Below, in pieces: positions 1 through 47,374 of a stretch of 47,374 nt of DNA; position 1 is the first letter of the stretch; every line of letters begins with the position of its first letter. Below the pieces are notes generated by a model that did no database searches, was not told where the DNA came from, and saw only the letters and a program-made list of their open reading frames with translations. A program made the position numbers and the translations under genes. Source of the stretch: an uncultured Porphyromonadaceae bacterium. GTDB lineage: Bacteria > Bacteroidota > Bacteroidia > Bacteroidales > Muribaculaceae. The DNA lies in NCBI GenBank assembly GCA_947177035.1, contig CAMWSS010000016.1, forward strand, positions 1 to 47,374. The letters are read 5' to 3'.

Positions 1-37
1 TCGTCAATAGTCATAATGTCGAATCAGTAGGTTTAAA

Positions 38-1375
38 TCAGAAACAGATACCACAATTGTATTCAAATAGACATAGAGGCTCTATTTCAGTCAGTTTGAT
101 CTTGCCATTTTTTAGGAATGCGATTTGAAGATGGTCGCGCACAAGACCCTTCCAATCATTCCAATAGGTACAAAAGACATTGGCGGTTCTCCCATCGGGG
201 GTTAAAGTTATCTCCGGCAGTAATAGGTTCGCTCTTGACAACCCGCTCATATCGTAACATTCCAATGGCATATAATCATTGAGAGAGGCCTCATCGAACA
301 CATAGTTGCGAACATTGTAACCTCCGTGCCAGAATACCGGCATAACCGTACTCGCATATCGAAGAAGATATATCTGCCAAGCTGCTTCAATTGACGGCTC
401 AGCTTTCAAATGTTTGTATATTTTGTAATTGCGGTTTTCATGATCTCCGATGTAGAAATACGATTCATCACCTATGTCGTGACTCTTTGCAGATGCCACA
501 TGCAGTTTCAATATTCCATCTTTGATGGATAGTTTATCCAAATAGTTCAACACACTTTCAGTAGTCGCGCCATTGACAACTTTATCCAGCAGTTCGTGAA
601 ACGATTGACCGAACTTGGATAGCTCATTTGTTCGGGATTTAAGCACGCTTTTGGTGAGCGGTCTTTTGTTTCCCATCGTATTATCCACATATTCAGCCAA
701 CTCTTTCTCGGACATTTTTGCATCAGCTTTTATCTGCTGTTCACGAGTCATTATAAGGCAAAATCTTTCATTCCTATTTGTTGAAACCTCACAGACAATA
801 TTGCAGTCCGGACATATGGAGGAATTTACACTCAACGCTGTTTTCTTGCCCCATTCATGGTTATCCTTAAAGATAAATCCAGTCCTCCATTTAAGTTGTT
901 CACTGTTTTTACCACAAATAGGACAAAAATAGTGATTGGGCAACGATTCTATCTCTTTTGGCGCATTTGCCTCAATGAAGCCGATATTATACGGAACATC
1001 ATCAATGGAGAAGCCTATTGATGAAAAACTCCTGGGTGTCAGTAATATTCTTACAATCTTGGAACTTTCAATGCCTAATACGTAAGCTTGTTTGAATTTT
1101 TCTGATGTAAAATAAATTTCAGGCTGAGAGAACTGGGTAGACCACCTGACTTCACATTCAAACATATCTCCAGTTCGTTTCTGCCAATCCTTAAAATAAT
1201 CAAGAACAGAGTTAATGCCGTGTTTGCACTCTCTGTTATAGATTACGATATATACGTCGTTTGATAATAGGTTGCGCAACCCCGCATAATCTGCTTTGGC
1301 AAATAGTTTTGCGAAGGATATGGTAATGTCCTTTGCAAATGAGTCGGGGATATTATGTTGAATTTTCAGTAACAT
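38..1375 (-). CDS. Hypothetical protein, NTF2/SnoaL-like N-terminus plus zinc ribbon
   Basis: 445 residues, function not recognised. Residues about 15-115 read like an NTF2/SnoaL-like fold (an alpha-helical start followed by a 'DYAGLRNLLSNDV' type segment). Two Cys pairs, C151-x2-C154 (CPIC) and C188-x2-C191 (CPDC), look like a zinc ribbon. The C-terminal 200 residues match no family I know. No signal peptide or membrane segment is visible, so it is probably cytoplasmic. It is the last gene visible in a minus-strand run that starts at the XRE regulator, 11 bases downstream of the WG-repeat gene, so it is probably co-transcribed with it. The NTF2 call is a pattern impression; the Cys pairs are directly seen. 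Confidence 0.7.
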   Translation of the reverse strand: MLLKIQHNIPDSFAKDITISFAKLFAKADYAGLRNLLSNDVYIVIYNRECKHGINSVLDYFKDWQKRTGDMFECEVRWSTQFSQPEIYFTSEKFKQAYVLGIESSKIVRILLTPRSFSSIGFSIDDVPYNIGFIEANAPKEIESLPNHYFCPICGKNSEQLKWRTGFIFKDNHEWGKKTALSVNSSICPDCNIVCEVSTNRNERFCLIMTREQQIKADAKMSEKELAEYVDNTMGNKRPLTKSVLKSRTNELSKFGQSFHELLDKVVNGATTESVLNYLDKLSIKDGILKLHVASAKSHDIGDESYFYIGDHENRNYKIYKHLKAEPSIEAAWQIYLLRYASTVMPVFWHGGYNVRNYVFDEASLNDYMPLECYDMSGLSRANLLLPEITLTPDGRTANVFCTYWNDWKGLVRDHLQIAFLKNGKIKLTEIEPLCLFEYNCGICF

Positions 1376-1386
1376 ATGTTTGCGTA

Positions 1387-2259
1387 TTAACGTCCAAGAA
1401 AATCATAATCTCCGTCAAAGCAATCGGGCATATCGCCATACATGCCATCTGTCATTGCATCCCATGAATCTTTTAGTTCACAATCTTCATAATCATCTTG
1501 CGATTCCCTATAATTTTGCAATAACCGATAATCTTCTTCTTCCTTTTGAAGTCTTCTGATTTCATCTATATATGCTCCATCATATTTAAGTTCTCCATCC
1601 ATCAAATGGAATTCTTCAACTTTACCTTCTTTTTCCACTTGGCTGAACTTCAAATCCTTAAGATAAAATTTGTCGATTCTTGAATATTCTGGTTTCAGAA
1701 TTTCTGTCCCATATTCATCAATGATTCCCCATTTGTCACCATCATGATGTATAGAACCATTAGAACCGACTTTAACTCTGGCATACCCATCATCAAAACC
1801 ATCTATATAATTATACTTTCCAAAAGGAACAATTCGCTCACCGTTAAATCCATACACTGCATATCCTTTTTGTAGGGAACGCACTGTATATGTTTCATAT
1901 TCAGAATACAGATGAGGTAGTGCTATGCCCTCAAAATCCAGAGGCAAAATTACATCGCCATTTTTATCCATCAAGCCATATCTCTTATGGATATATGATT
2001 TAGAGCCACTATCATTTGACGGATAAGAGACAGGAACATATCGCCCGACTCTAATTAGATGTGTTGCCCAATCGAAATCATCAAGCACAATCTCATATTT
2101 AGCCGGAACAATTATTTCTTTTTTGTTGTCTACAAATCCAATTAGAGAACCTTGAATGAACGGGATTAGAGGTCTCTCGTCATGCTCAAAATCGTGCTCC
2201 CTTGCGGAGATTATTACACGAGTGGTTTTATCTATTTTAGCCATTATTTTAACACTCAA
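1387..2259 (-). CDS. WG-repeat-containing protein
   Basis: 290 residues with several degenerate WG (KWG-like) repeats. Units such as 'GLMDKNGDVILPLDFEGI' and 'WGIIDEYGTEILKPEY' have the usual form: Gly, hydrophobic-Asp, x-x-Gly, then I-x-P and an aromatic. WG repeats form beta-rich scaffolds, often in proteins of unknown role or toxin-immunity settings. The C-terminal 60 residues are strongly acidic. The start overlaps the stop of the upstream gene by 4 bases (ATGA), indicating translational coupling. An internal Met at residue 6 could also serve as the start. Function is unknown; a sensor or binding role within this operon is only inference. Confidence 0.75.
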   Translation of the reverse strand: MSVKIMAKIDKTTRVIISAREHDFEHDERPLIPFIQGSLIGFVDNKKEIIVPAKYEIVLDDFDWATHLIRVGRYVPVSYPSNDSGSKSYIHKRYGLMDKNGDVILPLDFEGIALPHLYSEYETYTVRSLQKGYAVYGFNGERIVPFGKYNYIDGFDDGYARVKVGSNGSIHHDGDKWGIIDEYGTEILKPEYSRIDKFYLKDLKFSQVEKEGKVEEFHLMDGELKYDGAYIDEIRRLQKEEEDYRLLQNYRESQDDYEDCELKDSWDAMTDGMYGDMPDCFDGDYDFLGR

Positions 2260-3296
2260 TAGGTATTTCTATAATCCATGGATGCCATTTTCATTGCCTC
2301 CTTTTCATTCCACGAGCTTTCAATAAAATCTTCAGGCATGTATAAATCTATAGGGATACAACCATTATCATCATACAGACGAATTATATCCAAACAAATT
2401 TCCGGGTATTTTATAATTTGGCGCTCAGAGAAACGGATTACACTACAATTATTCTTTATAAAATATTGATTACGATTAAAATCGCCTCTGCCTAATGAGT
2501 GAACGCAGTGTATGGGCTTTTTTGATTCTGCAACATATGGTTCATCAATCTCCACATCAATCATATGACCACGCGGGGTGATGACAACAAGATCAGGGTA
2601 GAAATAACTAACCTTATGACTCGAATAGCCAATGAGCATTATCGAAGCATCAAAATAGAACTCAAAATCATTTGAAATTTGGCCATTTAGGATCGCCTCT
2701 GAAACATAATCTTTAAAGAAATACTCACCTCGACCCAATTTAGGATTTTTTGGTCCGTCGATACAAAAAAAATCTTTATATCTCTCTTTAGGCTTGATAC
2801 TTTGAAGAAATTGCTTTCGTTTTGCAAGTCTATAATTGAGAATGTCTTCTGGAGTTTTAAGCGTGTCTACTAATGTATCGTAGGCTTTTTTATCCTCTTC
2901 GTATTTTTGCAGATGACTATGATATAAATCCAACGCCGATTTATAATCAGTTGTCGCTTTCTCGTAGGCACTTAATCTCTCAGCATATGTTTTAGAATGT
3001 CCATAAGAACACCAAGATTTATATGAGAACATCACCGCACATAAAAATGAAGTAATGAGTACTACAAATACTAATGGGTTGTAAATCACATGTGCAATAC
3101 CGATAAACACACTCAATATCAAAATACTTATTCCAGTATACTTTAGATTATTGTCTAAATTCGGGTATTTTGAAGGCTTATCCTCAGCAACAGGAGCGGG
3201 CATCTTCGGCTTTATAGGAGCATGAGGATATTCAAGAGATTCAGCTATCTCTCGTGCTGGATATATTTGAGGGTATTTATCTTGTTGTAAACTCAT
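2256..3296 (-). CDS. Membrane-anchored protein with PD-(D/E)xK-like C-terminal domain
   Basis: 346 residues. A Pro-rich N-terminus (1-45) precedes two adjacent hydrophobic helices (about 52-72 and 75-92), a charged helical linker (about 100-160, Ala/Lys/Glu rich, likely coiled coil), and a globular C-terminal domain (170-330). That domain contains 'YPDLVVI' (Pro234-Asp235) followed about 14 residues later by 'IDVEIDEPY' (Glu249, Asp251) and a later 'VIRFSERQI' strand. This order resembles PD-(D/E)xK nuclease folds, where the catalytic third residue is usually Lys but is Asp here. Nuclease activity is therefore uncertain. It sits between the GIY-YIG gene (52-base gap) and the WG-repeat gene (4-base overlap). 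Confidence 0.65.
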   Translation of the reverse strand: MSLQQDKYPQIYPAREIAESLEYPHAPIKPKMPAPVAEDKPSKYPNLDNNLKYTGISILILSVFIGIAHVIYNPLVFVVLITSFLCAVMFSYKSWCSYGHSKTYAERLSAYEKATTDYKSALDLYHSHLQKYEEDKKAYDTLVDTLKTPEDILNYRLAKRKQFLQSIKPKERYKDFFCIDGPKNPKLGRGEYFFKDYVSEAILNGQISNDFEFYFDASIMLIGYSSHKVSYFYPDLVVITPRGHMIDVEIDEPYVAESKKPIHCVHSLGRGDFNRNQYFIKNNCSVIRFSERQIIKYPEICLDIIRLYDDNGCIPIDLYMPEDFIESSWNEKEAMKMASMDYRNTY

Positions 3297-3348
3297 GAGA
3301 TTTGTTGCTGTTTATTCCGTTAAGCAGAAGCGGCAAATCCGATAAATA

Positions 3349-3987
3349 TTATTCTTCGATGGGATAGGTTGCGTCGTAGATTTCCTGAAGGTTGACTCCG
3401 TTGTAGCTCCAGCGGGGAGTCGGCTGCACACCATATTTGGAGTTGAGCAACTTGGTAGTTACTGCCGTAAGAGAGTTTTCCTCGCCGAGATATTCAACCT
3501 TTTTGTCAGCAATTACTGTAACGGATACAGATGGGTCGGCATTGTATGTCAATATACTGCCAACAGGAATACCCATCTGGCTGAAATTTAGTGGAGGACG
3601 GTGTTTGGTCGCCTTGCTTTTGGAGGCTATATCGTCAGGATTGAGGTCATTGTTCATTTCTTCACTAACCTCAGTGGTAATCTCTTTCTCGTTGAAGATT
3701 TCAAGAATGGCAATAGCTTGTTCTTTTTTAATTTGGAAAAACTCACGATTGACATTCAATCGGTTTGGCTCAAATGCCGTGTGAAGTGCTTTTTCCAATT
3801 TTGCACAATTGCAAGCCTTTACCTCACAGGCATATTCTACATCAAACGGCACAGGTACACCGGTTGTATAGAGTTCCTTGAGTCTTGCATCGAGTTCGGG
3901 ACGGGTTGTCATGCCTATCTTCACAAGACCGGGCATTGCTCGGTTTGAGAGGACATATACGATGCCGATATGATTATCTTTAGCCAT
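3349..3987 (-). CDS. GIY-YIG (T5orf172-type) nuclease-like protein
   Basis: 212 residues. The N-terminal 95 residues fit the T5orf172/MUG113 branch of GIY-YIG endonucleases: 'GIVYVL' at 8-13, 'GLVKIGMTTR' at 20-29 (the Arg is catalytic in the family), 'KLEKALH' near 63-69 and 'NREFF' at 80-84. Residues about 130-205 form a second domain beginning 'GIPVGSILTY' and ending 'PRWSYNGVNLQEIY', a pattern seen in RAMA/DUF4357-like modules that accompany modification enzymes. It starts 2 bases after the XRE regulator stop, so the two are surely coupled. Candidate effector nuclease of the operon; activity and target are inferred. Confidence 0.8.
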   Translation of the reverse strand: MAKDNHIGIVYVLSNRAMPGLVKIGMTTRPELDARLKELYTTGVPVPFDVEYACEVKACNCAKLEKALHTAFEPNRLNVNREFFQIKKEQAIAILEIFNEKEITTEVSEEMNNDLNPDDIASKSKATKHRPPLNFSQMGIPVGSILTYNADPSVSVTVIADKKVEYLGEENSLTAVTTKLLNSKYGVQPTPRWSYNGVNLQEIYDATYPIEE

Positions 3988-3989
3988 GT

Positions 3990-4223
3990 TTAATCGTAAT
4001 TATTGCCATTAAGAAGTTGGCGAGGGTCAACATTAAGAATAGATGCAATTTTGACTAGCATCTCAAGAGAAGGTTGTGCTGAATTTGAGCACCACCGAGA
4101 AACAGTGGCTTCATTCTTGCCTAATTGCTCGGCAAGCCATTTACCTTTCTTGTTTTTCTCCGCCAAAACTACTTTTAAACGATTGATACGGTCGTTTTCT
4201 ATATCTATTGCTTCTGTTGACAT
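3990..4223 (-). CDS. XRE-family helix-turn-helix regulator
   Basis: 77 residues forming a single Cro/C1-type HTH: 'WLAEQLGKNEATVSRWCSNS' (about 29-48) followed by 'PSLEMLVKIASILNVDPRQLL', the usual end of these domains. No effector domain is present. It is the first gene of the minus-strand operon, transcribed from a strong Bacteroidetes-type promoter about 20 bases upstream, and is likely an autoregulator of the GIY-YIG and downstream genes. This arrangement is common for toxin, nuclease and defence operons; the regulatory role here is inferred. Confidence 0.88.
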   Translation of the reverse strand: MSTEAIDIENDRINRLKVVLAEKNKKGKWLAEQLGKNEATVSRWCSNSAQPSLEMLVKIASILNVDPRQLLNGNNYD

Positions 4224-4248
4224 TTGGGCAATTTCTTGATGTTATTTG

Positions 4249-4279
4249 CAAAGTTACAAATAATCTCTCGGCGGACAAA
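4249..4279 (-). promoter_or_regulatory. Bacteroidetes-type promoter of the XRE/GIY-YIG operon
   Basis: On the minus strand TTTG (4279-4276) is followed after 19 bases by TAACTTTG (4256-4249), matching the Bacteroides -33/-7 consensus TTTG and TAnnTTTG exactly. Transcription would start near 4243, about 20 bases before the ATG at 4223. Confidence 0.8.
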
Positions 4280-4282
4280 GGA

Positions 4283-4433
4283 ATATGTTGTGAAACATAT
4301 CGTTTGCAAACCATATTATGGTATCACATGCTGTCATCTGAAAAGAGCGTTGCGGCGATTACGACTTTGGAGTAATCGCAATCTAACGCATAGCAAGGGT
4401 TATGAGGCACCATCTCGGTTTCGAGTGCCTCAT
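4283..4433. other. Gene-free spacer with three perfect hairpins
   Basis: Three inverted repeats lie in tandem: ATATGTT/AACATAT (4283-4289, 4294-4300), GCGATTAC/GTAATCGC (4355-4362, 4372-4379) and ATGAGGCAC/GTGCCTCAT (4402-4410, 4425-4433, with an inner CTCG/CGAG pair). No convincing gene covers 4224-4650. The cluster could be part of a structured RNA, a transfer origin or recombinase arm sites of the element; none can be assigned from sequence alone. Confidence 0.5.
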
Positions 4434-4650
4434 GACATACCTTGCCATGTTCATGTGAACATCCAAACTGATAATCAGAAGATTGAATTAGAGAACAACG
4501 CAAAAATCAGTACACTGTCATATTATGTATGACGCAATGAAAGGAAGCCGGGTGCCGGTTCTTGCCGGGCATACTTGATATAAATGCGCGTTCCTCCTGC
4601 GACTTTCTGCGTGGCAGGCGTACATATCTGTAACATATATCGCAGGAACA

Positions 4651-4791
4651 ATGGCCGCCGAAATAAAAAAGTTGGGAAAAGTTGAGAAATATATTGGAAA
4701 AGTCGGGAACTACCTGGCAATCAGAAATCTTTTTGAGCATAGATGTCGTTCTACTTGCACAGAGGCACAAATGCTGACGACGGCAGAGTGA
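4651..4791 (+). CDS. Possible 46-residue small protein
   Basis: An ATG opens a 46-codon frame whose N-terminus is Lys/Gly-rich and repetitive ('KKLGKVEKYIGKVGNYLAI') and whose C-terminus is Cys/Thr-rich. It lies between the hairpin cluster and the 12-bp repeat array. There is no family I recognise. Its weakly patterned amphipathic start is the only reason to list it; it may be non-coding. Confidence 0.2.
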   Translation: MAAEIKKLGKVEKYIGKVGNYLAIRNLFEHRCRSTCTEAQMLTTAE

Positions 4792-4846
4792 TGATGAGAC
4801 ATCCGCATACAGACAAATATCCATCCCTGTCTGCATGTCACAGAGT

Positions 4847-5020
4847 GCCAACGTAATAGCGTTGCAACATCGCAACGTCATAACGTTCCAATGTTACAAC
4901 ATAATAATGTACCAACGTTCCAATGTTACAATGTCCAAACGTTCCAACGTCCTAATGTACCAACGTTATGATGTACCAACATTACAACGTTATGACGTTA
5001 CAATATATCAACGTTGCAAC
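4847..5020. repeat. Degenerate 12-bp-period tandem repeat array
   Basis: About 14.5 units of 12 bp lie head to tail, for example GCCAACGTAATA, GCGTTGCAACAT, CGCAACGTCATA, ATGTACCAACGT (twice), ATGTCCAAACGT and ATATATCAACGT. The core is AACGT or its near complement. Many junctions create AACGTT or AACATT half-palindromes. Frames through it give low-complexity peptides ('RSNV', 'QRYDV') typical of such arrays and are not counted as genes. Position next to HTH/integrase genes suggests an iteron-like binding array or transfer/recombination region of the element. Confidence 0.75.
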
Positions 5021-5228
5021 AACTGGTTATGACTGTCGACCAATGTCGCCAGACACAAGTAGGTGTGTGAATAGCTGTCCGGCGACAGACGGATGTGACA
5101 GGTCTTGGATCCGGAACGATGCCTGAGCGCAATTTATATGCGGTTCAAATGATTCAGGCAGAATAGACCCGAACACGGCTATCAAGCCGGGCAAACAATA
5201 TACGTTTAATATTATCTTCAAAAATGTC

Positions 5229-5516
5229 ATGGACTACATTCTTATTGAACGCGCCATATTCAATGGCATTGTAGCACGGATAACGGAGTATTCGGCAAAG
5301 ATTGAATTGGCAATGGGCAACCTCGGCTGCCATCCACTCGGCAACTGGGTTGACAATGAAAGGGCGCAGAGACTTCTCCAACGCGGAAAACGGTCGTTGC
5401 AGTCGCTGCGCTCCTCCGGCAAAATCGGCTACACCATCATTGACGGCAAGGTGATGTATCCGCTTAAAGAAATTGAACGTTTCATCTCCCAGTCATACAG
5501 AAAGGATGGCGGATAA
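5229..5516 (+). CDS. Excisionase-like HTH protein (first of a pair)
   Basis: 95 residues. The C-terminal half has the pattern of the HTH_17/excisionase-type winged helix found in Bacteroides mobile elements: 'RAQRLLQRGKRSLQSLRSSG' (about 46-65), then 'IGYTIIDGKVMYPLKEIERF', where the strand-turn-strand wing is followed by a final helix. Such proteins usually sit beside tyrosine integrases and act as recombination directionality or regulatory factors. It overlaps the next gene by 11 bases. Role inferred from family and location. Confidence 0.8.
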   Translation: MDYILIERAIFNGIVARITEYSAKIELAMGNLGCHPLGNWVDNERAQRLLQRGKRSLQSLRSSGKIGYTIIDGKVMYPLKEIERFISQSYRKDGG

Positions 5517-5808
5517 CATTCAGACTATATCCGGTGATGAAATCGCCCGTATATTCCACGCACTTGACAGACTCGATGACGGAATACGCGACATTGACGA
5601 ACTATGCGGAGATTACAATCACGGACAATACATCACGGACAGGCAGCTTGGGGATATTCTCAACGTGAGCAGGCGGACGCTTGCGAACTATCGGGCCAAA
5701 GGCGAGTTTGGATATTACGATCTCCCCGGCAAGATACTGTATGACGAGAAAGAAATCGGGCAATTTCTGCAACGCCACTATCTGCCGCCATTCAGAACTG
5801 ACGATTAG
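5506..5808 (+). CDS. Excisionase-like HTH protein (second of the pair)
   Basis: 100 residues from the ATG at 5506, which overlaps the preceding stop; an upstream frame extension to 5473 is possible but would overlap more. 'YITDRQLGDILNVSRRTLAN' followed by 'GEFGYYDLPGKILYDEKEIGQFL' is the same HTH-plus-wing layout as its neighbour, so the two are paralogues. The N-terminus is helical and acidic. Convergent with the integrase across a shared terminator. Likely an element-encoded DNA-binding factor for excision or gene control. Confidence 0.82.
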   Translation: MADNIQTISGDEIARIFHALDRLDDGIRDIDELCGDYNHGQYITDRQLGDILNVSRRTLANYRAKGEFGYYDLPGKILYDEKEIGQFLQRHYLPPFRTDD

Positions 5809-5809
5809 A

Positions 5810-5853
5810 CACAATCCACCCCGACTGAGGAAAAGCGGCCGGGGTGGATTGTG
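5810..5853. terminator. Bidirectional terminator hairpin
   Basis: A perfect 14-bp stem, CACAATCCACCCCG (5810-5823) with CGGGGTGGATTGTG (5840-5853), and a 16-base loop sit between the convergent HTH gene and the integrase. The stem is GC-rich near the loop. Confidence 0.75.
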
Positions 5854-5871
5854 ATATTATATGATATATGA

Positions 5872-7101
5872 TTATTTTTGAGAACCGAATTTGGCAGCTA
5901 AACCACCTATCTGTTCCGCAATGGATTTGTCTATTACTTTTGCATAGATTTTGGTAGTCCGTATGTCGGAGTGTCCAAGCATACGAGCTATAATCTCCAT
6001 CGATACGCCATTGGCAAGTGCAAGACAAGCAAATGAATGGCGGGCGATATGCATTGTGAGAGGCTTGGTGATGCCACATATACCGGCAATTTCGCCAAGA
6101 TACGAATTCATCCTTTGATTGGAAATAACCGGAAGGAGAACTCCTCGGGATTCACAAAGATGGTGTCCTTTATATTTATCAGCGATTTCACGTGCCGACT
6201 CCAGATATGGTATGCTGCACACGTTCTTCGTCTTCTGACGAGCTTTGTGAATCCAGTAGTTGCCATCATCGTCAACCGACACATGTTCAGGCTTCAGACC
6301 TTCGACATCTGAGAATGACAATCCGGTCAGCGCACAGAATACGAATATGTCGCGGACTACATTCAGACGTTCAAGGGTGAATGTCTTGTTCATTATTGTT
6401 GAAAGCTCCTTTTCGGTAAGGAATTGACGATTGGTCGCCTTAGCCTGAAATCGCATCCTTTGGAACGGATTAATCTCCATCCATTTGTTGTCAAGCGCGA
6501 GCGTTACGATTCTTTTCAGTATCTTGCAGTACTTGTTAGCGGTATTCTGTTCCTGCTTCTTATCAACGCGGAGAAAAAGATGAAAGTCGCGTACAAACGC
6601 ATTGTCTATAGATGAGAAAGGGATGTCGTCTGCTTTGTAACGCTTGCGGATAAACTCACCGAGATAACGTTCTGCTCTCTCGTTGCGTAACACGGTATTT
6701 AGCACCACGTCGCCAATCTCAAGACGCTGGCGATACTTCTTGTTGTCCTCCTTGAACACTTCGCAGAGCATTTTCGGTTTCTCAACCTTGCCGTTCCATT
6801 CATCAAGAATGGTCTTCGGATTGATTACCCTCTTCTCATTGATAAAGCACTGATGAATTTTAAGAAGCCTAGAGAAAGTGTCATCGAGATAGTCGTTGAG
6901 TTCAAGCGAGAGACGGTCACGCCCGATGGAACGCTGCTTCTTCTCATTCCACACCTTTGGGTTCACACCGCGTTTGAGGGACGCTTCAAGGAAACGGCCA
7001 TCGACGGTGACGCGCATATACACCGGCGCATCACCGTTTTTCAACAGCTTCTTCCTCTTTATGTAAAAGAGGATGCTGAAAGTCGATTTTCTTTGTTGCA
7101 T
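5872..7101 (-). CDS. Tyrosine recombinase/integrase, CTnDOT-like
   Basis: 409 residues from the ATG at 7101; the open frame runs further upstream, but 'MQQRKSTFSILFYIKRKKLL' matches the usual beginning of Bacteroidetes integrases. The N-terminal arm-binding part (10-60) and SAM-like core-binding domain (about 110-215) precede a complete catalytic domain: 'TGLSFSD' with Ser262 where Arg I is expected, Lys290 in 'ARQKTKN', H351-x2-R354 in 'HIARHSF', His377 in 'LGHSD' and Tyr386. Loss of Arg I to Ser is known for IntDOT, so this enzyme should be active. It could mobilise the left-hand element or invert the nearby capsule promoter; sequence does not decide. Confidence 0.93.
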   Translation of the reverse strand: MQQRKSTFSILFYIKRKKLLKNGDAPVYMRVTVDGRFLEASLKRGVNPKVWNEKKQRSIGRDRLSLELNDYLDDTFSRLLKIHQCFINEKRVINPKTILDEWNGKVEKPKMLCEVFKEDNKKYRQRLEIGDVVLNTVLRNERAERYLGEFIRKRYKADDIPFSSIDNAFVRDFHLFLRVDKKQEQNTANKYCKILKRIVTLALDNKWMEINPFQRMRFQAKATNRQFLTEKELSTIMNKTFTLERLNVVRDIFVFCALTGLSFSDVEGLKPEHVSVDDDGNYWIHKARQKTKNVCSIPYLESAREIADKYKGHHLCESRGVLLPVISNQRMNSYLGEIAGICGITKPLTMHIARHSFACLALANGVSMEIIARMLGHSDIRTTKIYAKVIDKSIAEQIGGLAAKFGSQK

Positions 7102-7287
7102 GTCAAATAAACATTTTTGATTTAACAATAGTTTTTTTGACAAGAAGAGAAAACTGCAGGCAATCAAAGATCAATCAGCGAATTAAGCCATGTTCGTTGG
7201 ACTTTTTGCATGTCAAAGTCAAGTCCAACGGATGCTCCAACGCGAAGTGCCTCGTTCTGCCGGATTTTGCGCAGGATGCTAAAAGCA

Positions 7288-7322
7288 AAGAATCCCGAAA
7301 ATCATTGATTTTCAGGATTCTT
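7288..7322 (-). terminator. Terminator downstream of the tRNA gene
   Basis: An inverted repeat with 17-base arms and one mismatch (7288-7304 and 7306-7322; AAGAATCC...GGATTCTT) is followed on the minus strand by a T-rich stretch (TTTGCTTTTAG). It lies about 25 bases after the tRNA 3' end and fits a Rho-independent terminator. Confidence 0.7.
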
Positions 7323-7345
7323 CCGCGAATTGCCTTCGCTTGTTG

Positions 7346-7419
7346 TGGTCCCACTTGGGCTTGAACCAAGGACTCCCTGATTATGAGTCAGGTGCTCTAA
7401 CCAACTGAGCTATAGGACC
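7346..7419 (-). tRNA. tRNA with CAT anticodon, probably tRNA-Ile2 (lysidine type)
   Basis: A full 74-base cloverleaf reads on the minus strand: acceptor GGTCCTA/TGGGACC, D arm GCTC/GAGC, anticodon stem CCTGA/TCAGG with loop CTCATAA (anticodon CAT at 7385-7383), and T arm CTTGG/CCAAG with loop TTCAAGC. CCA is not encoded. The anticodon alone allows elongator Met or Ile2. The acceptor has C4-G69 and C5-G68, which are positive TilS determinants in E. coli tRNA-Ile2 and differ from elongator tRNA-Met, so Ile2 is favoured by inference. It may be the attachment site for the neighbouring element. Confidence 0.95.
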
Positions 7420-7444
7420 AGACGTTTTCCGTCTTTTTCGGGTG

Positions 7445-7476
7445 CAAAGTTAATGTTTCTTTCGTAATAATGCAAA
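7445..7476 (-). promoter_or_regulatory. Promoter of the tRNA gene
   Basis: On the minus strand TTTG (7476-7473), 20 bases, then TAACTTTG (7452-7445) match the Bacteroides consensus. The start would lie near 7438, about 20 bases before the mature tRNA 5' end. Confidence 0.8.
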
Positions 7477-7595
7477 TTTTTGGCGTTTTTTCGCTCCCAC
7501 AATTTCACACCCCACGATATTCCAGCTTTTCTTTGACGCGCCCCCCTCTCTCATATTCACCAAATACCTAAAGCATTTGCATTAAAATCACACAA

Positions 7596-7612
7596 ATCTC
7601 TTATGGAGAGAT
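7596..7612 (+). repeat. Left inverted repeat of the capsule promoter switch
   Basis: ATCTCTTATGGAGAGAT is the exact reverse complement of the copy at 7767-7783. The site is itself an 11-bp dyad (CACAAATCTCT at 7591-7601, AGAGATTTGTG at 7607-7617) around a 5-base asymmetric centre TATGG, the layout of a tyrosine-recombinase crossover site. Confidence 0.85.
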
Positions 7613-7766
7613 TTGTGCTCAACACATAGCTTTCATTAGCACTGTTTTATAAGTTTATTTAGCCCTATATTTGCCAATAACGTATCGATTTTTCTTTTTT
7701 TACAAAATTATACCCTTAAGTTATGTATTGTTTCAGAGTTATTTTGTAACTTTGCGCACTGAAAGT
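7613..7766 (+). promoter_or_regulatory. Invertible promoter segment (ON orientation)
   Basis: This 154-bp AT-rich segment lies between perfect 17-bp inverted repeats and carries a -7 element TAACTTTG at 7747-7754, pointing at upxY. A weak -33 candidate, TATG at 7722-7725 with 21-base spacing, precedes it. Inversion would turn the promoter towards the tRNA and integrase and silence the capsule operon. Invertible promoters upstream of upxY genes are established in Bacteroides capsule loci; that this one inverts is inferred from structure. Confidence 0.82.
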
Positions 7767-7783
7767 ATCTCTCCATAAGAGAT
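7767..7783 (-). repeat. Right inverted repeat of the capsule promoter switch
   Basis: ATCTCTCCATAAGAGAT, exact reverse complement of 7596-7612, lying 12 bases after the -7 element. Its own dyad is TATCTCT/AGAGATA (7766-7772, 7778-7784) around CCATA. Confidence 0.85.
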
Positions 7784-7956
7784 AGTGACTTCTTCGTCGC
7801 CTGAGAAGTTTATTTTTGGGTGACACAACCACAGGGAAAGTTCCTGTATAGGCTCTTCCTTGAGATCCGAAGCTTGTTGCAGACGGACGGTTGTGATTGA
7901 TGCGCGACCAACGGCCCCGGCCCGACGTCGTGCAAGAGGTTGAAATGTAGGCTGAG
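7784..7956 (+). promoter_or_regulatory. Long structured 5' leader of the capsule operon
   Basis: From the predicted start near 7761 to the upxY ATG are almost 200 untranslated bases. Visible pairings include ACTTCT/AGAAGT (7788-7793, 7804-7809), CAGG...CCTG and the long-range CACAACC/GGTTGTG (7824-7830, 7889-7895). In B. fragilis, UpxY proteins act on the 5' leader of their own operon to prevent early termination; this leader is the obvious target. No gene is seen here. Confidence 0.5.
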
Positions 7957-8499
7957 ATGAGCGATAGGCAAACAACACACGACAATAGTCTTGAATGGTT
8001 CGCAATAAAAACCAGACAAGACTTCAGGGCAGAGGCAGCCCTGAGATCATTATGTGAAGAGGTCTACTTTCCCAAAGAATACAAGAATATAGCCGGCAAG
8101 AAATCTATTGTCCGCGCGATTATTCCTCATGTGCTTTTTATCCGCACAACGCGGGCGAATGCGCTGGCACTTGAAGCCAATGCACGTCGAAATGAGCAGA
8201 ATTCGATTCCGTTCTGGATTTATCGATACCCTAACGACAATCGAATACAGCCCATCTCTCCACGCGCTATTGAGTTGCTCCGCCTGCTCACGGCCGATGA
8301 CACGACTCGGTGCGAAATATTCTGCAAGAAGGATTTCAAGGAGAATGAACATGTCAGAATCACCGGCGGCTTCTATAAAGGTCTGGAAGGGTATGTGCAG
8401 CGTGTGCATAAGAACAAGCACGTCATTGTGAAGATTGAGGGCATCTGCCTGGTTATGTTGCCATTTATTCATCCTGATCTTCTTGAACCAATCGAATAA
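7957..8499 (+). CDS. upxY: UpxY-family transcription antiterminator (NusG paralogue)
   Basis: 180 residues. The N-terminal NGN domain opens with 'EWFAIKTRQDFRAEAALRSL', the usual NusG/RfaH start, and continues with 'IPHVLFIRT'. The C-terminal KOW domain is seen at about 128-160 ('HVRITGGFYKGLEGYVQRV'). UpxY proteins are operon-specific antiterminators that let RNA polymerase pass the long leader and transcribe the whole capsule operon. It is the first gene after the invertible promoter and is followed directly by glycosyltransferases; no UpxZ inhibitor gene is found next to it, unlike the B. fragilis arrangement. The family call is secure; the specific name is by position and similarity. Confidence 0.9.
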   Translation: MSDRQTTHDNSLEWFAIKTRQDFRAEAALRSLCEEVYFPKEYKNIAGKKSIVRAIIPHVLFIRTTRANALALEANARRNEQNSIPFWIYRYPNDNRIQPISPRAIELLRLLTADDTTRCEIFCKKDFKENEHVRITGGFYKGLEGYVQRVHKNKHVIVKIEGICLVMLPFIHPDLLEPIE

Positions 8500-8525
8500 T
8501 ATTCATTTACGGCATCGTGCCAGAT

Positions 8526-9401
8526 ATGCTAATCACTGTTTTCACGCCGACTTATAATCGGGCAGAAACTCTCAGGCGAACATTCGAGAGTCTTTGTGCG
8601 CAATCTTTCCAGGATTTTGAATGGCTGGTTGTTGATGATGGATCAACCGACCACACATCAGAACAGATTGCTGAGTTTAAAAAATGTGCACAATTTCCAA
8701 TCGAATATCATCTGAAAGAGAACGGCGGCAAGCACACAGCATATAATTCCGCTCTAACGTTAGCTAAAGGTAGGCTGTTTTTTACTGTTGATTCCGATGA
8801 CTGGCTACCCGAACACAGCCTTGAGCTTATTAGCCAAAAAGCGGATGAGTTACTCAGCGACAGCAGGTTAGGCGGCATTGTCGCATTGAAAGAGCTTCCG
8901 GATGGCAAGATAATCAGCAGGAGTTATCCCAAAAATCTCCATAGGTCAACTCTTCAGGATTTGGAACGGGCCGGACTTGGAGGTGAGCGATCTTTAGTGT
9001 TCAAAACCGCGGTTGCCGCACAATATCCATTTCCTGTCATTTGTGGAGAGCGGTTTATGACTGAATGTGTGGTCTACGACAAAATTGCAATGGCATACGA
9101 GTTTTTGACAAGCAACGATGTGTTGACTACATGCGAATATCAGGAATGTGGTTTAAGCAGCAATCCGCGAAAGTTGATGGCTCTTAATCCTGGAGGATAC
9201 AAGATATACTTCCGCAATAGGATTGACCAGGCTTCCGGCATGAAAGAGCGTCTGAATTATATCGTGCGCTATCTTATTTTCAAGCGTCTGACATCGCCCA
9301 AGAAACAGGTGGACGATTATCATGGCCGGTGGAATTTTATTTGCCGGCTGTTATCTCCAGCCGGGATATTAGCCGCCCAAAGTTACAAAAATTTGAGTTG
9401 A
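8526..9401 (+). CDS. GT2 family glycosyltransferase
   Basis: 291 residues from the ATG at 8526 (a GTG at 8517 would add three residues). GT-A fold signature: 'VFTPTYNRAETLRRTFESL' at the start, 'VVDDGSTDHT' for nucleotide binding and 'FTVDSDDWL' containing the metal-binding DxD-like motif. The acceptor-binding C-terminus is soluble and ends with basic helices. It probably adds one sugar to the lipid-linked capsule repeat at the inner membrane face. The stop overlaps the start of the polymerase gene by one base (TGATG). Donor and acceptor are unknown. Confidence 0.92.
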   Translation: MLITVFTPTYNRAETLRRTFESLCAQSFQDFEWLVVDDGSTDHTSEQIAEFKKCAQFPIEYHLKENGGKHTAYNSALTLAKGRLFFTVDSDDWLPEHSLELISQKADELLSDSRLGGIVALKELPDGKIISRSYPKNLHRSTLQDLERAGLGGERSLVFKTAVAAQYPFPVICGERFMTECVVYDKIAMAYEFLTSNDVLTTCEYQECGLSSNPRKLMALNPGGYKIYFRNRIDQASGMKERLNYIVRYLIFKRLTSPKKQVDDYHGRWNFICRLLSPAGILAAQSYKNLS

Positions 9402-10501
9402 TGGGAGAGCTGCGAACAATAATAGTCATAATCCTTTTCTGGATCTTATCTTTCGTCGAGCCTTCCGGTTGGTCCATCATGCTGGATTTGCCTATAAAGG
9501 CCAACTGGATGATCGCGGCAATGGCCCTATTGCTTTACTACAAACATGCTGAGACACGTCCTGAAATATCAAAAAAGCTGTTTTGGGGTGTAATCATTTC
9601 ATTTATCGTCATTCCATATTTATATGCCGACAGTTTTGAAGGCGCGTCTTATCTGGTTGCCTTTCTAACTGTTTATATCATTTCCACCGGAAGCATAACC
9701 CCACGAACAATCCGCTTGACAGGGTTGTCAATTGCGGCAATGGGGCTGGTAGTCCTGTATATATACGCCACCGGAACAATGCTGAGTGGATGGAATGATA
9801 ATGCAATCGCAATGGTCGGGTTGTTCAGTTTCATCTATTTTTCTATTTTCCTTATTGAGAAGAAAGGAAAGCGTTCGTTCTGGATCTGGAACACAGTTAC
9901 CTTGGCTTATATACTGCTTTTGTTCGGAACAGATTGTCGTTCAGGCATGCTGTTCACTATGATCACGGTTGCAGGTATCATTTTCAGTTCTCTGGCAAAA
10001 CGACTAATTGAAAACAGCCGATATGAGATGCTTATTCTCAACCTTCCGCTGATCATTGCGTTCATAGTTATCGCCATATCTTCGTCTTCATATTATGATG
10101 AGCTGGAGATGTGGAGCATACAAAAGTTTGACAAGACTATATTCAACGGCAGAAACGGGCTGTGGGAGTATGCCTTGACTCTCCTTGAACAGAGCAGTTA
10201 CCTTGGGACCGGTAAGTTTGAGATCAATTATCATAACAGCGGAGTGGCGGCAATATCCGTATTCGGCATATTAGGCTACATCTGTTGGATCGGCTACTTT
10301 TCACGCTCTTTGAAAAATTTGAAAAAATTCATGCGTGATGATATCGTTTTTGGATCTATACTTGCTTTTTCATTAATTTTTATGCAGCAGGCTCTTGATC
10401 TCGGATTTATTTCTCCCGTTCCGAATCTATTGCCGTATATTATCCTCGGCGTCGGCATAGGGCGGGTAAACCAACTGAAAAAAGAAGAATGCAATCCATG
10501 A
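9401..10501 (+). CDS. wzy: Wzy-like capsule/O-antigen polymerase
   Basis: 366 residues from the ATG at 9401, chosen because it overlaps the previous stop; the open frame extends back to 9329 inside the glycosyltransferase. About ten hydrophobic helices are spaced along the length. The larger loop contains 'FNGRNGLWEYALTLL', the Arg-bearing pattern typical of Wzy/O-antigen ligase family loops, followed by 'YHNSGVAAISVFGILG'. Wzy joins flipped repeat units in the periplasmic leaflet. No competing polymerase candidate is present in the operon, supporting the call, though WaaL-type ligases share these features. Confidence 0.82.
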   Translation: MGELRTIIVIILFWILSFVEPSGWSIMLDLPIKANWMIAAMALLLYYKHAETRPEISKKLFWGVIISFIVIPYLYADSFEGASYLVAFLTVYIISTGSITPRTIRLTGLSIAAMGLVVLYIYATGTMLSGWNDNAIAMVGLFSFIYFSIFLIEKKGKRSFWIWNTVTLAYILLLFGTDCRSGMLFTMITVAGIIFSSLAKRLIENSRYEMLILNLPLIIAFIVIAISSSSYYDELEMWSIQKFDKTIFNGRNGLWEYALTLLEQSSYLGTGKFEINYHNSGVAAISVFGILGYICWIGYFSRSLKNLKKFMRDDIVFGSILAFSLIFMQQALDLGFISPVPNLLPYIILGVGIGRVNQLKKEECNP

Positions 10502-11508
10502 AGGTAAGTGTGATTATTCCCATCTACAATACCGGAGAATATCTGCGTCCGTGCATTGAATCTATCACAAATCAGACTCATCGTGATTTACAGATCATAA
10601 TGATTGACGATGGTTCAAAACCCGATACTGCAGAGTTGTGTGACCGTATTGCCTTGACCGACGAGAGAATAACAGTGATACACAAACCGAACGAAGGAGT
10701 AAGCATCGCACGCAATGTCGGGCTGAGTCAAGCCAGCGGGGAAATTGTGTGTTTTGTAGATTCAGACGACACGATCGCTCCGAATATGATCAAGGCTCTG
10801 GTAGATGCTCTGGTGAATTCCGACGCTCAAATCGCCATGTGTGACGCTGTGACAATCTCACCCGGCAGATCTGATGAGCCGGACACAATACCTGATTATG
10901 ATTCATCATGCGTCATAAACACGAAAGGGCTTGCCCCCGCCACGCTGACCCGGCTGGCCGGGTCAGCGTGTCGATGCGCCTACCGGCGCATCGACACGCT
11001 TGTCACTTCAGGCGCCAAGTTCCCCGAAGGGGTCAAATTCTCAGAAGACAGGATATTCAACATTATCGCCATGGGAGCGGCCTCCAGAATCGCATATCTG
11101 AAACAACCGTTATACAACCGACTCATTCGCGAAGGCAGCGCATGCTTCCGCTATTATCCTGACATGGTGCAACAGATTGTCAAAATGCGAGAAGTCCTGA
11201 TCAAAGCAGTGCGCAACAGCTGGGGCAACGATTACGTCCAGGCCTATGAGCAACAGATTGCCGGTCATATCCTCTATTCCATCACAAATTTCACAGCGTC
11301 AAAAGCTAACGAGCCAGCACATCAACGATTAATAAAACTCAGAAAATTATGTGCCGACAATTCAATACGCGATTGCCTTGAAAAGGCCAATTGTTCAGGT
11401 TTGCGCGGCAAGTTAATTCTCGGCAAACATTACTTCTTGTTATTTGCAATCGGATGGTTCACAAATATTTATCACAGACTATGCAGAAAAGGTCAGTACC
11501 AGGCGTAA
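10498..11508 (+). CDS. GT2 family glycosyltransferase
   Basis: 336 residues from the ATG at 10498, which overlaps the wzy stop (ATGA); an in-frame ATG at 10489 is the alternative. Signatures: 'VSVIIPIYNTGEYLRPCIES', 'MIDDGSKPDT', 'VSIARNVGL' and 'CFVDSDDTI', followed by the usual 'KFSEDRIF' acidic motif. This is the EpsH/WcaA type common in capsules. Odd: the segment encoding 'ATLTRLAGSACRCAYRRIDT' is built of two adjoining near-perfect palindromes in the DNA (10941-11000), GC-rich against the AT-rich surroundings. The reading frame and motif order remain intact. Confidence 0.92.
   Translation: MKVSVIIPIYNTGEYLRPCIESITNQTHRDLQIIMIDDGSKPDTAELCDRIALTDERITVIHKPNEGVSIARNVGLSQASGEIVCFVDSDDTIAPNMIKALVDALVNSDAQIAMCDAVTISPGRSDEPDTIPDYDSSCVINTKGLAPATLTRLAGSACRCAYRRIDTLVTSGAKFPEGVKFSEDRIFNIIAMGAASRIAYLKQPLYNRLIREGSACFRYYPDMVQQIVKMREVLIKAVRNSWGNDYVQAYEQQIAGHILYSITNFTASKANEPAHQRLIKLRKLCADNSIRDCLEKANCSGLRGKLILGKHYFLLFAIGWFTNIYHRLCRKGQYQA
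10941..11000. repeat. Two abutting palindromes inside a glycosyltransferase gene
   Basis: Hairpin 1: CACGCTGACCCGG (10941-10953) pairs with CCGGGTCAGCGTG (10958-10970). Hairpin 2: AGCGTGTCGATGCGCC (10965-10980) pairs with GGCGCATCGACACGCT (10985-11000), loop TACC. The arms share 10965-10970, so the two structures compete. All 13 and all 16 pairs are perfect. Confidence 0.9.
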
Positions 11509-12503
11509 GCGTCGTGATGCCGGCATATAATGCCGCAAAATACATTAAGGAAGCCATTGACAGCATTTTGGCTCAAACCTACCGCGATTTTGAATTCATT
11601 ATCGTTAATGACGGATCGACCGATAATACCAAAGAAATAATTCTCAGCTATTCCGATCCACGAATTGTATATATCGAAAATGAGCAGAATTCCGGCATCT
11701 GCGTAACGCTTAACAAAGGTCTTGACGCTGCCAAAGGGCGATATATCGTCCGCATGGATTCAGATGACATAGCTCTGCCCCAACGCCTGGAAGTCCAGGT
11801 CCGATATATGGATGCCAATCCTGACGTCGGAGTTGCAGGAAGTCTGGTCGAACGTTTCTATGACAACAATGCTCTCAATCACGATTTCCCTCCATCAGAA
11901 ACAGATTTTTATCAATGTCAAGCCAGTCTTCTATTTTCAACATGCGTTGCACACCCTGCAACTATAATCAGGAAATCTATTCTTCTCAAATATAATTTGA
12001 AGTATGATGACTATTTCCGTGGAATGGAAGACTATCATTTATGGTGGAAATTATCACGTCACACATTTATCACCAATATTCCTCAGGTTCTTCTGAAATA
12101 TAGAATCCATAAAAATCAAGTAACCCAGATTCCATTAACTGAAGAATTCATACACCGACAAAAAGTATTTATATCGCAAAGATTAACTGATTTAGGCATT
12201 AATCCGTCGCCTCAAGATGTTGAAGCAATATTGCTATATGAGATTTCTACATCATCTTTTGATGACAGGACAATGAACACACTGATTCAATGTTTGCATA
12301 CTATTCTAAATCAGATAAAATCAAACAGAAAATATTACAAAGCACAACAATTAGTCGCAGGTAAAGCAATTTCTTATAGCCATGATTTATCTGTCACAAA
12401 TCTGAAAAGATCAAATCTATATTATATGTGGCGAGCATATCGCATGTCATGTATGCCCTTTTCATGGTTTATAAAACGGTTATATCATAATTTTAAACAT
12501 TAA
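11481..12503 (+). CDS. GT2 family glycosyltransferase
   Basis: 340 residues from the ATG at 11481; the open frame reaches 11391, but that would overlap the previous gene by over 100 bases, and the GT2 domain starts just after 11481 ('VSVVMPAYNAAKYIKEAIDS'). Further signatures are 'IIVNDGSTDNT', 'NSGICVTLNKGLDAAKG' and 'VRMDSDDIALP', plus 'GMEDYHLWWKLSRH', the ED motif of the acceptor-side base. It overlaps the previous gene by 28 bases. The C-terminal 80 residues are rich in Lys/Asn/Tyr. Sugar specificity unknown. Confidence 0.92.
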   Translation: MQKRSVPGVSVVMPAYNAAKYIKEAIDSILAQTYRDFEFIIVNDGSTDNTKEIILSYSDPRIVYIENEQNSGICVTLNKGLDAAKGRYIVRMDSDDIALPQRLEVQVRYMDANPDVGVAGSLVERFYDNNALNHDFPPSETDFYQCQASLLFSTCVAHPATIIRKSILLKYNLKYDDYFRGMEDYHLWWKLSRHTFITNIPQVLLKYRIHKNQVTQIPLTEEFIHRQKVFISQRLTDLGINPSPQDVEAILLYEISTSSFDDRTMNTLIQCLHTILNQIKSNRKYYKAQQLVAGKAISYSHDLSVTNLKRSNLYYMWRAYRMSCMPFSWFIKRLYHNFKH

Positions 12504-12510
12504 TCACGTC

Positions 12511-13473
12511 ATGGATATATCCGTAATTGTCGCCATATACAATGTTGAGAAATATCTAAACGACTGTATTGAGAGCCTTATTAATCAAGACTTTTCAACA
12601 GCTGAATTTATATTGGTCAATGACGGAAGTTCCGACAAGTCATCTCAGATTTGCGACAAGGCCCAATTATCCGATTCCCGAATAAAAGTCATCAATAAAA
12701 ACAACGGCGGATTATCAGACGCAAGAAATGCAGGGCTCGAAGTTGCGACCGGCAAGTTTATAATGTTTATAGATGGCGATGATGTTCTTGATCGAGGAGC
12801 ATTAAGTATATTGTTCCGAATCGCGCAGCAAACAGATTCAGACTTGGTTCAGTATGGGTATCGGGAAACATCATCAGCGGATCTGCATGCACATGCAACA
12901 TTCAATGGCAAATATGAATACGTGACTGATCGTCACGACATGTACATGCGGCTATATCAATTAGGTGGTATAGCGGCATCAGGATGTACAAAGCTAATAA
13001 AGCGACGGGCAATAAAAAATTTAAAGTTTGCCTTTGGCAAACTTCATGAAGATGAATTCTTCACCACAGAACTTCTTGCGTCAGTAAGATCAGTAACATA
13101 TATTACTGATTTTACGCCATATCAATATATTATACGTGCGGGCAGCATTATTACGTGTGGTTTTAATCCAAAGCGGGTATACGATCTCAGCGCTATGTAT
13201 GAAAAGCGGATCAAAAAACTCAATGATCTCGGGTTCAGCGATCTGGCAGATGCATTTCAAACACGGTATTTCTCTAATTTATATATTCAATACCACAAAT
13301 CCTGTTTCGCAAACAATAAGGAGTGTACTCGTTTTACCTGTAAAAAACTCATCGGACTGGGCTCAGCGCACTCTGATGGTCTTAACTATGAAATGCGCGT
13401 AGCAAAAGTTTGGCCCAGGCTCATGCTTCCATTTTTGTATAGGCTCCGTTCTGCACTCCACAAAAGACTTTGA
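12511..13473 (+). CDS. GT2 family glycosyltransferase
   Basis: 320 residues. GT-A motifs: 'ISVIVAIYNVEKYLNDCIES', 'ILVNDGSSDKS', 'NNGGLSDARNAGLEVATG', 'MFIDGDDVLD' and 'KLHEDEFFTTELL'. This is the capsule/exopolysaccharide type with an ED-x-F motif near residue 190. Seven bases separate it from the previous gene. Immediately downstream lies a broken acyltransferase, so this gene and the capsule-synthesis protein at 13806 once flanked an acetylation gene. Confidence 0.92.
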   Translation: MDISVIVAIYNVEKYLNDCIESLINQDFSTAEFILVNDGSSDKSSQICDKAQLSDSRIKVINKNNGGLSDARNAGLEVATGKFIMFIDGDDVLDRGALSILFRIAQQTDSDLVQYGYRETSSADLHAHATFNGKYEYVTDRHDMYMRLYQLGGIAASGCTKLIKRRAIKNLKFAFGKLHEDEFFTTELLASVRSVTYITDFTPYQYIIRAGSIITCGFNPKRVYDLSAMYEKRIKKLNDLGFSDLADAFQTRYFSNLYIQYHKSCFANNKECTRFTCKKLIGLGSAHSDGLNYEMRVAKVWPRLMLPFLYRLRSALHKRL

Positions 13474-13498
13474 CTAACCCTATATTTTACACCACTTC

Positions 13499-13809
13499 AT
13501 GACAAACAGAATTCGCTTTATTGATGGACTGCGAGGATTCACGATGTTACTTGTAGTCTATCATCATCTTTGCTGTTTAGCTTTCCCGACCAGCCTCGAG
13601 AAAGCCTCTGTTTTTAACAATATCGGGATGACAGCGTCCTTACTTTTTTTGTTCTCAATAATATAAACAAGACAAAGTTTTCGTATAGTAAAGCGGCGCA
13701 TATACTTGAATTTATCGGCAAATCTACTTTTGAAATTTTTCTGCTTCACTATTTTTTCATAAAGTTGCTTTCCATCATGCCTTACCGAGATACTATTTTA
13801 AATACATGA
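13499..13809 (+). pseudogene. Acyltransferase-3 (OafA-like) pseudogene, gutted
   Basis: From the ATG at 13499 the frame reads 'MTNRIRFIDGLRGFTMLLVV', the diagnostic N-terminus of membrane acyltransferase-3 enzymes, continuing through 'YHH' (catalytic His region) to a TAA near 13666. In the next frame, 13640-13809 reads 'YSKAAHILEFIGKSTFEIFL' followed by LHYFF, the classic C-terminal helix. About 250 central residues are missing and the two halves are out of frame. The C-terminal TGA still overlaps the next ATG (ATGA at 13806), so the intact gene was once a coupled operon member that probably O-acetylated the polysaccharide. Confidence 0.82.
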
Positions 13810-14789
13810 CTGTCATTATCAGAAAATTTGCACATTTTTGCCAGCGCCTATTCTCACAAATAGCGCATCTTCCGAAATATGTAAATAATTTCGGGATAAA
13901 AGTAGCTTTATACATTATCGTAGATCGCTTATTTCCTCCAGGACGCAGCAAAAGATATCAAAAAGCAGTATACCAATACCTTCATTCTGAATTCAGTGAT
14001 ATTGTAAATGAAGGATACAACGAAGACTATAATAAGACCGGCAACACACAGACAGATGAATCTGTCAGAACAATTTGGGTCTGTTGGTTTCAAGGAGAAG
14101 AAAATATGCCGGAATTAGTACGTATGTGCTATAAAAATCTCCAGAACAAAATAGCCGGCTCTGAGATAAATTTAATACTTCTCACTTACCAGAATATAGA
14201 TCAATATGTAGAAATACCTAATTACATTAAAGAAAAATATCATAATGGTATAATATCAAACGCCCACTATTCTGATATACTACGAGTCAAGCTTCTGCGA
14301 AAATATGGCGGATGCTGGATGGATGCTACAATATTTGCGACAGATTACATTCCTGATGATCTGTTTGAAAAGCAATTCCACACTTTAAAAATGCATCCAG
14401 AGTTATGCCCTTCTGAACCCTGCCTCGGACTTTGGAGCTTTTTTTTCCTTGCAGGACAAAAAGGGTTTGCATTATTCAATATCATTGACGATTGCTTAGA
14501 TCGATATTGGCGCAAGCACACTGAAGCTATTGATTACATTATGACAGATTACATAATGTTGGCGGCATACAGGAACAATCCTGAAGTCAGAGATGTCATG
14601 GACTCTGTACCATACAACAACGAAAGGCTCTGGCTGTTGTGGAACAATCTTGAAAATCCGTTTGACAACAGGCTGTATCAGGAAATATGGAGCAATGGAC
14701 AGTTTTATAAACTCTCATATCAAAAGATATTAAATAAAGAAGTCAACGGCAGAGAAACTTTCTATGGATATCTTACATCTCACCACTAA
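13806..14789 (+). CDS. Capsular polysaccharide synthesis protein (Caps_synth, GT32-like)
   Basis: 327 residues of the Caps_synth type: 'TIWVCWFQGEENMPELVRMC' (about 90-110) and 'ISNAHYSDILRVKLLRKYGG' followed by CWMDATI, where the Asp-containing motif replaces the GT32 DxD. These enzymes are related to GT32 and transfer sugars in capsule synthesis. The first 60 residues are basic and partly hydrophobic and may lie on the membrane. Its ATG overlaps the stop of the acyltransferase remnant and its end overlaps the next gene by 26 bases. Donor unknown. Confidence 0.85.
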   Translation: MTVIIRKFAHFCQRLFSQIAHLPKYVNNFGIKVALYIIVDRLFPPGRSKRYQKAVYQYLHSEFSDIVNEGYNEDYNKTGNTQTDESVRTIWVCWFQGEENMPELVRMCYKNLQNKIAGSEINLILLTYQNIDQYVEIPNYIKEKYHNGIISNAHYSDILRVKLLRKYGGCWMDATIFATDYIPDDLFEKQFHTLKMHPELCPSEPCLGLWSFFFLAGQKGFALFNIIDDCLDRYWRKHTEAIDYIMTDYIMLAAYRNNPEVRDVMDSVPYNNERLWLLWNNLENPFDNRLYQEIWSNGQFYKLSYQKILNKEVNGRETFYGYLTSHH

Positions 14790-15750
14790 TCCTGAATTAT
14801 CAATATCCGTAATCGTTCCAGCATATAACTGCGGCGAATTTTTACACAATTGTGTACTATCCATATTAACGTCTATTGATCAAAATTCAGAAGTCCTGAT
14901 AATCAACGATGGATCAACCGACAATACATTAGATGTCGCACATAACATGTCGATCAGAGATTCAAGAGTCCGGATTATATCACAGGCCAATCAAGGTGTG
15001 AGTGCAGCCCGCAATACAGGCATAGAGCATGCCCGCGGCAAATACATCGCATTCGTTGACTCTGATGATTGGATTGACGCACCTTTTACGATTTACAAGT
15101 CCATGCTGGACGCCCTAACAATTAACAATGCTGAGATTGTTATCGCCGGTTATACGACATCCAAAACAGAATGCAATCTGAAGTTGGATAATCAGGTCTA
15201 TCGACGAGGTGTCAATCACGATTTTGAGAACCTGATCTTACTAAAATCTATCGGCAAGCCATATGGCAAACTGATCAATCGTGATTTTTTAATCAGAAAC
15301 AATATATTTTTTCCAGTGGGTATGAAACATCAGGAAGATGCTGTATTTCTATACAAAATACTGACTTATGCCTCAACTGTTGCGACAATAAATGATTCCA
15401 CATATCATTATGTCTTACCTGAAAAGGGCAAGATTTATTCTTTTAAACTTCAGGATGAATTGAGAGGATATGATGAAATGTGTAGCGCGATTGATTCCTT
15501 GATCAACACTTCGGGAATGGATACAGACAACGCCAGAAATCGTCTGGAAAAACGGAAGACCAACATGGCCCTCCACGTTTATAACTCAATACAGCATGAA
15601 CCGGTAAGAAAGAATCGAATTGAAGCCTACAGTAGAGTAACGTGGGATCAGGCCTTATCTCATCTTGACATTCATCCGATAAAGAAATTGTTTTTGCATA
15701 TGCGACTCTTTAAAATCGTGGACTTTATTTCCAAGCCTCGTTTATTTTAA
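14764..15750 (+). CDS. GT2 family glycosyltransferase
   Basis: 328 residues. Motifs: 'LSISVIVPAYNCGEFLHNCV', 'LIINDGSTDNTLD', 'NQGVSAARNTGIEHARG' and 'AFVDSDDWID', then 'HQEDAVFLYK' as the acidic acceptor-side motif. The start at 14764 overlaps the previous gene by 26 bases. It is followed by 114 bases of AT-rich spacer (15751-15864) in which I see no gene or clear hairpin; that is the longest gene-free stretch within this part of the operon. Confidence 0.92.
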   Translation: MDILHLTTNPELSISVIVPAYNCGEFLHNCVLSILTSIDQNSEVLIINDGSTDNTLDVAHNMSIRDSRVRIISQANQGVSAARNTGIEHARGKYIAFVDSDDWIDAPFTIYKSMLDALTINNAEIVIAGYTTSKTECNLKLDNQVYRRGVNHDFENLILLKSIGKPYGKLINRDFLIRNNIFFPVGMKHQEDAVFLYKILTYASTVATINDSTYHYVLPEKGKIYSFKLQDELRGYDEMCSAIDSLINTSGMDTDNARNRLEKRKTNMALHVYNSIQHEPVRKNRIEAYSRVTWDQALSHLDIHPIKKLFLHMRLFKIVDFISKPRLF

Positions 15751-15864
15751 ACAAACAGCCAACCACGCTGCCGTGCAATCAGTACAATATTGGCGCATTG
15801 CAAAATATTAACTAATCAAAAAATTTAAACGCCACCGATTTTCAATTTGCAATAATATCTATAC

Positions 15865-17436
15865 ATGGCGCAAGAAACATCTCGAATTAAAAATTCATTA
15901 TTTAACATAACCACTGGCATTGGATATCAGATCTTGGTTATGATAATAAGTTTTGCCATTCGCACAATATTCATTTATTGTTTAGGCAAGACTTATCTTG
16001 GCATAAATGGTCTATTTTCAAACATACTATCAATATTATCTTTTGCCGAACTTGGTATTGGACAGGCCATAATATTCAGTCTATACAAACCTATAGCAGA
16101 AGGCGATGAAGAACGAATGTTATCTCTGATGACATTGTTTGGAAAAGTCTATCGTATCATTTTCTGCATTGTTTTAGGATTAGGGCTGTGTCTAATGCCT
16201 TTTTTACCGGATATAATAAATGACTATGACAGCATCCCAGATTTAAATATCATCTATTTAATGTATGTGTTCAGCTCGGCTTCAACCTATCTGTTTGCAT
16301 ATAAAAGTATCTTTTTAACAGCATGTCAGAAAAATTTCATAGCCACTATTTACAATGCCGCCTTTTATATCGCGACCTCAATTCTAAAGGTCATAACTCT
16401 TTTGATTTTTAAAGATTTTATTCTTTACCTATTTGTTGAAATATCATTCGTGCTTATCCAGAACATTTTTGTAGCACATAAAGTCAATAAGATTTTTCCT
16501 TTTTTAAAAAGAAAGAACGTCCAGCGTTTAAAGAAGGAGGATTTAGCCAAAATAAAAAAAGACGTATATGCCCTTGTTCTTTACAAACTCGGAGCAATTT
16601 CACTTAACTCCACTGACAATATACTGATATCAAAATTCGTAGGCATTATTGCAGTTGGCATATATTCTAACTATGTTATAATTATATCGTCTGTTTCCGG
16701 CTTTTTGGGAACTATATTTGCGAATCTGACAGCAAGCATCGGACACTTGAATGCAACCGAAAGCGATGATCGCAAATATTTTATGTTCAGAGTCATCAAC
16801 TTTTCTACTTTTTGGCTATATAGCTATGCTGCGATTTGTGTATATATCCTGATCGGTCCATTCATTGGGAATTGTTGGCTTGGCGATAGTTTTTTATTAG
16901 ATAACAGCACAGTATTGATAATATGTTTGAATATATATATTGTTGCCATGCTGTATGCACCAAGCCAGTTTCGTCAAACTATGGGGTTATTTGTACAAGG
17001 TAAATACCGGCCTCTGATTTCCGCTATATTAAATATCATTATATCAATTATTTTGGGCAAGTATTATGGATTGGCCGGTGTGTTGTGGGGCACCGCAATC
17101 ACACGTCTGACAACCAATGGATGGTATGATCCTTTAATCGTTTATAGAAAGATTGGCATCAGTCCCTGGAAGTATTATTGGGATTATACTTCAAAATTTG
17201 CATTGATGCTTATTGTCGGAGCTTTCTGCTCTTGGCTTAGCTCTTTTTTCCAGATTAACAATATTTTCAAGTGGATTCTCGCTGGAGTACTGTTATCTGT
17301 GATCATAAATTTATTATATGTAGCAATTTATCGAAAAACTGAAGAATACAAATATTTAAAAAATGTTGTTCTGACAATATTTTCAAAACTTAGGAGCAAA
17401 GTATCCAGGAACTTAACCCCCAAAACGCACCAATGA
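15865..17436 (+). CDS. wzx: Wzx-type polysaccharide flippase
   Basis: 523 residues with 12-14 hydrophobic helices, beginning 'SLFNITTGIGYQILVMIISF' and containing 'YLGINGLFSNILSILSFAEL', the characteristic start of the polysaccharide-biosynthesis branch of the MOP superfamily. A short basic cytoplasmic tail ends the protein. It would flip the undecaprenyl-linked repeat unit across the inner membrane before Wzy joins units. It is followed with a 4-base overlap by the glycerophosphotransferase. It is the only flippase in the locus. Confidence 0.92.
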   Translation: MAQETSRIKNSLFNITTGIGYQILVMIISFAIRTIFIYCLGKTYLGINGLFSNILSILSFAELGIGQAIIFSLYKPIAEGDEERMLSLMTLFGKVYRIIFCIVLGLGLCLMPFLPDIINDYDSIPDLNIIYLMYVFSSASTYLFAYKSIFLTACQKNFIATIYNAAFYIATSILKVITLLIFKDFILYLFVEISFVLIQNIFVAHKVNKIFPFLKRKNVQRLKKEDLAKIKKDVYALVLYKLGAISLNSTDNILISKFVGIIAVGIYSNYVIIISSVSGFLGTIFANLTASIGHLNATESDDRKYFMFRVINFSTFWLYSYAAICVYILIGPFIGNCWLGDSFLLDNSTVLIICLNIYIVAMLYAPSQFRQTMGLFVQGKYRPLISAILNIIISIILGKYYGLAGVLWGTAITRLTTNGWYDPLIVYRKIGISPWKYYWDYTSKFALMLIVGAFCSWLSSFFQINNIFKWILAGVLLSVIINLLYVAIYRKTEEYKYLKNVVLTIFSKLRSKVSRNLTPKTHQ

Positions 17437-18593
17437 GTCTAATCGAAACGGTCAAAAAATTTCGCTTAAGCGCCTACATAAACTTTTATCGGTGTTTACC
17501 CGTCAAGCGAAACAAAATAATCATGTGGGCCAACAGTTTCAAACACTATGGCTGCAGTCCCAAATATATTACAGAATATCTGCTGAAAAAAAAGCCCGGG
17601 AAATATGATATCGTATGGGTATTCGAAAATGGAGTCAAAATCCCGACTGATTTTCCCAATGGAGTCAGAATTGTAAGATACTTTTCAACGTCCTATCTAA
17701 AAGAACTTCATACGGCCCATTACATCATTTGCAATACTCGCATTGGCAAATCATATATGTGGCGCAAGAGGGCTCAACAAAAGTATATTCAAACATGGCA
17801 TAGTTCCATCCGATTAAAAAAAATTGAAAAGGATGCCTTTGATAATTTGCCAAATGAATACATCGAGGAAGCCAAGGCCGATTCCAAGCGCACTGATCTG
17901 ATTATATCAGGCTGCGACTTCAGCACTCGAATATTCCAGAATTCATTCTGGTATGACGGCCCGGTTCTAAATACAGGAACTCCTCGTTGCGATATATTCT
18001 TTTCTGGCAAGCAGGAAGAAGCCAAACAGAAAGTTTACGGATTGTTGAATATCGACAAACGTAAACATATCATTCTATATGCTCCTACATTCCGCAACGA
18101 TAAGTCAGCCAACCTTCATGGAATAGACTTCAAACAGATAAAAACTGTGCTTAAACATAAGACAGGCACGGAATGGGAAGTTCTATACCGATTCCATCCC
18201 AACATCATCAATTCACAGCAACAGACAGATGACGGCATCGATGTGTCTCGATATCCCGACATGCAGGAATTGTTGGCTGCAGCCCATATCTTGATTACAG
18301 ATTACTCTTCATGTATGTTTGATATGGCCATCGCTCATAAGCCGTGTGTCCTTTTCGCGCCTGATATCAATACATATCTGAAAACGGAACGAGGTCTTTA
18401 TTTCGACCCCGAAATTCTTCCGTTTCCTATAGCCTCTGACAATAACCGCCTTATACAGATTTTATCTGAATTCAACAAGGAATCATACACTTCAGACATT
18501 GATAAATTTCTAAAATCGATTGGTTCCTATGAAGACGGCAATGCTTGCCATAAAATAATTAAATATCTCGAGACTAATTTTGAACACAAATGA
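17433..18593 (+). CDS. CDP-glycerol:glycerophosphotransferase family protein
   Basis: 386 residues of the TagB/TagF (Glyphos_transf) family. Visible motifs: His123 in 'TWHSS', 'YAPTFR' at 216-221, 'RFHPN' at 253-257 and 'ITDYSS' at 288-293; the two His and the DYSS loop bind the CDP-glycerol pyrophosphate in TagF. It lacks a long N-terminal extension. Such enzymes can transfer glycerol-phosphate or, in Gram-negative capsules, other polyol phosphates. The glycerol-3-phosphate cytidylyltransferase-like gene at 21509 would supply CDP-glycerol, so glycerol-phosphate decoration of the glycan is the likely role. Confidence 0.88.
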   Translation: MSLIETVKKFRLSAYINFYRCLPVKRNKIIMWANSFKHYGCSPKYITEYLLKKKPGKYDIVWVFENGVKIPTDFPNGVRIVRYFSTSYLKELHTAHYIICNTRIGKSYMWRKRAQQKYIQTWHSSIRLKKIEKDAFDNLPNEYIEEAKADSKRTDLIISGCDFSTRIFQNSFWYDGPVLNTGTPRCDIFFSGKQEEAKQKVYGLLNIDKRKHIILYAPTFRNDKSANLHGIDFKQIKTVLKHKTGTEWEVLYRFHPNIINSQQQTDDGIDVSRYPDMQELLAAAHILITDYSSCMFDMAIAHKPCVLFAPDINTYLKTERGLYFDPEILPFPIASDNNRLIQILSEFNKESYTSDIDKFLKSIGSYEDGNACHKIIKYLETNFEHK

Positions 18594-19372
18594 TACCAAA
18601 AATTATTCACTATGTCTGGTTCGGTCATGGAAAAATGACTCCTCTGATGCTTAAATGCATCAAAAGCTGGAAAAAGCATTGTCCTGACTATCAAATAATG
18701 GAATGGAATGAAAGCAATTTTGACATCAATTCTACTCTGTGGACAAAACAAGCCTATGAAGCAAAAAAATATGCTTTTGTATCTGACTATGTACGCCTCT
18801 ATGCTCTAAAAAAATATGGTGGAATATACATGGACACCGACCAAGAGCTAATCAAGCCGCTTGACCCTTTTCTTGAAAAAGATATGTTTTTAGGATTCAT
18901 GGACACTCAGATTAACACAGGATTAATCGGAGCAAGTTCAGATTCCAATGCACTTTCAGAATGTTTTGAATACTACCGCGACCGGGAATTTATCGTAGAC
19001 GAAAAATATGATCAGACGCCAAATACTGCATGGATGACAAAAATTCTTGTATCTCACGGTCTGATCATAAAAGATGAATACCAGAAGATAAACGACGTCG
19101 ATATATATCCCAGAACATATTTTTGTCCAACCAACTGCGATTCGATACATACATTTCATAGTCCGGAAACAGTTGCAATCCATCATTGGGCAATGACCTG
19201 GCGATCTGAAAAAGCAAAAAAGTCATTCGCACGCGCCCGCAGACACCAACGCACCTGGTATAAAACATATATCTATTTAAGGTATTTGCCAAACAGAATC
19301 ATACGCAAGGTGTTTGGCGATGCAGCTATTGACAGATTGAAATCGAAACTTCTTAAGCCTTCTTCCAAATGA
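18590..19372 (+). CDS. GT32 family glycosyltransferase
   Basis: 260 residues. Starts 'IPKIIHYVWFG', the hallmark of GT32/OCH1-like enzymes, then 'CIKSWKKHCPDYQIMEWNES' and 'YAFVSDYVRLYALKKYGG' leading to IYMDTD, the DxD metal site. 'AIHHWAMTW' near residue 200 is the conserved C-terminal His-containing motif. Overlaps its neighbours by 4 bases on each side. A basic C-terminal tail may sit on the membrane. Sugar specificity unknown; family members use UDP-Gal, UDP-Glc or GDP-Man. Confidence 0.92.
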   Translation: MIPKIIHYVWFGHGKMTPLMLKCIKSWKKHCPDYQIMEWNESNFDINSTLWTKQAYEAKKYAFVSDYVRLYALKKYGGIYMDTDQELIKPLDPFLEKDMFLGFMDTQINTGLIGASSDSNALSECFEYYRDREFIVDEKYDQTPNTAWMTKILVSHGLIIKDEYQKINDVDIYPRTYFCPTNCDSIHTFHSPETVAIHHWAMTWRSEKAKKSFARARRHQRTWYKTYIYLRYLPNRIIRKVFGDAAIDRLKSKLLKPSSK

Positions 19373-19947
19373 ACATCAGAGCAATTCCTGGGGTCGCTGT
19401 TTATCTGCTAAGCGGTCAGTGTATTAAGGACGATATTGATGTGGATGTTGACCGATACCTAAAATGGGCCGTAAATGCCCCATCAACCAAAGCGCGTCGG
19501 CTGGCATTTTGTCTTGTCAGAAAAAAAGAATTCCGGAGCGTATTTGCATATAGAATAAGACACCACAAATTTTTATCAAAAATTATCAACATTTTTACGC
19601 CTCGGATCAAAACTATCGAGATCGGCAACGGAGGCATCGGCCCAGGACTATATATTTCACACTATAACTGCGTTATATTCTGCAAAGAAGCCGGCAAAAA
19701 CCTTAGAGTTGGCCCCGGAGTTGTGATTGGCAGAAACGGAACTGAATTTCCTATCATTGGCAATAATGTTTTCGTTGCGGCAAACTCGGTTGTCATCGGT
19801 GATATTAAAATTGGAAATAACGTAATCATTGGAGCCGGTTCTGTTGTAACAAAAGATTTACCTGACAATGGAGTATATTTTGGGAATCCGGCAAAACTAT
19901 ACAAACCGTTATTAACGGACTCCATATACATGGAACAGATAATGTAA
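19369..19947 (+). CDS. Serine-acetyltransferase-like hexapeptide acyltransferase
   Basis: 192 residues. The N-terminal half is helical; the second half is a left-handed beta-helix of hexapeptide repeats ('IGNGGIGPGLYISHYNCVIF', 'IIGNNVFVAANSVVIGDIKI', 'NNVIIGAGSVVTKDLPDNGV'), ending 'YFGNPAKLYK' as in CysE/WbbJ-like enzymes. His in 'ISHYN' fits the catalytic position. In a capsule operon, O- or N-acetylation of a sugar is more likely than cysteine synthesis. Four-base overlap with the upstream GT32. Confidence 0.85.
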   Translation: MNIRAIPGVAVYLLSGQCIKDDIDVDVDRYLKWAVNAPSTKARRLAFCLVRKKEFRSVFAYRIRHHKFLSKIINIFTPRIKTIEIGNGGIGPGLYISHYNCVIFCKEAGKNLRVGPGVVIGRNGTEFPIIGNNVFVAANSVVIGDIKIGNNVIIGAGSVVTKDLPDNGVYFGNPAKLYKPLLTDSIYMEQIM

Positions 19948-19968
19948 TTTCCTTGGAATAAAGATTTT

Positions 19969-20514
19969 ATGAAAAAGTGCATTACTGCTATAATAGTCCT
20001 GATTATTAAATTGTTTTATAATCTTGTTGCCAAGAGACTGCCGTCATCCTATCTTCCCGGCTATCATTGGACCCGCAAAGTGCGTGGATATTGTGGCCGT
20101 TTTTTATTGGATAAAGCTGGAAAAAACATAAATATCGAACCGTTTGTCGACTTTGATTACGGAATGGTCTCATTAGGCGACAATTCTTCGTTTGGCTCAC
20201 ACTCAAAGGTCTCAGGTTGTTTTGTCGGTAATAACGTTATGATAGGATCGCATTTCACTGTTATTGCCAGAGACCATTGTATCGACAGGATTGATATACC
20301 AATGATTCAACAAGGGTTCACAAAGATCAGACCTATCATCATTGACGATGATGTGTGGATTGGCGATAACGTCACTATTCTGAAAGGAGTCCATGTACAT
20401 AGCCATAGCGTTATTGCCGCAGGTGCTGTGGTAACAAAAGATGTGCCGGAATATGCCATTGTGGGAGGTGTGCCGGCAAAGATCATCAGATTCAGAAACA
20501 AAAAGGTTGATTGA
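19969..20514 (+). CDS. WbbJ-like hexapeptide O-acetyltransferase
   Basis: 181 residues. A hydrophobic first helix (about 4-18) precedes hexapeptide turns: 'VDFDYGMVSLGDNSSFGSHS', 'VGNNVMIGSHFTVIARDHCI' (His as catalytic base) and 'DDVWIGDNVTILKGVHVHSH', ending in 'IVGGVPAKIIRF', the classic maltose/galactoside acetyltransferase tail. Likely acetylates a sugar of the repeat unit using acetyl-CoA. It is one of three acyltransferases of this fold in the locus. Spacing to the upstream gene is 21 bases. Confidence 0.88.
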   Translation: MKKCITAIIVLIIKLFYNLVAKRLPSSYLPGYHWTRKVRGYCGRFLLDKAGKNINIEPFVDFDYGMVSLGDNSSFGSHSKVSGCFVGNNVMIGSHFTVIARDHCIDRIDIPMIQQGFTKIRPIIIDDDVWIGDNVTILKGVHVHSHSVIAAGAVVTKDVPEYAIVGGVPAKIIRFRNKKVD

Positions 20515-20528
20515 CATTCTTTTTAATT

Positions 20529-21512
20529 ATGACATTATCTATAGTCACACCCGTATATAATGTTGCGCCTTATCTACCTGCCACAATTGAAAGCATCTTA
20601 AATCAGACATTTAAGGACTTTGAATTAATTCTGATCGATGATGGTTCAACAGACGGATCAGATAAAATATGCCTGCATTATGCAAATCTTGATAACAGAG
20701 TTCGGGTAATCCGTCAAACCAATCAGGGAGTATCCGCAGCCCGAAACCGTGGAATTGAAGCATCGGCCGGCGAGTTTGTCGGATTCGTTGACAGCGATGA
20801 CTTGATTTGCAAGGACATGTATACCCGAATGATACATATTATCCGGCATTCAAACGCAGATATCGTACAATGCAACCATGATCGGGCTGACGTTTCGAAT
20901 GTTCATCACTCAAATCGCAAAGAGTCATCCTATATTTGCATTTCTGGGCCAGAATTTATTTCCAGGCTATTTGCAATGCGCGGATCAGAATATACCAATC
21001 AGGTTTCACTCTGTACTAAAATTTTTAAGAAGACTATTCTTGAAAAAATTAGATTTCCTGAAGGTCAAACATATGAAGACGAGCATGAAACATATAAAGC
21101 CTGCTATTTTGCGCAGAAAATTGCCATCACAGACGATATATTCTACCACTATATAAAGCGAGAAAACAGTATAATCACAGGAATTGCGCCACGCAAAATG
21201 CGTGACAAACAGATGGCTTTGTATGATCGTAGCCAATGGTTGCCAGCACATATGCCGGAATTGACTCAAAAAGCATTCTTGAGTTTCATCAGTTATTCAA
21301 AACATATTCTATGCGAACTATGGAAAAATGATAATCTGATGGACTTTAACTGCGCCCTACAACTAATGTTGAAAGCAGTGAAAAACAACAAAGCATACCT
21401 GAACGCATACGACCGCTTTTATATCCGCCTTCTAAAACATGATTTCTGCAAAACCTGGATAATGAAAAACGACTTCTCACCAGTCCAAAATCTAATTTCT
21501 AAACTAAAATGA
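20529..21512 (+). CDS. GT2 family glycosyltransferase
   Basis: 327 residues from the ATG at 20529; an in-frame TTG at 20511 overlaps the previous stop but the GT2 domain starts right after the ATG ('LSIVTPVYNVAPYLPATIES'). Further motifs: 'LILIDDGSTDGSD', 'NQGVSAARNRGIEASAG', 'GFVDSDDLI' and 'YEDEHETYKACYF'. Ends with a basic helix. Its stop overlaps the cytidylyltransferase start (ATGA at 21509), tying this transferase to the CDP-glycerol gene. Confidence 0.92.
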   Translation: MTLSIVTPVYNVAPYLPATIESILNQTFKDFELILIDDGSTDGSDKICLHYANLDNRVRVIRQTNQGVSAARNRGIEASAGEFVGFVDSDDLICKDMYTRMIHIIRHSNADIVQCNHDRADVSNVHHSNRKESSYICISGPEFISRLFAMRGSEYTNQVSLCTKIFKKTILEKIRFPEGQTYEDEHETYKACYFAQKIAITDDIFYHYIKRENSIITGIAPRKMRDKQMALYDRSQWLPAHMPELTQKAFLSFISYSKHILCELWKNDNLMDFNCALQLMLKAVKNNKAYLNAYDRFYIRLLKHDFCKTWIMKNDFSPVQNLISKLK

Positions 21513-21919
21513 TCATAGGCTATACCACCGGCGTATACGACATGTTTCACGTCGGGCATCTCAACATTCTGAAACGGGCCAAAGAGCAGTGCGATTATCT
21601 GATAGTCGGGGTCTCAACCGACGAACTGGTGGAACATGACAAGCACAAGCATCCCATCATCCCATTTGCTGACAGATGTCGGATCGTGGAAGCGATCCGA
21701 TACGTTGACGAAGTAGTGCCCCAGATCGACAAAGACAAACTTGCGGCTTATCATCGTCTGCCCAGAAAGTTCCACAAAATGTTTGTCGGCAGTGACTGGC
21801 AAGGCACTCCTGCTTGGAAACTTTTTGAAAAACAATTCTCGCCACTCGGAGTGGAAATCGTGTATCTCCCACACACCGACGGAATCTCATCGTCAATATT
21901 GAGAGAAAAAATCAATTGA
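21509..21919 (+). CDS. tagD: Glycerol-3-phosphate cytidylyltransferase-like protein
   Basis: 136 residues, close to the 125-140 usual for TagD. 'GYTTGVYDMFHVGHLNILKR' carries the HxGH nucleotidyltransferase motif (H14, H17); 'VGVSTDEL' and 'FVGSDWQGT' are family landmarks; the C-terminal 'GISSSILREKI' replaces the usual ISTT-type signature with a Ser-rich version. It would make CDP-glycerol from CTP and glycerol-3-phosphate for the glycerophosphotransferase at 17433. Ethanolamine-phosphate cytidylyltransferase-like use cannot be excluded. Downstream 21920-21992 shows no feature. Confidence 0.85.
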   Translation: MIIGYTTGVYDMFHVGHLNILKRAKEQCDYLIVGVSTDELVEHDKHKHPIIPFADRCRIVEAIRYVDEVVPQIDKDKLAAYHRLPRKFHKMFVGSDWQGTPAWKLFEKQFSPLGVEIVYLPHTDGISSSILREKIN

Positions 21920-22013
21920 CATAATACAGATATACGCACGTCGCACAAATTATAACACATTATTGCCGCGACAGCATTAATTCTAACTTACCGTGATTAA
22001 GCCATTGATTAAC

Positions 22014-22016
22014 TGA
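22014..22016 (+). other. Suspected nonsense codon (TGA) in acetyltransferase N-terminus
   Basis: In-frame TGA separates GTG-initiated 'VIKPLIN' (21993) from the family-like N-terminal continuation. A TGG Trp there would restore an uninterrupted frame of about 185 codons. Confidence 0.5.
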
Positions 22017-22073
22017 GCCAAAAGGCTTATTTTTCGTCTGCGGGCAGACTATACGACCGAACAGCTTGTTAAA

Positions 22074-22550
22074 ATGGGAATGCGAGTAGGCCGAAATTTC
22101 ATCCGAATGCACGGAACAATTCTTGACCCGTCGCACTGCTGGCTCATCACCATTGGCGACAACGTAACCATGGCGCCAAGAGTACATATTCTCGCCCACG
22201 ACGCAAGCACCTGCCATCATCTGGGTTATGCCCGAATCGGACGTGTTGATATCGGCAACAATGTGTTCATCGGGGCAGACACAGTCGTTCTGCCGGGTGT
22301 TTCTATCGGCAGCAACTCCGTGATCGGAGCAAATTCCACCGTCACCAAAAATATCCCAGACAATGTGGTTGCCGCAGGAAATCCAGCCAAAATAATTTGC
22401 CCGATCAACGAATACATCTCACGCAATCGAAAACGCATGGAAACCGGACACGTCTACGGCGAAGATTACACTCTGCGAGGTGCGATCACACCTCAACAGA
22501 AAGAACAGCAGCGAAACGACCTGCAAGACACTACCGGATTCGTCATATAA
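22074..22550 (+). CDS. Hexapeptide acetyltransferase with early stop upstream (possibly N-truncated)
   Basis: 158 residues from the ATG at 22074: hexapeptide repeats 'ITIGDNVTMAPRVHILAHDA' (catalytic His), 'VDIGNNVFIGADTVVLPGVS' and 'SNSVIGANSTVTKNIPDNVV' with tail 'AAGNPAKII', typical of WcaF/maltose O-acetyltransferase enzymes. Translation of the same frame upstream gives 'AKRLIFRLRADYTTEQLVKM' from 22017, which is the normal family N-terminus, preceded by a TGA at 22014-22016 and by 'VIKPLIN' from a GTG at 21993. The gene therefore seems to have suffered a Trp-to-stop change near codon 8; whether the ATG at 22074 rescues a functional protein is open. Confidence 0.75.
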   Translation: MGMRVGRNFIRMHGTILDPSHCWLITIGDNVTMAPRVHILAHDASTCHHLGYARIGRVDIGNNVFIGADTVVLPGVSIGSNSVIGANSTVTKNIPDNVVAAGNPAKIICPINEYISRNRKRMETGHVYGEDYTLRGAITPQQKEQQRNDLQDTTGFVI

Positions 22551-22560
22551 ACAACTCTGA

Positions 22561-23304
22561 ATGATACCCAAGGTCATACATTACTGCTGGTTCGGCCGCA
22601 ATCCACTGCCTGAATCAGCCTTAAAGTGCATCAACTCCTGGAAAAAATTTTTTCCGGACTATGAAATCATCGAATGGAACGAAGACAACTTCGACATCAA
22701 TGCAATTCCGTATACTGCAGAAGCTTATGCTTCTAAAAAATACGCATTTGTCAGTGATTACGCGCGGTTTAAAATCCTGTATGACCACGGCGGCCTATAC
22801 TTCGACACCGATGTTGAAGTTATCAAATCATTTGACGACATCCTTGCCCGTGGAGCATTCATGGGCTTTGAAGTCGATGCTGAAGCCACAGGGTCCAAAG
22901 GAGCAGTCGCCCCCGGACTCGGCCTGGGAGTAGCCCCCGGACTCGGCCTTTACGCTGAACTTTTGAAAAAATACTCAACCCTTCGGTTCATTCATGAAGA
23001 CGGCAGTCTAAACCTCACAACCATCGTAAAATACACCACGGATTTGTTGCTTGAACACGGATTACGGGCCACAAACAAAATACAGACAGTTGCCGGCATC
23101 ACAATTTACCCAAAGGAATATTTCAACCCGCTCAACGATAACACCGGAAAACTCGAAATAACGCCTAATACGCACTCAATTCATTGGTACAGCAAAACTT
23201 GGCTTGAAGTCAATCCATTTCGAATGAAACTATCAAGACTTGCCCATCGCTATCTCGGATACAGTATCTCAAAGAGCATACGCAAACTCCTGCACATAAA
23301 ATGA
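22561..23304 (+). CDS. GT32 family glycosyltransferase
   Basis: 247 residues, a paralogue of the GT32 at 18590. 'IPKVIHYCWFGRNPLPESAL', 'CINSWKKFFPDYEIIEWNED', 'YAFVSDYARFKILYDHGG' and LYFDTDVEV (DxD) are the family motifs; 'SIHWYSKTW' is the C-terminal His motif. Residues about 117-130 hold a doubled 'VAPGLGL' peptide, encoded by a 17-base repeat with 24-base period (22909-22925, 22933-22949). GC and codon use are higher than in the 12-21 kb genes. Overlaps the next GT2 by 4 bases. Confidence 0.92.
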   Translation: MIPKVIHYCWFGRNPLPESALKCINSWKKFFPDYEIIEWNEDNFDINAIPYTAEAYASKKYAFVSDYARFKILYDHGGLYFDTDVEVIKSFDDILARGAFMGFEVDAEATGSKGAVAPGLGLGVAPGLGLYAELLKKYSTLRFIHEDGSLNLTTIVKYTTDLLLEHGLRATNKIQTVAGITIYPKEYFNPLNDNTGKLEITPNTHSIHWYSKTWLEVNPFRMKLSRLAHRYLGYSISKSIRKLLHIK

Positions 23305-24101
23305 CACCGCGGATTTCTGTAATAATGGGCATCTACAACTGTGGCTCGACGCTTGCCGAAGCCCTCGACTCCCTGCTTGCCCAGACCTGTCAGGATTTCA
23401 AAGTCATCATGTGTGACGATGGATCGTCCGACAACACTTTGCATATTGCCCTGCAATACGTCAGCAGAGATCCTGACAAATTCATTCTCATACAAAACGA
23501 GCGTAACATGGGGCTGAACTATACCCTTAACCATTGCCTCAAGTATGCCGACACGGAATATGTGGCACGCATGGATGGTGATGACATATCGCTCCCGACC
23601 CGTTTTGAACAAGAACTGAACTTTCTGGACTGCCATCCCGAAATAGCCATTGTCAGCACCCCGATGATCTACTTTGATGAAAACGGAGATTTCCGCAGGG
23701 GAGGTGGCGGCGGTCGTTATCCGGATAAAAACGATTTTGTCACAGGCACCCCGTTCTGCCATGCTCCCTGCATGGTGCGCCGGGAAGCCTATGAAGCAGT
23801 TGGAGACTACTCCGTAGATCCGAAACTGCTTCGGGTTGAAGACTATCATCTGTGGTTCAAGATGTATGCCAAAGGCTATCGCGGATACATCCTTGCAGAA
23901 CCGCTCTACCGAATGCGCGATGACCGCAACGCCATCGGCCGCCGCACCTGGCGCAACCGGATCAACGAATTCCACGTCCGCCGCATCGGCTACTCGATGC
24001 TGTCACTCCCATTGCATAAAAGAATCTGGATGCTTCGCCCGATCATTGTCGGCTTATTGCCAAGACCAATTTACAACTATCTTCACCGCAGGAACTCATG
24101 A
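23301..24101 (+). CDS. GT2 family glycosyltransferase
   Basis: 266 residues. 'PRISVIMGIYNCGSTLAEAL', 'VIMCDDGSSDNT', 'NMGLNYTLNHCLKYADTEYV' and 'ARMDGDDISLPTRFEQEL' are GT2 motifs; 'RVEDYHLWFKMYAKGYRGYI' is the conserved ED motif. A Gly run ('RRGGGGGRYPD') lies in the variable loop. This resembles AmsE/WcaA-like glycosyltransferases of exopolysaccharide clusters. It overlaps both neighbours by 4 bases. Confidence 0.92.
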   Translation: MTPRISVIMGIYNCGSTLAEALDSLLAQTCQDFKVIMCDDGSSDNTLHIALQYVSRDPDKFILIQNERNMGLNYTLNHCLKYADTEYVARMDGDDISLPTRFEQELNFLDCHPEIAIVSTPMIYFDENGDFRRGGGGGRYPDKNDFVTGTPFCHAPCMVRREAYEAVGDYSVDPKLLRVEDYHLWFKMYAKGYRGYILAEPLYRMRDDRNAIGRRTWRNRINEFHVRRIGYSMLSLPLHKRIWMLRPIIVGLLPRPIYNYLHRRNS

Positions 24102-25234
24102 AAGTTCTTCACGTTTTTACACTGTTGACAACGGCCTCTTTTTTTGACGGTCAGTTCCAATACTTAGGAGAAAACGGCATCGACATTTCAGTTGCATCAA
24201 ATGCCATTGCCGAAGATGATTTTTGCCAAAGAAATTCAATCAGACACATCCATATACCCATTACACGCACAATCAATCCGCTTGCCGACCTAAAGGCAAT
24301 CTACAGATTGGTCAGAATTATCCGCAAAAATAAATTCGACGTCGTATTCGGTCACACACCCAAAGGCGCTATGATTTCGATGATAGCGGCGAAATTGGCA
24401 GGTACAAAGCATCGGGTTTACTATCGACACGGACTGATCTACACAACGTCAAAAGGAATAAAACATCTAATTTTCAAATTTATCGAAAAACTGACCTCCA
24501 GCTGCGCGTCAAAAATAATCAATGTCAGTCCTTCTTTAGGCGAATTAGCAATCAAAGACCATCTAAACCACAGAAAAAAACAACTTGTAATCGGCCCTGG
24601 CACGTGCGGAGGCATCGACACTATCAAATTATTTAATCCGAAGTTGATTGATAATAATCGCTTAAACGATCTACGCAGACAACTTTCAATCAAATCCACG
24701 GATTACATAATCGGATTTTGCGGGAGACTATGCCGCGACAAAGGCATAATCGAACTGATTGATGCATTCAGGACTTTCAAAAAAAACGGACATGATGAAG
24801 CAAAATTACTACTGATTGGGAGATACGATTCCCGTGATATTTTGCCTGACCACATAAAGCAGAACATACAGAATTCCAACGACATCATACACACAGGGCT
24901 CGTCAATCACAATGAATTGCCATATTACTATTCTCTTATGAACGTTTTTGTTTTTCCTTCATATCGAGAAGGATTCGGCATGAGCGTAATTGAAGCCTCA
25001 TCGATGAACGTACCAGTATTAGTCTCCAGATCACACGGATGCATTGATGCGATCAAAGAAGGTGTTTCTGGAGAATATATTGAAATAACAGCAAAATCCA
25101 TCTCTGAAAAACTATCGGAACTTAAAAACAATCGGCACACTTATAACACAGTAAGCCGAAAATTTGTTACTGACAATTTCGAGCAAACAGACCTGTGGCC
25201 TTCGATACTTCAATTCTATAACCAGTTAAAATAA
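24098..25234 (+). CDS. GT4 family glycosyltransferase
   Basis: 378 residues with GT-B layout: N-terminal acceptor domain ('KVLHVFTLLTTASFF', 'FDVVFGHTPKGAMISMIAAK', 'HRVYYRHGLIY') and C-terminal nucleotide-sugar domain ('IIGFCGRLCRDKGIIELIDA', 'LLLIGRYDSRD', 'VFVFPSYREGFGMSVIEASS', the E-x7-E motif). AT-rich codon use contrasts sharply with the GC-rich gene that follows. Behind its stop lies the C-terminal remnant of another GT4, so this gene probably replaced an older one. Confidence 0.92.
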   Translation: MKVLHVFTLLTTASFFDGQFQYLGENGIDISVASNAIAEDDFCQRNSIRHIHIPITRTINPLADLKAIYRLVRIIRKNKFDVVFGHTPKGAMISMIAAKLAGTKHRVYYRHGLIYTTSKGIKHLIFKFIEKLTSSCASKIINVSPSLGELAIKDHLNHRKKQLVIGPGTCGGIDTIKLFNPKLIDNNRLNDLRRQLSIKSTDYIIGFCGRLCRDKGIIELIDAFRTFKKNGHDEAKLLLIGRYDSRDILPDHIKQNIQNSNDIIHTGLVNHNELPYYYSLMNVFVFPSYREGFGMSVIEASSMNVPVLVSRSHGCIDAIKEGVSGEYIEITAKSISEKLSELKNNRHTYNTVSRKFVTDNFEQTDLWPSILQFYNQLK

Positions 25235-25240
25235 TTAAAC

Positions 25241-25330
25241 GCAAAATTCATCGCCACCCGCTTCGACCAGACATTCGTCCGTCGCTGCCTCAAAGACTAC
25301 TACAAAGAAATAATCAACAATCAAACATGA
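25241..25330 (+). pseudogene. C-terminal fossil of a lost GT4 glycosyltransferase
   Basis: The frame 25241-25330 encodes 'KFIATRFDQTFVRRCLKDYY' then KEIINNQT and a TGA. This is the usual last helix of GT4 enzymes (Phe/Arg-rich, ending in a Tyr-x-x-hydrophobic). Its TGA overlaps the ATG of the next gene (ATGA at 25327), the coupling expected of a native operon member. Base composition is GC-rich like the genes downstream, unlike the GT4 before it. Confidence 0.65.
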
Positions 25331-26385
25331 AACGTATTATCGTATTTGGTGCTACAGGTAATCTGGGCGCCTACATAGCAATGCATCTCAAGGAGCAGGG
25401 TTATGACGTGATAGCAGTCGGCGGCCGTAAGGATGACCGCGGCTTTTTTGCCAGTCACGGCATGCAATATCTGTCGGTCGACATTCGCAAACCGGATGCT
25501 TTCAACGTGCTTCCCACCGAGGGAGTCGATGCCGTCTGCCATTTCGCCGGCGCTCTGCCGAGCCGCTATGCATTCGATCCGGTGGAACTTTTCGAATCAA
25601 TAACCATCGGCACGCTCAACGTGCTCAACTGGATGGTCAAATGCGGCTGCAAAAAGATTGTCTTCCCGCAGACCCCGAGCGACATGGCCAAATATCACAA
25701 CAACGGGTCGGTCATTCCCGACGAAGCTCCGCGCCATTTCCCCCTGACAGGAGACCACACAATCTATACAATCGCCAAAAATGCTGCCGTCGACCTGATG
25801 GAACACTATCGTGCTGAACACGGCATAGCCTTCTTCGCTCTGCGCTTTTTCACCATCTATCAGTATCATCCCAACGCCTGGCATTACTGCAATTTCAAAC
25901 ACCGCATGATGCCGTTTCGCATGCTGATGGACCGCGCCTCCAAGTCACAGCCCATCGAAATATGGGGCGACTGCAAAAAAGCCAAAGAAATGGTCTATAT
26001 CAAAGATTTTGTGCGGCTGGTGCGCAACTGCGTTGATTCAGACCTTCCCGGTGGATGCTACAACGTTGGCAATGGCTGGCAAGTGTCGCTCGAAGAGCAG
26101 ATCAAGGGGATCGTCGAGGTCTTCTCTCCCAAAGACAATCCATCAGAGATAATCTACCGTCCTGAAATGCCGGATCCGCTGGAAAACGCATTCAGCATGG
26201 AAAAAACCTTCCGTGACCTGCACTGGAAACCTGAGTATTCCTACATTGATCAGCTCCGTGACTTCAAACACGAAATGGAAACCGAGCCAATGGCCGGTCT
26301 GTGGGGTGTGACAAAAGACTACGAACCCAAAGACGAAGACCACGAAGTCGAAGATTATGCGCCTGCCCGTGGCCGCGTCAACTGA
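25327..26385 (+). CDS. NAD-dependent epimerase/dehydratase (extended SDR)
   Basis: 352 residues. Rossmann motif 'GATGNLG' at 8-14, catalytic Tyr147-x3-Lys151 in 'YTIAK', with 'PQTPSD' at the Ser/Thr position. 'VYIKDFVRLVRNCV' and 'CYNVGNGWQVSLEEQIKGIV' are typical of NDP-sugar epimerases of the GalE/RmlB group. Soluble and cytoplasmic. It would alter a nucleotide sugar, possibly the first sugar used by the adjacent phosphoglycosyltransferase. The C-terminal 40 residues are acidic and unusual for the family. Product unknown. Confidence 0.88.
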   Translation: MKRIIVFGATGNLGAYIAMHLKEQGYDVIAVGGRKDDRGFFASHGMQYLSVDIRKPDAFNVLPTEGVDAVCHFAGALPSRYAFDPVELFESITIGTLNVLNWMVKCGCKKIVFPQTPSDMAKYHNNGSVIPDEAPRHFPLTGDHTIYTIAKNAAVDLMEHYRAEHGIAFFALRFFTIYQYHPNAWHYCNFKHRMMPFRMLMDRASKSQPIEIWGDCKKAKEMVYIKDFVRLVRNCVDSDLPGGCYNVGNGWQVSLEEQIKGIVEVFSPKDNPSEIIYRPEMPDPLENAFSMEKTFRDLHWKPEYSYIDQLRDFKHEMETEPMAGLWGVTKDYEPKDEDHEVEDYAPARGRVN

Positions 26386-26392
26386 CAACATT

Positions 26393-27007
26393 ATGTATCG
26401 CAAATTCATCAAGCGCGCCATCGACATCACAGCCAGCGCCGGAGTGCTGATCGTATTCAGTCCGGTGCTGCTCACCGTGGCCGTCCTGCTCCACTTCTTC
26501 AACGAAGGAGCCGGAGTGTTCTTCCTTCAAGAACGTCCGGGCTACAAAGGCAAGCCCTTCAAAATCGTGAAATTCAAAACCATGAACGAACGCAAAGGCC
26601 CTGACGGCAACCTCTTGCCCGACAAGCAGCGTATCACCCGGTTCGGATCCTTTGTCCGCAACTCCTCGCTCGACGAACTGCCCCAGCTCTGGAACGTGCT
26701 CAAAGGCGACATGTCGCTCATAGGTCCTCGGCCTCTGCTCATGCAATACCTTCCACTGTACTCCCCCGAGCAAATGCGCCGTCACGACGTTCGCCCCGGC
26801 ATATCGGGCTGGGCACAATGCCATGGACGCAACAATCTCACCTGGACCGAAAAATTCAGACTCGACGTCTGGTATGTCGACAACCTTTCTTTCAAGACCG
26901 ACTGCTCCGTGGTCTGGACCACCCTCAAGCACGTGATCAAAAAAGAAGACATCGACAACTCCCAGTCCACCCAATTCACCACCGAACTCTTTAACGGCAA
27001 AAACTGA
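26393..27007 (+). CDS. PglC/WcfS-like initiating sugar-phosphate transferase
   Basis: 204 residues from the ATG at 26393 ('MYRKFIKRAIDITASAGVLI'); the upstream in-frame ATG at 26357 would overlap the previous gene by 29 bases. One re-entrant N-terminal hydrophobic helix (about 8-30) precedes the cytoplasmic domain with 'KFKTMNE', 'SSLDELPQLWNVLKGDMSLI' (Asp-Glu catalytic dyad), 'GPRPL' and 'RPGISGWAQCHGRN'. This small monotopic PGT transfers a sugar-1-phosphate to undecaprenyl phosphate and starts the repeat unit. Finding it at the 3' end of the operon is usual for Bacteroides capsule loci. Confidence 0.93.
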   Translation: MYRKFIKRAIDITASAGVLIVFSPVLLTVAVLLHFFNEGAGVFFLQERPGYKGKPFKIVKFKTMNERKGPDGNLLPDKQRITRFGSFVRNSSLDELPQLWNVLKGDMSLIGPRPLLMQYLPLYSPEQMRRHDVRPGISGWAQCHGRNNLTWTEKFRLDVWYVDNLSFKTDCSVVWTTLKHVIKKEDIDNSQSTQFTTELFNGKN

Positions 27008-28191
27008 TGAATCACACTAGCTTGCGGACACCATGTTTCATTTTTGACGAAGCTGAGTTCGAGCGCGGAATCAGTGGCTTCCGTGATGCACTGGAAACCC
27101 GTTTTGATCGAGTCGGGATCGGATATTCCGTCAAGACCAACTCCCTTCCATACGCCCTGCGTCAGGCACGTGAACTCGGCTGTATGGCCGAAGTAGTCAG
27201 CCACGACGAATATCAGTTGGCGCGACATTGCGGCTTCAGCCCGGACCGGATCGTCTATAACGGCCCGATGAAATCCAAAGAAACGTTTCTTGAAGCAGTA
27301 GCTGGCGGTGCCATCGTCAACCTCGAAGCCAAACGCGAAATCGAATGGCTCCGAGAACTGCCGGCCGGACGCCACTACAACATAGGCATCAGGCTGAACA
27401 TCAACATCTCCCACATCTCGCCAGAAGATGCCGACGGCCATGACGACAACAGCCGCTTCGGCTTCAGCGACGAAAGCAGTGAATTCACCGACGCGCTACA
27501 GACCATCCAGGCAATGCCAGACATCCGGCTGGCCGGCCTCCACATCCACCGCACCACCCATTCCCGCTCGCCGCGTTTCTATGAACGCTCAGTGGAATAT
27601 GCTGCCGGAATCATCAAAAAATACAACCTCAGCCTTGACTATCTCGACGTCGGCGGCGGATACTTCGGCATTTTCCCCAACAAGCCCACCTTTGCCGACT
27701 ATGCCGAAGCATTTCATGCCTCCCTGCAACGTCATGATCTCGCAAACCTGCGCATTATAGTAGAGCCTGGCAATGCACTGACTGCAAGCCCATTCGCATT
27801 CCTGTCGGAAATAACCGACGTCAAGCAGATCGACTCCCGGACAAGAATTATCACAACCGACGGTTCACGCAATGACATCGACCCATTCTTCCGCAAAACC
27901 GACTATCTGAAAGAGATTCTGCCGGCCGACACGGACCGTCCCGCAGAACCGCTGCAAATCATCACCGGCTGCACCTGCCTTGAATACGACAGACTTTTCA
28001 CTCTGACCGATGCCCCTCGCCTTGAACCCGGTGACCGCATACTCTACCACAACGTCGGAGCCTACACCATGACACTCTCCCCACAATTCATCCGCCTGTG
28101 GCCGCGGGTCTATGCCGTCAGCCGCGACGGAAACATCACAGAAGTGCGCCGTCCGTCCCGTGCCGCCGACTTAATCACCCTCGACAACTAA
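27007..28191 (+). CDS. PLP-dependent decarboxylase (DapDC/ODC fold type III)
   Basis: 394 residues. 'IGYSVKTN' carries the PLP-binding Lys43; 'HIHRTTHS' replaces the HxGS loop; 'LDYLDVGGGYFG' binds the phosphate; 'IIVEPGNAL' and 'TGCTCLEYDRL' (Cys of the dimer active site) follow. The fold is that of diaminopimelate, ornithine and carboxynorspermidine decarboxylases. It shares one base with the preceding transferase gene and lies 34 bases before an ATP-grasp ligase. In capsule operons such pairs may make an amine or amino acid and attach it to a sugar acid; substrate here unknown. Confidence 0.87.
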   Translation: MNHTSLRTPCFIFDEAEFERGISGFRDALETRFDRVGIGYSVKTNSLPYALRQARELGCMAEVVSHDEYQLARHCGFSPDRIVYNGPMKSKETFLEAVAGGAIVNLEAKREIEWLRELPAGRHYNIGIRLNINISHISPEDADGHDDNSRFGFSDESSEFTDALQTIQAMPDIRLAGLHIHRTTHSRSPRFYERSVEYAAGIIKKYNLSLDYLDVGGGYFGIFPNKPTFADYAEAFHASLQRHDLANLRIIVEPGNALTASPFAFLSEITDVKQIDSRTRIITTDGSRNDIDPFFRKTDYLKEILPADTDRPAEPLQIITGCTCLEYDRLFTLTDAPRLEPGDRILYHNVGAYTMTLSPQFIRLWPRVYAVSRDGNITEVRRPSRAADLITLDN

Positions 28192-28225
28192 ACACAAACC
28201 AACCATACACATCCAACCAACAGCG

Positions 28226-29227
28226 ATGAACAATCTTCTATTCTGCAGCGTCGGCCGCCGCGGCCGCCTTCTTCGCAACGTAAAAGAAACCATCGGCAAA
28301 ACCGGCCAGCTGGTCGGCACCGACAACCAGTCGACCGCACCCGCCCTTCAATTCTGCGACCGCCAATACGTCGTCCCCCGCATCACCGACCCCGGCTATG
28401 TCGACACCATCCTCTCCATCTGCCGCGAAAACAACATCAAGGCAGTGACCACCCTAATCGACCCCGAGATCGAAATACTTGCCGCCAACAGCGACCGCTT
28501 CAAGGCCGCCGGCGTCACCCCCCTGTGTCCCGCCCCCCAAAGCGCCATCTACTGCTTCAACAAATACGAACTGTTCAAATACCTCACAGAAAAAGGCATC
28601 CGCACCCCGCTCACCTTCCATGACTGGGACGAATTCAAAGCCGCCCTGTCCGCCGGCCGCATCTCCTTCCCGATATTCATGAAACCCGTCTGCGGCAGCG
28701 GCAGCGTCGGTGCCCACAAAGTCCACACCCTCGAACAGGCCGAAGCCGACTGGAACAGCGGCGAACACGACTACATCATCCAGGAACTGATGACCGGTGG
28801 CGACTGCGACGCCGACGTCTACGTCGACACCATCTCCCACAAAGCCGTTGCCGCCTTCTCCAAACGCAAAATCGAAACCCGCATCGGCGGCGCCAGCAAA
28901 ACCATCTCATTCAAAGACCCCAAACTCTTCGCCTTCATCCAGCAGATCTGCTCCGTCTTCGAATTCAACGGCCCGCTCGACATGGACTTCTTCATCAAAG
29001 ACGGCGAATACTACCTCTCAGAAATCAACCCCCGCTTTGGCGGTGCCTACCTCCACGCCTACGGAGCCGGCGTCGACTTCATCAAACTCATCGTCAACAA
29101 CATCAACGGCATCGAAAACCCCGTCGACCTTGGCCGCTACGACGACGACGTTCTGATGCTCATGTACGACGACGTCGTCATCGCGCGTGCCTCCGACCTC
29201 GTCGACCAAAACTTCTCCCTCCTGTAA
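28226..29227 (+). CDS. ATP-grasp ligase (carbamoyl-phosphate-synthase-like)
   Basis: 333 residues. N-terminal pre-ATP-grasp domain ('LLFCSVGRRGRLLRNVKETI', residues 3-22), ATP-binding core with 'PIFMKPVCGSGSVGAHKV' and 'DYIIQELMTGGDCDADVYVD', and Mg-binding 'YLSEINPRFGGAY' near 265-278. The family forms amide bonds through acyl-phosphates. With the upstream decarboxylase it may amidate a uronic acid of the capsule. Codon use is strongly biased to C-ending codons and the coding strand is C-rich, more than in neighbouring genes. Confidence 0.88.
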   Translation: MNNLLFCSVGRRGRLLRNVKETIGKTGQLVGTDNQSTAPALQFCDRQYVVPRITDPGYVDTILSICRENNIKAVTTLIDPEIEILAANSDRFKAAGVTPLCPAPQSAIYCFNKYELFKYLTEKGIRTPLTFHDWDEFKAALSAGRISFPIFMKPVCGSGSVGAHKVHTLEQAEADWNSGEHDYIIQELMTGGDCDADVYVDTISHKAVAAFSKRKIETRIGGASKTISFKDPKLFAFIQQICSVFEFNGPLDMDFFIKDGEYYLSEINPRFGGAYLHAYGAGVDFIKLIVNNINGIENPVDLGRYDDDVLMLMYDDVVIARASDLVDQNFSLL

Positions 29228-29276
29228 CTCCCGCCTGCACACAAAGCTGGCCATTGACGGCCAAAGCCATCACCAC

Positions 29277-30509
29277 ATGTATTTGATCTCGGCGCGGTTC
29301 AGACCGTCGCGAAGCAAGAAAAAGCCTGACAAGGCCGGAGTTGTGTTCTATCGGATCACGGAACTTACTGCGGACGGTGGTGAACGCAGGCCCGAAAGAA
29401 ATGTGAATTCATTAATCCATGGTCATGACGAAAGCATCTTACTGACAGAAAGAGCCAAAATCATTGATAATCTGCGATTGCTCTATTGCGTTATCGAGCG
29501 GCTTGAAGCTTCTGCCTCAACCTTTTCAATTGACGATGTGGCAAATGATTTCCGAAAAGCCCTTGCCGGAGATATTGGCATGACAGACGTGATTGTCAGA
29601 TCAAAAACAGATTTTCCATTGCGAAAAGACGTTGTATCTGTCAGTCGCGAATTCAAAAGTGAATTCAGTTTCATTTGCCTTCCTTCATGTAAGGTTTATA
29701 ACAGGCATTCAATGTCCGACTACATTTTCAATCGGGCACAGATGCTAAAAAATGAACATCGCGTCAGCCATGCACGAAGCTATCTCAGCATCCTTTCAAG
29801 CTTACGCGACTATGTCGGCGTAAAAGAACTGATGTTCAGTGCGCTCGATCAGGATTTCATTCACAATTATGCCAAGTGGCTAAAATTATCCGGAATATCG
29901 GAATCAACACAATCGTTCTATCTGCGCACCCTCAGAGCAATTATCAACCAGGCTAATCGCGACGGGCTTATCGACTATTGCTCAGAATGGTTTCGCGACA
30001 TCAACACCGGAATAGACCATTCCCTCATCAACACATTCAACAAAGCACTCGACCGCGACACCCTGCTGAAAATAGAAAACGTCGACCTTCCAGACTCCGG
30101 TTCTCTTGCTCTTATACGGGATATGTTCATGTTCGGGTTCTATTGCGGAGGCATGGAGCTTGTCGATATAGCCAATCTCACAAAAGATAACATCACTGGT
30201 GGCCGGCTCATATATCGTCGCAGACTGAAAGGTCAGGAAAAGAAAATTGTGTTGGGGACACAGGCCAGAAGAATCATCACACGATACAGCCGGACAGATG
30301 GCAGCAGCCATCTGTTTCCGCTGCTTGACAAAGCCGGAAACGTGATGTTCGGAACGGTACGCAACCATGTGTTCCAGAGCATTAAGACAATAGGCCGATC
30401 TATTGGCCGTCCAGACCTTACATTCAGCATGAATATCGGAACATACCGAAAACTTTCGTCTGAAATAAATGTCGCTGAAATACTCTTACAGAACAGCACC
30501 GCCATCTGA
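29277..30509 (+). CDS. Degenerate tyrosine-recombinase-like protein
   Basis: 410 residues from the ATG at 29277. The N-terminal and core-binding parts (10-240) and the catalytic fold frame (260-385) match Bacteroidetes integrases ('FMFGFYCGGMELVDIANLTK', 'GRLIYRRRLKGQEKK'). The catalytic residues are gone: Gly291 replaces Arg I of the usual CRGM, the Lys of KTG is altered, the HxxR box is replaced by 'NIGTYRKLSSEINV', and the protein stops before the LGH and Tyr motifs. It should not cleave DNA but may still bind it. It follows the capsule operon with a 49-base gap and could be co-transcribed. Confidence 0.85.
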   Translation: MYLISARFRPSRSKKKPDKAGVVFYRITELTADGGERRPERNVNSLIHGHDESILLTERAKIIDNLRLLYCVIERLEASASTFSIDDVANDFRKALAGDIGMTDVIVRSKTDFPLRKDVVSVSREFKSEFSFICLPSCKVYNRHSMSDYIFNRAQMLKNEHRVSHARSYLSILSSLRDYVGVKELMFSALDQDFIHNYAKWLKLSGISESTQSFYLRTLRAIINQANRDGLIDYCSEWFRDINTGIDHSLINTFNKALDRDTLLKIENVDLPDSGSLALIRDMFMFGFYCGGMELVDIANLTKDNITGGRLIYRRRLKGQEKKIVLGTQARRIITRYSRTDGSSHLFPLLDKAGNVMFGTVRNHVFQSIKTIGRSIGRPDLTFSMNIGTYRKLSSEINVAEILLQNSTAI

Positions 30510-30536
30510 CATCAACTTGATCGTCATGACAACAGA

Positions 30537-30570
30537 AGGCAGTCGGGACACGTTTCCGTCTGCCTTTGTT
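30537..30570 (+). terminator. Terminator after the capsule operon
   Basis: AAGGCAG (30537-30543) pairs with CTGCCTT (30561-30567) with inner CGG/CCG pairs, followed by a short T-rich TTGTTG. It lies 28 bases after the integrase-like gene. The remaining spacer to 30711 holds the next promoter. Confidence 0.6.
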
Positions 30571-30629
30571 GCACCTTAAAACATGTGGTGGGGGGAGAGG
30601 TGGTGTTTTTTATGTTTTGCAGCAGGTTG

Positions 30630-30661
30630 TTTGGCTGGCACAAGAAATTTGGTTACTTTCG
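30630..30661 (+). promoter_or_regulatory. Promoter of the glycogen cluster
   Basis: TTTG (30630-30633), 20 bases, then TACTTTCG (30654-30661), one base off TAnnTTTG. The start near 30668 leaves a leader of about 45 bases to the ATG at 30712. Confidence 0.6.
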
Positions 30662-30711
30662 TGCTCTAAACTCCTCCAGTACTGAATTTAATATCACAAA
30701 CATATCTATAC

Positions 30712-32664
30712 ATGAGTTACTTAAAATTCGATAAGAGCCTGATGATCAATCTGGAGCAGAGTCTGACCAAAGAGATTCTACGAACGAATCAGCTCGGCGC
30801 TTATCACTGCACTACGGTGGTTGACTGCAACACACGCAAGCAACACGGTCTGTTAGTGGTGCCAATTCCAGAACTTGATCCGACAAGTTCATACGTTATG
30901 TTGTCATCACTTGATGAAACCGTGATCCAGCACGGCGCCCCGTTCAATCTCGGACTTCACCGCTACAGCGGCGGTGTATACAATCCGAAAGGCCACAAGT
31001 ATATCCGCGAATTCGACTGCGAAAGCGTTCCTCGCACCACGTATCGCGTCGGCGGCGTCGTATTGACAAAAGAAAAGATATTCATTACCGACGAGAACAG
31101 AATTCTGATCCGCTACACTCTGATCGAGGCACACTCCGCGACAACACTGCAATTCCGCCCGTTTCTCGCGTTCCGCGAAGTCAATTCGCTGGTGCAGCAG
31201 AACGGCGCCCTCAACGGCGACTGCCCCGAATGCAAAAACGGCGTGAGCTGCTGCCTGTATCCCGACTATCCGCGCATGTATATGCAATTCAGCCGCAAGC
31301 CTGAATGGGTTTATGACCCTCACTGGTATAATGGCATCGAATACGTCAAAGATCTGGAGCGCGGCATTCCTTACACCGAAGACCTCTGGGTGCCGGGCTA
31401 TTTCTCCGTGCCGATCAAGAAAGGCGAGAGCATCATCTTCTCGGCTGGACTCAGCGAAGTCAATCCGCGACAACTGGCCAAGATGTATGAAGCGGAAATC
31501 GCCGTGCGCACGCCGCGCAGCTCGTTCTACAACTGCCTGAAGAACTCGGCAAAGCAATTCTACATCAAGGAGGGAGACAAAGAATACATGCTCTCGGGCT
31601 ATCCCTGGGGCAAGGTCCTGGCGCGCAACACCTATATGTCGCTGCCCGGCAACACCCTGGCAATCGACCATCCTCAGGATTTCGAAGCCATCACCGCCAC
31701 AGCCAACCGTGCCCTCGAGCATTTCATGGACACCGGCGAGACCGACCGCAGGATTCTCGGCATCGACCAGCCCGACATCCCGATGTGGGCGCTCTGGAGC
31801 ATCCAGCAATACGCCAAGGCAGTCGGCATGGAGCAGGCGCGCGAACGCTACACCGGGTTCACCACCCATGCCCTCAACTATATTCTCGACGGCCTTCACC
31901 CCAACATCTTCGTCGACGAGAACACCGGACTGATCAGCTCCAACGGAGAGACACAGGCCGCATCCTGGATGTACAGCCAGGTGGCCGGCAAGCCGGTAAA
32001 TCCCCGCACCGGCGATCTGGTCGAGAACAATGCGCTGATGTACAACGCGCTGCTCTTCGGAGCCTCACTGCTTGAAGGCAACGCCGAACTTGAATCCACC
32101 CGCCAGCGCTGGATCGCACAGGCCGAAAAGATGAAACAACCGTTTGTCGACACATTCCTCAACGACTATGGCTATCTGTTCGACTTCGTCAACGGCACGT
32201 ATGCCGACCCATCCGTGCGCCCCAACATGGCCATAGCAATCGGACTGGACTATTCGCCGCTCGACCGCCGTCAGCGCAAGGGAGTGCTCGACGTCGTCAC
32301 CCGCGAACTGCTCACCCCCAAAGGACTGCGCACGCTGTCGCCCAAGAGCTTCGGCTACCGTCCGTTCTATGTCGGCTCGCCCGAAGAACGGGAACTGGCC
32401 ATGCACAACGGCCCGGCGCGCCCGTGGCTCATCAGCTTCTATGCCGACGCCTACATCAGAGTGTTCGGACTCAGCGGCGTGAGCTACATCGACCGCATGC
32501 TCATCGGCTATGAAGACGAAATGAGCAACGGATGCATCGGCTCGCTCTCGCAGCTCTATGACGCCAACCCGCCCTTCAGCGGACGAGGCACCATCAGCCA
32601 CGCCACCAACATTGCCGGAGTGCTCCGCACACTGCGTATGCTCAAAAAACTCAATCCGCTTTAA
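30712..32664 (+). CDS. Glycogen debranching enzyme (amylo-alpha-1,6-glucosidase)
   Basis: 650 residues, the length of Bacteroidetes/archaeal GDE_N plus GDE_C proteins. The N-terminal domain has 'TNQLGAYHCTTVVDCNTRKQ' and 'HGLLVVPI', matching the family's 'N.lGgY' and R-K-xH-GLL motifs. The C-terminal (alpha/alpha)6 barrel has 'YPWGKVLARNTYMSLPGNTL', 'GETQAASWMY' and 'GCIGSLSQLYD'. It removes alpha-1,6-linked glucose at branch points of glycogen in the cytoplasm. First gene of a three-gene cluster with a GT4 enzyme and a GH57 amylase, a known Bacteroidetes arrangement. Confidence 0.95.
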   Translation: MSYLKFDKSLMINLEQSLTKEILRTNQLGAYHCTTVVDCNTRKQHGLLVVPIPELDPTSSYVMLSSLDETVIQHGAPFNLGLHRYSGGVYNPKGHKYIREFDCESVPRTTYRVGGVVLTKEKIFITDENRILIRYTLIEAHSATTLQFRPFLAFREVNSLVQQNGALNGDCPECKNGVSCCLYPDYPRMYMQFSRKPEWVYDPHWYNGIEYVKDLERGIPYTEDLWVPGYFSVPIKKGESIIFSAGLSEVNPRQLAKMYEAEIAVRTPRSSFYNCLKNSAKQFYIKEGDKEYMLSGYPWGKVLARNTYMSLPGNTLAIDHPQDFEAITATANRALEHFMDTGETDRRILGIDQPDIPMWALWSIQQYAKAVGMEQARERYTGFTTHALNYILDGLHPNIFVDENTGLISSNGETQAASWMYSQVAGKPVNPRTGDLVENNALMYNALLFGASLLEGNAELESTRQRWIAQAEKMKQPFVDTFLNDYGYLFDFVNGTYADPSVRPNMAIAIGLDYSPLDRRQRKGVLDVVTRELLTPKGLRTLSPKSFGYRPFYVGSPEERELAMHNGPARPWLISFYADAYIRVFGLSGVSYIDRMLIGYEDEMSNGCIGSLSQLYDANPPFSGRGTISHATNIAGVLRTLRMLKKLNPL

Positions 32665-32690
32665 ATCCCTCACAGACGACTAATTTATTT

Positions 32691-33953
32691 ATGAAAGCTT
32701 TAATGTTCGGGTGGGAATTCCCGCCTCACATTCTGGGCGGATTAGGCACCGCCAGCTATGGCCTGACACAAGGCATGTGGCAATGCGGCGACATGGACAT
32801 CACCTTCGTGATTCCTAAACCATGGGGCGACGAAGACCGCCACTTCGCCCACATCATCGGAGCATCGCAGGTGCCCGTGGCCTGGCGCGACGTGAGCCGC
32901 GACTATGTCGAGCAGCGCATCGGCAATCTGATGGATCCCGACCTATACTTCCGTCTGCGCGACCACATATACGCAGACTTCAACTATATGCGCACCAACG
33001 ACCTCGGATGCATCGAATTCTCAGGCCGATACCCCGACAACCTGCTCGAAGAGATCAACAACTATTCGATCATGGCCGGAGTCGTGGCCCGCACCCTCGA
33101 CTTCGACATAATCCACTCCCACGACTGGCTGACCTATCCCGCAGGCATCCACGCCAAACAGGTCACCGGAAAGCCGCTCGTGATCCACGTGCACGCAACC
33201 GACTTCGACCGCTCACGCGGCAACGTCAACCCCACGGTGTTCAACATCGAGCTTGACGGCATGCACCAGGCCGACCACATCATCACGGTCAGCGACCTTA
33301 CGCGCCGCACCGTCATCGAAAAATACGGCATCGACCCGGCGAAAGTCACCACGGTCCACAACGCCGTCACCCCGCTATCGCCCGAGCTGCTCAACGTCGA
33401 AGTGACACGCCCCAAAGAAAAGACCGTGACCTTCCTCGGACGAATCACCATGCAGAAAGGCCCCGAATACTTCGTCGAAGCCGCTGCCAAAGTGCTGCGC
33501 CTCTGCCACAACGTGCGGTTCGTCATGGCCGGATCGGGCGACATGATGGAAAAAATGATCAACCTCGCCGCCGAACGCGGCATCTCCGACCGTTTCCACT
33601 TCCCCGGATTCCAGAAAGGCAAACAAGTCTACGAAATGCTCAAGGCAAGCGACGTCTACATCATGCCGTCAGTATCGGAACCATTCGGCATCTCGCCGCT
33701 CGAAGCGATGCAGATGGGCGTGCCGTCGATCATATCCAAACAGAGCGGATGCGCCGAGATCCTGACCAACGTGATCAAAACCGACTACTGGGACATCGAC
33801 GCCATGGCCGACGCCATATACTCGATCATAACATATCCGTCCATGCACGCCTCGCTCAAAGAAGAAGGACTCAAAGAAGTCAACCAGATCACGTGGGACA
33901 AAGCCGGACAAAAGGTAATCGACATCTACAACCAAGTACTCAACCGAAAATAA
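32691..33953 (+). CDS. GT4 glycogen-synthase-like glycosyltransferase
   Basis: 420 residues, GT-B. Begins 'KALMFGWEFPPHILGGLGTA', the Gly-rich start of glycogen/starch-synthase-like GT4 enzymes; 'IIHSHDWLTYPAGI' follows; the C-terminal domain has 'TVTFLGRITMQKGPEYFVEA' and 'DVYIMPSVSEPFGISPLEAM', the E-x7-E motif. It probably elongates alpha-1,4-glucan, completing a glycogen metabolism cluster with the flanking debranching enzyme and GH57 enzyme. 26 bases after the debranching gene, 12 before the GH57 gene, so one transcript is likely. Confidence 0.92.
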   Translation: MKALMFGWEFPPHILGGLGTASYGLTQGMWQCGDMDITFVIPKPWGDEDRHFAHIIGASQVPVAWRDVSRDYVEQRIGNLMDPDLYFRLRDHIYADFNYMRTNDLGCIEFSGRYPDNLLEEINNYSIMAGVVARTLDFDIIHSHDWLTYPAGIHAKQVTGKPLVIHVHATDFDRSRGNVNPTVFNIELDGMHQADHIITVSDLTRRTVIEKYGIDPAKVTTVHNAVTPLSPELLNVEVTRPKEKTVTFLGRITMQKGPEYFVEAAAKVLRLCHNVRFVMAGSGDMMEKMINLAAERGISDRFHFPGFQKGKQVYEMLKASDVYIMPSVSEPFGISPLEAMQMGVPSIISKQSGCAEILTNVIKTDYWDIDAMADAIYSIITYPSMHASLKEEGLKEVNQITWDKAGQKVIDIYNQVLNRK

Positions 33954-33965
33954 AAAACACAAGAT

Positions 33966-35414
33966 ATGAAAGCCATTAATTTCTGTTTTCAGATTCACCA
34001 GCCGTTCCGGCTCAAAAGATATCGCTTCTTCGATATCGGCAACGACCACTACTATTACGACGACTTTGCCGACGACGACATTCTGACCCGCATTGCCGAA
34101 CGCTCATATATCCCCGCCGCAGAAACCCTGCTGCGCATGATCAACGACACCAAAGGCCGGTTCCGTTGCGCGATAGCCATTTCAGGCGACGCACTCGAAC
34201 AGTGCGAACAATACGTGCCGCAGTTCATCGACCTGCTCAAAAAGCTGGCCGACACCGGCAAGGTTGAATTCCTCGGCATGCCCTACCCCAACTCGCTGGC
34301 CTCGCTGGCCGACGCCGACGAATTTGCCCTGCAGGTCAAAGTGCACTCCGACAAAATCAACGAACTGTTCGGCCAGCGCCCGAAAGTGATGCGCAACACC
34401 GAGCTGATCTACTCCGACGAAATGGCACCCGAATTCGTTGAACTCGGATTCAAGGGAGCGATCACCGACGGCGCCAAACACATTCTCGGCTGGAAGAGTC
34501 CGAACTATGTCTACTCCGCCGCTTCGGCTCCCAAACTGAAACTGCTGCTCAACAACCTGAAGCTCACGGAAGACATCACCCGCCGCTTCTCCGACGGAAA
34601 CTGGGAAAGCTACCCCCTGACCGCCGACAAATACATGGACTGGATCGCCTCCACACCCCAGGAAGAACAGATCATCAACCTGTGCATGAACCTTGAAACG
34701 TTCGGCGAACTGCAACCACGCGAAACCGGCATCTTCCAGTTCCTCGAAGCCCTGCCCCGCTTCGCGGCAGAACGCGGAATCGAATTCTGGACTCCGTCAG
34801 AAGCCATCAGCAAACTCAAGGCCGTCGACACCCTTTCGGTGGTCCACCCCATCAGCGCAACTGACGAAAGCCACGACGTCAGCGCCTGGCTCGGCAACCG
34901 CCTGCAAAAGGAAGCCTTTGAAAAACTCTACTCAGTGGCCGAACGCGTGCGCCTCTGCGACGACCGCCGTCTCAAATCCGACTACTGGTATCTGCAAAGC
35001 TCCGACCATTTCTACTACATGAGCACCAAGGGCCAGGCCGACGGCGCAGCCCACTCCAACTTCTCGCCCTATGAAACCCCCTACATGGCGTTCACGAACT
35101 ACATGAACGTGCTCTCTGACTTCATTGTGCGCGTCGAGGAGCAATACCCCATGTCGATCGAAAACGAAGAGCTGAACTCGCTTCTGACCACCATACGCAA
35201 CCAGGCCACCGAGATCGAGACCCTCACCAAAGAGACCGCATCGCTGCGCCGCTCAATCGAGCAGTTCAACATCGAGCACAATCTCCGCACCGCCAACAAG
35301 GCCACCGCAGAAGCCGCTCAGCCTGAACTGGTTGAAGAAGTGAAAGCCACCGAAGTAAAACCCAAAAAAGCTCCGGCCAAAAAGAAAGCTTCAGCCAAAA
35401 AATCAGGAAAATAA
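33966..35414 (+). CDS. GH57 alpha-amylase-like glycoside hydrolase with Lys-rich tail
   Basis: 482 residues. GH57 conserved regions are seen: 'FCFQIHQPFRLKRYRFFDIG' (HQP motif), 'EFLGMPYPNSLA', 'RNTELIYSDEMA' (with the catalytic Glu), 'TDGAKHILGWKSPNY' and 'MNLETFGE'. It hydrolyses or rearranges alpha-glucan. Odd: after the catalytic part, residues about 400-450 form a likely coiled coil ('LLTTIRNQATEIETLTKETA') and the last 30 residues are Lys/Ala/Pro-rich ('KKAPAKKKASAKKSGK'), histone-H1-like. No signal peptide, hence cytoplasmic. Confidence 0.93.
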   Translation: MKAINFCFQIHQPFRLKRYRFFDIGNDHYYYDDFADDDILTRIAERSYIPAAETLLRMINDTKGRFRCAIAISGDALEQCEQYVPQFIDLLKKLADTGKVEFLGMPYPNSLASLADADEFALQVKVHSDKINELFGQRPKVMRNTELIYSDEMAPEFVELGFKGAITDGAKHILGWKSPNYVYSAASAPKLKLLLNNLKLTEDITRRFSDGNWESYPLTADKYMDWIASTPQEEQIINLCMNLETFGELQPRETGIFQFLEALPRFAAERGIEFWTPSEAISKLKAVDTLSVVHPISATDESHDVSAWLGNRLQKEAFEKLYSVAERVRLCDDRRLKSDYWYLQSSDHFYYMSTKGQADGAAHSNFSPYETPYMAFTNYMNVLSDFIVRVEEQYPMSIENEELNSLLTTIRNQATEIETLTKETASLRRSIEQFNIEHNLRTANKATAEAAQPELVEEVKATEVKPKKAPAKKKASAKKSGK

Positions 35415-35441
35415 CCTATCTTTTACATATATATCACCTGT

Positions 35442-35481
35442 GGAGAGCCAGCGCGTGTGCGACCGGCTCTCCGCTTTTTTT
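35442..35481 (+). terminator. Rho-independent terminator after the glycogen cluster
   Basis: GGAGAGCC (35442-35449) pairs with GGCTCTCC (35465-35472) and is followed by seven T residues (35475-35481). Confidence 0.85.
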
Positions 35482-35557
35482 AAAATATTTTCCCTGTTCG
35501 CGTGTCTTAACTGACAGAGCCGCTCTGATCAACCCAACAAACAAAAACATATTCACA

Positions 35558-35923
35558 ATGAAAAAAGCAATCAAAGCATCATCGATAGCAATCTTGTTTC
35601 TCGCCGTGATTCCGGCGCTGGCCGGAACAGCGATCATGACACTCTGGAACGGCATTGTCGCCGCCACCTGCGGTTTCGCGACAATCGGATTCTGGCAAGG
35701 AGTCGGACTGTTCTTTCTCGGCCAGATACTGACCGGCGGATTCGTCCTCGGGCTATTCATGACCGGAGGCGCCATCCATGCGGCCATACGCCGCCATGAC
35801 GGGTGGGGACACCACTGGCACGACATGACCGACGAACAGCGCCGCGAATTCATCAAACGCCGGCGCAAAGAGCATTTCGGATTTCACAATCGCGCCCATA
35901 CCAGCGAAAATGCAGCCGACTGA
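35558..35923 (+). CDS. Small two-helix membrane protein
   Basis: 121 residues of unknown function. Two hydrophobic helices (about 9-38 and 43-70) are followed by a basic, His-rich tail ('RRHDGWGHHWHDMTDEQRRE', then FIKRRRKEHF). It overlaps the ECF sigma gene by 14 bases, so the two are coupled. A role as membrane partner or target of that sigma factor is plausible but it does not resemble known anti-sigma domains. Confidence 0.75.
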   Translation: MKKAIKASSIAILFLAVIPALAGTAIMTLWNGIVAATCGFATIGFWQGVGLFFLGQILTGGFVLGLFMTGGAIHAAIRRHDGWGHHWHDMTDEQRREFIKRRRKEHFGFHNRAHTSENAAD

Positions 35924-36461
35924 CAGCATCGGGAATATTTTTGCAGAATACTCGCCAAGGCTTCTGCAATATATCCGTTCACAAGTCAACTGCCACGAAG
36001 ACGCAGAAGACATTCTTCAGGAAGTATTCTATCAACTCGCACGCGCCACGTCTGACGGCGAAGGCACCGGAATAGAGCGCATATCATCCTGGCTCTACCG
36101 TGTGGCCCGGAACTCAGTGCTCAACTTCTGGCGCAAAAAACGCGAAATTCTATCGGTCGACACCGAAGACACCGTTTGCGAAGAGATAGCCCTGACACTG
36201 TTCTGCTCACCGCAGGACGCCCCCGACAAGATATATCTGCGCAAACTCGTATGGCAGGAGTTAGACGACGCCCTGGCGGAACTGCCGTCCGAACAAAGCG
36301 AAGTGTTCTGCCTGACAGTCTTTGACGGCATGCCGGTCAAAGAGATATCTTCGGCCACCGGAATCCCGGTGCCGACACTTCTCTCGCGAAAACACTACGC
36401 TGTCAAACACCTGCGAAAAAGATTCCACGAACTATATGAAGCTCTGATTCCGCAGAACTGA
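35910..36461 (+). CDS. ECF-type RNA polymerase sigma factor
   Basis: 183 residues. Region 2: 'CHEDAEDILQEVFYQLARAT' and 'SWLYRVARNSVLNFWRKKRE', the sigma70 core-binding and -10 recognition helices. Region 4: 'LPSEQSEVFCLTVFDGMPVK' then EISSATGIPVPTLLSRKHYAV, the -35 recognition HTH. No C-terminal extension. It overlaps the small membrane protein gene, which is likely its partner or first target. No FecR-like anti-sigma gene is adjacent. Confidence 0.92.
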   Translation: MQPTDSIGNIFAEYSPRLLQYIRSQVNCHEDAEDILQEVFYQLARATSDGEGTGIERISSWLYRVARNSVLNFWRKKREILSVDTEDTVCEEIALTLFCSPQDAPDKIYLRKLVWQELDDALAELPSEQSEVFCLTVFDGMPVKEISSATGIPVPTLLSRKHYAVKHLRKRFHELYEALIPQN

Positions 36462-36478
36462 TTCAAATCTGACACAAT

Positions 36479-36760
36479 ATGTTTATAACACCGCTTATGT
36501 GGGCATCGATATGCGCCACAGCACCCGTCGCGTATCACTCAGAAACAGCATACGCCGACACGACAGAATATTCCTCCCTCATAAAAAATCTCGACGAGAT
36601 CATCGTGAGAAGCTCACCGATAATCAATAAAACAGACAGAAAGATAATACGCCCTGACAAAGAAACGCAGCTGACAGCGGCCGACGGAATCGATCATATG
36701 GCGGCACAATACAACAAAGGGCAATCCGTGTGGAGTATCAGCGCCGGATATATGGTATGA
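36479..36760 (+). pseudogene. Collapsed outer-membrane protein gene (fused N- and C-terminal remnants)
   Basis: 93 codons. After a short signal-like start, 'LDEIIVRSSPIINKTDRKII' and 'RPDKETQLTAADGIDHM' match the start of the plug-like domain of large Bacteroidetes outer-membrane beta-barrel proteins (the INKTDRKI..P signature). The next 16 residues, 'YNKGQSVWSISAGYMV', resemble the final beta-strand of such barrels. Hundreds of residues between them appear deleted in frame. It still overlaps the ferredoxin start (ATGA). It could be expressed as a small exported peptide, but is most simply a remnant. Confidence 0.5.
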
Positions 36761-36954
36761 AAAAAACAATCAAACAGCCGGCGTTCTCGCCGCGCAAATG
36801 CATTGCCTGCTGGAAATGCGTCGACGCCTGTCCGCGCAACGCCATAAGCAAAGTCGGCATACTCTGGCACCGTCACGCAAAGATATCCTATAGCGAATGC
36901 ATCGGATGCAATATATGCGTGCGTACCTGTCCGCGCGGATGTTTCAGCGACTGA
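36757..36954 (+). CDS. Small 2[4Fe-4S] ferredoxin
   Basis: 65 residues from the ATG at 36757. Two complete clusters: C15-x2-C18-x2-C21-x3-C25-P and C48-x2-C51-x2-C54-x3-C58-P, plus a Cys at 62. Bacterial-type soluble electron carrier. Basic N-terminus. It is the last plus-strand gene, converging with tamL with a 9-base gap. Partner enzyme not present in the window. Confidence 0.88.
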   Translation: MKKTIKQPAFSPRKCIACWKCVDACPRNAISKVGILWHRHAKISYSECIGCNICVRTCPRGCFSD

Positions 36955-36963
36955 TGTTCAGGC

Positions 36964-39252
36964 TCAGAACGGATAGCCTATGGCAAGATGGAATGCCAGA
37001 GAATTGCCAAACGACGTCATGTTGTAATAGCCCCGGCGACCAGTATCATACGGCGCGTGAATGCCTATGCCCAGATCGCCGCGAATGACCATCATGCCGA
37101 TGTCGACACGCAGCCCGACGCCGGTGCCCAACGCCAGATCGCGCAAAAACGACGCAGCCTTCAGCTGGCCGCCCGGGCGCTCCGGATCATCCTTCAGCAG
37201 CCACACATTGCCGCTGTCAACAAACACCGCCCCATGCAGCGGTCCGAGAATCGGGAACCTGAATTCCACATTGGCCTCAAACTTAAACGTGCCGGTCTGG
37301 TCAAAGATGTTGCCCTTCATTCTGGGGTCATGATACGATCCCGGCCCTATGGAACGGACGGTAAACGCACGCACGGAATTGGCGCCACCAACCCAGAACT
37401 GCTCGCTATAGGGCACCTGCGACGAATTGCCATAGGCATGGGCCGCCCCGGAAGCCAGTCTGAACATCAGCCAATTGTCCTTCCTGCCGATGCGGTGTCC
37501 ATAGACCACCTGGGCCGACGCCTTGACAAACTGAGAAATCGGAATGCCAAATAACCGCTTCTCGCCTTTGACTCCACCCAGGCGCCACAATCCGCAGAAC
37601 AGCGCCCCCGACTCCTGCACGCTGACAGTCCAGTTCAGAGTGTTGCGCGAATTAAAGCGGCGGTCATACGTATAAGTATAAAGCAACTGAGGCATGAACT
37701 GCGAGCGGAAACTCTGGGCTATGGCCTGATTGGCGTCCATGATCGAGTCGAAATCGCGGGTGGTGTGCATCAGCTTGGTGTAGGTCAGTTTCAACAGCGT
37801 CAGGTCATGGGTGGCATATCGCGACGAAGGCCACGAATAACCATAGGAAGCATTGAACTGCGCCATCCTGAAAAACCGCGGACGGTTGAGCAGATCTGCC
37901 TGAAGGCTCATTCTTGTCCAGCTCAGATCACGCTTCATACGCGGAATGAATTTCGGAGCCAGCAGACGAGGAATAGACAGCGACCCCTTCAGTCCGAATT
38001 CATAGGAATTAAACAGATTCGAGCGCCGCCGCCCCGTCTGCCACTCATAGCTTCCGGTCAGCTGCACCGACAGCTGCTCGCCACCTCCGGCCAGATTGCG
38101 GTTGGTTAGCCCGAGAGTTATTCCAGGGCCGAGATAAGAGTTTGACTTTGACGACACATTGGCTTCGACCGACGCCTCAAGCGGAGTGTCGAACGTGCAG
38201 TCAATATCGAAATTAAGCCTATGTGAATCCATTGATGCCGAGTCGGGCGAAACATTCACATTTATGCCGTTGAATATTCCGAGACGGGCCAGCCGGGTCT
38301 GCGTGGCGTTGATCGCGCGCTGCGACACCGGCCTCCCCTTGCGCAAGAGCACACTCTCGTCGACAACCGAACGGCGGAAGCGGCTCGGCATCATCTGGAT
38401 CAGCCTTGCGCGGCGCATGTCGACAGTGTCAGGAGTGCCGCCGCCCTGATTGCGCAACACCCTGACCGTGACATCGCCGACCGAATATCGCCGCAATGCA
38501 AAAGCGGGCGCATTCGCCGCAACGGTCAGCCTCAGAGTCACCGCTCCGGGCAGAATCAGCGAATCGGCCAGATACTCGATATAGTCAGGCTTGAAGAAAT
38601 AATAACCGCGGTTGCGCAACGCAGTCGAGATCTGATCGCGCACAGACGACAGCGAATCGACACTGTAACGCACCCCCTTGTGGAGATAACGCGTGCGCAC
38701 GGCCACAGAATCTATCACATGATAAAGATGACACGTGTCAGGCAACATCTCGATAGAGTCAATCGAAAAGGCCGGTCCGGTATTGACCGTGTAATTCACC
38801 CATGCGATCTTCTTGTTGCGCTTCGGTTGCAGCGAATATTCCGCCGAACCGCGGAAATAACCGTTGTTTTCCAGAATCTCGCCGATCATGCGGGTGCGCA
38901 GATCGGGACGCACATCGCTGACCAGCACCGGCTCCGCAACCAGCTTCTCATAAATCCAGTGCTTAAACCCCTTTGGCGGATTGGGCCAGTGGTTATAGAC
39001 CCAGAGACCGAGCGGAAACGGGGCGCGTATGTTGGTGAAAGGCCACGGATTATTAGGCTTCACCGACACTGCTTCCGAAATTTCGTCCTTCAGTCCCGAC
39101 GGAAGTTTCTGTCCGGGTTCCGGAATCATCTCCAGTTTCTTGATTCCGTTATACAGCTGCTCGTCGGCAGGTATTTTCGAGGTCGTTGAACATGAAGCCA
39201 GCAGCATTGCCGCAGTCATGACCCCGATCAGTTTAATGATTATCCGTGTCAT
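36964..39252 (-). CDS. tamL: TamL, lipoprotein Omp85/BamA-TamA family outer-membrane protein
   Basis: 762 residues. Signal peptide with lipobox 'LLASC' (Cys21), as expected for TamL, the Bacteroidetes lipidated TamA variant. POTRA-like region: 'IGEILENNGYFRGSAEYSLQ' and 'ISTALRNRGYYFFKPDYIEY'. The C-terminal half is a 16-strand Omp85 barrel containing 'GGANSVRAFTVRSIGPGSYH' (the VRGF/Y-like loop-6 motif) and ending in an aromatic Phe ('IGYPF'). It works with TamB to move lipids or insert proteins at the outer membrane. Its start overlaps tamB by 20 bases. Confidence 0.92.
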   Translation of the reverse strand: MTRIIIKLIGVMTAAMLLASCSTTSKIPADEQLYNGIKKLEMIPEPGQKLPSGLKDEISEAVSVKPNNPWPFTNIRAPFPLGLWVYNHWPNPPKGFKHWIYEKLVAEPVLVSDVRPDLRTRMIGEILENNGYFRGSAEYSLQPKRNKKIAWVNYTVNTGPAFSIDSIEMLPDTCHLYHVIDSVAVRTRYLHKGVRYSVDSLSSVRDQISTALRNRGYYFFKPDYIEYLADSLILPGAVTLRLTVAANAPAFALRRYSVGDVTVRVLRNQGGGTPDTVDMRRARLIQMMPSRFRRSVVDESVLLRKGRPVSQRAINATQTRLARLGIFNGINVNVSPDSASMDSHRLNFDIDCTFDTPLEASVEANVSSKSNSYLGPGITLGLTNRNLAGGGEQLSVQLTGSYEWQTGRRRSNLFNSYEFGLKGSLSIPRLLAPKFIPRMKRDLSWTRMSLQADLLNRPRFFRMAQFNASYGYSWPSSRYATHDLTLLKLTYTKLMHTTRDFDSIMDANQAIAQSFRSQFMPQLLYTYTYDRRFNSRNTLNWTVSVQESGALFCGLWRLGGVKGEKRLFGIPISQFVKASAQVVYGHRIGRKDNWLMFRLASGAAHAYGNSSQVPYSEQFWVGGANSVRAFTVRSIGPGSYHDPRMKGNIFDQTGTFKFEANVEFRFPILGPLHGAVFVDSGNVWLLKDDPERPGGQLKAASFLRDLALGTGVGLRVDIGMMVIRGDLGIGIHAPYDTGRRGYYNMTSFGNSLAFHLAIGYPF

Positions 39253-42200
39253 GGTTGTCAGCCTTGTTTAAGTCAGATTGCGATTGAATCATAGGGGTGG
39301 CAGGGCGCCGGCGCCTGAAGCGGAAAATATCGCTCAGGCGGCTAATCTTGCGTTTCAGCACAAAACCGACGCCAGTCTGCGTGATCTCGCCCTCGAGAAT
39401 GCTCTCATAGCCAGTGTGGCGAAACAGCTTCACATACATCGACCCGGCATCGTTGAGCAGATACTCGAACGAGATGTCGGAGATCAGATTCTGCGACAGA
39501 TTCTCGTCCTGAGAAGCGTCGGTAGAATAATTTCCGCCGACAACGATCTTGAACCTATTATTGAACAGCGACTTGCTCACCTTGTAGCTATATTGCGTGG
39601 CGGTCGACGTCGACCCGTCGCGTGTGGAATTATACTGATCCATGCCGAACTGCACGTCGACGCCCTTTATCGTATTGGCCGCCCACGTGTTGAGCTGCGA
39701 CGTCAGGAAGCCATAAAGGGCATTGCCCGAAAGATTGGCGTTGCCGGTCGTGTTCGGTCCGGAATAGACATTATACAGCAGCAGATTCATGGCCTGGTTA
39801 GCCCGCTGCTGCGCCGACATGGCGCGCAGCTCATTCTGCACGGCGATATCATCCACAGTGCTGAGATCGAAAGCCACATTCATGTTTCCGAGCGTTCCGG
39901 AGGCCGACAGCGTCACATCAAAAGTCACCAGCCTGGAGTTGGCACCCTGCTGCGTCACATTGGCCCTCACCTGGTCCACGGCGCTGACCGAGAATGCCGG
40001 ATTCATCATGTCGCCGGTCCATGACACATAGCCGCCCGGGTTGAAGCTGAAATTCTTTTCGGAAATCACCGGCAGCGAATAGCGCACATATCCTTCATTG
40101 ATGTTGAACCGTCCGGTCAGCCGTCCGTCGGCACTCACCGGCGTCTGCGTGTAGGTCAGCACGCCGTCACCCTTTATCTGCGCGCGGTTCTTCCCGTCGG
40201 CGCTCAGATCCAGGGCGATGGTCGAACCTTGCTCGATGTCAAGCCTGGCGTCGAGCATCATCTGCATGGCCGACACGGTCACCGAGTCGGCAACGGCCAC
40301 AGCCGCCGTGTCGTTGAAATTGACAAAGCGCACCATGTCCGAAGTGTTCTGCAACCCGATCTGCGACCCGGCCTCCGACAGGATATAGGTCACATTGGTG
40401 CGCGGCAGCAGCGACAGCGACGCATCCACGTTGAGGAAACGCATATTGCCGCGCACCGACGCGTCAAGGTCTATGTATGCCTGGCCATAGACGTCGGTGC
40501 CCTTGCGCTTCTTCGAGTTGACAATCATCATGTCGCGGGCATTGAGCCTGAGATCGATTCTCGGGTCCGAGAGTGAGGCCATATCAACCAAACCGTTGAT
40601 CAGCAAAGCGTTCTTGTTGGAGCCTGTGATGGCAAAATCATTGAACCGCACCACATTGCTGTCTACCGGCACTTTCGTGCGGCTCAAAGCGAAGCCCGAC
40701 CCGATCATGTCCACTTTCACCGTGGCCGAATCAAAGTCGATATATCCGTCAAAGCGCGGCCGCGCCAGAGTTCCGGTGACCTCCATCCGGCCATTGAGCC
40801 ATCCTCCCAGCCGGGCCATCCGTGGCGGCAGGAACGGATTGGCCACGCGCAACGGCATCCTGATCATGGCGAAATCAAGCATGAAAGGCGATGCCTTTGT
40901 GGAATCATTGAGCGCTCCGACGGCCGTGATCGTCCTGACCGAATCGACCATCAGCGCCACGTCGGCATTGACAACACCGCTGCGGCTGGTGCTGAGATCC
41001 ACGTCGAGATCAAAATCACCGACCCGCTCCTTGCCATAGGTGAGGCCCGACAGACCGACATTGCCCGAACCATTGAGGCTCGACTGATTGTAGGTTATAT
41101 TCATGGAGGCACACACGTTGCCGGCAATCGGCGGAGCAAACGGATTGATGCTCAGCCAATCCTGAATCTTCACGTCGGTAATCTGAAGAGTCATTGACGA
41201 GTCATGGCCGGCCGAGAGAGAGTCTACCCCGTGCTCATGACTGGTAAACAACCGCACACGCGACCCCTGGCCTCTGGCGTCAAGATCGGCGTCGACATGA
41301 AACGTCGACGGATTGACGCTGATATAGTTTCCTTCATTAAACGACCAGTCCTTATAGGCAATGACAGCATCCAGCGGCGTGAAGCCCACCGTGACAAGCG
41401 AATCGGCCACAGACGCCTGCAGTCCGAGCGAATAGCCCGTGGCACCATGTATGTTCTGCTGCTTCACATATGCCCGGAGCTGATTGCCGCTCATTCCGGC
41501 CCTCAGACCCACTCGGGCAAACTCGTCGAAAGTGCCCGGGCGGTTGACCATGTCGACAGCCAGAGCCAGGGCCGAGTCACGCTGAGCCACCGAAGCAGTC
41601 AGAGTGTCGATCCGCAACGACTGTCCGCTGAGCAGATTAAGCAACCGCGCCTGCATATGGACCGACGAATCATTGGCCGCATTCACGTCCAGTCGGCGGA
41701 AACTGATCTTCGATGGCCGCAGAAAATCATTTATCAGATTGTCGGCTCCGGCTTCGACGCTCAGACGCAACCGGGGCAACAGCCCGCTGATGGTGTCGGC
41801 GTCGACACTCCGGGCAGCCACCTGCGCGGCCACTGCGGCACCGGCATCGCCGGCCGCGGCGATCAGCGCGTTCAACGAAGTGTCGGCCTCCATCTCCACC
41901 GTCATTGACCGTTCGGCAATGCGTGCGGCCACATGGCGGCGTCCTCCGGCCAGCGACGCCGTCAGCGAATCGGCGGCCAGACGCGCCGAACCCTGCATCC
42001 AGTCGAGATCGCGCACGGCGGCGGTCACGCATATGGAATCGCCCTGCGGATCGAGGCTGCCGGCCGACTCAATGGCCAGCGACCCGTGCATCACCGAATC
42101 GGTCAGACCGAAAGCGCGCAGATCGAGCGAGGAGACGCGTCCGCCTGCCATCCACGACACCTGGCGGCGCGACAAAGCGCCGGCCGCTTTAATATCGAAC

Positions 42201-43957
42201 AGTGCGGCGGGAGTGCCGCTGGCGGCCGCCACTTCATACATGCCGCCCTTCAACGACGCGTCGACCGTAACGTCACGTATCACCGTGGTCTTCCATGCCG
42301 CACGGTCAAGACGTGCGTTCAGATCCACGGCCGTCGACCGGCTCCAAGGGTTGAAACCGCGGCCTCTGGCGCTGACAACAGCCGACACCGCACCCACTCC
42401 GGCGTCGGGCATGAATGCTCCGACCGGAAACGAATCGGCCCGCAGATGGACGGAATATGATGGAGCTGAGCCGGCATACGTGCCCTTAAGAGCCAGGCGT
42501 CCGGCGGCAGTGCGCGCAGTGACGTCGGCGGCATAGGCGCCTGCATTGGCCGACGCCTTTCCGCGAATGCTCAGAGGCGGAATCCTGACGCCTTTGACCA
42601 GATTCCGGATAGGACCGGGATCGGTCAGCGATCCGCTCATTGTCAAGTCAGCCACCAGCGAGTCTGGCGCAGCAGTGAATCCGGCGGCATAGCCGGCAAT
42701 GCTGACGTCGAATATTTTCGTCATCGAAACCGAAAGCGTGTCAATGTCGACGCGGCTCATGGTGCCGGCCGCGCTCACCCGAAGGCTCAGCGGGACGTCG
42801 CGCCTCAGCGGAGCGAGCATCGGACTCAGAGCCGGCATTGCCGTAACCACGTCGGCCAATCCGATTCCTGCCGAAGCCGAAACCGAAACTGGCGCACGGC
42901 CGGGAACGCTGTCAAGCCCCATTTCAGCAGTGACAGCGACTGTCGACGACGGAGTCAGCAGGCGAAAATCAGTGATGCGTATCCCGGCCGAATCCATGGC
43001 GAAAACGCCGTCGGCGTCAAGGGCGAGTCCGCAGCGTTCGCGAGTGTGCAGACGCACCACCGGCACCGTCATCTCAGTGCCGCGCATGGCGAAATCCTGC
43101 ACCTCGATTTCCGTTTCGCTGACGCTGAGCCAGTCCGGATCCAGCCCGGGCAGAGGCTCGGCGCCGGCTTTGCCATAGAGCGCGACGGGGGCATCGACCG
43201 TGAGCCGCCGGCAGTCAATGTCGACCTGCTGCGGAGTGACAGCCACGCGTCCGCCGTCAAGCAGCGCCGAAGCCACAGATGCCGCAATCGTGTCAGTGAC
43301 AAGCGAATCAGCTCCGGCCGAAGTCATCGACATCGAATAATCGACACGGGCCAGCTCCACGCGCGCAACATTGATTTCCATGTCTGCCGCCGAAGACGCA
43401 GTGTCGGTTTTCTCCTTGCCTTCGGTGCCCATGAGCAACCTGACGCGCGCCCCAGCGAGCCGCGCCAGCCCAACGTCGATGCGCGAAGCCGACATGGTCA
43501 TGGAGGCCGACCGGACAATGACAGAATCGGCCACAGCGCCTATATAGAGCGAATCGGCGCCCCCCATCTGATAGAACGCACCTGTCACTTCGGCGCGTTT
43601 CACGCCGAGATGGCCGCGCAGCAGCGGCAGGATCTCCAGATCGGCTTCGGCGCGTCGGGCCGTGAGCATGGTGTCGCCGGTCTCGGCCATCACCACCGAC
43701 GCATCTTCCACTGCCAGACGCAAGGGAAATCCAAGGCTCAGATCCTCCACCCCGATTTTCATTCCGGCGCTCTCTTCGACCATCGGCAGCACCTTGTGGG
43801 CCACGGCATTGAGCACTCCGGGCACATAGAGCGCCGCGACGGCGACGAGCAGCAACGCGACCAGCGCCACAGGGATCAGAAGAACCGTGCGGAGCCATCG
43901 GAGAGCACGCCGGCGGACCGGTTTGCCTTGTGGTGTATGCGTGTCGGCAGCAGTCAA
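39233..43957 (-). CDS. tamB: TamB, translocation/assembly module inner-membrane protein
   Basis: 1574 residues. One N-terminal signal-anchor helix (about 22-48, 'VLLIPVALVALLLVAVAALY') followed by an AsmA-like start and a very long repetitive beta-taco/groove region. The C-terminal 450 residues hold the TamB (DUF490) domain: 'GRLTGRFNINEGYVRYSLPV', 'NPAFSVSAVDQVRANVTQQG' and 'NMNVAFDLSTVDDIAVQNEL'. Spans the periplasm and pairs with the outer-membrane TamL; the family is linked to phospholipid transport. GC-rich codon use gives long open frames on the opposite strand that are not genes. 32 bases after the Crp/Fnr gene. Confidence 0.93.
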   Translation of the reverse strand: MTAADTHTPQGKPVRRRALRWLRTVLLIPVALVALLLVAVAALYVPGVLNAVAHKVLPMVEESAGMKIGVEDLSLGFPLRLAVEDASVVMAETGDTMLTARRAEADLEILPLLRGHLGVKRAEVTGAFYQMGGADSLYIGAVADSVIVRSASMTMSASRIDVGLARLAGARVRLLMGTEGKEKTDTASSAADMEINVARVELARVDYSMSMTSAGADSLVTDTIAASVASALLDGGRVAVTPQQVDIDCRRLTVDAPVALYGKAGAEPLPGLDPDWLSVSETEIEVQDFAMRGTEMTVPVVRLHTRERCGLALDADGVFAMDSAGIRITDFRLLTPSSTVAVTAEMGLDSVPGRAPVSVSASAGIGLADVVTAMPALSPMLAPLRRDVPLSLRVSAAGTMSRVDIDTLSVSMTKIFDVSIAGYAAGFTAAPDSLVADLTMSGSLTDPGPIRNLVKGVRIPPLSIRGKASANAGAYAADVTARTAAGRLALKGTYAGSAPSYSVHLRADSFPVGAFMPDAGVGAVSAVVSARGRGFNPWSRSTAVDLNARLDRAAWKTTVIRDVTVDASLKGGMYEVAAASGTPAALFDIKAAGALSRRQVSWMAGGRVSSLDLRAFGLTDSVMHGSLAIESAGSLDPQGDSICVTAAVRDLDWMQGSARLAADSLTASLAGGRRHVAARIAERSMTVEMEADTSLNALIAAAGDAGAAVAAQVAARSVDADTISGLLPRLRLSVEAGADNLINDFLRPSKISFRRLDVNAANDSSVHMQARLLNLLSGQSLRIDTLTASVAQRDSALALAVDMVNRPGTFDEFARVGLRAGMSGNQLRAYVKQQNIHGATGYSLGLQASVADSLVTVGFTPLDAVIAYKDWSFNEGNYISVNPSTFHVDADLDARGQGSRVRLFTSHEHGVDSLSAGHDSSMTLQITDVKIQDWLSINPFAPPIAGNVCASMNITYNQSSLNGSGNVGLSGLTYGKERVGDFDLDVDLSTSRSGVVNADVALMVDSVRTITAVGALNDSTKASPFMLDFAMIRMPLRVANPFLPPRMARLGGWLNGRMEVTGTLARPRFDGYIDFDSATVKVDMIGSGFALSRTKVPVDSNVVRFNDFAITGSNKNALLINGLVDMASLSDPRIDLRLNARDMMIVNSKKRKGTDVYGQAYIDLDASVRGNMRFLNVDASLSLLPRTNVTYILSEAGSQIGLQNTSDMVRFVNFNDTAAVAVADSVTVSAMQMMLDARLDIEQGSTIALDLSADGKNRAQIKGDGVLTYTQTPVSADGRLTGRFNINEGYVRYSLPVISEKNFSFNPGGYVSWTGDMMNPAFSVSAVDQVRANVTQQGANSRLVTFDVTLSASGTLGNMNVAFDLSTVDDIAVQNELRAMSAQQRANQAMNLLLYNVYSGPNTTGNANLSGNALYGFLTSQLNTWAANTIKGVDVQFGMDQYNSTRDGSTSTATQYSYKVSKSLFNNRFKIVVGGNYSTDASQDENLSQNLISDISFEYLLNDAGSMYVKLFRHTGYESILEGEITQTGVGFVLKRKISRLSDIFRFRRRRPATPMIQSQSDLNKADNHDTDNH

Positions 43958-43989
43958 AACGTATATTCTTCGATTAAAAAAACAAATTA

Positions 43990-44703
43990 TCAGTTGCCTG
44001 AATCGGCCGTCAGACTGTCGAGCAGCTCCTGACGCGAAATGACTCTTATAGCCCTAAGCGAATCGGACTCGACAATCCGCTGCGCCTTAAGCTTTTCAAC
44101 CACGGCCACATATGATGCTTTTGCAACACCCAGCAGCGTGTTCATGTCGCGCCCGTGGCTACACATCACGATGTCTGTGCTTCCGGGTTGCGTCATCCCC
44201 TGCACCCAACATGCGATTTTCTGCTCCACCGAGCCGGAGGCGGCTTCGGCCAGAGCCATCTGCCCTTTCTGCGCGGCAGAGCTAAGCACGTTGAGATAGT
44301 TGAGCATGAAGACCGGGTCTTCGGCAAGCATCGAGCGATAGACGTCTTTGGTTATCTGCATCATCCCCACAGGGCCGATGGCAGTGGCGGTTCCGGGATA
44401 GCGGTTGGTGCGTCCGAACAGATACTCCGGAGCGATCACGTTTGGTCCGGCAAGGGTCTGAGCCACAGAAAACCGGCCGTTTGACGCGACGATCTCCACT
44501 CTCACCGATCCGCTGACAATGAATTTCAGATGCGTGCACTCCTGCCCGGCAACGGCAATCTCGTCACCGTCGGCATATTTGATGAAATGCAGCGGGACAT
44601 GGCCCGCAACCTGCTGCAGGCGGGTCTGGCTCACTCCCTTGATGAGCGGCAACTCGCGCAAGATGGTGAATATGCTCCCTTCGTTGTCTTTGTTGGTCTT
44701 CAC
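43990..44703 (-). CDS. Crp/Fnr family transcriptional regulator
   Basis: 237 residues. N-terminal cyclic-nucleotide-binding-like barrel ('FIKYADGDEIAVAGQECTHL', 'FIVSGSVRVEI'), a dimerisation helix (about 125-160) and a C-terminal winged HTH ('DMNTLLGVAKASYVAVVEKL'). The Arg/Glu signature that binds cAMP in Crp is absent, and there are no Fnr-type Cys clusters, so the effector is unknown. Located between rsgA and tamB on the same strand, possibly transcribed with tamB/tamL (32-base gap). Confidence 0.88.
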   Translation of the reverse strand: MKTNKDNEGSIFTILRELPLIKGVSQTRLQQVAGHVPLHFIKYADGDEIAVAGQECTHLKFIVSGSVRVEIVASNGRFSVAQTLAGPNVIAPEYLFGRTNRYPGTATAIGPVGMMQITKDVYRSMLAEDPVFMLNYLNVLSSAAQKGQMALAEAASGSVEQKIACWVQGMTQPGSTDIVMCSHGRDMNTLLGVAKASYVAVVEKLKAQRIVESDSLRAIRVISRQELLDSLTADSGN

Positions 44704-44740
44704 AATATTTAATAATCCGGTTTTGCTGAATTAACAAACA

Positions 44741-44774
44741 GCCGGAGCGTAAAGTTTACCTCCGCTGCTCCGGC
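44741..44774 (-). terminator. Terminator after rsgA
   Basis: GCCGGAGC (44741-44748) pairs with GCTCCGGC (44767-44774); on the minus strand the stem is followed by T-rich TGTTTGTTAATT. It lies 12 bases after the rsgA stop. Confidence 0.65.
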
Positions 44775-44785
44775 AGCCGCCACAC

Positions 44786-45748
44786 TCAGCGATATTTTCC
44801 GGCCGAAGCCGGATCCGTGTCTGACAGGACGGAGAGATATGACGCATAGCGCGACGGCGCTATCAGCTGCGCCTCAATATCTGCCATCACGGCGCATCCC
44901 GGTTCGCCGGTGTGGGTGCAGTCGCCGAAACGGCAGCGTGCCGAAGCGGCAAATATCTCAGGAAAGAAATGCGCCACTTCATGGCGGTCGAAGTCAATCG
45001 TTCCGAAGCCCTTCACCCCGGGGGTGTCGATCAGGCGTCCGCCGTCGGGCAGATCATACATGCGGGAGAATGTGGTTGTGTGCATGCCGGTGCGGTGGGC
45101 GTCGGAGATCACTGCCGTGCGCAATTCGGCGTCGGGCACAAGCGCATTGATCAGCGATGACTTGCCGACTCCGGAGTTGCCGCTGAGCAGCACGATCTTC
45201 CCCTTCACAGCCTCACGCAACTCATCCAGGCCCGATCCGGCCTTGACCGAAGTGACGATCACCTGATAGCCCACCGTGCGATAGAGATGACACACAGCTT
45301 CGAGCAGTTCCTGATCTTCGGCTTCGCAGAGCAGATCCGACTTGTTGATGACCAGTATGGCCGGCACGCCATATGCCTCGGCGGTGGCCAGGAAACGGTC
45401 GATAAACGTGGTCGAGGTGACCGGCTGCGTCAGCGTGGCCACCAGCAGCACGCAGTCAACGTTCGACGCCAGAATATGGCTCTCCTTGCTCAGATTGCTT
45501 GCGCGCCTGATTATGTAGTTGCGGCGCGGAGAGATGGCTGAAATGAATGCGACCGAGGCGTCGGCATCAGTCACAGTAACCCTGTCGCCGACGGCAACGG
45601 GGCTGGTTGTGCGGACTCCGCGCAGCCGCAGGTTGCCCTTGGCCGCGGCGGTGACCGTGCGGCCATCGTCGAGGAGCACCTGATAGCGGTTGCCGTTGTT
45701 GCATGTCACCAGGCCCTCGATGGTTTCGTTCCTGTTGTTGTTGCCCAT
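44786..45748 (-). CDS. rsgA: RsgA, ribosome small-subunit-dependent GTPase
   Basis: 320 residues. N-terminal OB fold (about 10-70), then the circularly permuted GTPase order G4-G1-G3: 'LVINKSDLL', 'LLSGNSGVGKSSLINALVPD', 'RLIDTPGVKGFG'. C-terminal zinc site 'CRFGDCTHTGEPGC' (C-x4-C-x-H-x5-C). RsgA matures and checks the 30S subunit. It starts directly after the stop of the 118-residue conserved gene (45749), so the two are co-transcribed. Confidence 0.96.
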   Translation of the reverse strand: MGNNNRNETIEGLVTCNNGNRYQVLLDDGRTVTAAAKGNLRLRGVRTTSPVAVGDRVTVTDADASVAFISAISPRRNYIIRRASNLSKESHILASNVDCVLLVATLTQPVTSTTFIDRFLATAEAYGVPAILVINKSDLLCEAEDQELLEAVCHLYRTVGYQVIVTSVKAGSGLDELREAVKGKIVLLSGNSGVGKSSLINALVPDAELRTAVISDAHRTGMHTTTFSRMYDLPDGGRLIDTPGVKGFGTIDFDRHEVAHFFPEIFAASARCRFGDCTHTGEPGCAVMADIEAQLIAPSRYASYLSVLSDTDPASAGKYR

Positions 45749-46105
45749 CTATGGTTTTCCGAGTCCGAAAATCCGGCGCAGCCTTTGGCGGAACGGCATT
45801 TTAATCTGCCTTATGTGGACGTTGGCCGAGAGATCGGATTTGTTGATGAATATTATGGAATTCGGCAGCACCACCGCCACCGCCTCAGGCAGATCGGCCA
45901 CACCGTTCACCCGCTCGAGTTCAATTTCGCGGAATGGCGACGACTGAGGCATTCCGGTGAACACCAGTCTTTCGCCGTCCATGTCGAGCGCATCGGTGTC
46001 GAGCACATAATCCACCAACAGCGACAGGTTCCGGTCCTCAAGCCTCTTTGGCTGTCGGCGGAATCGCCTGTAAAGTTCATTGATCGTGTCAGCAGTTATA
46101 GCCAT
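45749..46105 (-). CDS. Conserved small protein of unknown function
   Basis: 118 residues. No known motif recognised; the N-terminus is helical ('ITADTINELYRRFRRQPKRL') and the middle alternates beta-like stretches ('AVAVVLPNSIIFINKSDLSA'); the C-terminus is basic. Lies between lpxB and rsgA with a 15-base gap to lpxB and no gap to rsgA. Probably cytoplasmic. Function unknown. Confidence 0.8.
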   Translation of the reverse strand: MAITADTINELYRRFRRQPKRLEDRNLSLLVDYVLDTDALDMDGERLVFTGMPQSSPFREIELERVNGVADLPEAVAVVLPNSIIFINKSDLSANVHIRQIKMPFRQRLRRIFGLGKP

Positions 46106-46115
46106 AATCCATCTG

Positions 46116-46123
46116 CAAAGTTA
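46116..46123 (-). promoter_or_regulatory. -7 element for the small-protein/rsgA operon
   Basis: TAACTTTG on the minus strand (46123-46116) overlaps the lpxB stop codon and lies 10 bases before the ATG at 46105, implying a transcript with almost no leader. No clear TTTG -33 element at the right distance. Confidence 0.45.
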
Positions 46124-47278
46124 CGAAATTTCCACGGATTGCGAAACTTTATCTCCCTGGCGGAGATCATCAAAAATTATCGCGGCGGCATTTGCGGCGG
46201 CATCGGAGGTGCCGAGCCTGCGGCGTATCTCGGCATAACCGGCCTGCTGGATGGAATGACGCTTGTGGCCGGGGAGCAGCGGCACCATCTGGCGCACGAT
46301 TTCAAGCGGCGTGCATTTGTGCATCAGCAACTCAGGCACCACCGGCGCGTCGGCTATAAGGTTCGGGAGCGACACATACGGAATTTTGAGCACACGACTC
46401 ATCGCGGCATACATCAGCCGCGATGCCGAATGGCGGTAGCATACGACCTGCGGAGTGCCTGTCAGGGCACATTCCAGAGTGGCTGTGCCTGAGGTGACAA
46501 GCGCCACTGTGGCCACGGCCATCAGATCGGTGGTGCACTCCCAGACCACCTTCGCTCCGGTCATTCCGGCATAAAATTCAGGCTCGATGGCAGGCGCGCC
46601 GGCAATAACGGTCTGATATTTCGAGGCAAGCACCCGCGCCGCCTCGAGCATCACCGGCAGATTCGACGAAATCTCGCTGCGGCGGCTGCCTGGCACCAGC
46701 GCCAGAATCGGCTTGTCGGGCAGGCCGTGATCGCCACAAAAGCGCTCCAGATCAGGAGCGGCTGCCAGGCGCCGGTCAATCTCTCCGACCGAAGGATTGC
46801 CGACATAGTCCACTTCCATGCCGTGGCCGCGATAGAATCCGACTTCAAAAGGGAGAATGCTCAGCACCCGCCGACACAGCCTCCTGATGGCAGCGACACG
46901 ATGTTCTTTCCAGGCCCACACCTTTGGCGAAATATAGTAATAGACCGGAATGCCGAGCGACGCGGCGTGTTCGGCAATGCGGAGATTAAACGAAGGATAA
47001 TCGACCGGAATGAACACGTCTGGCCTGACGCGATCGAGCATCCGCCGGGCAACATTGAGATTGCGGGTCACGTCGGGCAGATGGCGCACCACCTGTCCGA
47101 AACCCATATATGCCATATCGCGGTAATGCACAACCGGCTTGGTTCCTGAGGCGTCAGCCATCAGATCGCCGCCGAGAAAGCAGAATCGCGCTTCGGGATC
47201 AAGTCGGCGCAACGCCTTGATCAGTTCAGAGGCGTGAAGGTCGCCGGACGCCTCGCCGGCACAGAGCATATAGATCAT
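46121..47278 (-). CDS. lpxB: LpxB, lipid-A-disaccharide synthase
   Basis: 385 residues from the ATG at 47278 ('MIYMLCAGEASGDLHASELI'); a longer start at 47290 would lie inside the apparent -7 box. GT19 motifs: 'GEASGDLHA' at the N-terminus, 'YYISPKVWAWKEHRV', 'LPFEVGFYRGHGMEVDYVGN', 'LALVPGSRRSEI' and 'LVTSGTATLECALTGTPQVV'. It joins UDP-2,3-diacylglucosamine and lipid X to make lipid A disaccharide at the inner membrane. Downstream of it lies the small-protein/rsgA pair. Confidence 0.96.
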   Translation of the reverse strand: MIYMLCAGEASGDLHASELIKALRRLDPEARFCFLGGDLMADASGTKPVVHYRDMAYMGFGQVVRHLPDVTRNLNVARRMLDRVRPDVFIPVDYPSFNLRIAEHAASLGIPVYYYISPKVWAWKEHRVAAIRRLCRRVLSILPFEVGFYRGHGMEVDYVGNPSVGEIDRRLAAAPDLERFCGDHGLPDKPILALVPGSRRSEISSNLPVMLEAARVLASKYQTVIAGAPAIEPEFYAGMTGAKVVWECTTDLMAVATVALVTSGTATLECALTGTPQVVCYRHSASRLMYAAMSRVLKIPYVSLPNLIADAPVVPELLMHKCTPLEIVRQMVPLLPGHKRHSIQQAGYAEIRRRLGTSDAAANAAAIIFDDLRQGDKVSQSVEIS

Positions 47279-47287
47279 ATATGTCTG

Positions 47288-47295
47288 CAAAGATA
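47288..47295 (-). promoter_or_regulatory. -7 element upstream of lpxB
   Basis: TATCTTTG on the minus strand (47295-47288) fits TAnnTTTG and ends 9 bases before the ATG at 47278, implying a very short leader. No TTTG is seen 19-21 bases further upstream. The last 80 bases of the window show no gene. Confidence 0.4.
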
Positions 47296-47374
47296 ATGTT
47301 TTTCCGGCAATTCACGGGCCTTAGACCCCGTTCCCCAATATTTGTTAACGCTGGGGCGGTCAAGCGCCGTGCAG

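Follow-up and report, generated by a model that had tools for sequence, protein, structure and literature searches.

A putative invertible promoter ahead of a capsule operon in a Muribaculaceae genome, and a likely tyrosine recombinase partner encoded elsewhere

Results and Discussion

The capsule locus

The stretch of DNA analysed here (the window; 47,374 nt) is positions 1 to 47,374 of contig CAMWSS010000016.1 from an uncultured bacterium of the Muribaculaceae, a major group of the mouse gut. It carries a tRNA-linked integrase gene followed by a capsule operon. The features relevant here are the following.

5872..7167, minus strand: tRNA-linked integrase; PF00589 match above cut-off; judged not to be the invertase
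7345..7419, minus strand: tRNA-Met(CAT), in the path of the promoter if flipped
7596..7612, plus strand: putative left recombination site, ATCTCT-TATGG-AGAGAT; the complete conserved site spans about 7590-7618
7613..7766, no strand: putative invertible segment, 154 bp
7747..7754, plus strand: -7 box TAACTTTG, 14 nt from the right site and pointing out through it (ON for upxY)
7767..7783, minus strand: putative right recombination site; inverted copy of the left arm, exact throughout and sharing its 5-bp spacer; the complete site spans about 7761-7789
7784..7956, plus strand: untranslated leader between switch and upxY-like gene, its role presumed from UpxY biology
7957..8499, plus strand: upxY-like (NusG-family) gene, which opens the capsule operon
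8517..29227, plus strand: capsule genes (glycosyltransferases, a sugar transferase and others; a subset of the ORFs was searched against Pfam)
29277..30509, plus strand: recombinase homologue that lacks the catalytic tyrosine; apparently closes the operon (ORF from 29187)

From the upxY-like gene to the last gene (7957-30509) there are 24 co-directional ORFs with gaps of -118 to 332 nt. The next ORF starts at 30712, 202 nt on and on the same strand, and codes for a glycogen debranching enzyme; the capsule operon thus probably ends with the gene at 29277-30509.

An earlier note on this DNA had named upxY as the target of the promoter. The target is confirmed, while the name has to be qualified: the score of 68.2 bits against NF033644 lies below the NCBIfam UpxY cut-off of 100, hence we consider the product a diverged UpxY-like protein. 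This family is nonetheless its best match, a KOW match (also below cut-off) was found, and the gene has the position of upxY as the first gene of the operon, behind a leader.

An inverted repeat flanks a promoter

The sequence ATCTCTTATGGAGAGAT at 7596-7612 recurs as its exact reverse complement at 7767-7783 (17 of 17 positions complementary), 154 nt away. Each arm is itself a dyad, ATCTCT-TATGG-AGAGAT. The perfect 17-bp repeat bracketing 154 bp and the asymmetric 5-base centre of its dyads had been described correctly in the earlier note, and so had the promoter element: TAACTTTG at 7747-7754, separated by 14 nt from CTCT in the right arm, is aimed at the upxY-like ORF. Inversion would aim it at the tRNA and the integrase, as was also claimed, both genes being on the minus strand; the tRNA-Met gene has a TAACTTTG of its own at 7445-7452 on that strand. 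Inverted dyad sites with matched asymmetric spacers that flank a promoter are the arrangement of a tyrosine-recombinase inverton.

Exact copies of the 17-bp repeat in the genome (2.30 Mb, 62 contigs) are confined to the two at 7596 and 7767. When the window was searched for 14-bp inverted matches at a distance of 60-500 bp, this pair and 4874/4986 (the latter within a local repeat) were returned, compared to one match in total from 20 mononucleotide shuffles. Given the shuffles and the absence of further exact genome copies, the pair is very unlikely to have arisen by chance. A match with two mismatches at 1980-1996 was considered as a further site and dismissed; it is single, lies within an ORF and is taken as a chance match. 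Short degenerate direct repeats of the CAACGT type were noticed among the island genes (4849-5024).

A class of sites with matched spacers

One-mismatch matches of the repeat are present in 19 of 397 genomes of the same family. Because these included further close inverted pairs, the rule CTCT-N5-AGAG was derived. The sites form a class, with ATCTCT/AGAGAT arms and a 5-bp spacer which varies between loci and is equal within a pair. The pair pattern (gap 157-187) is found in 149 of the 397 family genomes, including the genome under study, versus about 7 for a reversed-pattern control. At the genus level, 7 of 11 genomes (again including this one) have matched pairs, and 4 have none by the strict pattern. 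The spacer is equal on both sides in most of the family pairs listed. Noted exceptions are one unmatched pair (G175) and three pairs in direct orientation (G077:C4:150532, G120:C52:5450, and G190:C16:383884), where recombination would lead to excision and not to inversion.

From 72 distinct segments the consensus is roughly aT-n4-ATCTCT-N5-AGAGAT-n4-At (about 29 bp), in which CTCT, AGAG and the matched spacer were fixed by how the segments were picked. Spacers vary, with a preference for A as the last base (62 of the 72). Among segments found beside recombinase genes (see below), 25 of the 26 that could be called have a -7 box 13-18 nt from a site; the distance is 26 nt in L201.

The pattern TCTCT-N5-AGAGA returned three matched-spacer inverted pairs and four single matches from the genome itself (reversed-pattern control: 3). 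The three pairs are the following putative switches.

Switch 1, contig C16 (the window): spacer TATGG; capsule, ON
Switch 2, contig C5 (L100 6905, 6934, 7149): spacer TTATA; second capsule, OFF
Switch 3, contig C9 (L101 7180-7353): spacer TGGCA; lipoprotein operon, ON

On C5, the left site is doubled (copies 29 nt apart) and the promoter points away from the upxY-like gene. The C9 promoter faces an operon for a lipoprotein (assigned by eye), a DUF5683 protein and a BACON/laminin-G protein.

Outside the family, the raw pattern count is not above background (15 of 393 genomes compared to about 14 for the reversed control, in a set that includes 6 genomes of the family itself); matched spacers, seen by eye in 10 genomes, are the sole signal over background. 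Selection against equal spacers within a genome was considered and is unsupported, with 2 of 35 comparisons equal within genomes versus 71 of 2450 between genomes (71 listed segments from 50 genomes, after dropping the direct pairs of G077, G120 and G190, the G175 pair and the genome under study).

The recombinases linked to the sites

The genome (99.8% complete) has no match to the serine recombinase family PF00239, which is matched in 10 of 14 control genomes. The earlier statement that the site is not of the Mpi type holds, since no PF00239 recombinase was found in the genome and the published Mpi repeat, ARACGTTCGTN, is different; an Mpi-type serine invertase was rejected because the genome search returned none. 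Five proteins of the genome belong to PF00589, two of them XerC/XerD-like and 32% identical to each other. One gene on another contig became the candidate.

Contig C43, 724-1974: candidate invertase, tyrosine recombinase of 416 aa, open frame, aligned catalytic residues

On reading the alignment, R, K, R and Tyr of the C43 enzyme are aligned, and Y replaces the first H of HxxR. Its PF00589 score was 27.9 bits in one search and 26.2 bits in another (cut-off 27.1). Recombinases that adjoin the same site in two relatives (L010, L021) are 42-45% identical to the C43 enzyme and 23-25% to the window integrase. Homologues from the same genus with 66%, 60% and 53% identity lie 12-226 bp from matched pairs (spacers TTGAA, TAAAA and TGCTA, respectively).

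One might instead ascribe the inversion to the neighbouring integrase (5872-7167) and view the promoter as a switch local to the tRNA island. No recombinase lies nearer, the PF00589 match of the integrase is above cut-off, and a recombinase does adjoin a segment in 26 of 80 loci from relatives (the best 80 of at least 578). Its identity to the two site-linked enzymes (23-25%) and to the C43 enzyme (23%) is, however, far below that between C43 and the site-linked enzymes (42-66%), and it adjoins the 3' end of a tRNA gene, as island integrases do. A second copy of the tRNA 3' end, as an island end, was looked for in the window and is absent. Because the site-linked enzymes resemble C43 far more, the adjacent integrase is probably not the invertase; we regard this reading as highly improbable. 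The earlier proposal of a possibly new partner recombinase is upheld to the extent that the likely partner is the orphan C43 enzyme; the adjacent integrase does not qualify.

Still less credence is given to inversion by XerC/XerD or by another tyrosine recombinase of the genome (C62). Such proteins are present, but the similarity of the Xer-like ones to the L010 enzyme (37%) extends over only 49-56 residues, and C62 does not match the L010 and L021 enzymes at E 0.01.

When named genome contigs were scanned for recombinases, at least 578 relatives were obtained, of which the best 80 were kept. These are mostly from Muribaculaceae, Porphyromonadaceae, Bacteroides or Bacteroidales bins (L144 and L207 bear unrelated names). 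All five non-MAG records among these best 80 are from Muribaculaceae, two of them being Muribaculum and Paramuribaculum records, genera which we take to belong to this family. Within the best 80 loci, 26 have a total of 30 matched-spacer pairs, every one 3' of the recombinase (two pairs share a site in L214), and 16 other arm sequences used as control gave no matched pair in the same 80 loci. Two adjacent segments per recombinase occur in L143, L148, and L158.

The other 54 of these best 80 loci lack a full pair. In 13 of them at most 310 nt of contig remain 3' of the recombinase, and a dyad is present in 10 of these 13 stubs. With the stubs set aside, 41 of 67 recombinase loci are without a pair with these arms, which counts against a strict rule. 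Contig breaks were rejected as proof of flipping, being weak evidence: of the 80 contigs, 13 break off within 310 nt 3' of the gene and 8 within 300 nt 5' of it. In 29 loci taken from an order-wide search, C43 homologues of 47-57% identity adjoin related but altered dyads, or none; one locus has a matched pair within 420 nt, and another has a pair about 430 nt apart. Other arms occur beside such homologues outside the family.

The C43 gene itself has no inverted repeat of at least 13 bp at 60-700 bp spacing nearby. Its 84% identical orthologue in G096, which has the same neighbour gene, also lacks a local pair (about 360 nt of its 3' side are on the contig); the only strict-pattern pair of G096 is on another contig, at the orthologue of the C9 locus. 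G157 and G061 have two pairs each; one adjoins a C43 homologue, and no homologue was found on the contig of the other. As C43 lacks a local repeat and pairs are located elsewhere in G096, G157, and G061, the simplest reading is that one enzyme serves distant segments. The invertase would then act in trans and, judged from these sequence comparisons, is most likely the C43 enzyme. A 61% homologue (G110) has no local pair, a 50% homologue (G020) is accompanied by an unrelated repeat and not by a pair with these arms, and a pair is present in G147 (76% complete), where a search at E 1e-3 gave no homologue of C43. The unrelated repeat of G020 (C10; L057/L087), where the homologue is 48-50% identical to C43, is a 21-bp inverted repeat, CTTTATAATTGTGACTCCACC.

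Both orientations occur in relatives

Among 99 distinct segments compared for orientation, four comparisons were called inverted, one of them strong and three based on 40-51 aligned nt. In the strong case (L310 from G098 and L309 from G044), the flanks are 99.6% and 94.3% identical over 1 kb and the segment is reversed: its identity is 93.9% when inverted versus 61.3% when direct, and the promoter is at opposite ends. Both orientations thus occur in two relatives at another locus of the site class, this evidence being from that locus and not from segment 7613-7766.

The C9 segment and its orthologue in G096 have different spacers (TGGCA and TAGCC), each matched at both ends. A spacer that has changed and is yet equal at both ends was encountered in four orthologue comparisons (C9/G096, G044/G098, G090/G161, and G115/L153). 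Such concerted change is expected if crossovers pass through the spacer.

In 30 recombinase-side segments, the promoter is OFF in 24, ON in 2 and undecided in 4, where OFF means that it points toward the recombinase and the target gene is assumed to be on the other side. Another 30 segments, assigned by a neighbour rule, are ON in 9 cases, OFF in 8 and undecided in 13. In L035, the promoter points away from its upxY-like gene, the product of which is 46% identical to that of the window.

That the repeats are operator or terminator dyads rather than recombination sites could be argued from the arms, each of which is a short palindrome with an odd centre. This would leave the matched asymmetric spacers in inverted pairs, the linkage to recombinases and the natural inversion unexplained, and we see next to no chance that it is correct. 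The claim of an invertible capsule promoter is, in turn, supported by the conserved site class, the recombinase linkage and the natural inversion at the same type of site in relatives.

A proposed capsule switch operated in trans

We consider it likely, with a probability of roughly 0.85, that 7596-7783 is an ON/OFF switch which is flipped in trans by a tyrosine recombinase, most likely the C43 enzyme. The recombinase would bind the ATCTCT/AGAGAT arms of both dyad sites, and strand exchange would take place within the spacer of 5 bp; the inverted arrangement of the sites would cause the intervening 154 bp to flip. In the orientation seen, transcription from TAACTTTG would cross the right site and enter upxY and with it the capsule operon (ON). 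After flipping, the promoter would read toward the tRNA-Met and integrase genes (OFF), so that the capsule would be phase-variable. The C43 enzyme may also serve two further promoters, that of the second capsule on C5, which the assembly shows in the OFF state, and the lipoprotein promoter on C9 (ON). With a distinct spacer at each locus, sites would recombine preferentially with their partner at the same locus rather than with sites at other loci, which may insulate the loci from each other.

The segment might also have flipped once and now be locked ON in this strain. This would agree with the single state present in the assembly and with the location of the likely enzyme gene on another contig that lacks a local segment. 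Against it, both arms match exactly over all 17 bp, spacer included, and relatives suggest that it is recombination which keeps the spacers equal; moreover, the reading frame of the C43 enzyme is open and its catalytic residues align. We therefore think a locked segment unlikely and prefer an active switch.

A recombinase homologue without the catalytic tyrosine

The protein encoded at 29277-30509 has a SAM-like core-binding domain (5e-16), does not match PF00589 and is 34% identical to the C43 enzyme over C43 residues 134-337. It lacks both catalytic arginines and the tyrosine and is therefore not classed as an active recombinase. At E 1e-20, this protein was matched in 211 of 397 genomes; the majority of the matches listed are partial, as would be expected of active recombinases.

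Proteins taken to be of its own kind were collected from 11 loci in 10 other genomes; nine were matched over most of the protein, and those from G094 and G264 are partial. Ten of these loci and the window protein were aligned. A tyrosine aligned with the catalytic one is absent from all 11 rows, and, by reading, the first arginine is replaced in 7 and the second in 6 of the 11. Eight rows, including the window protein, form one clade with a support of 100/100.

Five loci were read at length (two in G117 and one each in G248, G161, and G090), and in all of them the tyrosine-less gene closes the co-directional run of a polysaccharide operon. It is followed by a neighbour on the opposite strand in four loci and by the contig end in one. 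Three loci reach the front of the operon, and all three open with an inverted-repeat segment and an upxY-like gene (the G248 segment has one altered arm base, and upxY of G117:C23 was recognised by eye). In the remaining two, the front is cut off by the limits of the sequence retrieved or by the contig end.

A tentative idea, which we consider possible though less probable than not, is that the operon encodes its own brake. The tyrosine-less protein, which keeps DNA-binding parts, would be made only when the operon is ON, would bind to CTCT-N5-AGAG sites and would block the active enzyme. It might lock its own switch ON or freeze rival switches, and the choice of capsule would then be maintained by two copies of one enzyme, one active and one dead, that compete with each other.

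Comparison with known systems

The comparisons below refer to those parts of the cited publications that were available to us. By these, the nearest described system is Tsr19 (BF2766) of Bacteroides fragilis, a single tyrosine recombinase that inverts a polysaccharide promoter, which is mostly OFF, and the promoter of a distant lipoprotein cluster; doubled repeats occur (PMC4747536, PMC3090145). Capsule and lipoprotein promoters as targets are common to both systems, and doubled repeats are also seen at C5. In our case, in contrast, the likely enzyme lacks a local segment and two capsule loci are among the likely targets.

Mpi is a serine recombinase with the repeat ARACGTTCGTN (PMC8375218) which acts in trans on invertible promoters upstream of upxY capsule operons (PMC4747536, PMC8375218, PMC3090145, PMC5903667). 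The switch described here resembles this system in having an invertible promoter ahead of an upxY-type capsule operon and in the proposed inversion in trans. It differs in the enzyme, as no serine recombinase was found in the genome, and in the repeat, which is of the CTCT-N5-AGAG type.

Invertons of gut Bacteroidales that consist of an invertase gene, one or more adjacent invertible promoters and then upxY or glycan genes have been reported (PMC8748976, PMC11892184), so the proximity of invertase and inverton is already known. Two adjacent segments per invertase are found there as well as in L143, L148, and L158. The accessible parts of these two papers contain no CTCT-N5-AGAG site, spacer analysis or tyrosine-less operon gene, and those of PMC5903667 and PMC10939037 contain nothing on the site. 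An integrase gene downstream of capsule clusters has been described for Parabacteroides distasonis, where upxY is discussed with respect to missing upxZ partners (PMC9409006). That integrase may or may not equal an invertase or the last gene of the window operon, and it might prefigure the tyrosine-less gene; the description, as far as available, is without a site, a spacer or the loss of catalytic residues. UpxZ proteins are capsule cross-repressors which act on UpxY proteins (PMC7315117). As products of a capsule operon that act on capsule choice, they may be functional analogues of the tyrosine-less protein, but they are encoded at the operon start and act on UpxY proteins, whereas the tyrosine-less gene is at the operon end.

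Among the papers listed by our literature searches, none is on DNA inversion in Muribaculaceae, and none is, by title, on tyrosine-less recombinases in phase variation. AGAGAT did not occur in the papers listed by a further search; the inverton survey from 2019 may print the site. The present analysis adds the likely partner enzyme, the site rule, a case of natural inversion between relatives and, at the operon end, the tyrosine-less gene. The rule of fixed arms and a free but matched spacer allows phase-variable surface loci to be catalogued across many genomes, and it allows loci to be paired with enzymes and the question to be asked whether loci are kept separate by their spacers. The tyrosine-less operon gene, should it indeed act on the switch, would represent a new way of holding a random choice.

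Further arrangements of upxY-like genes were noted in relatives. A gene product with 55-58% identity to that of the window occurs without such a switch within 1.5 kb (L050/L088; G157:C39). In L294 (2810-4228; G117:C12), the first gene at the switch is a fusion of a recombinase-like N-terminal part and a UpxY/NusG-like part (weak matches), which an ORF in L025 (1-1326; G222:C29) resembles by eye.
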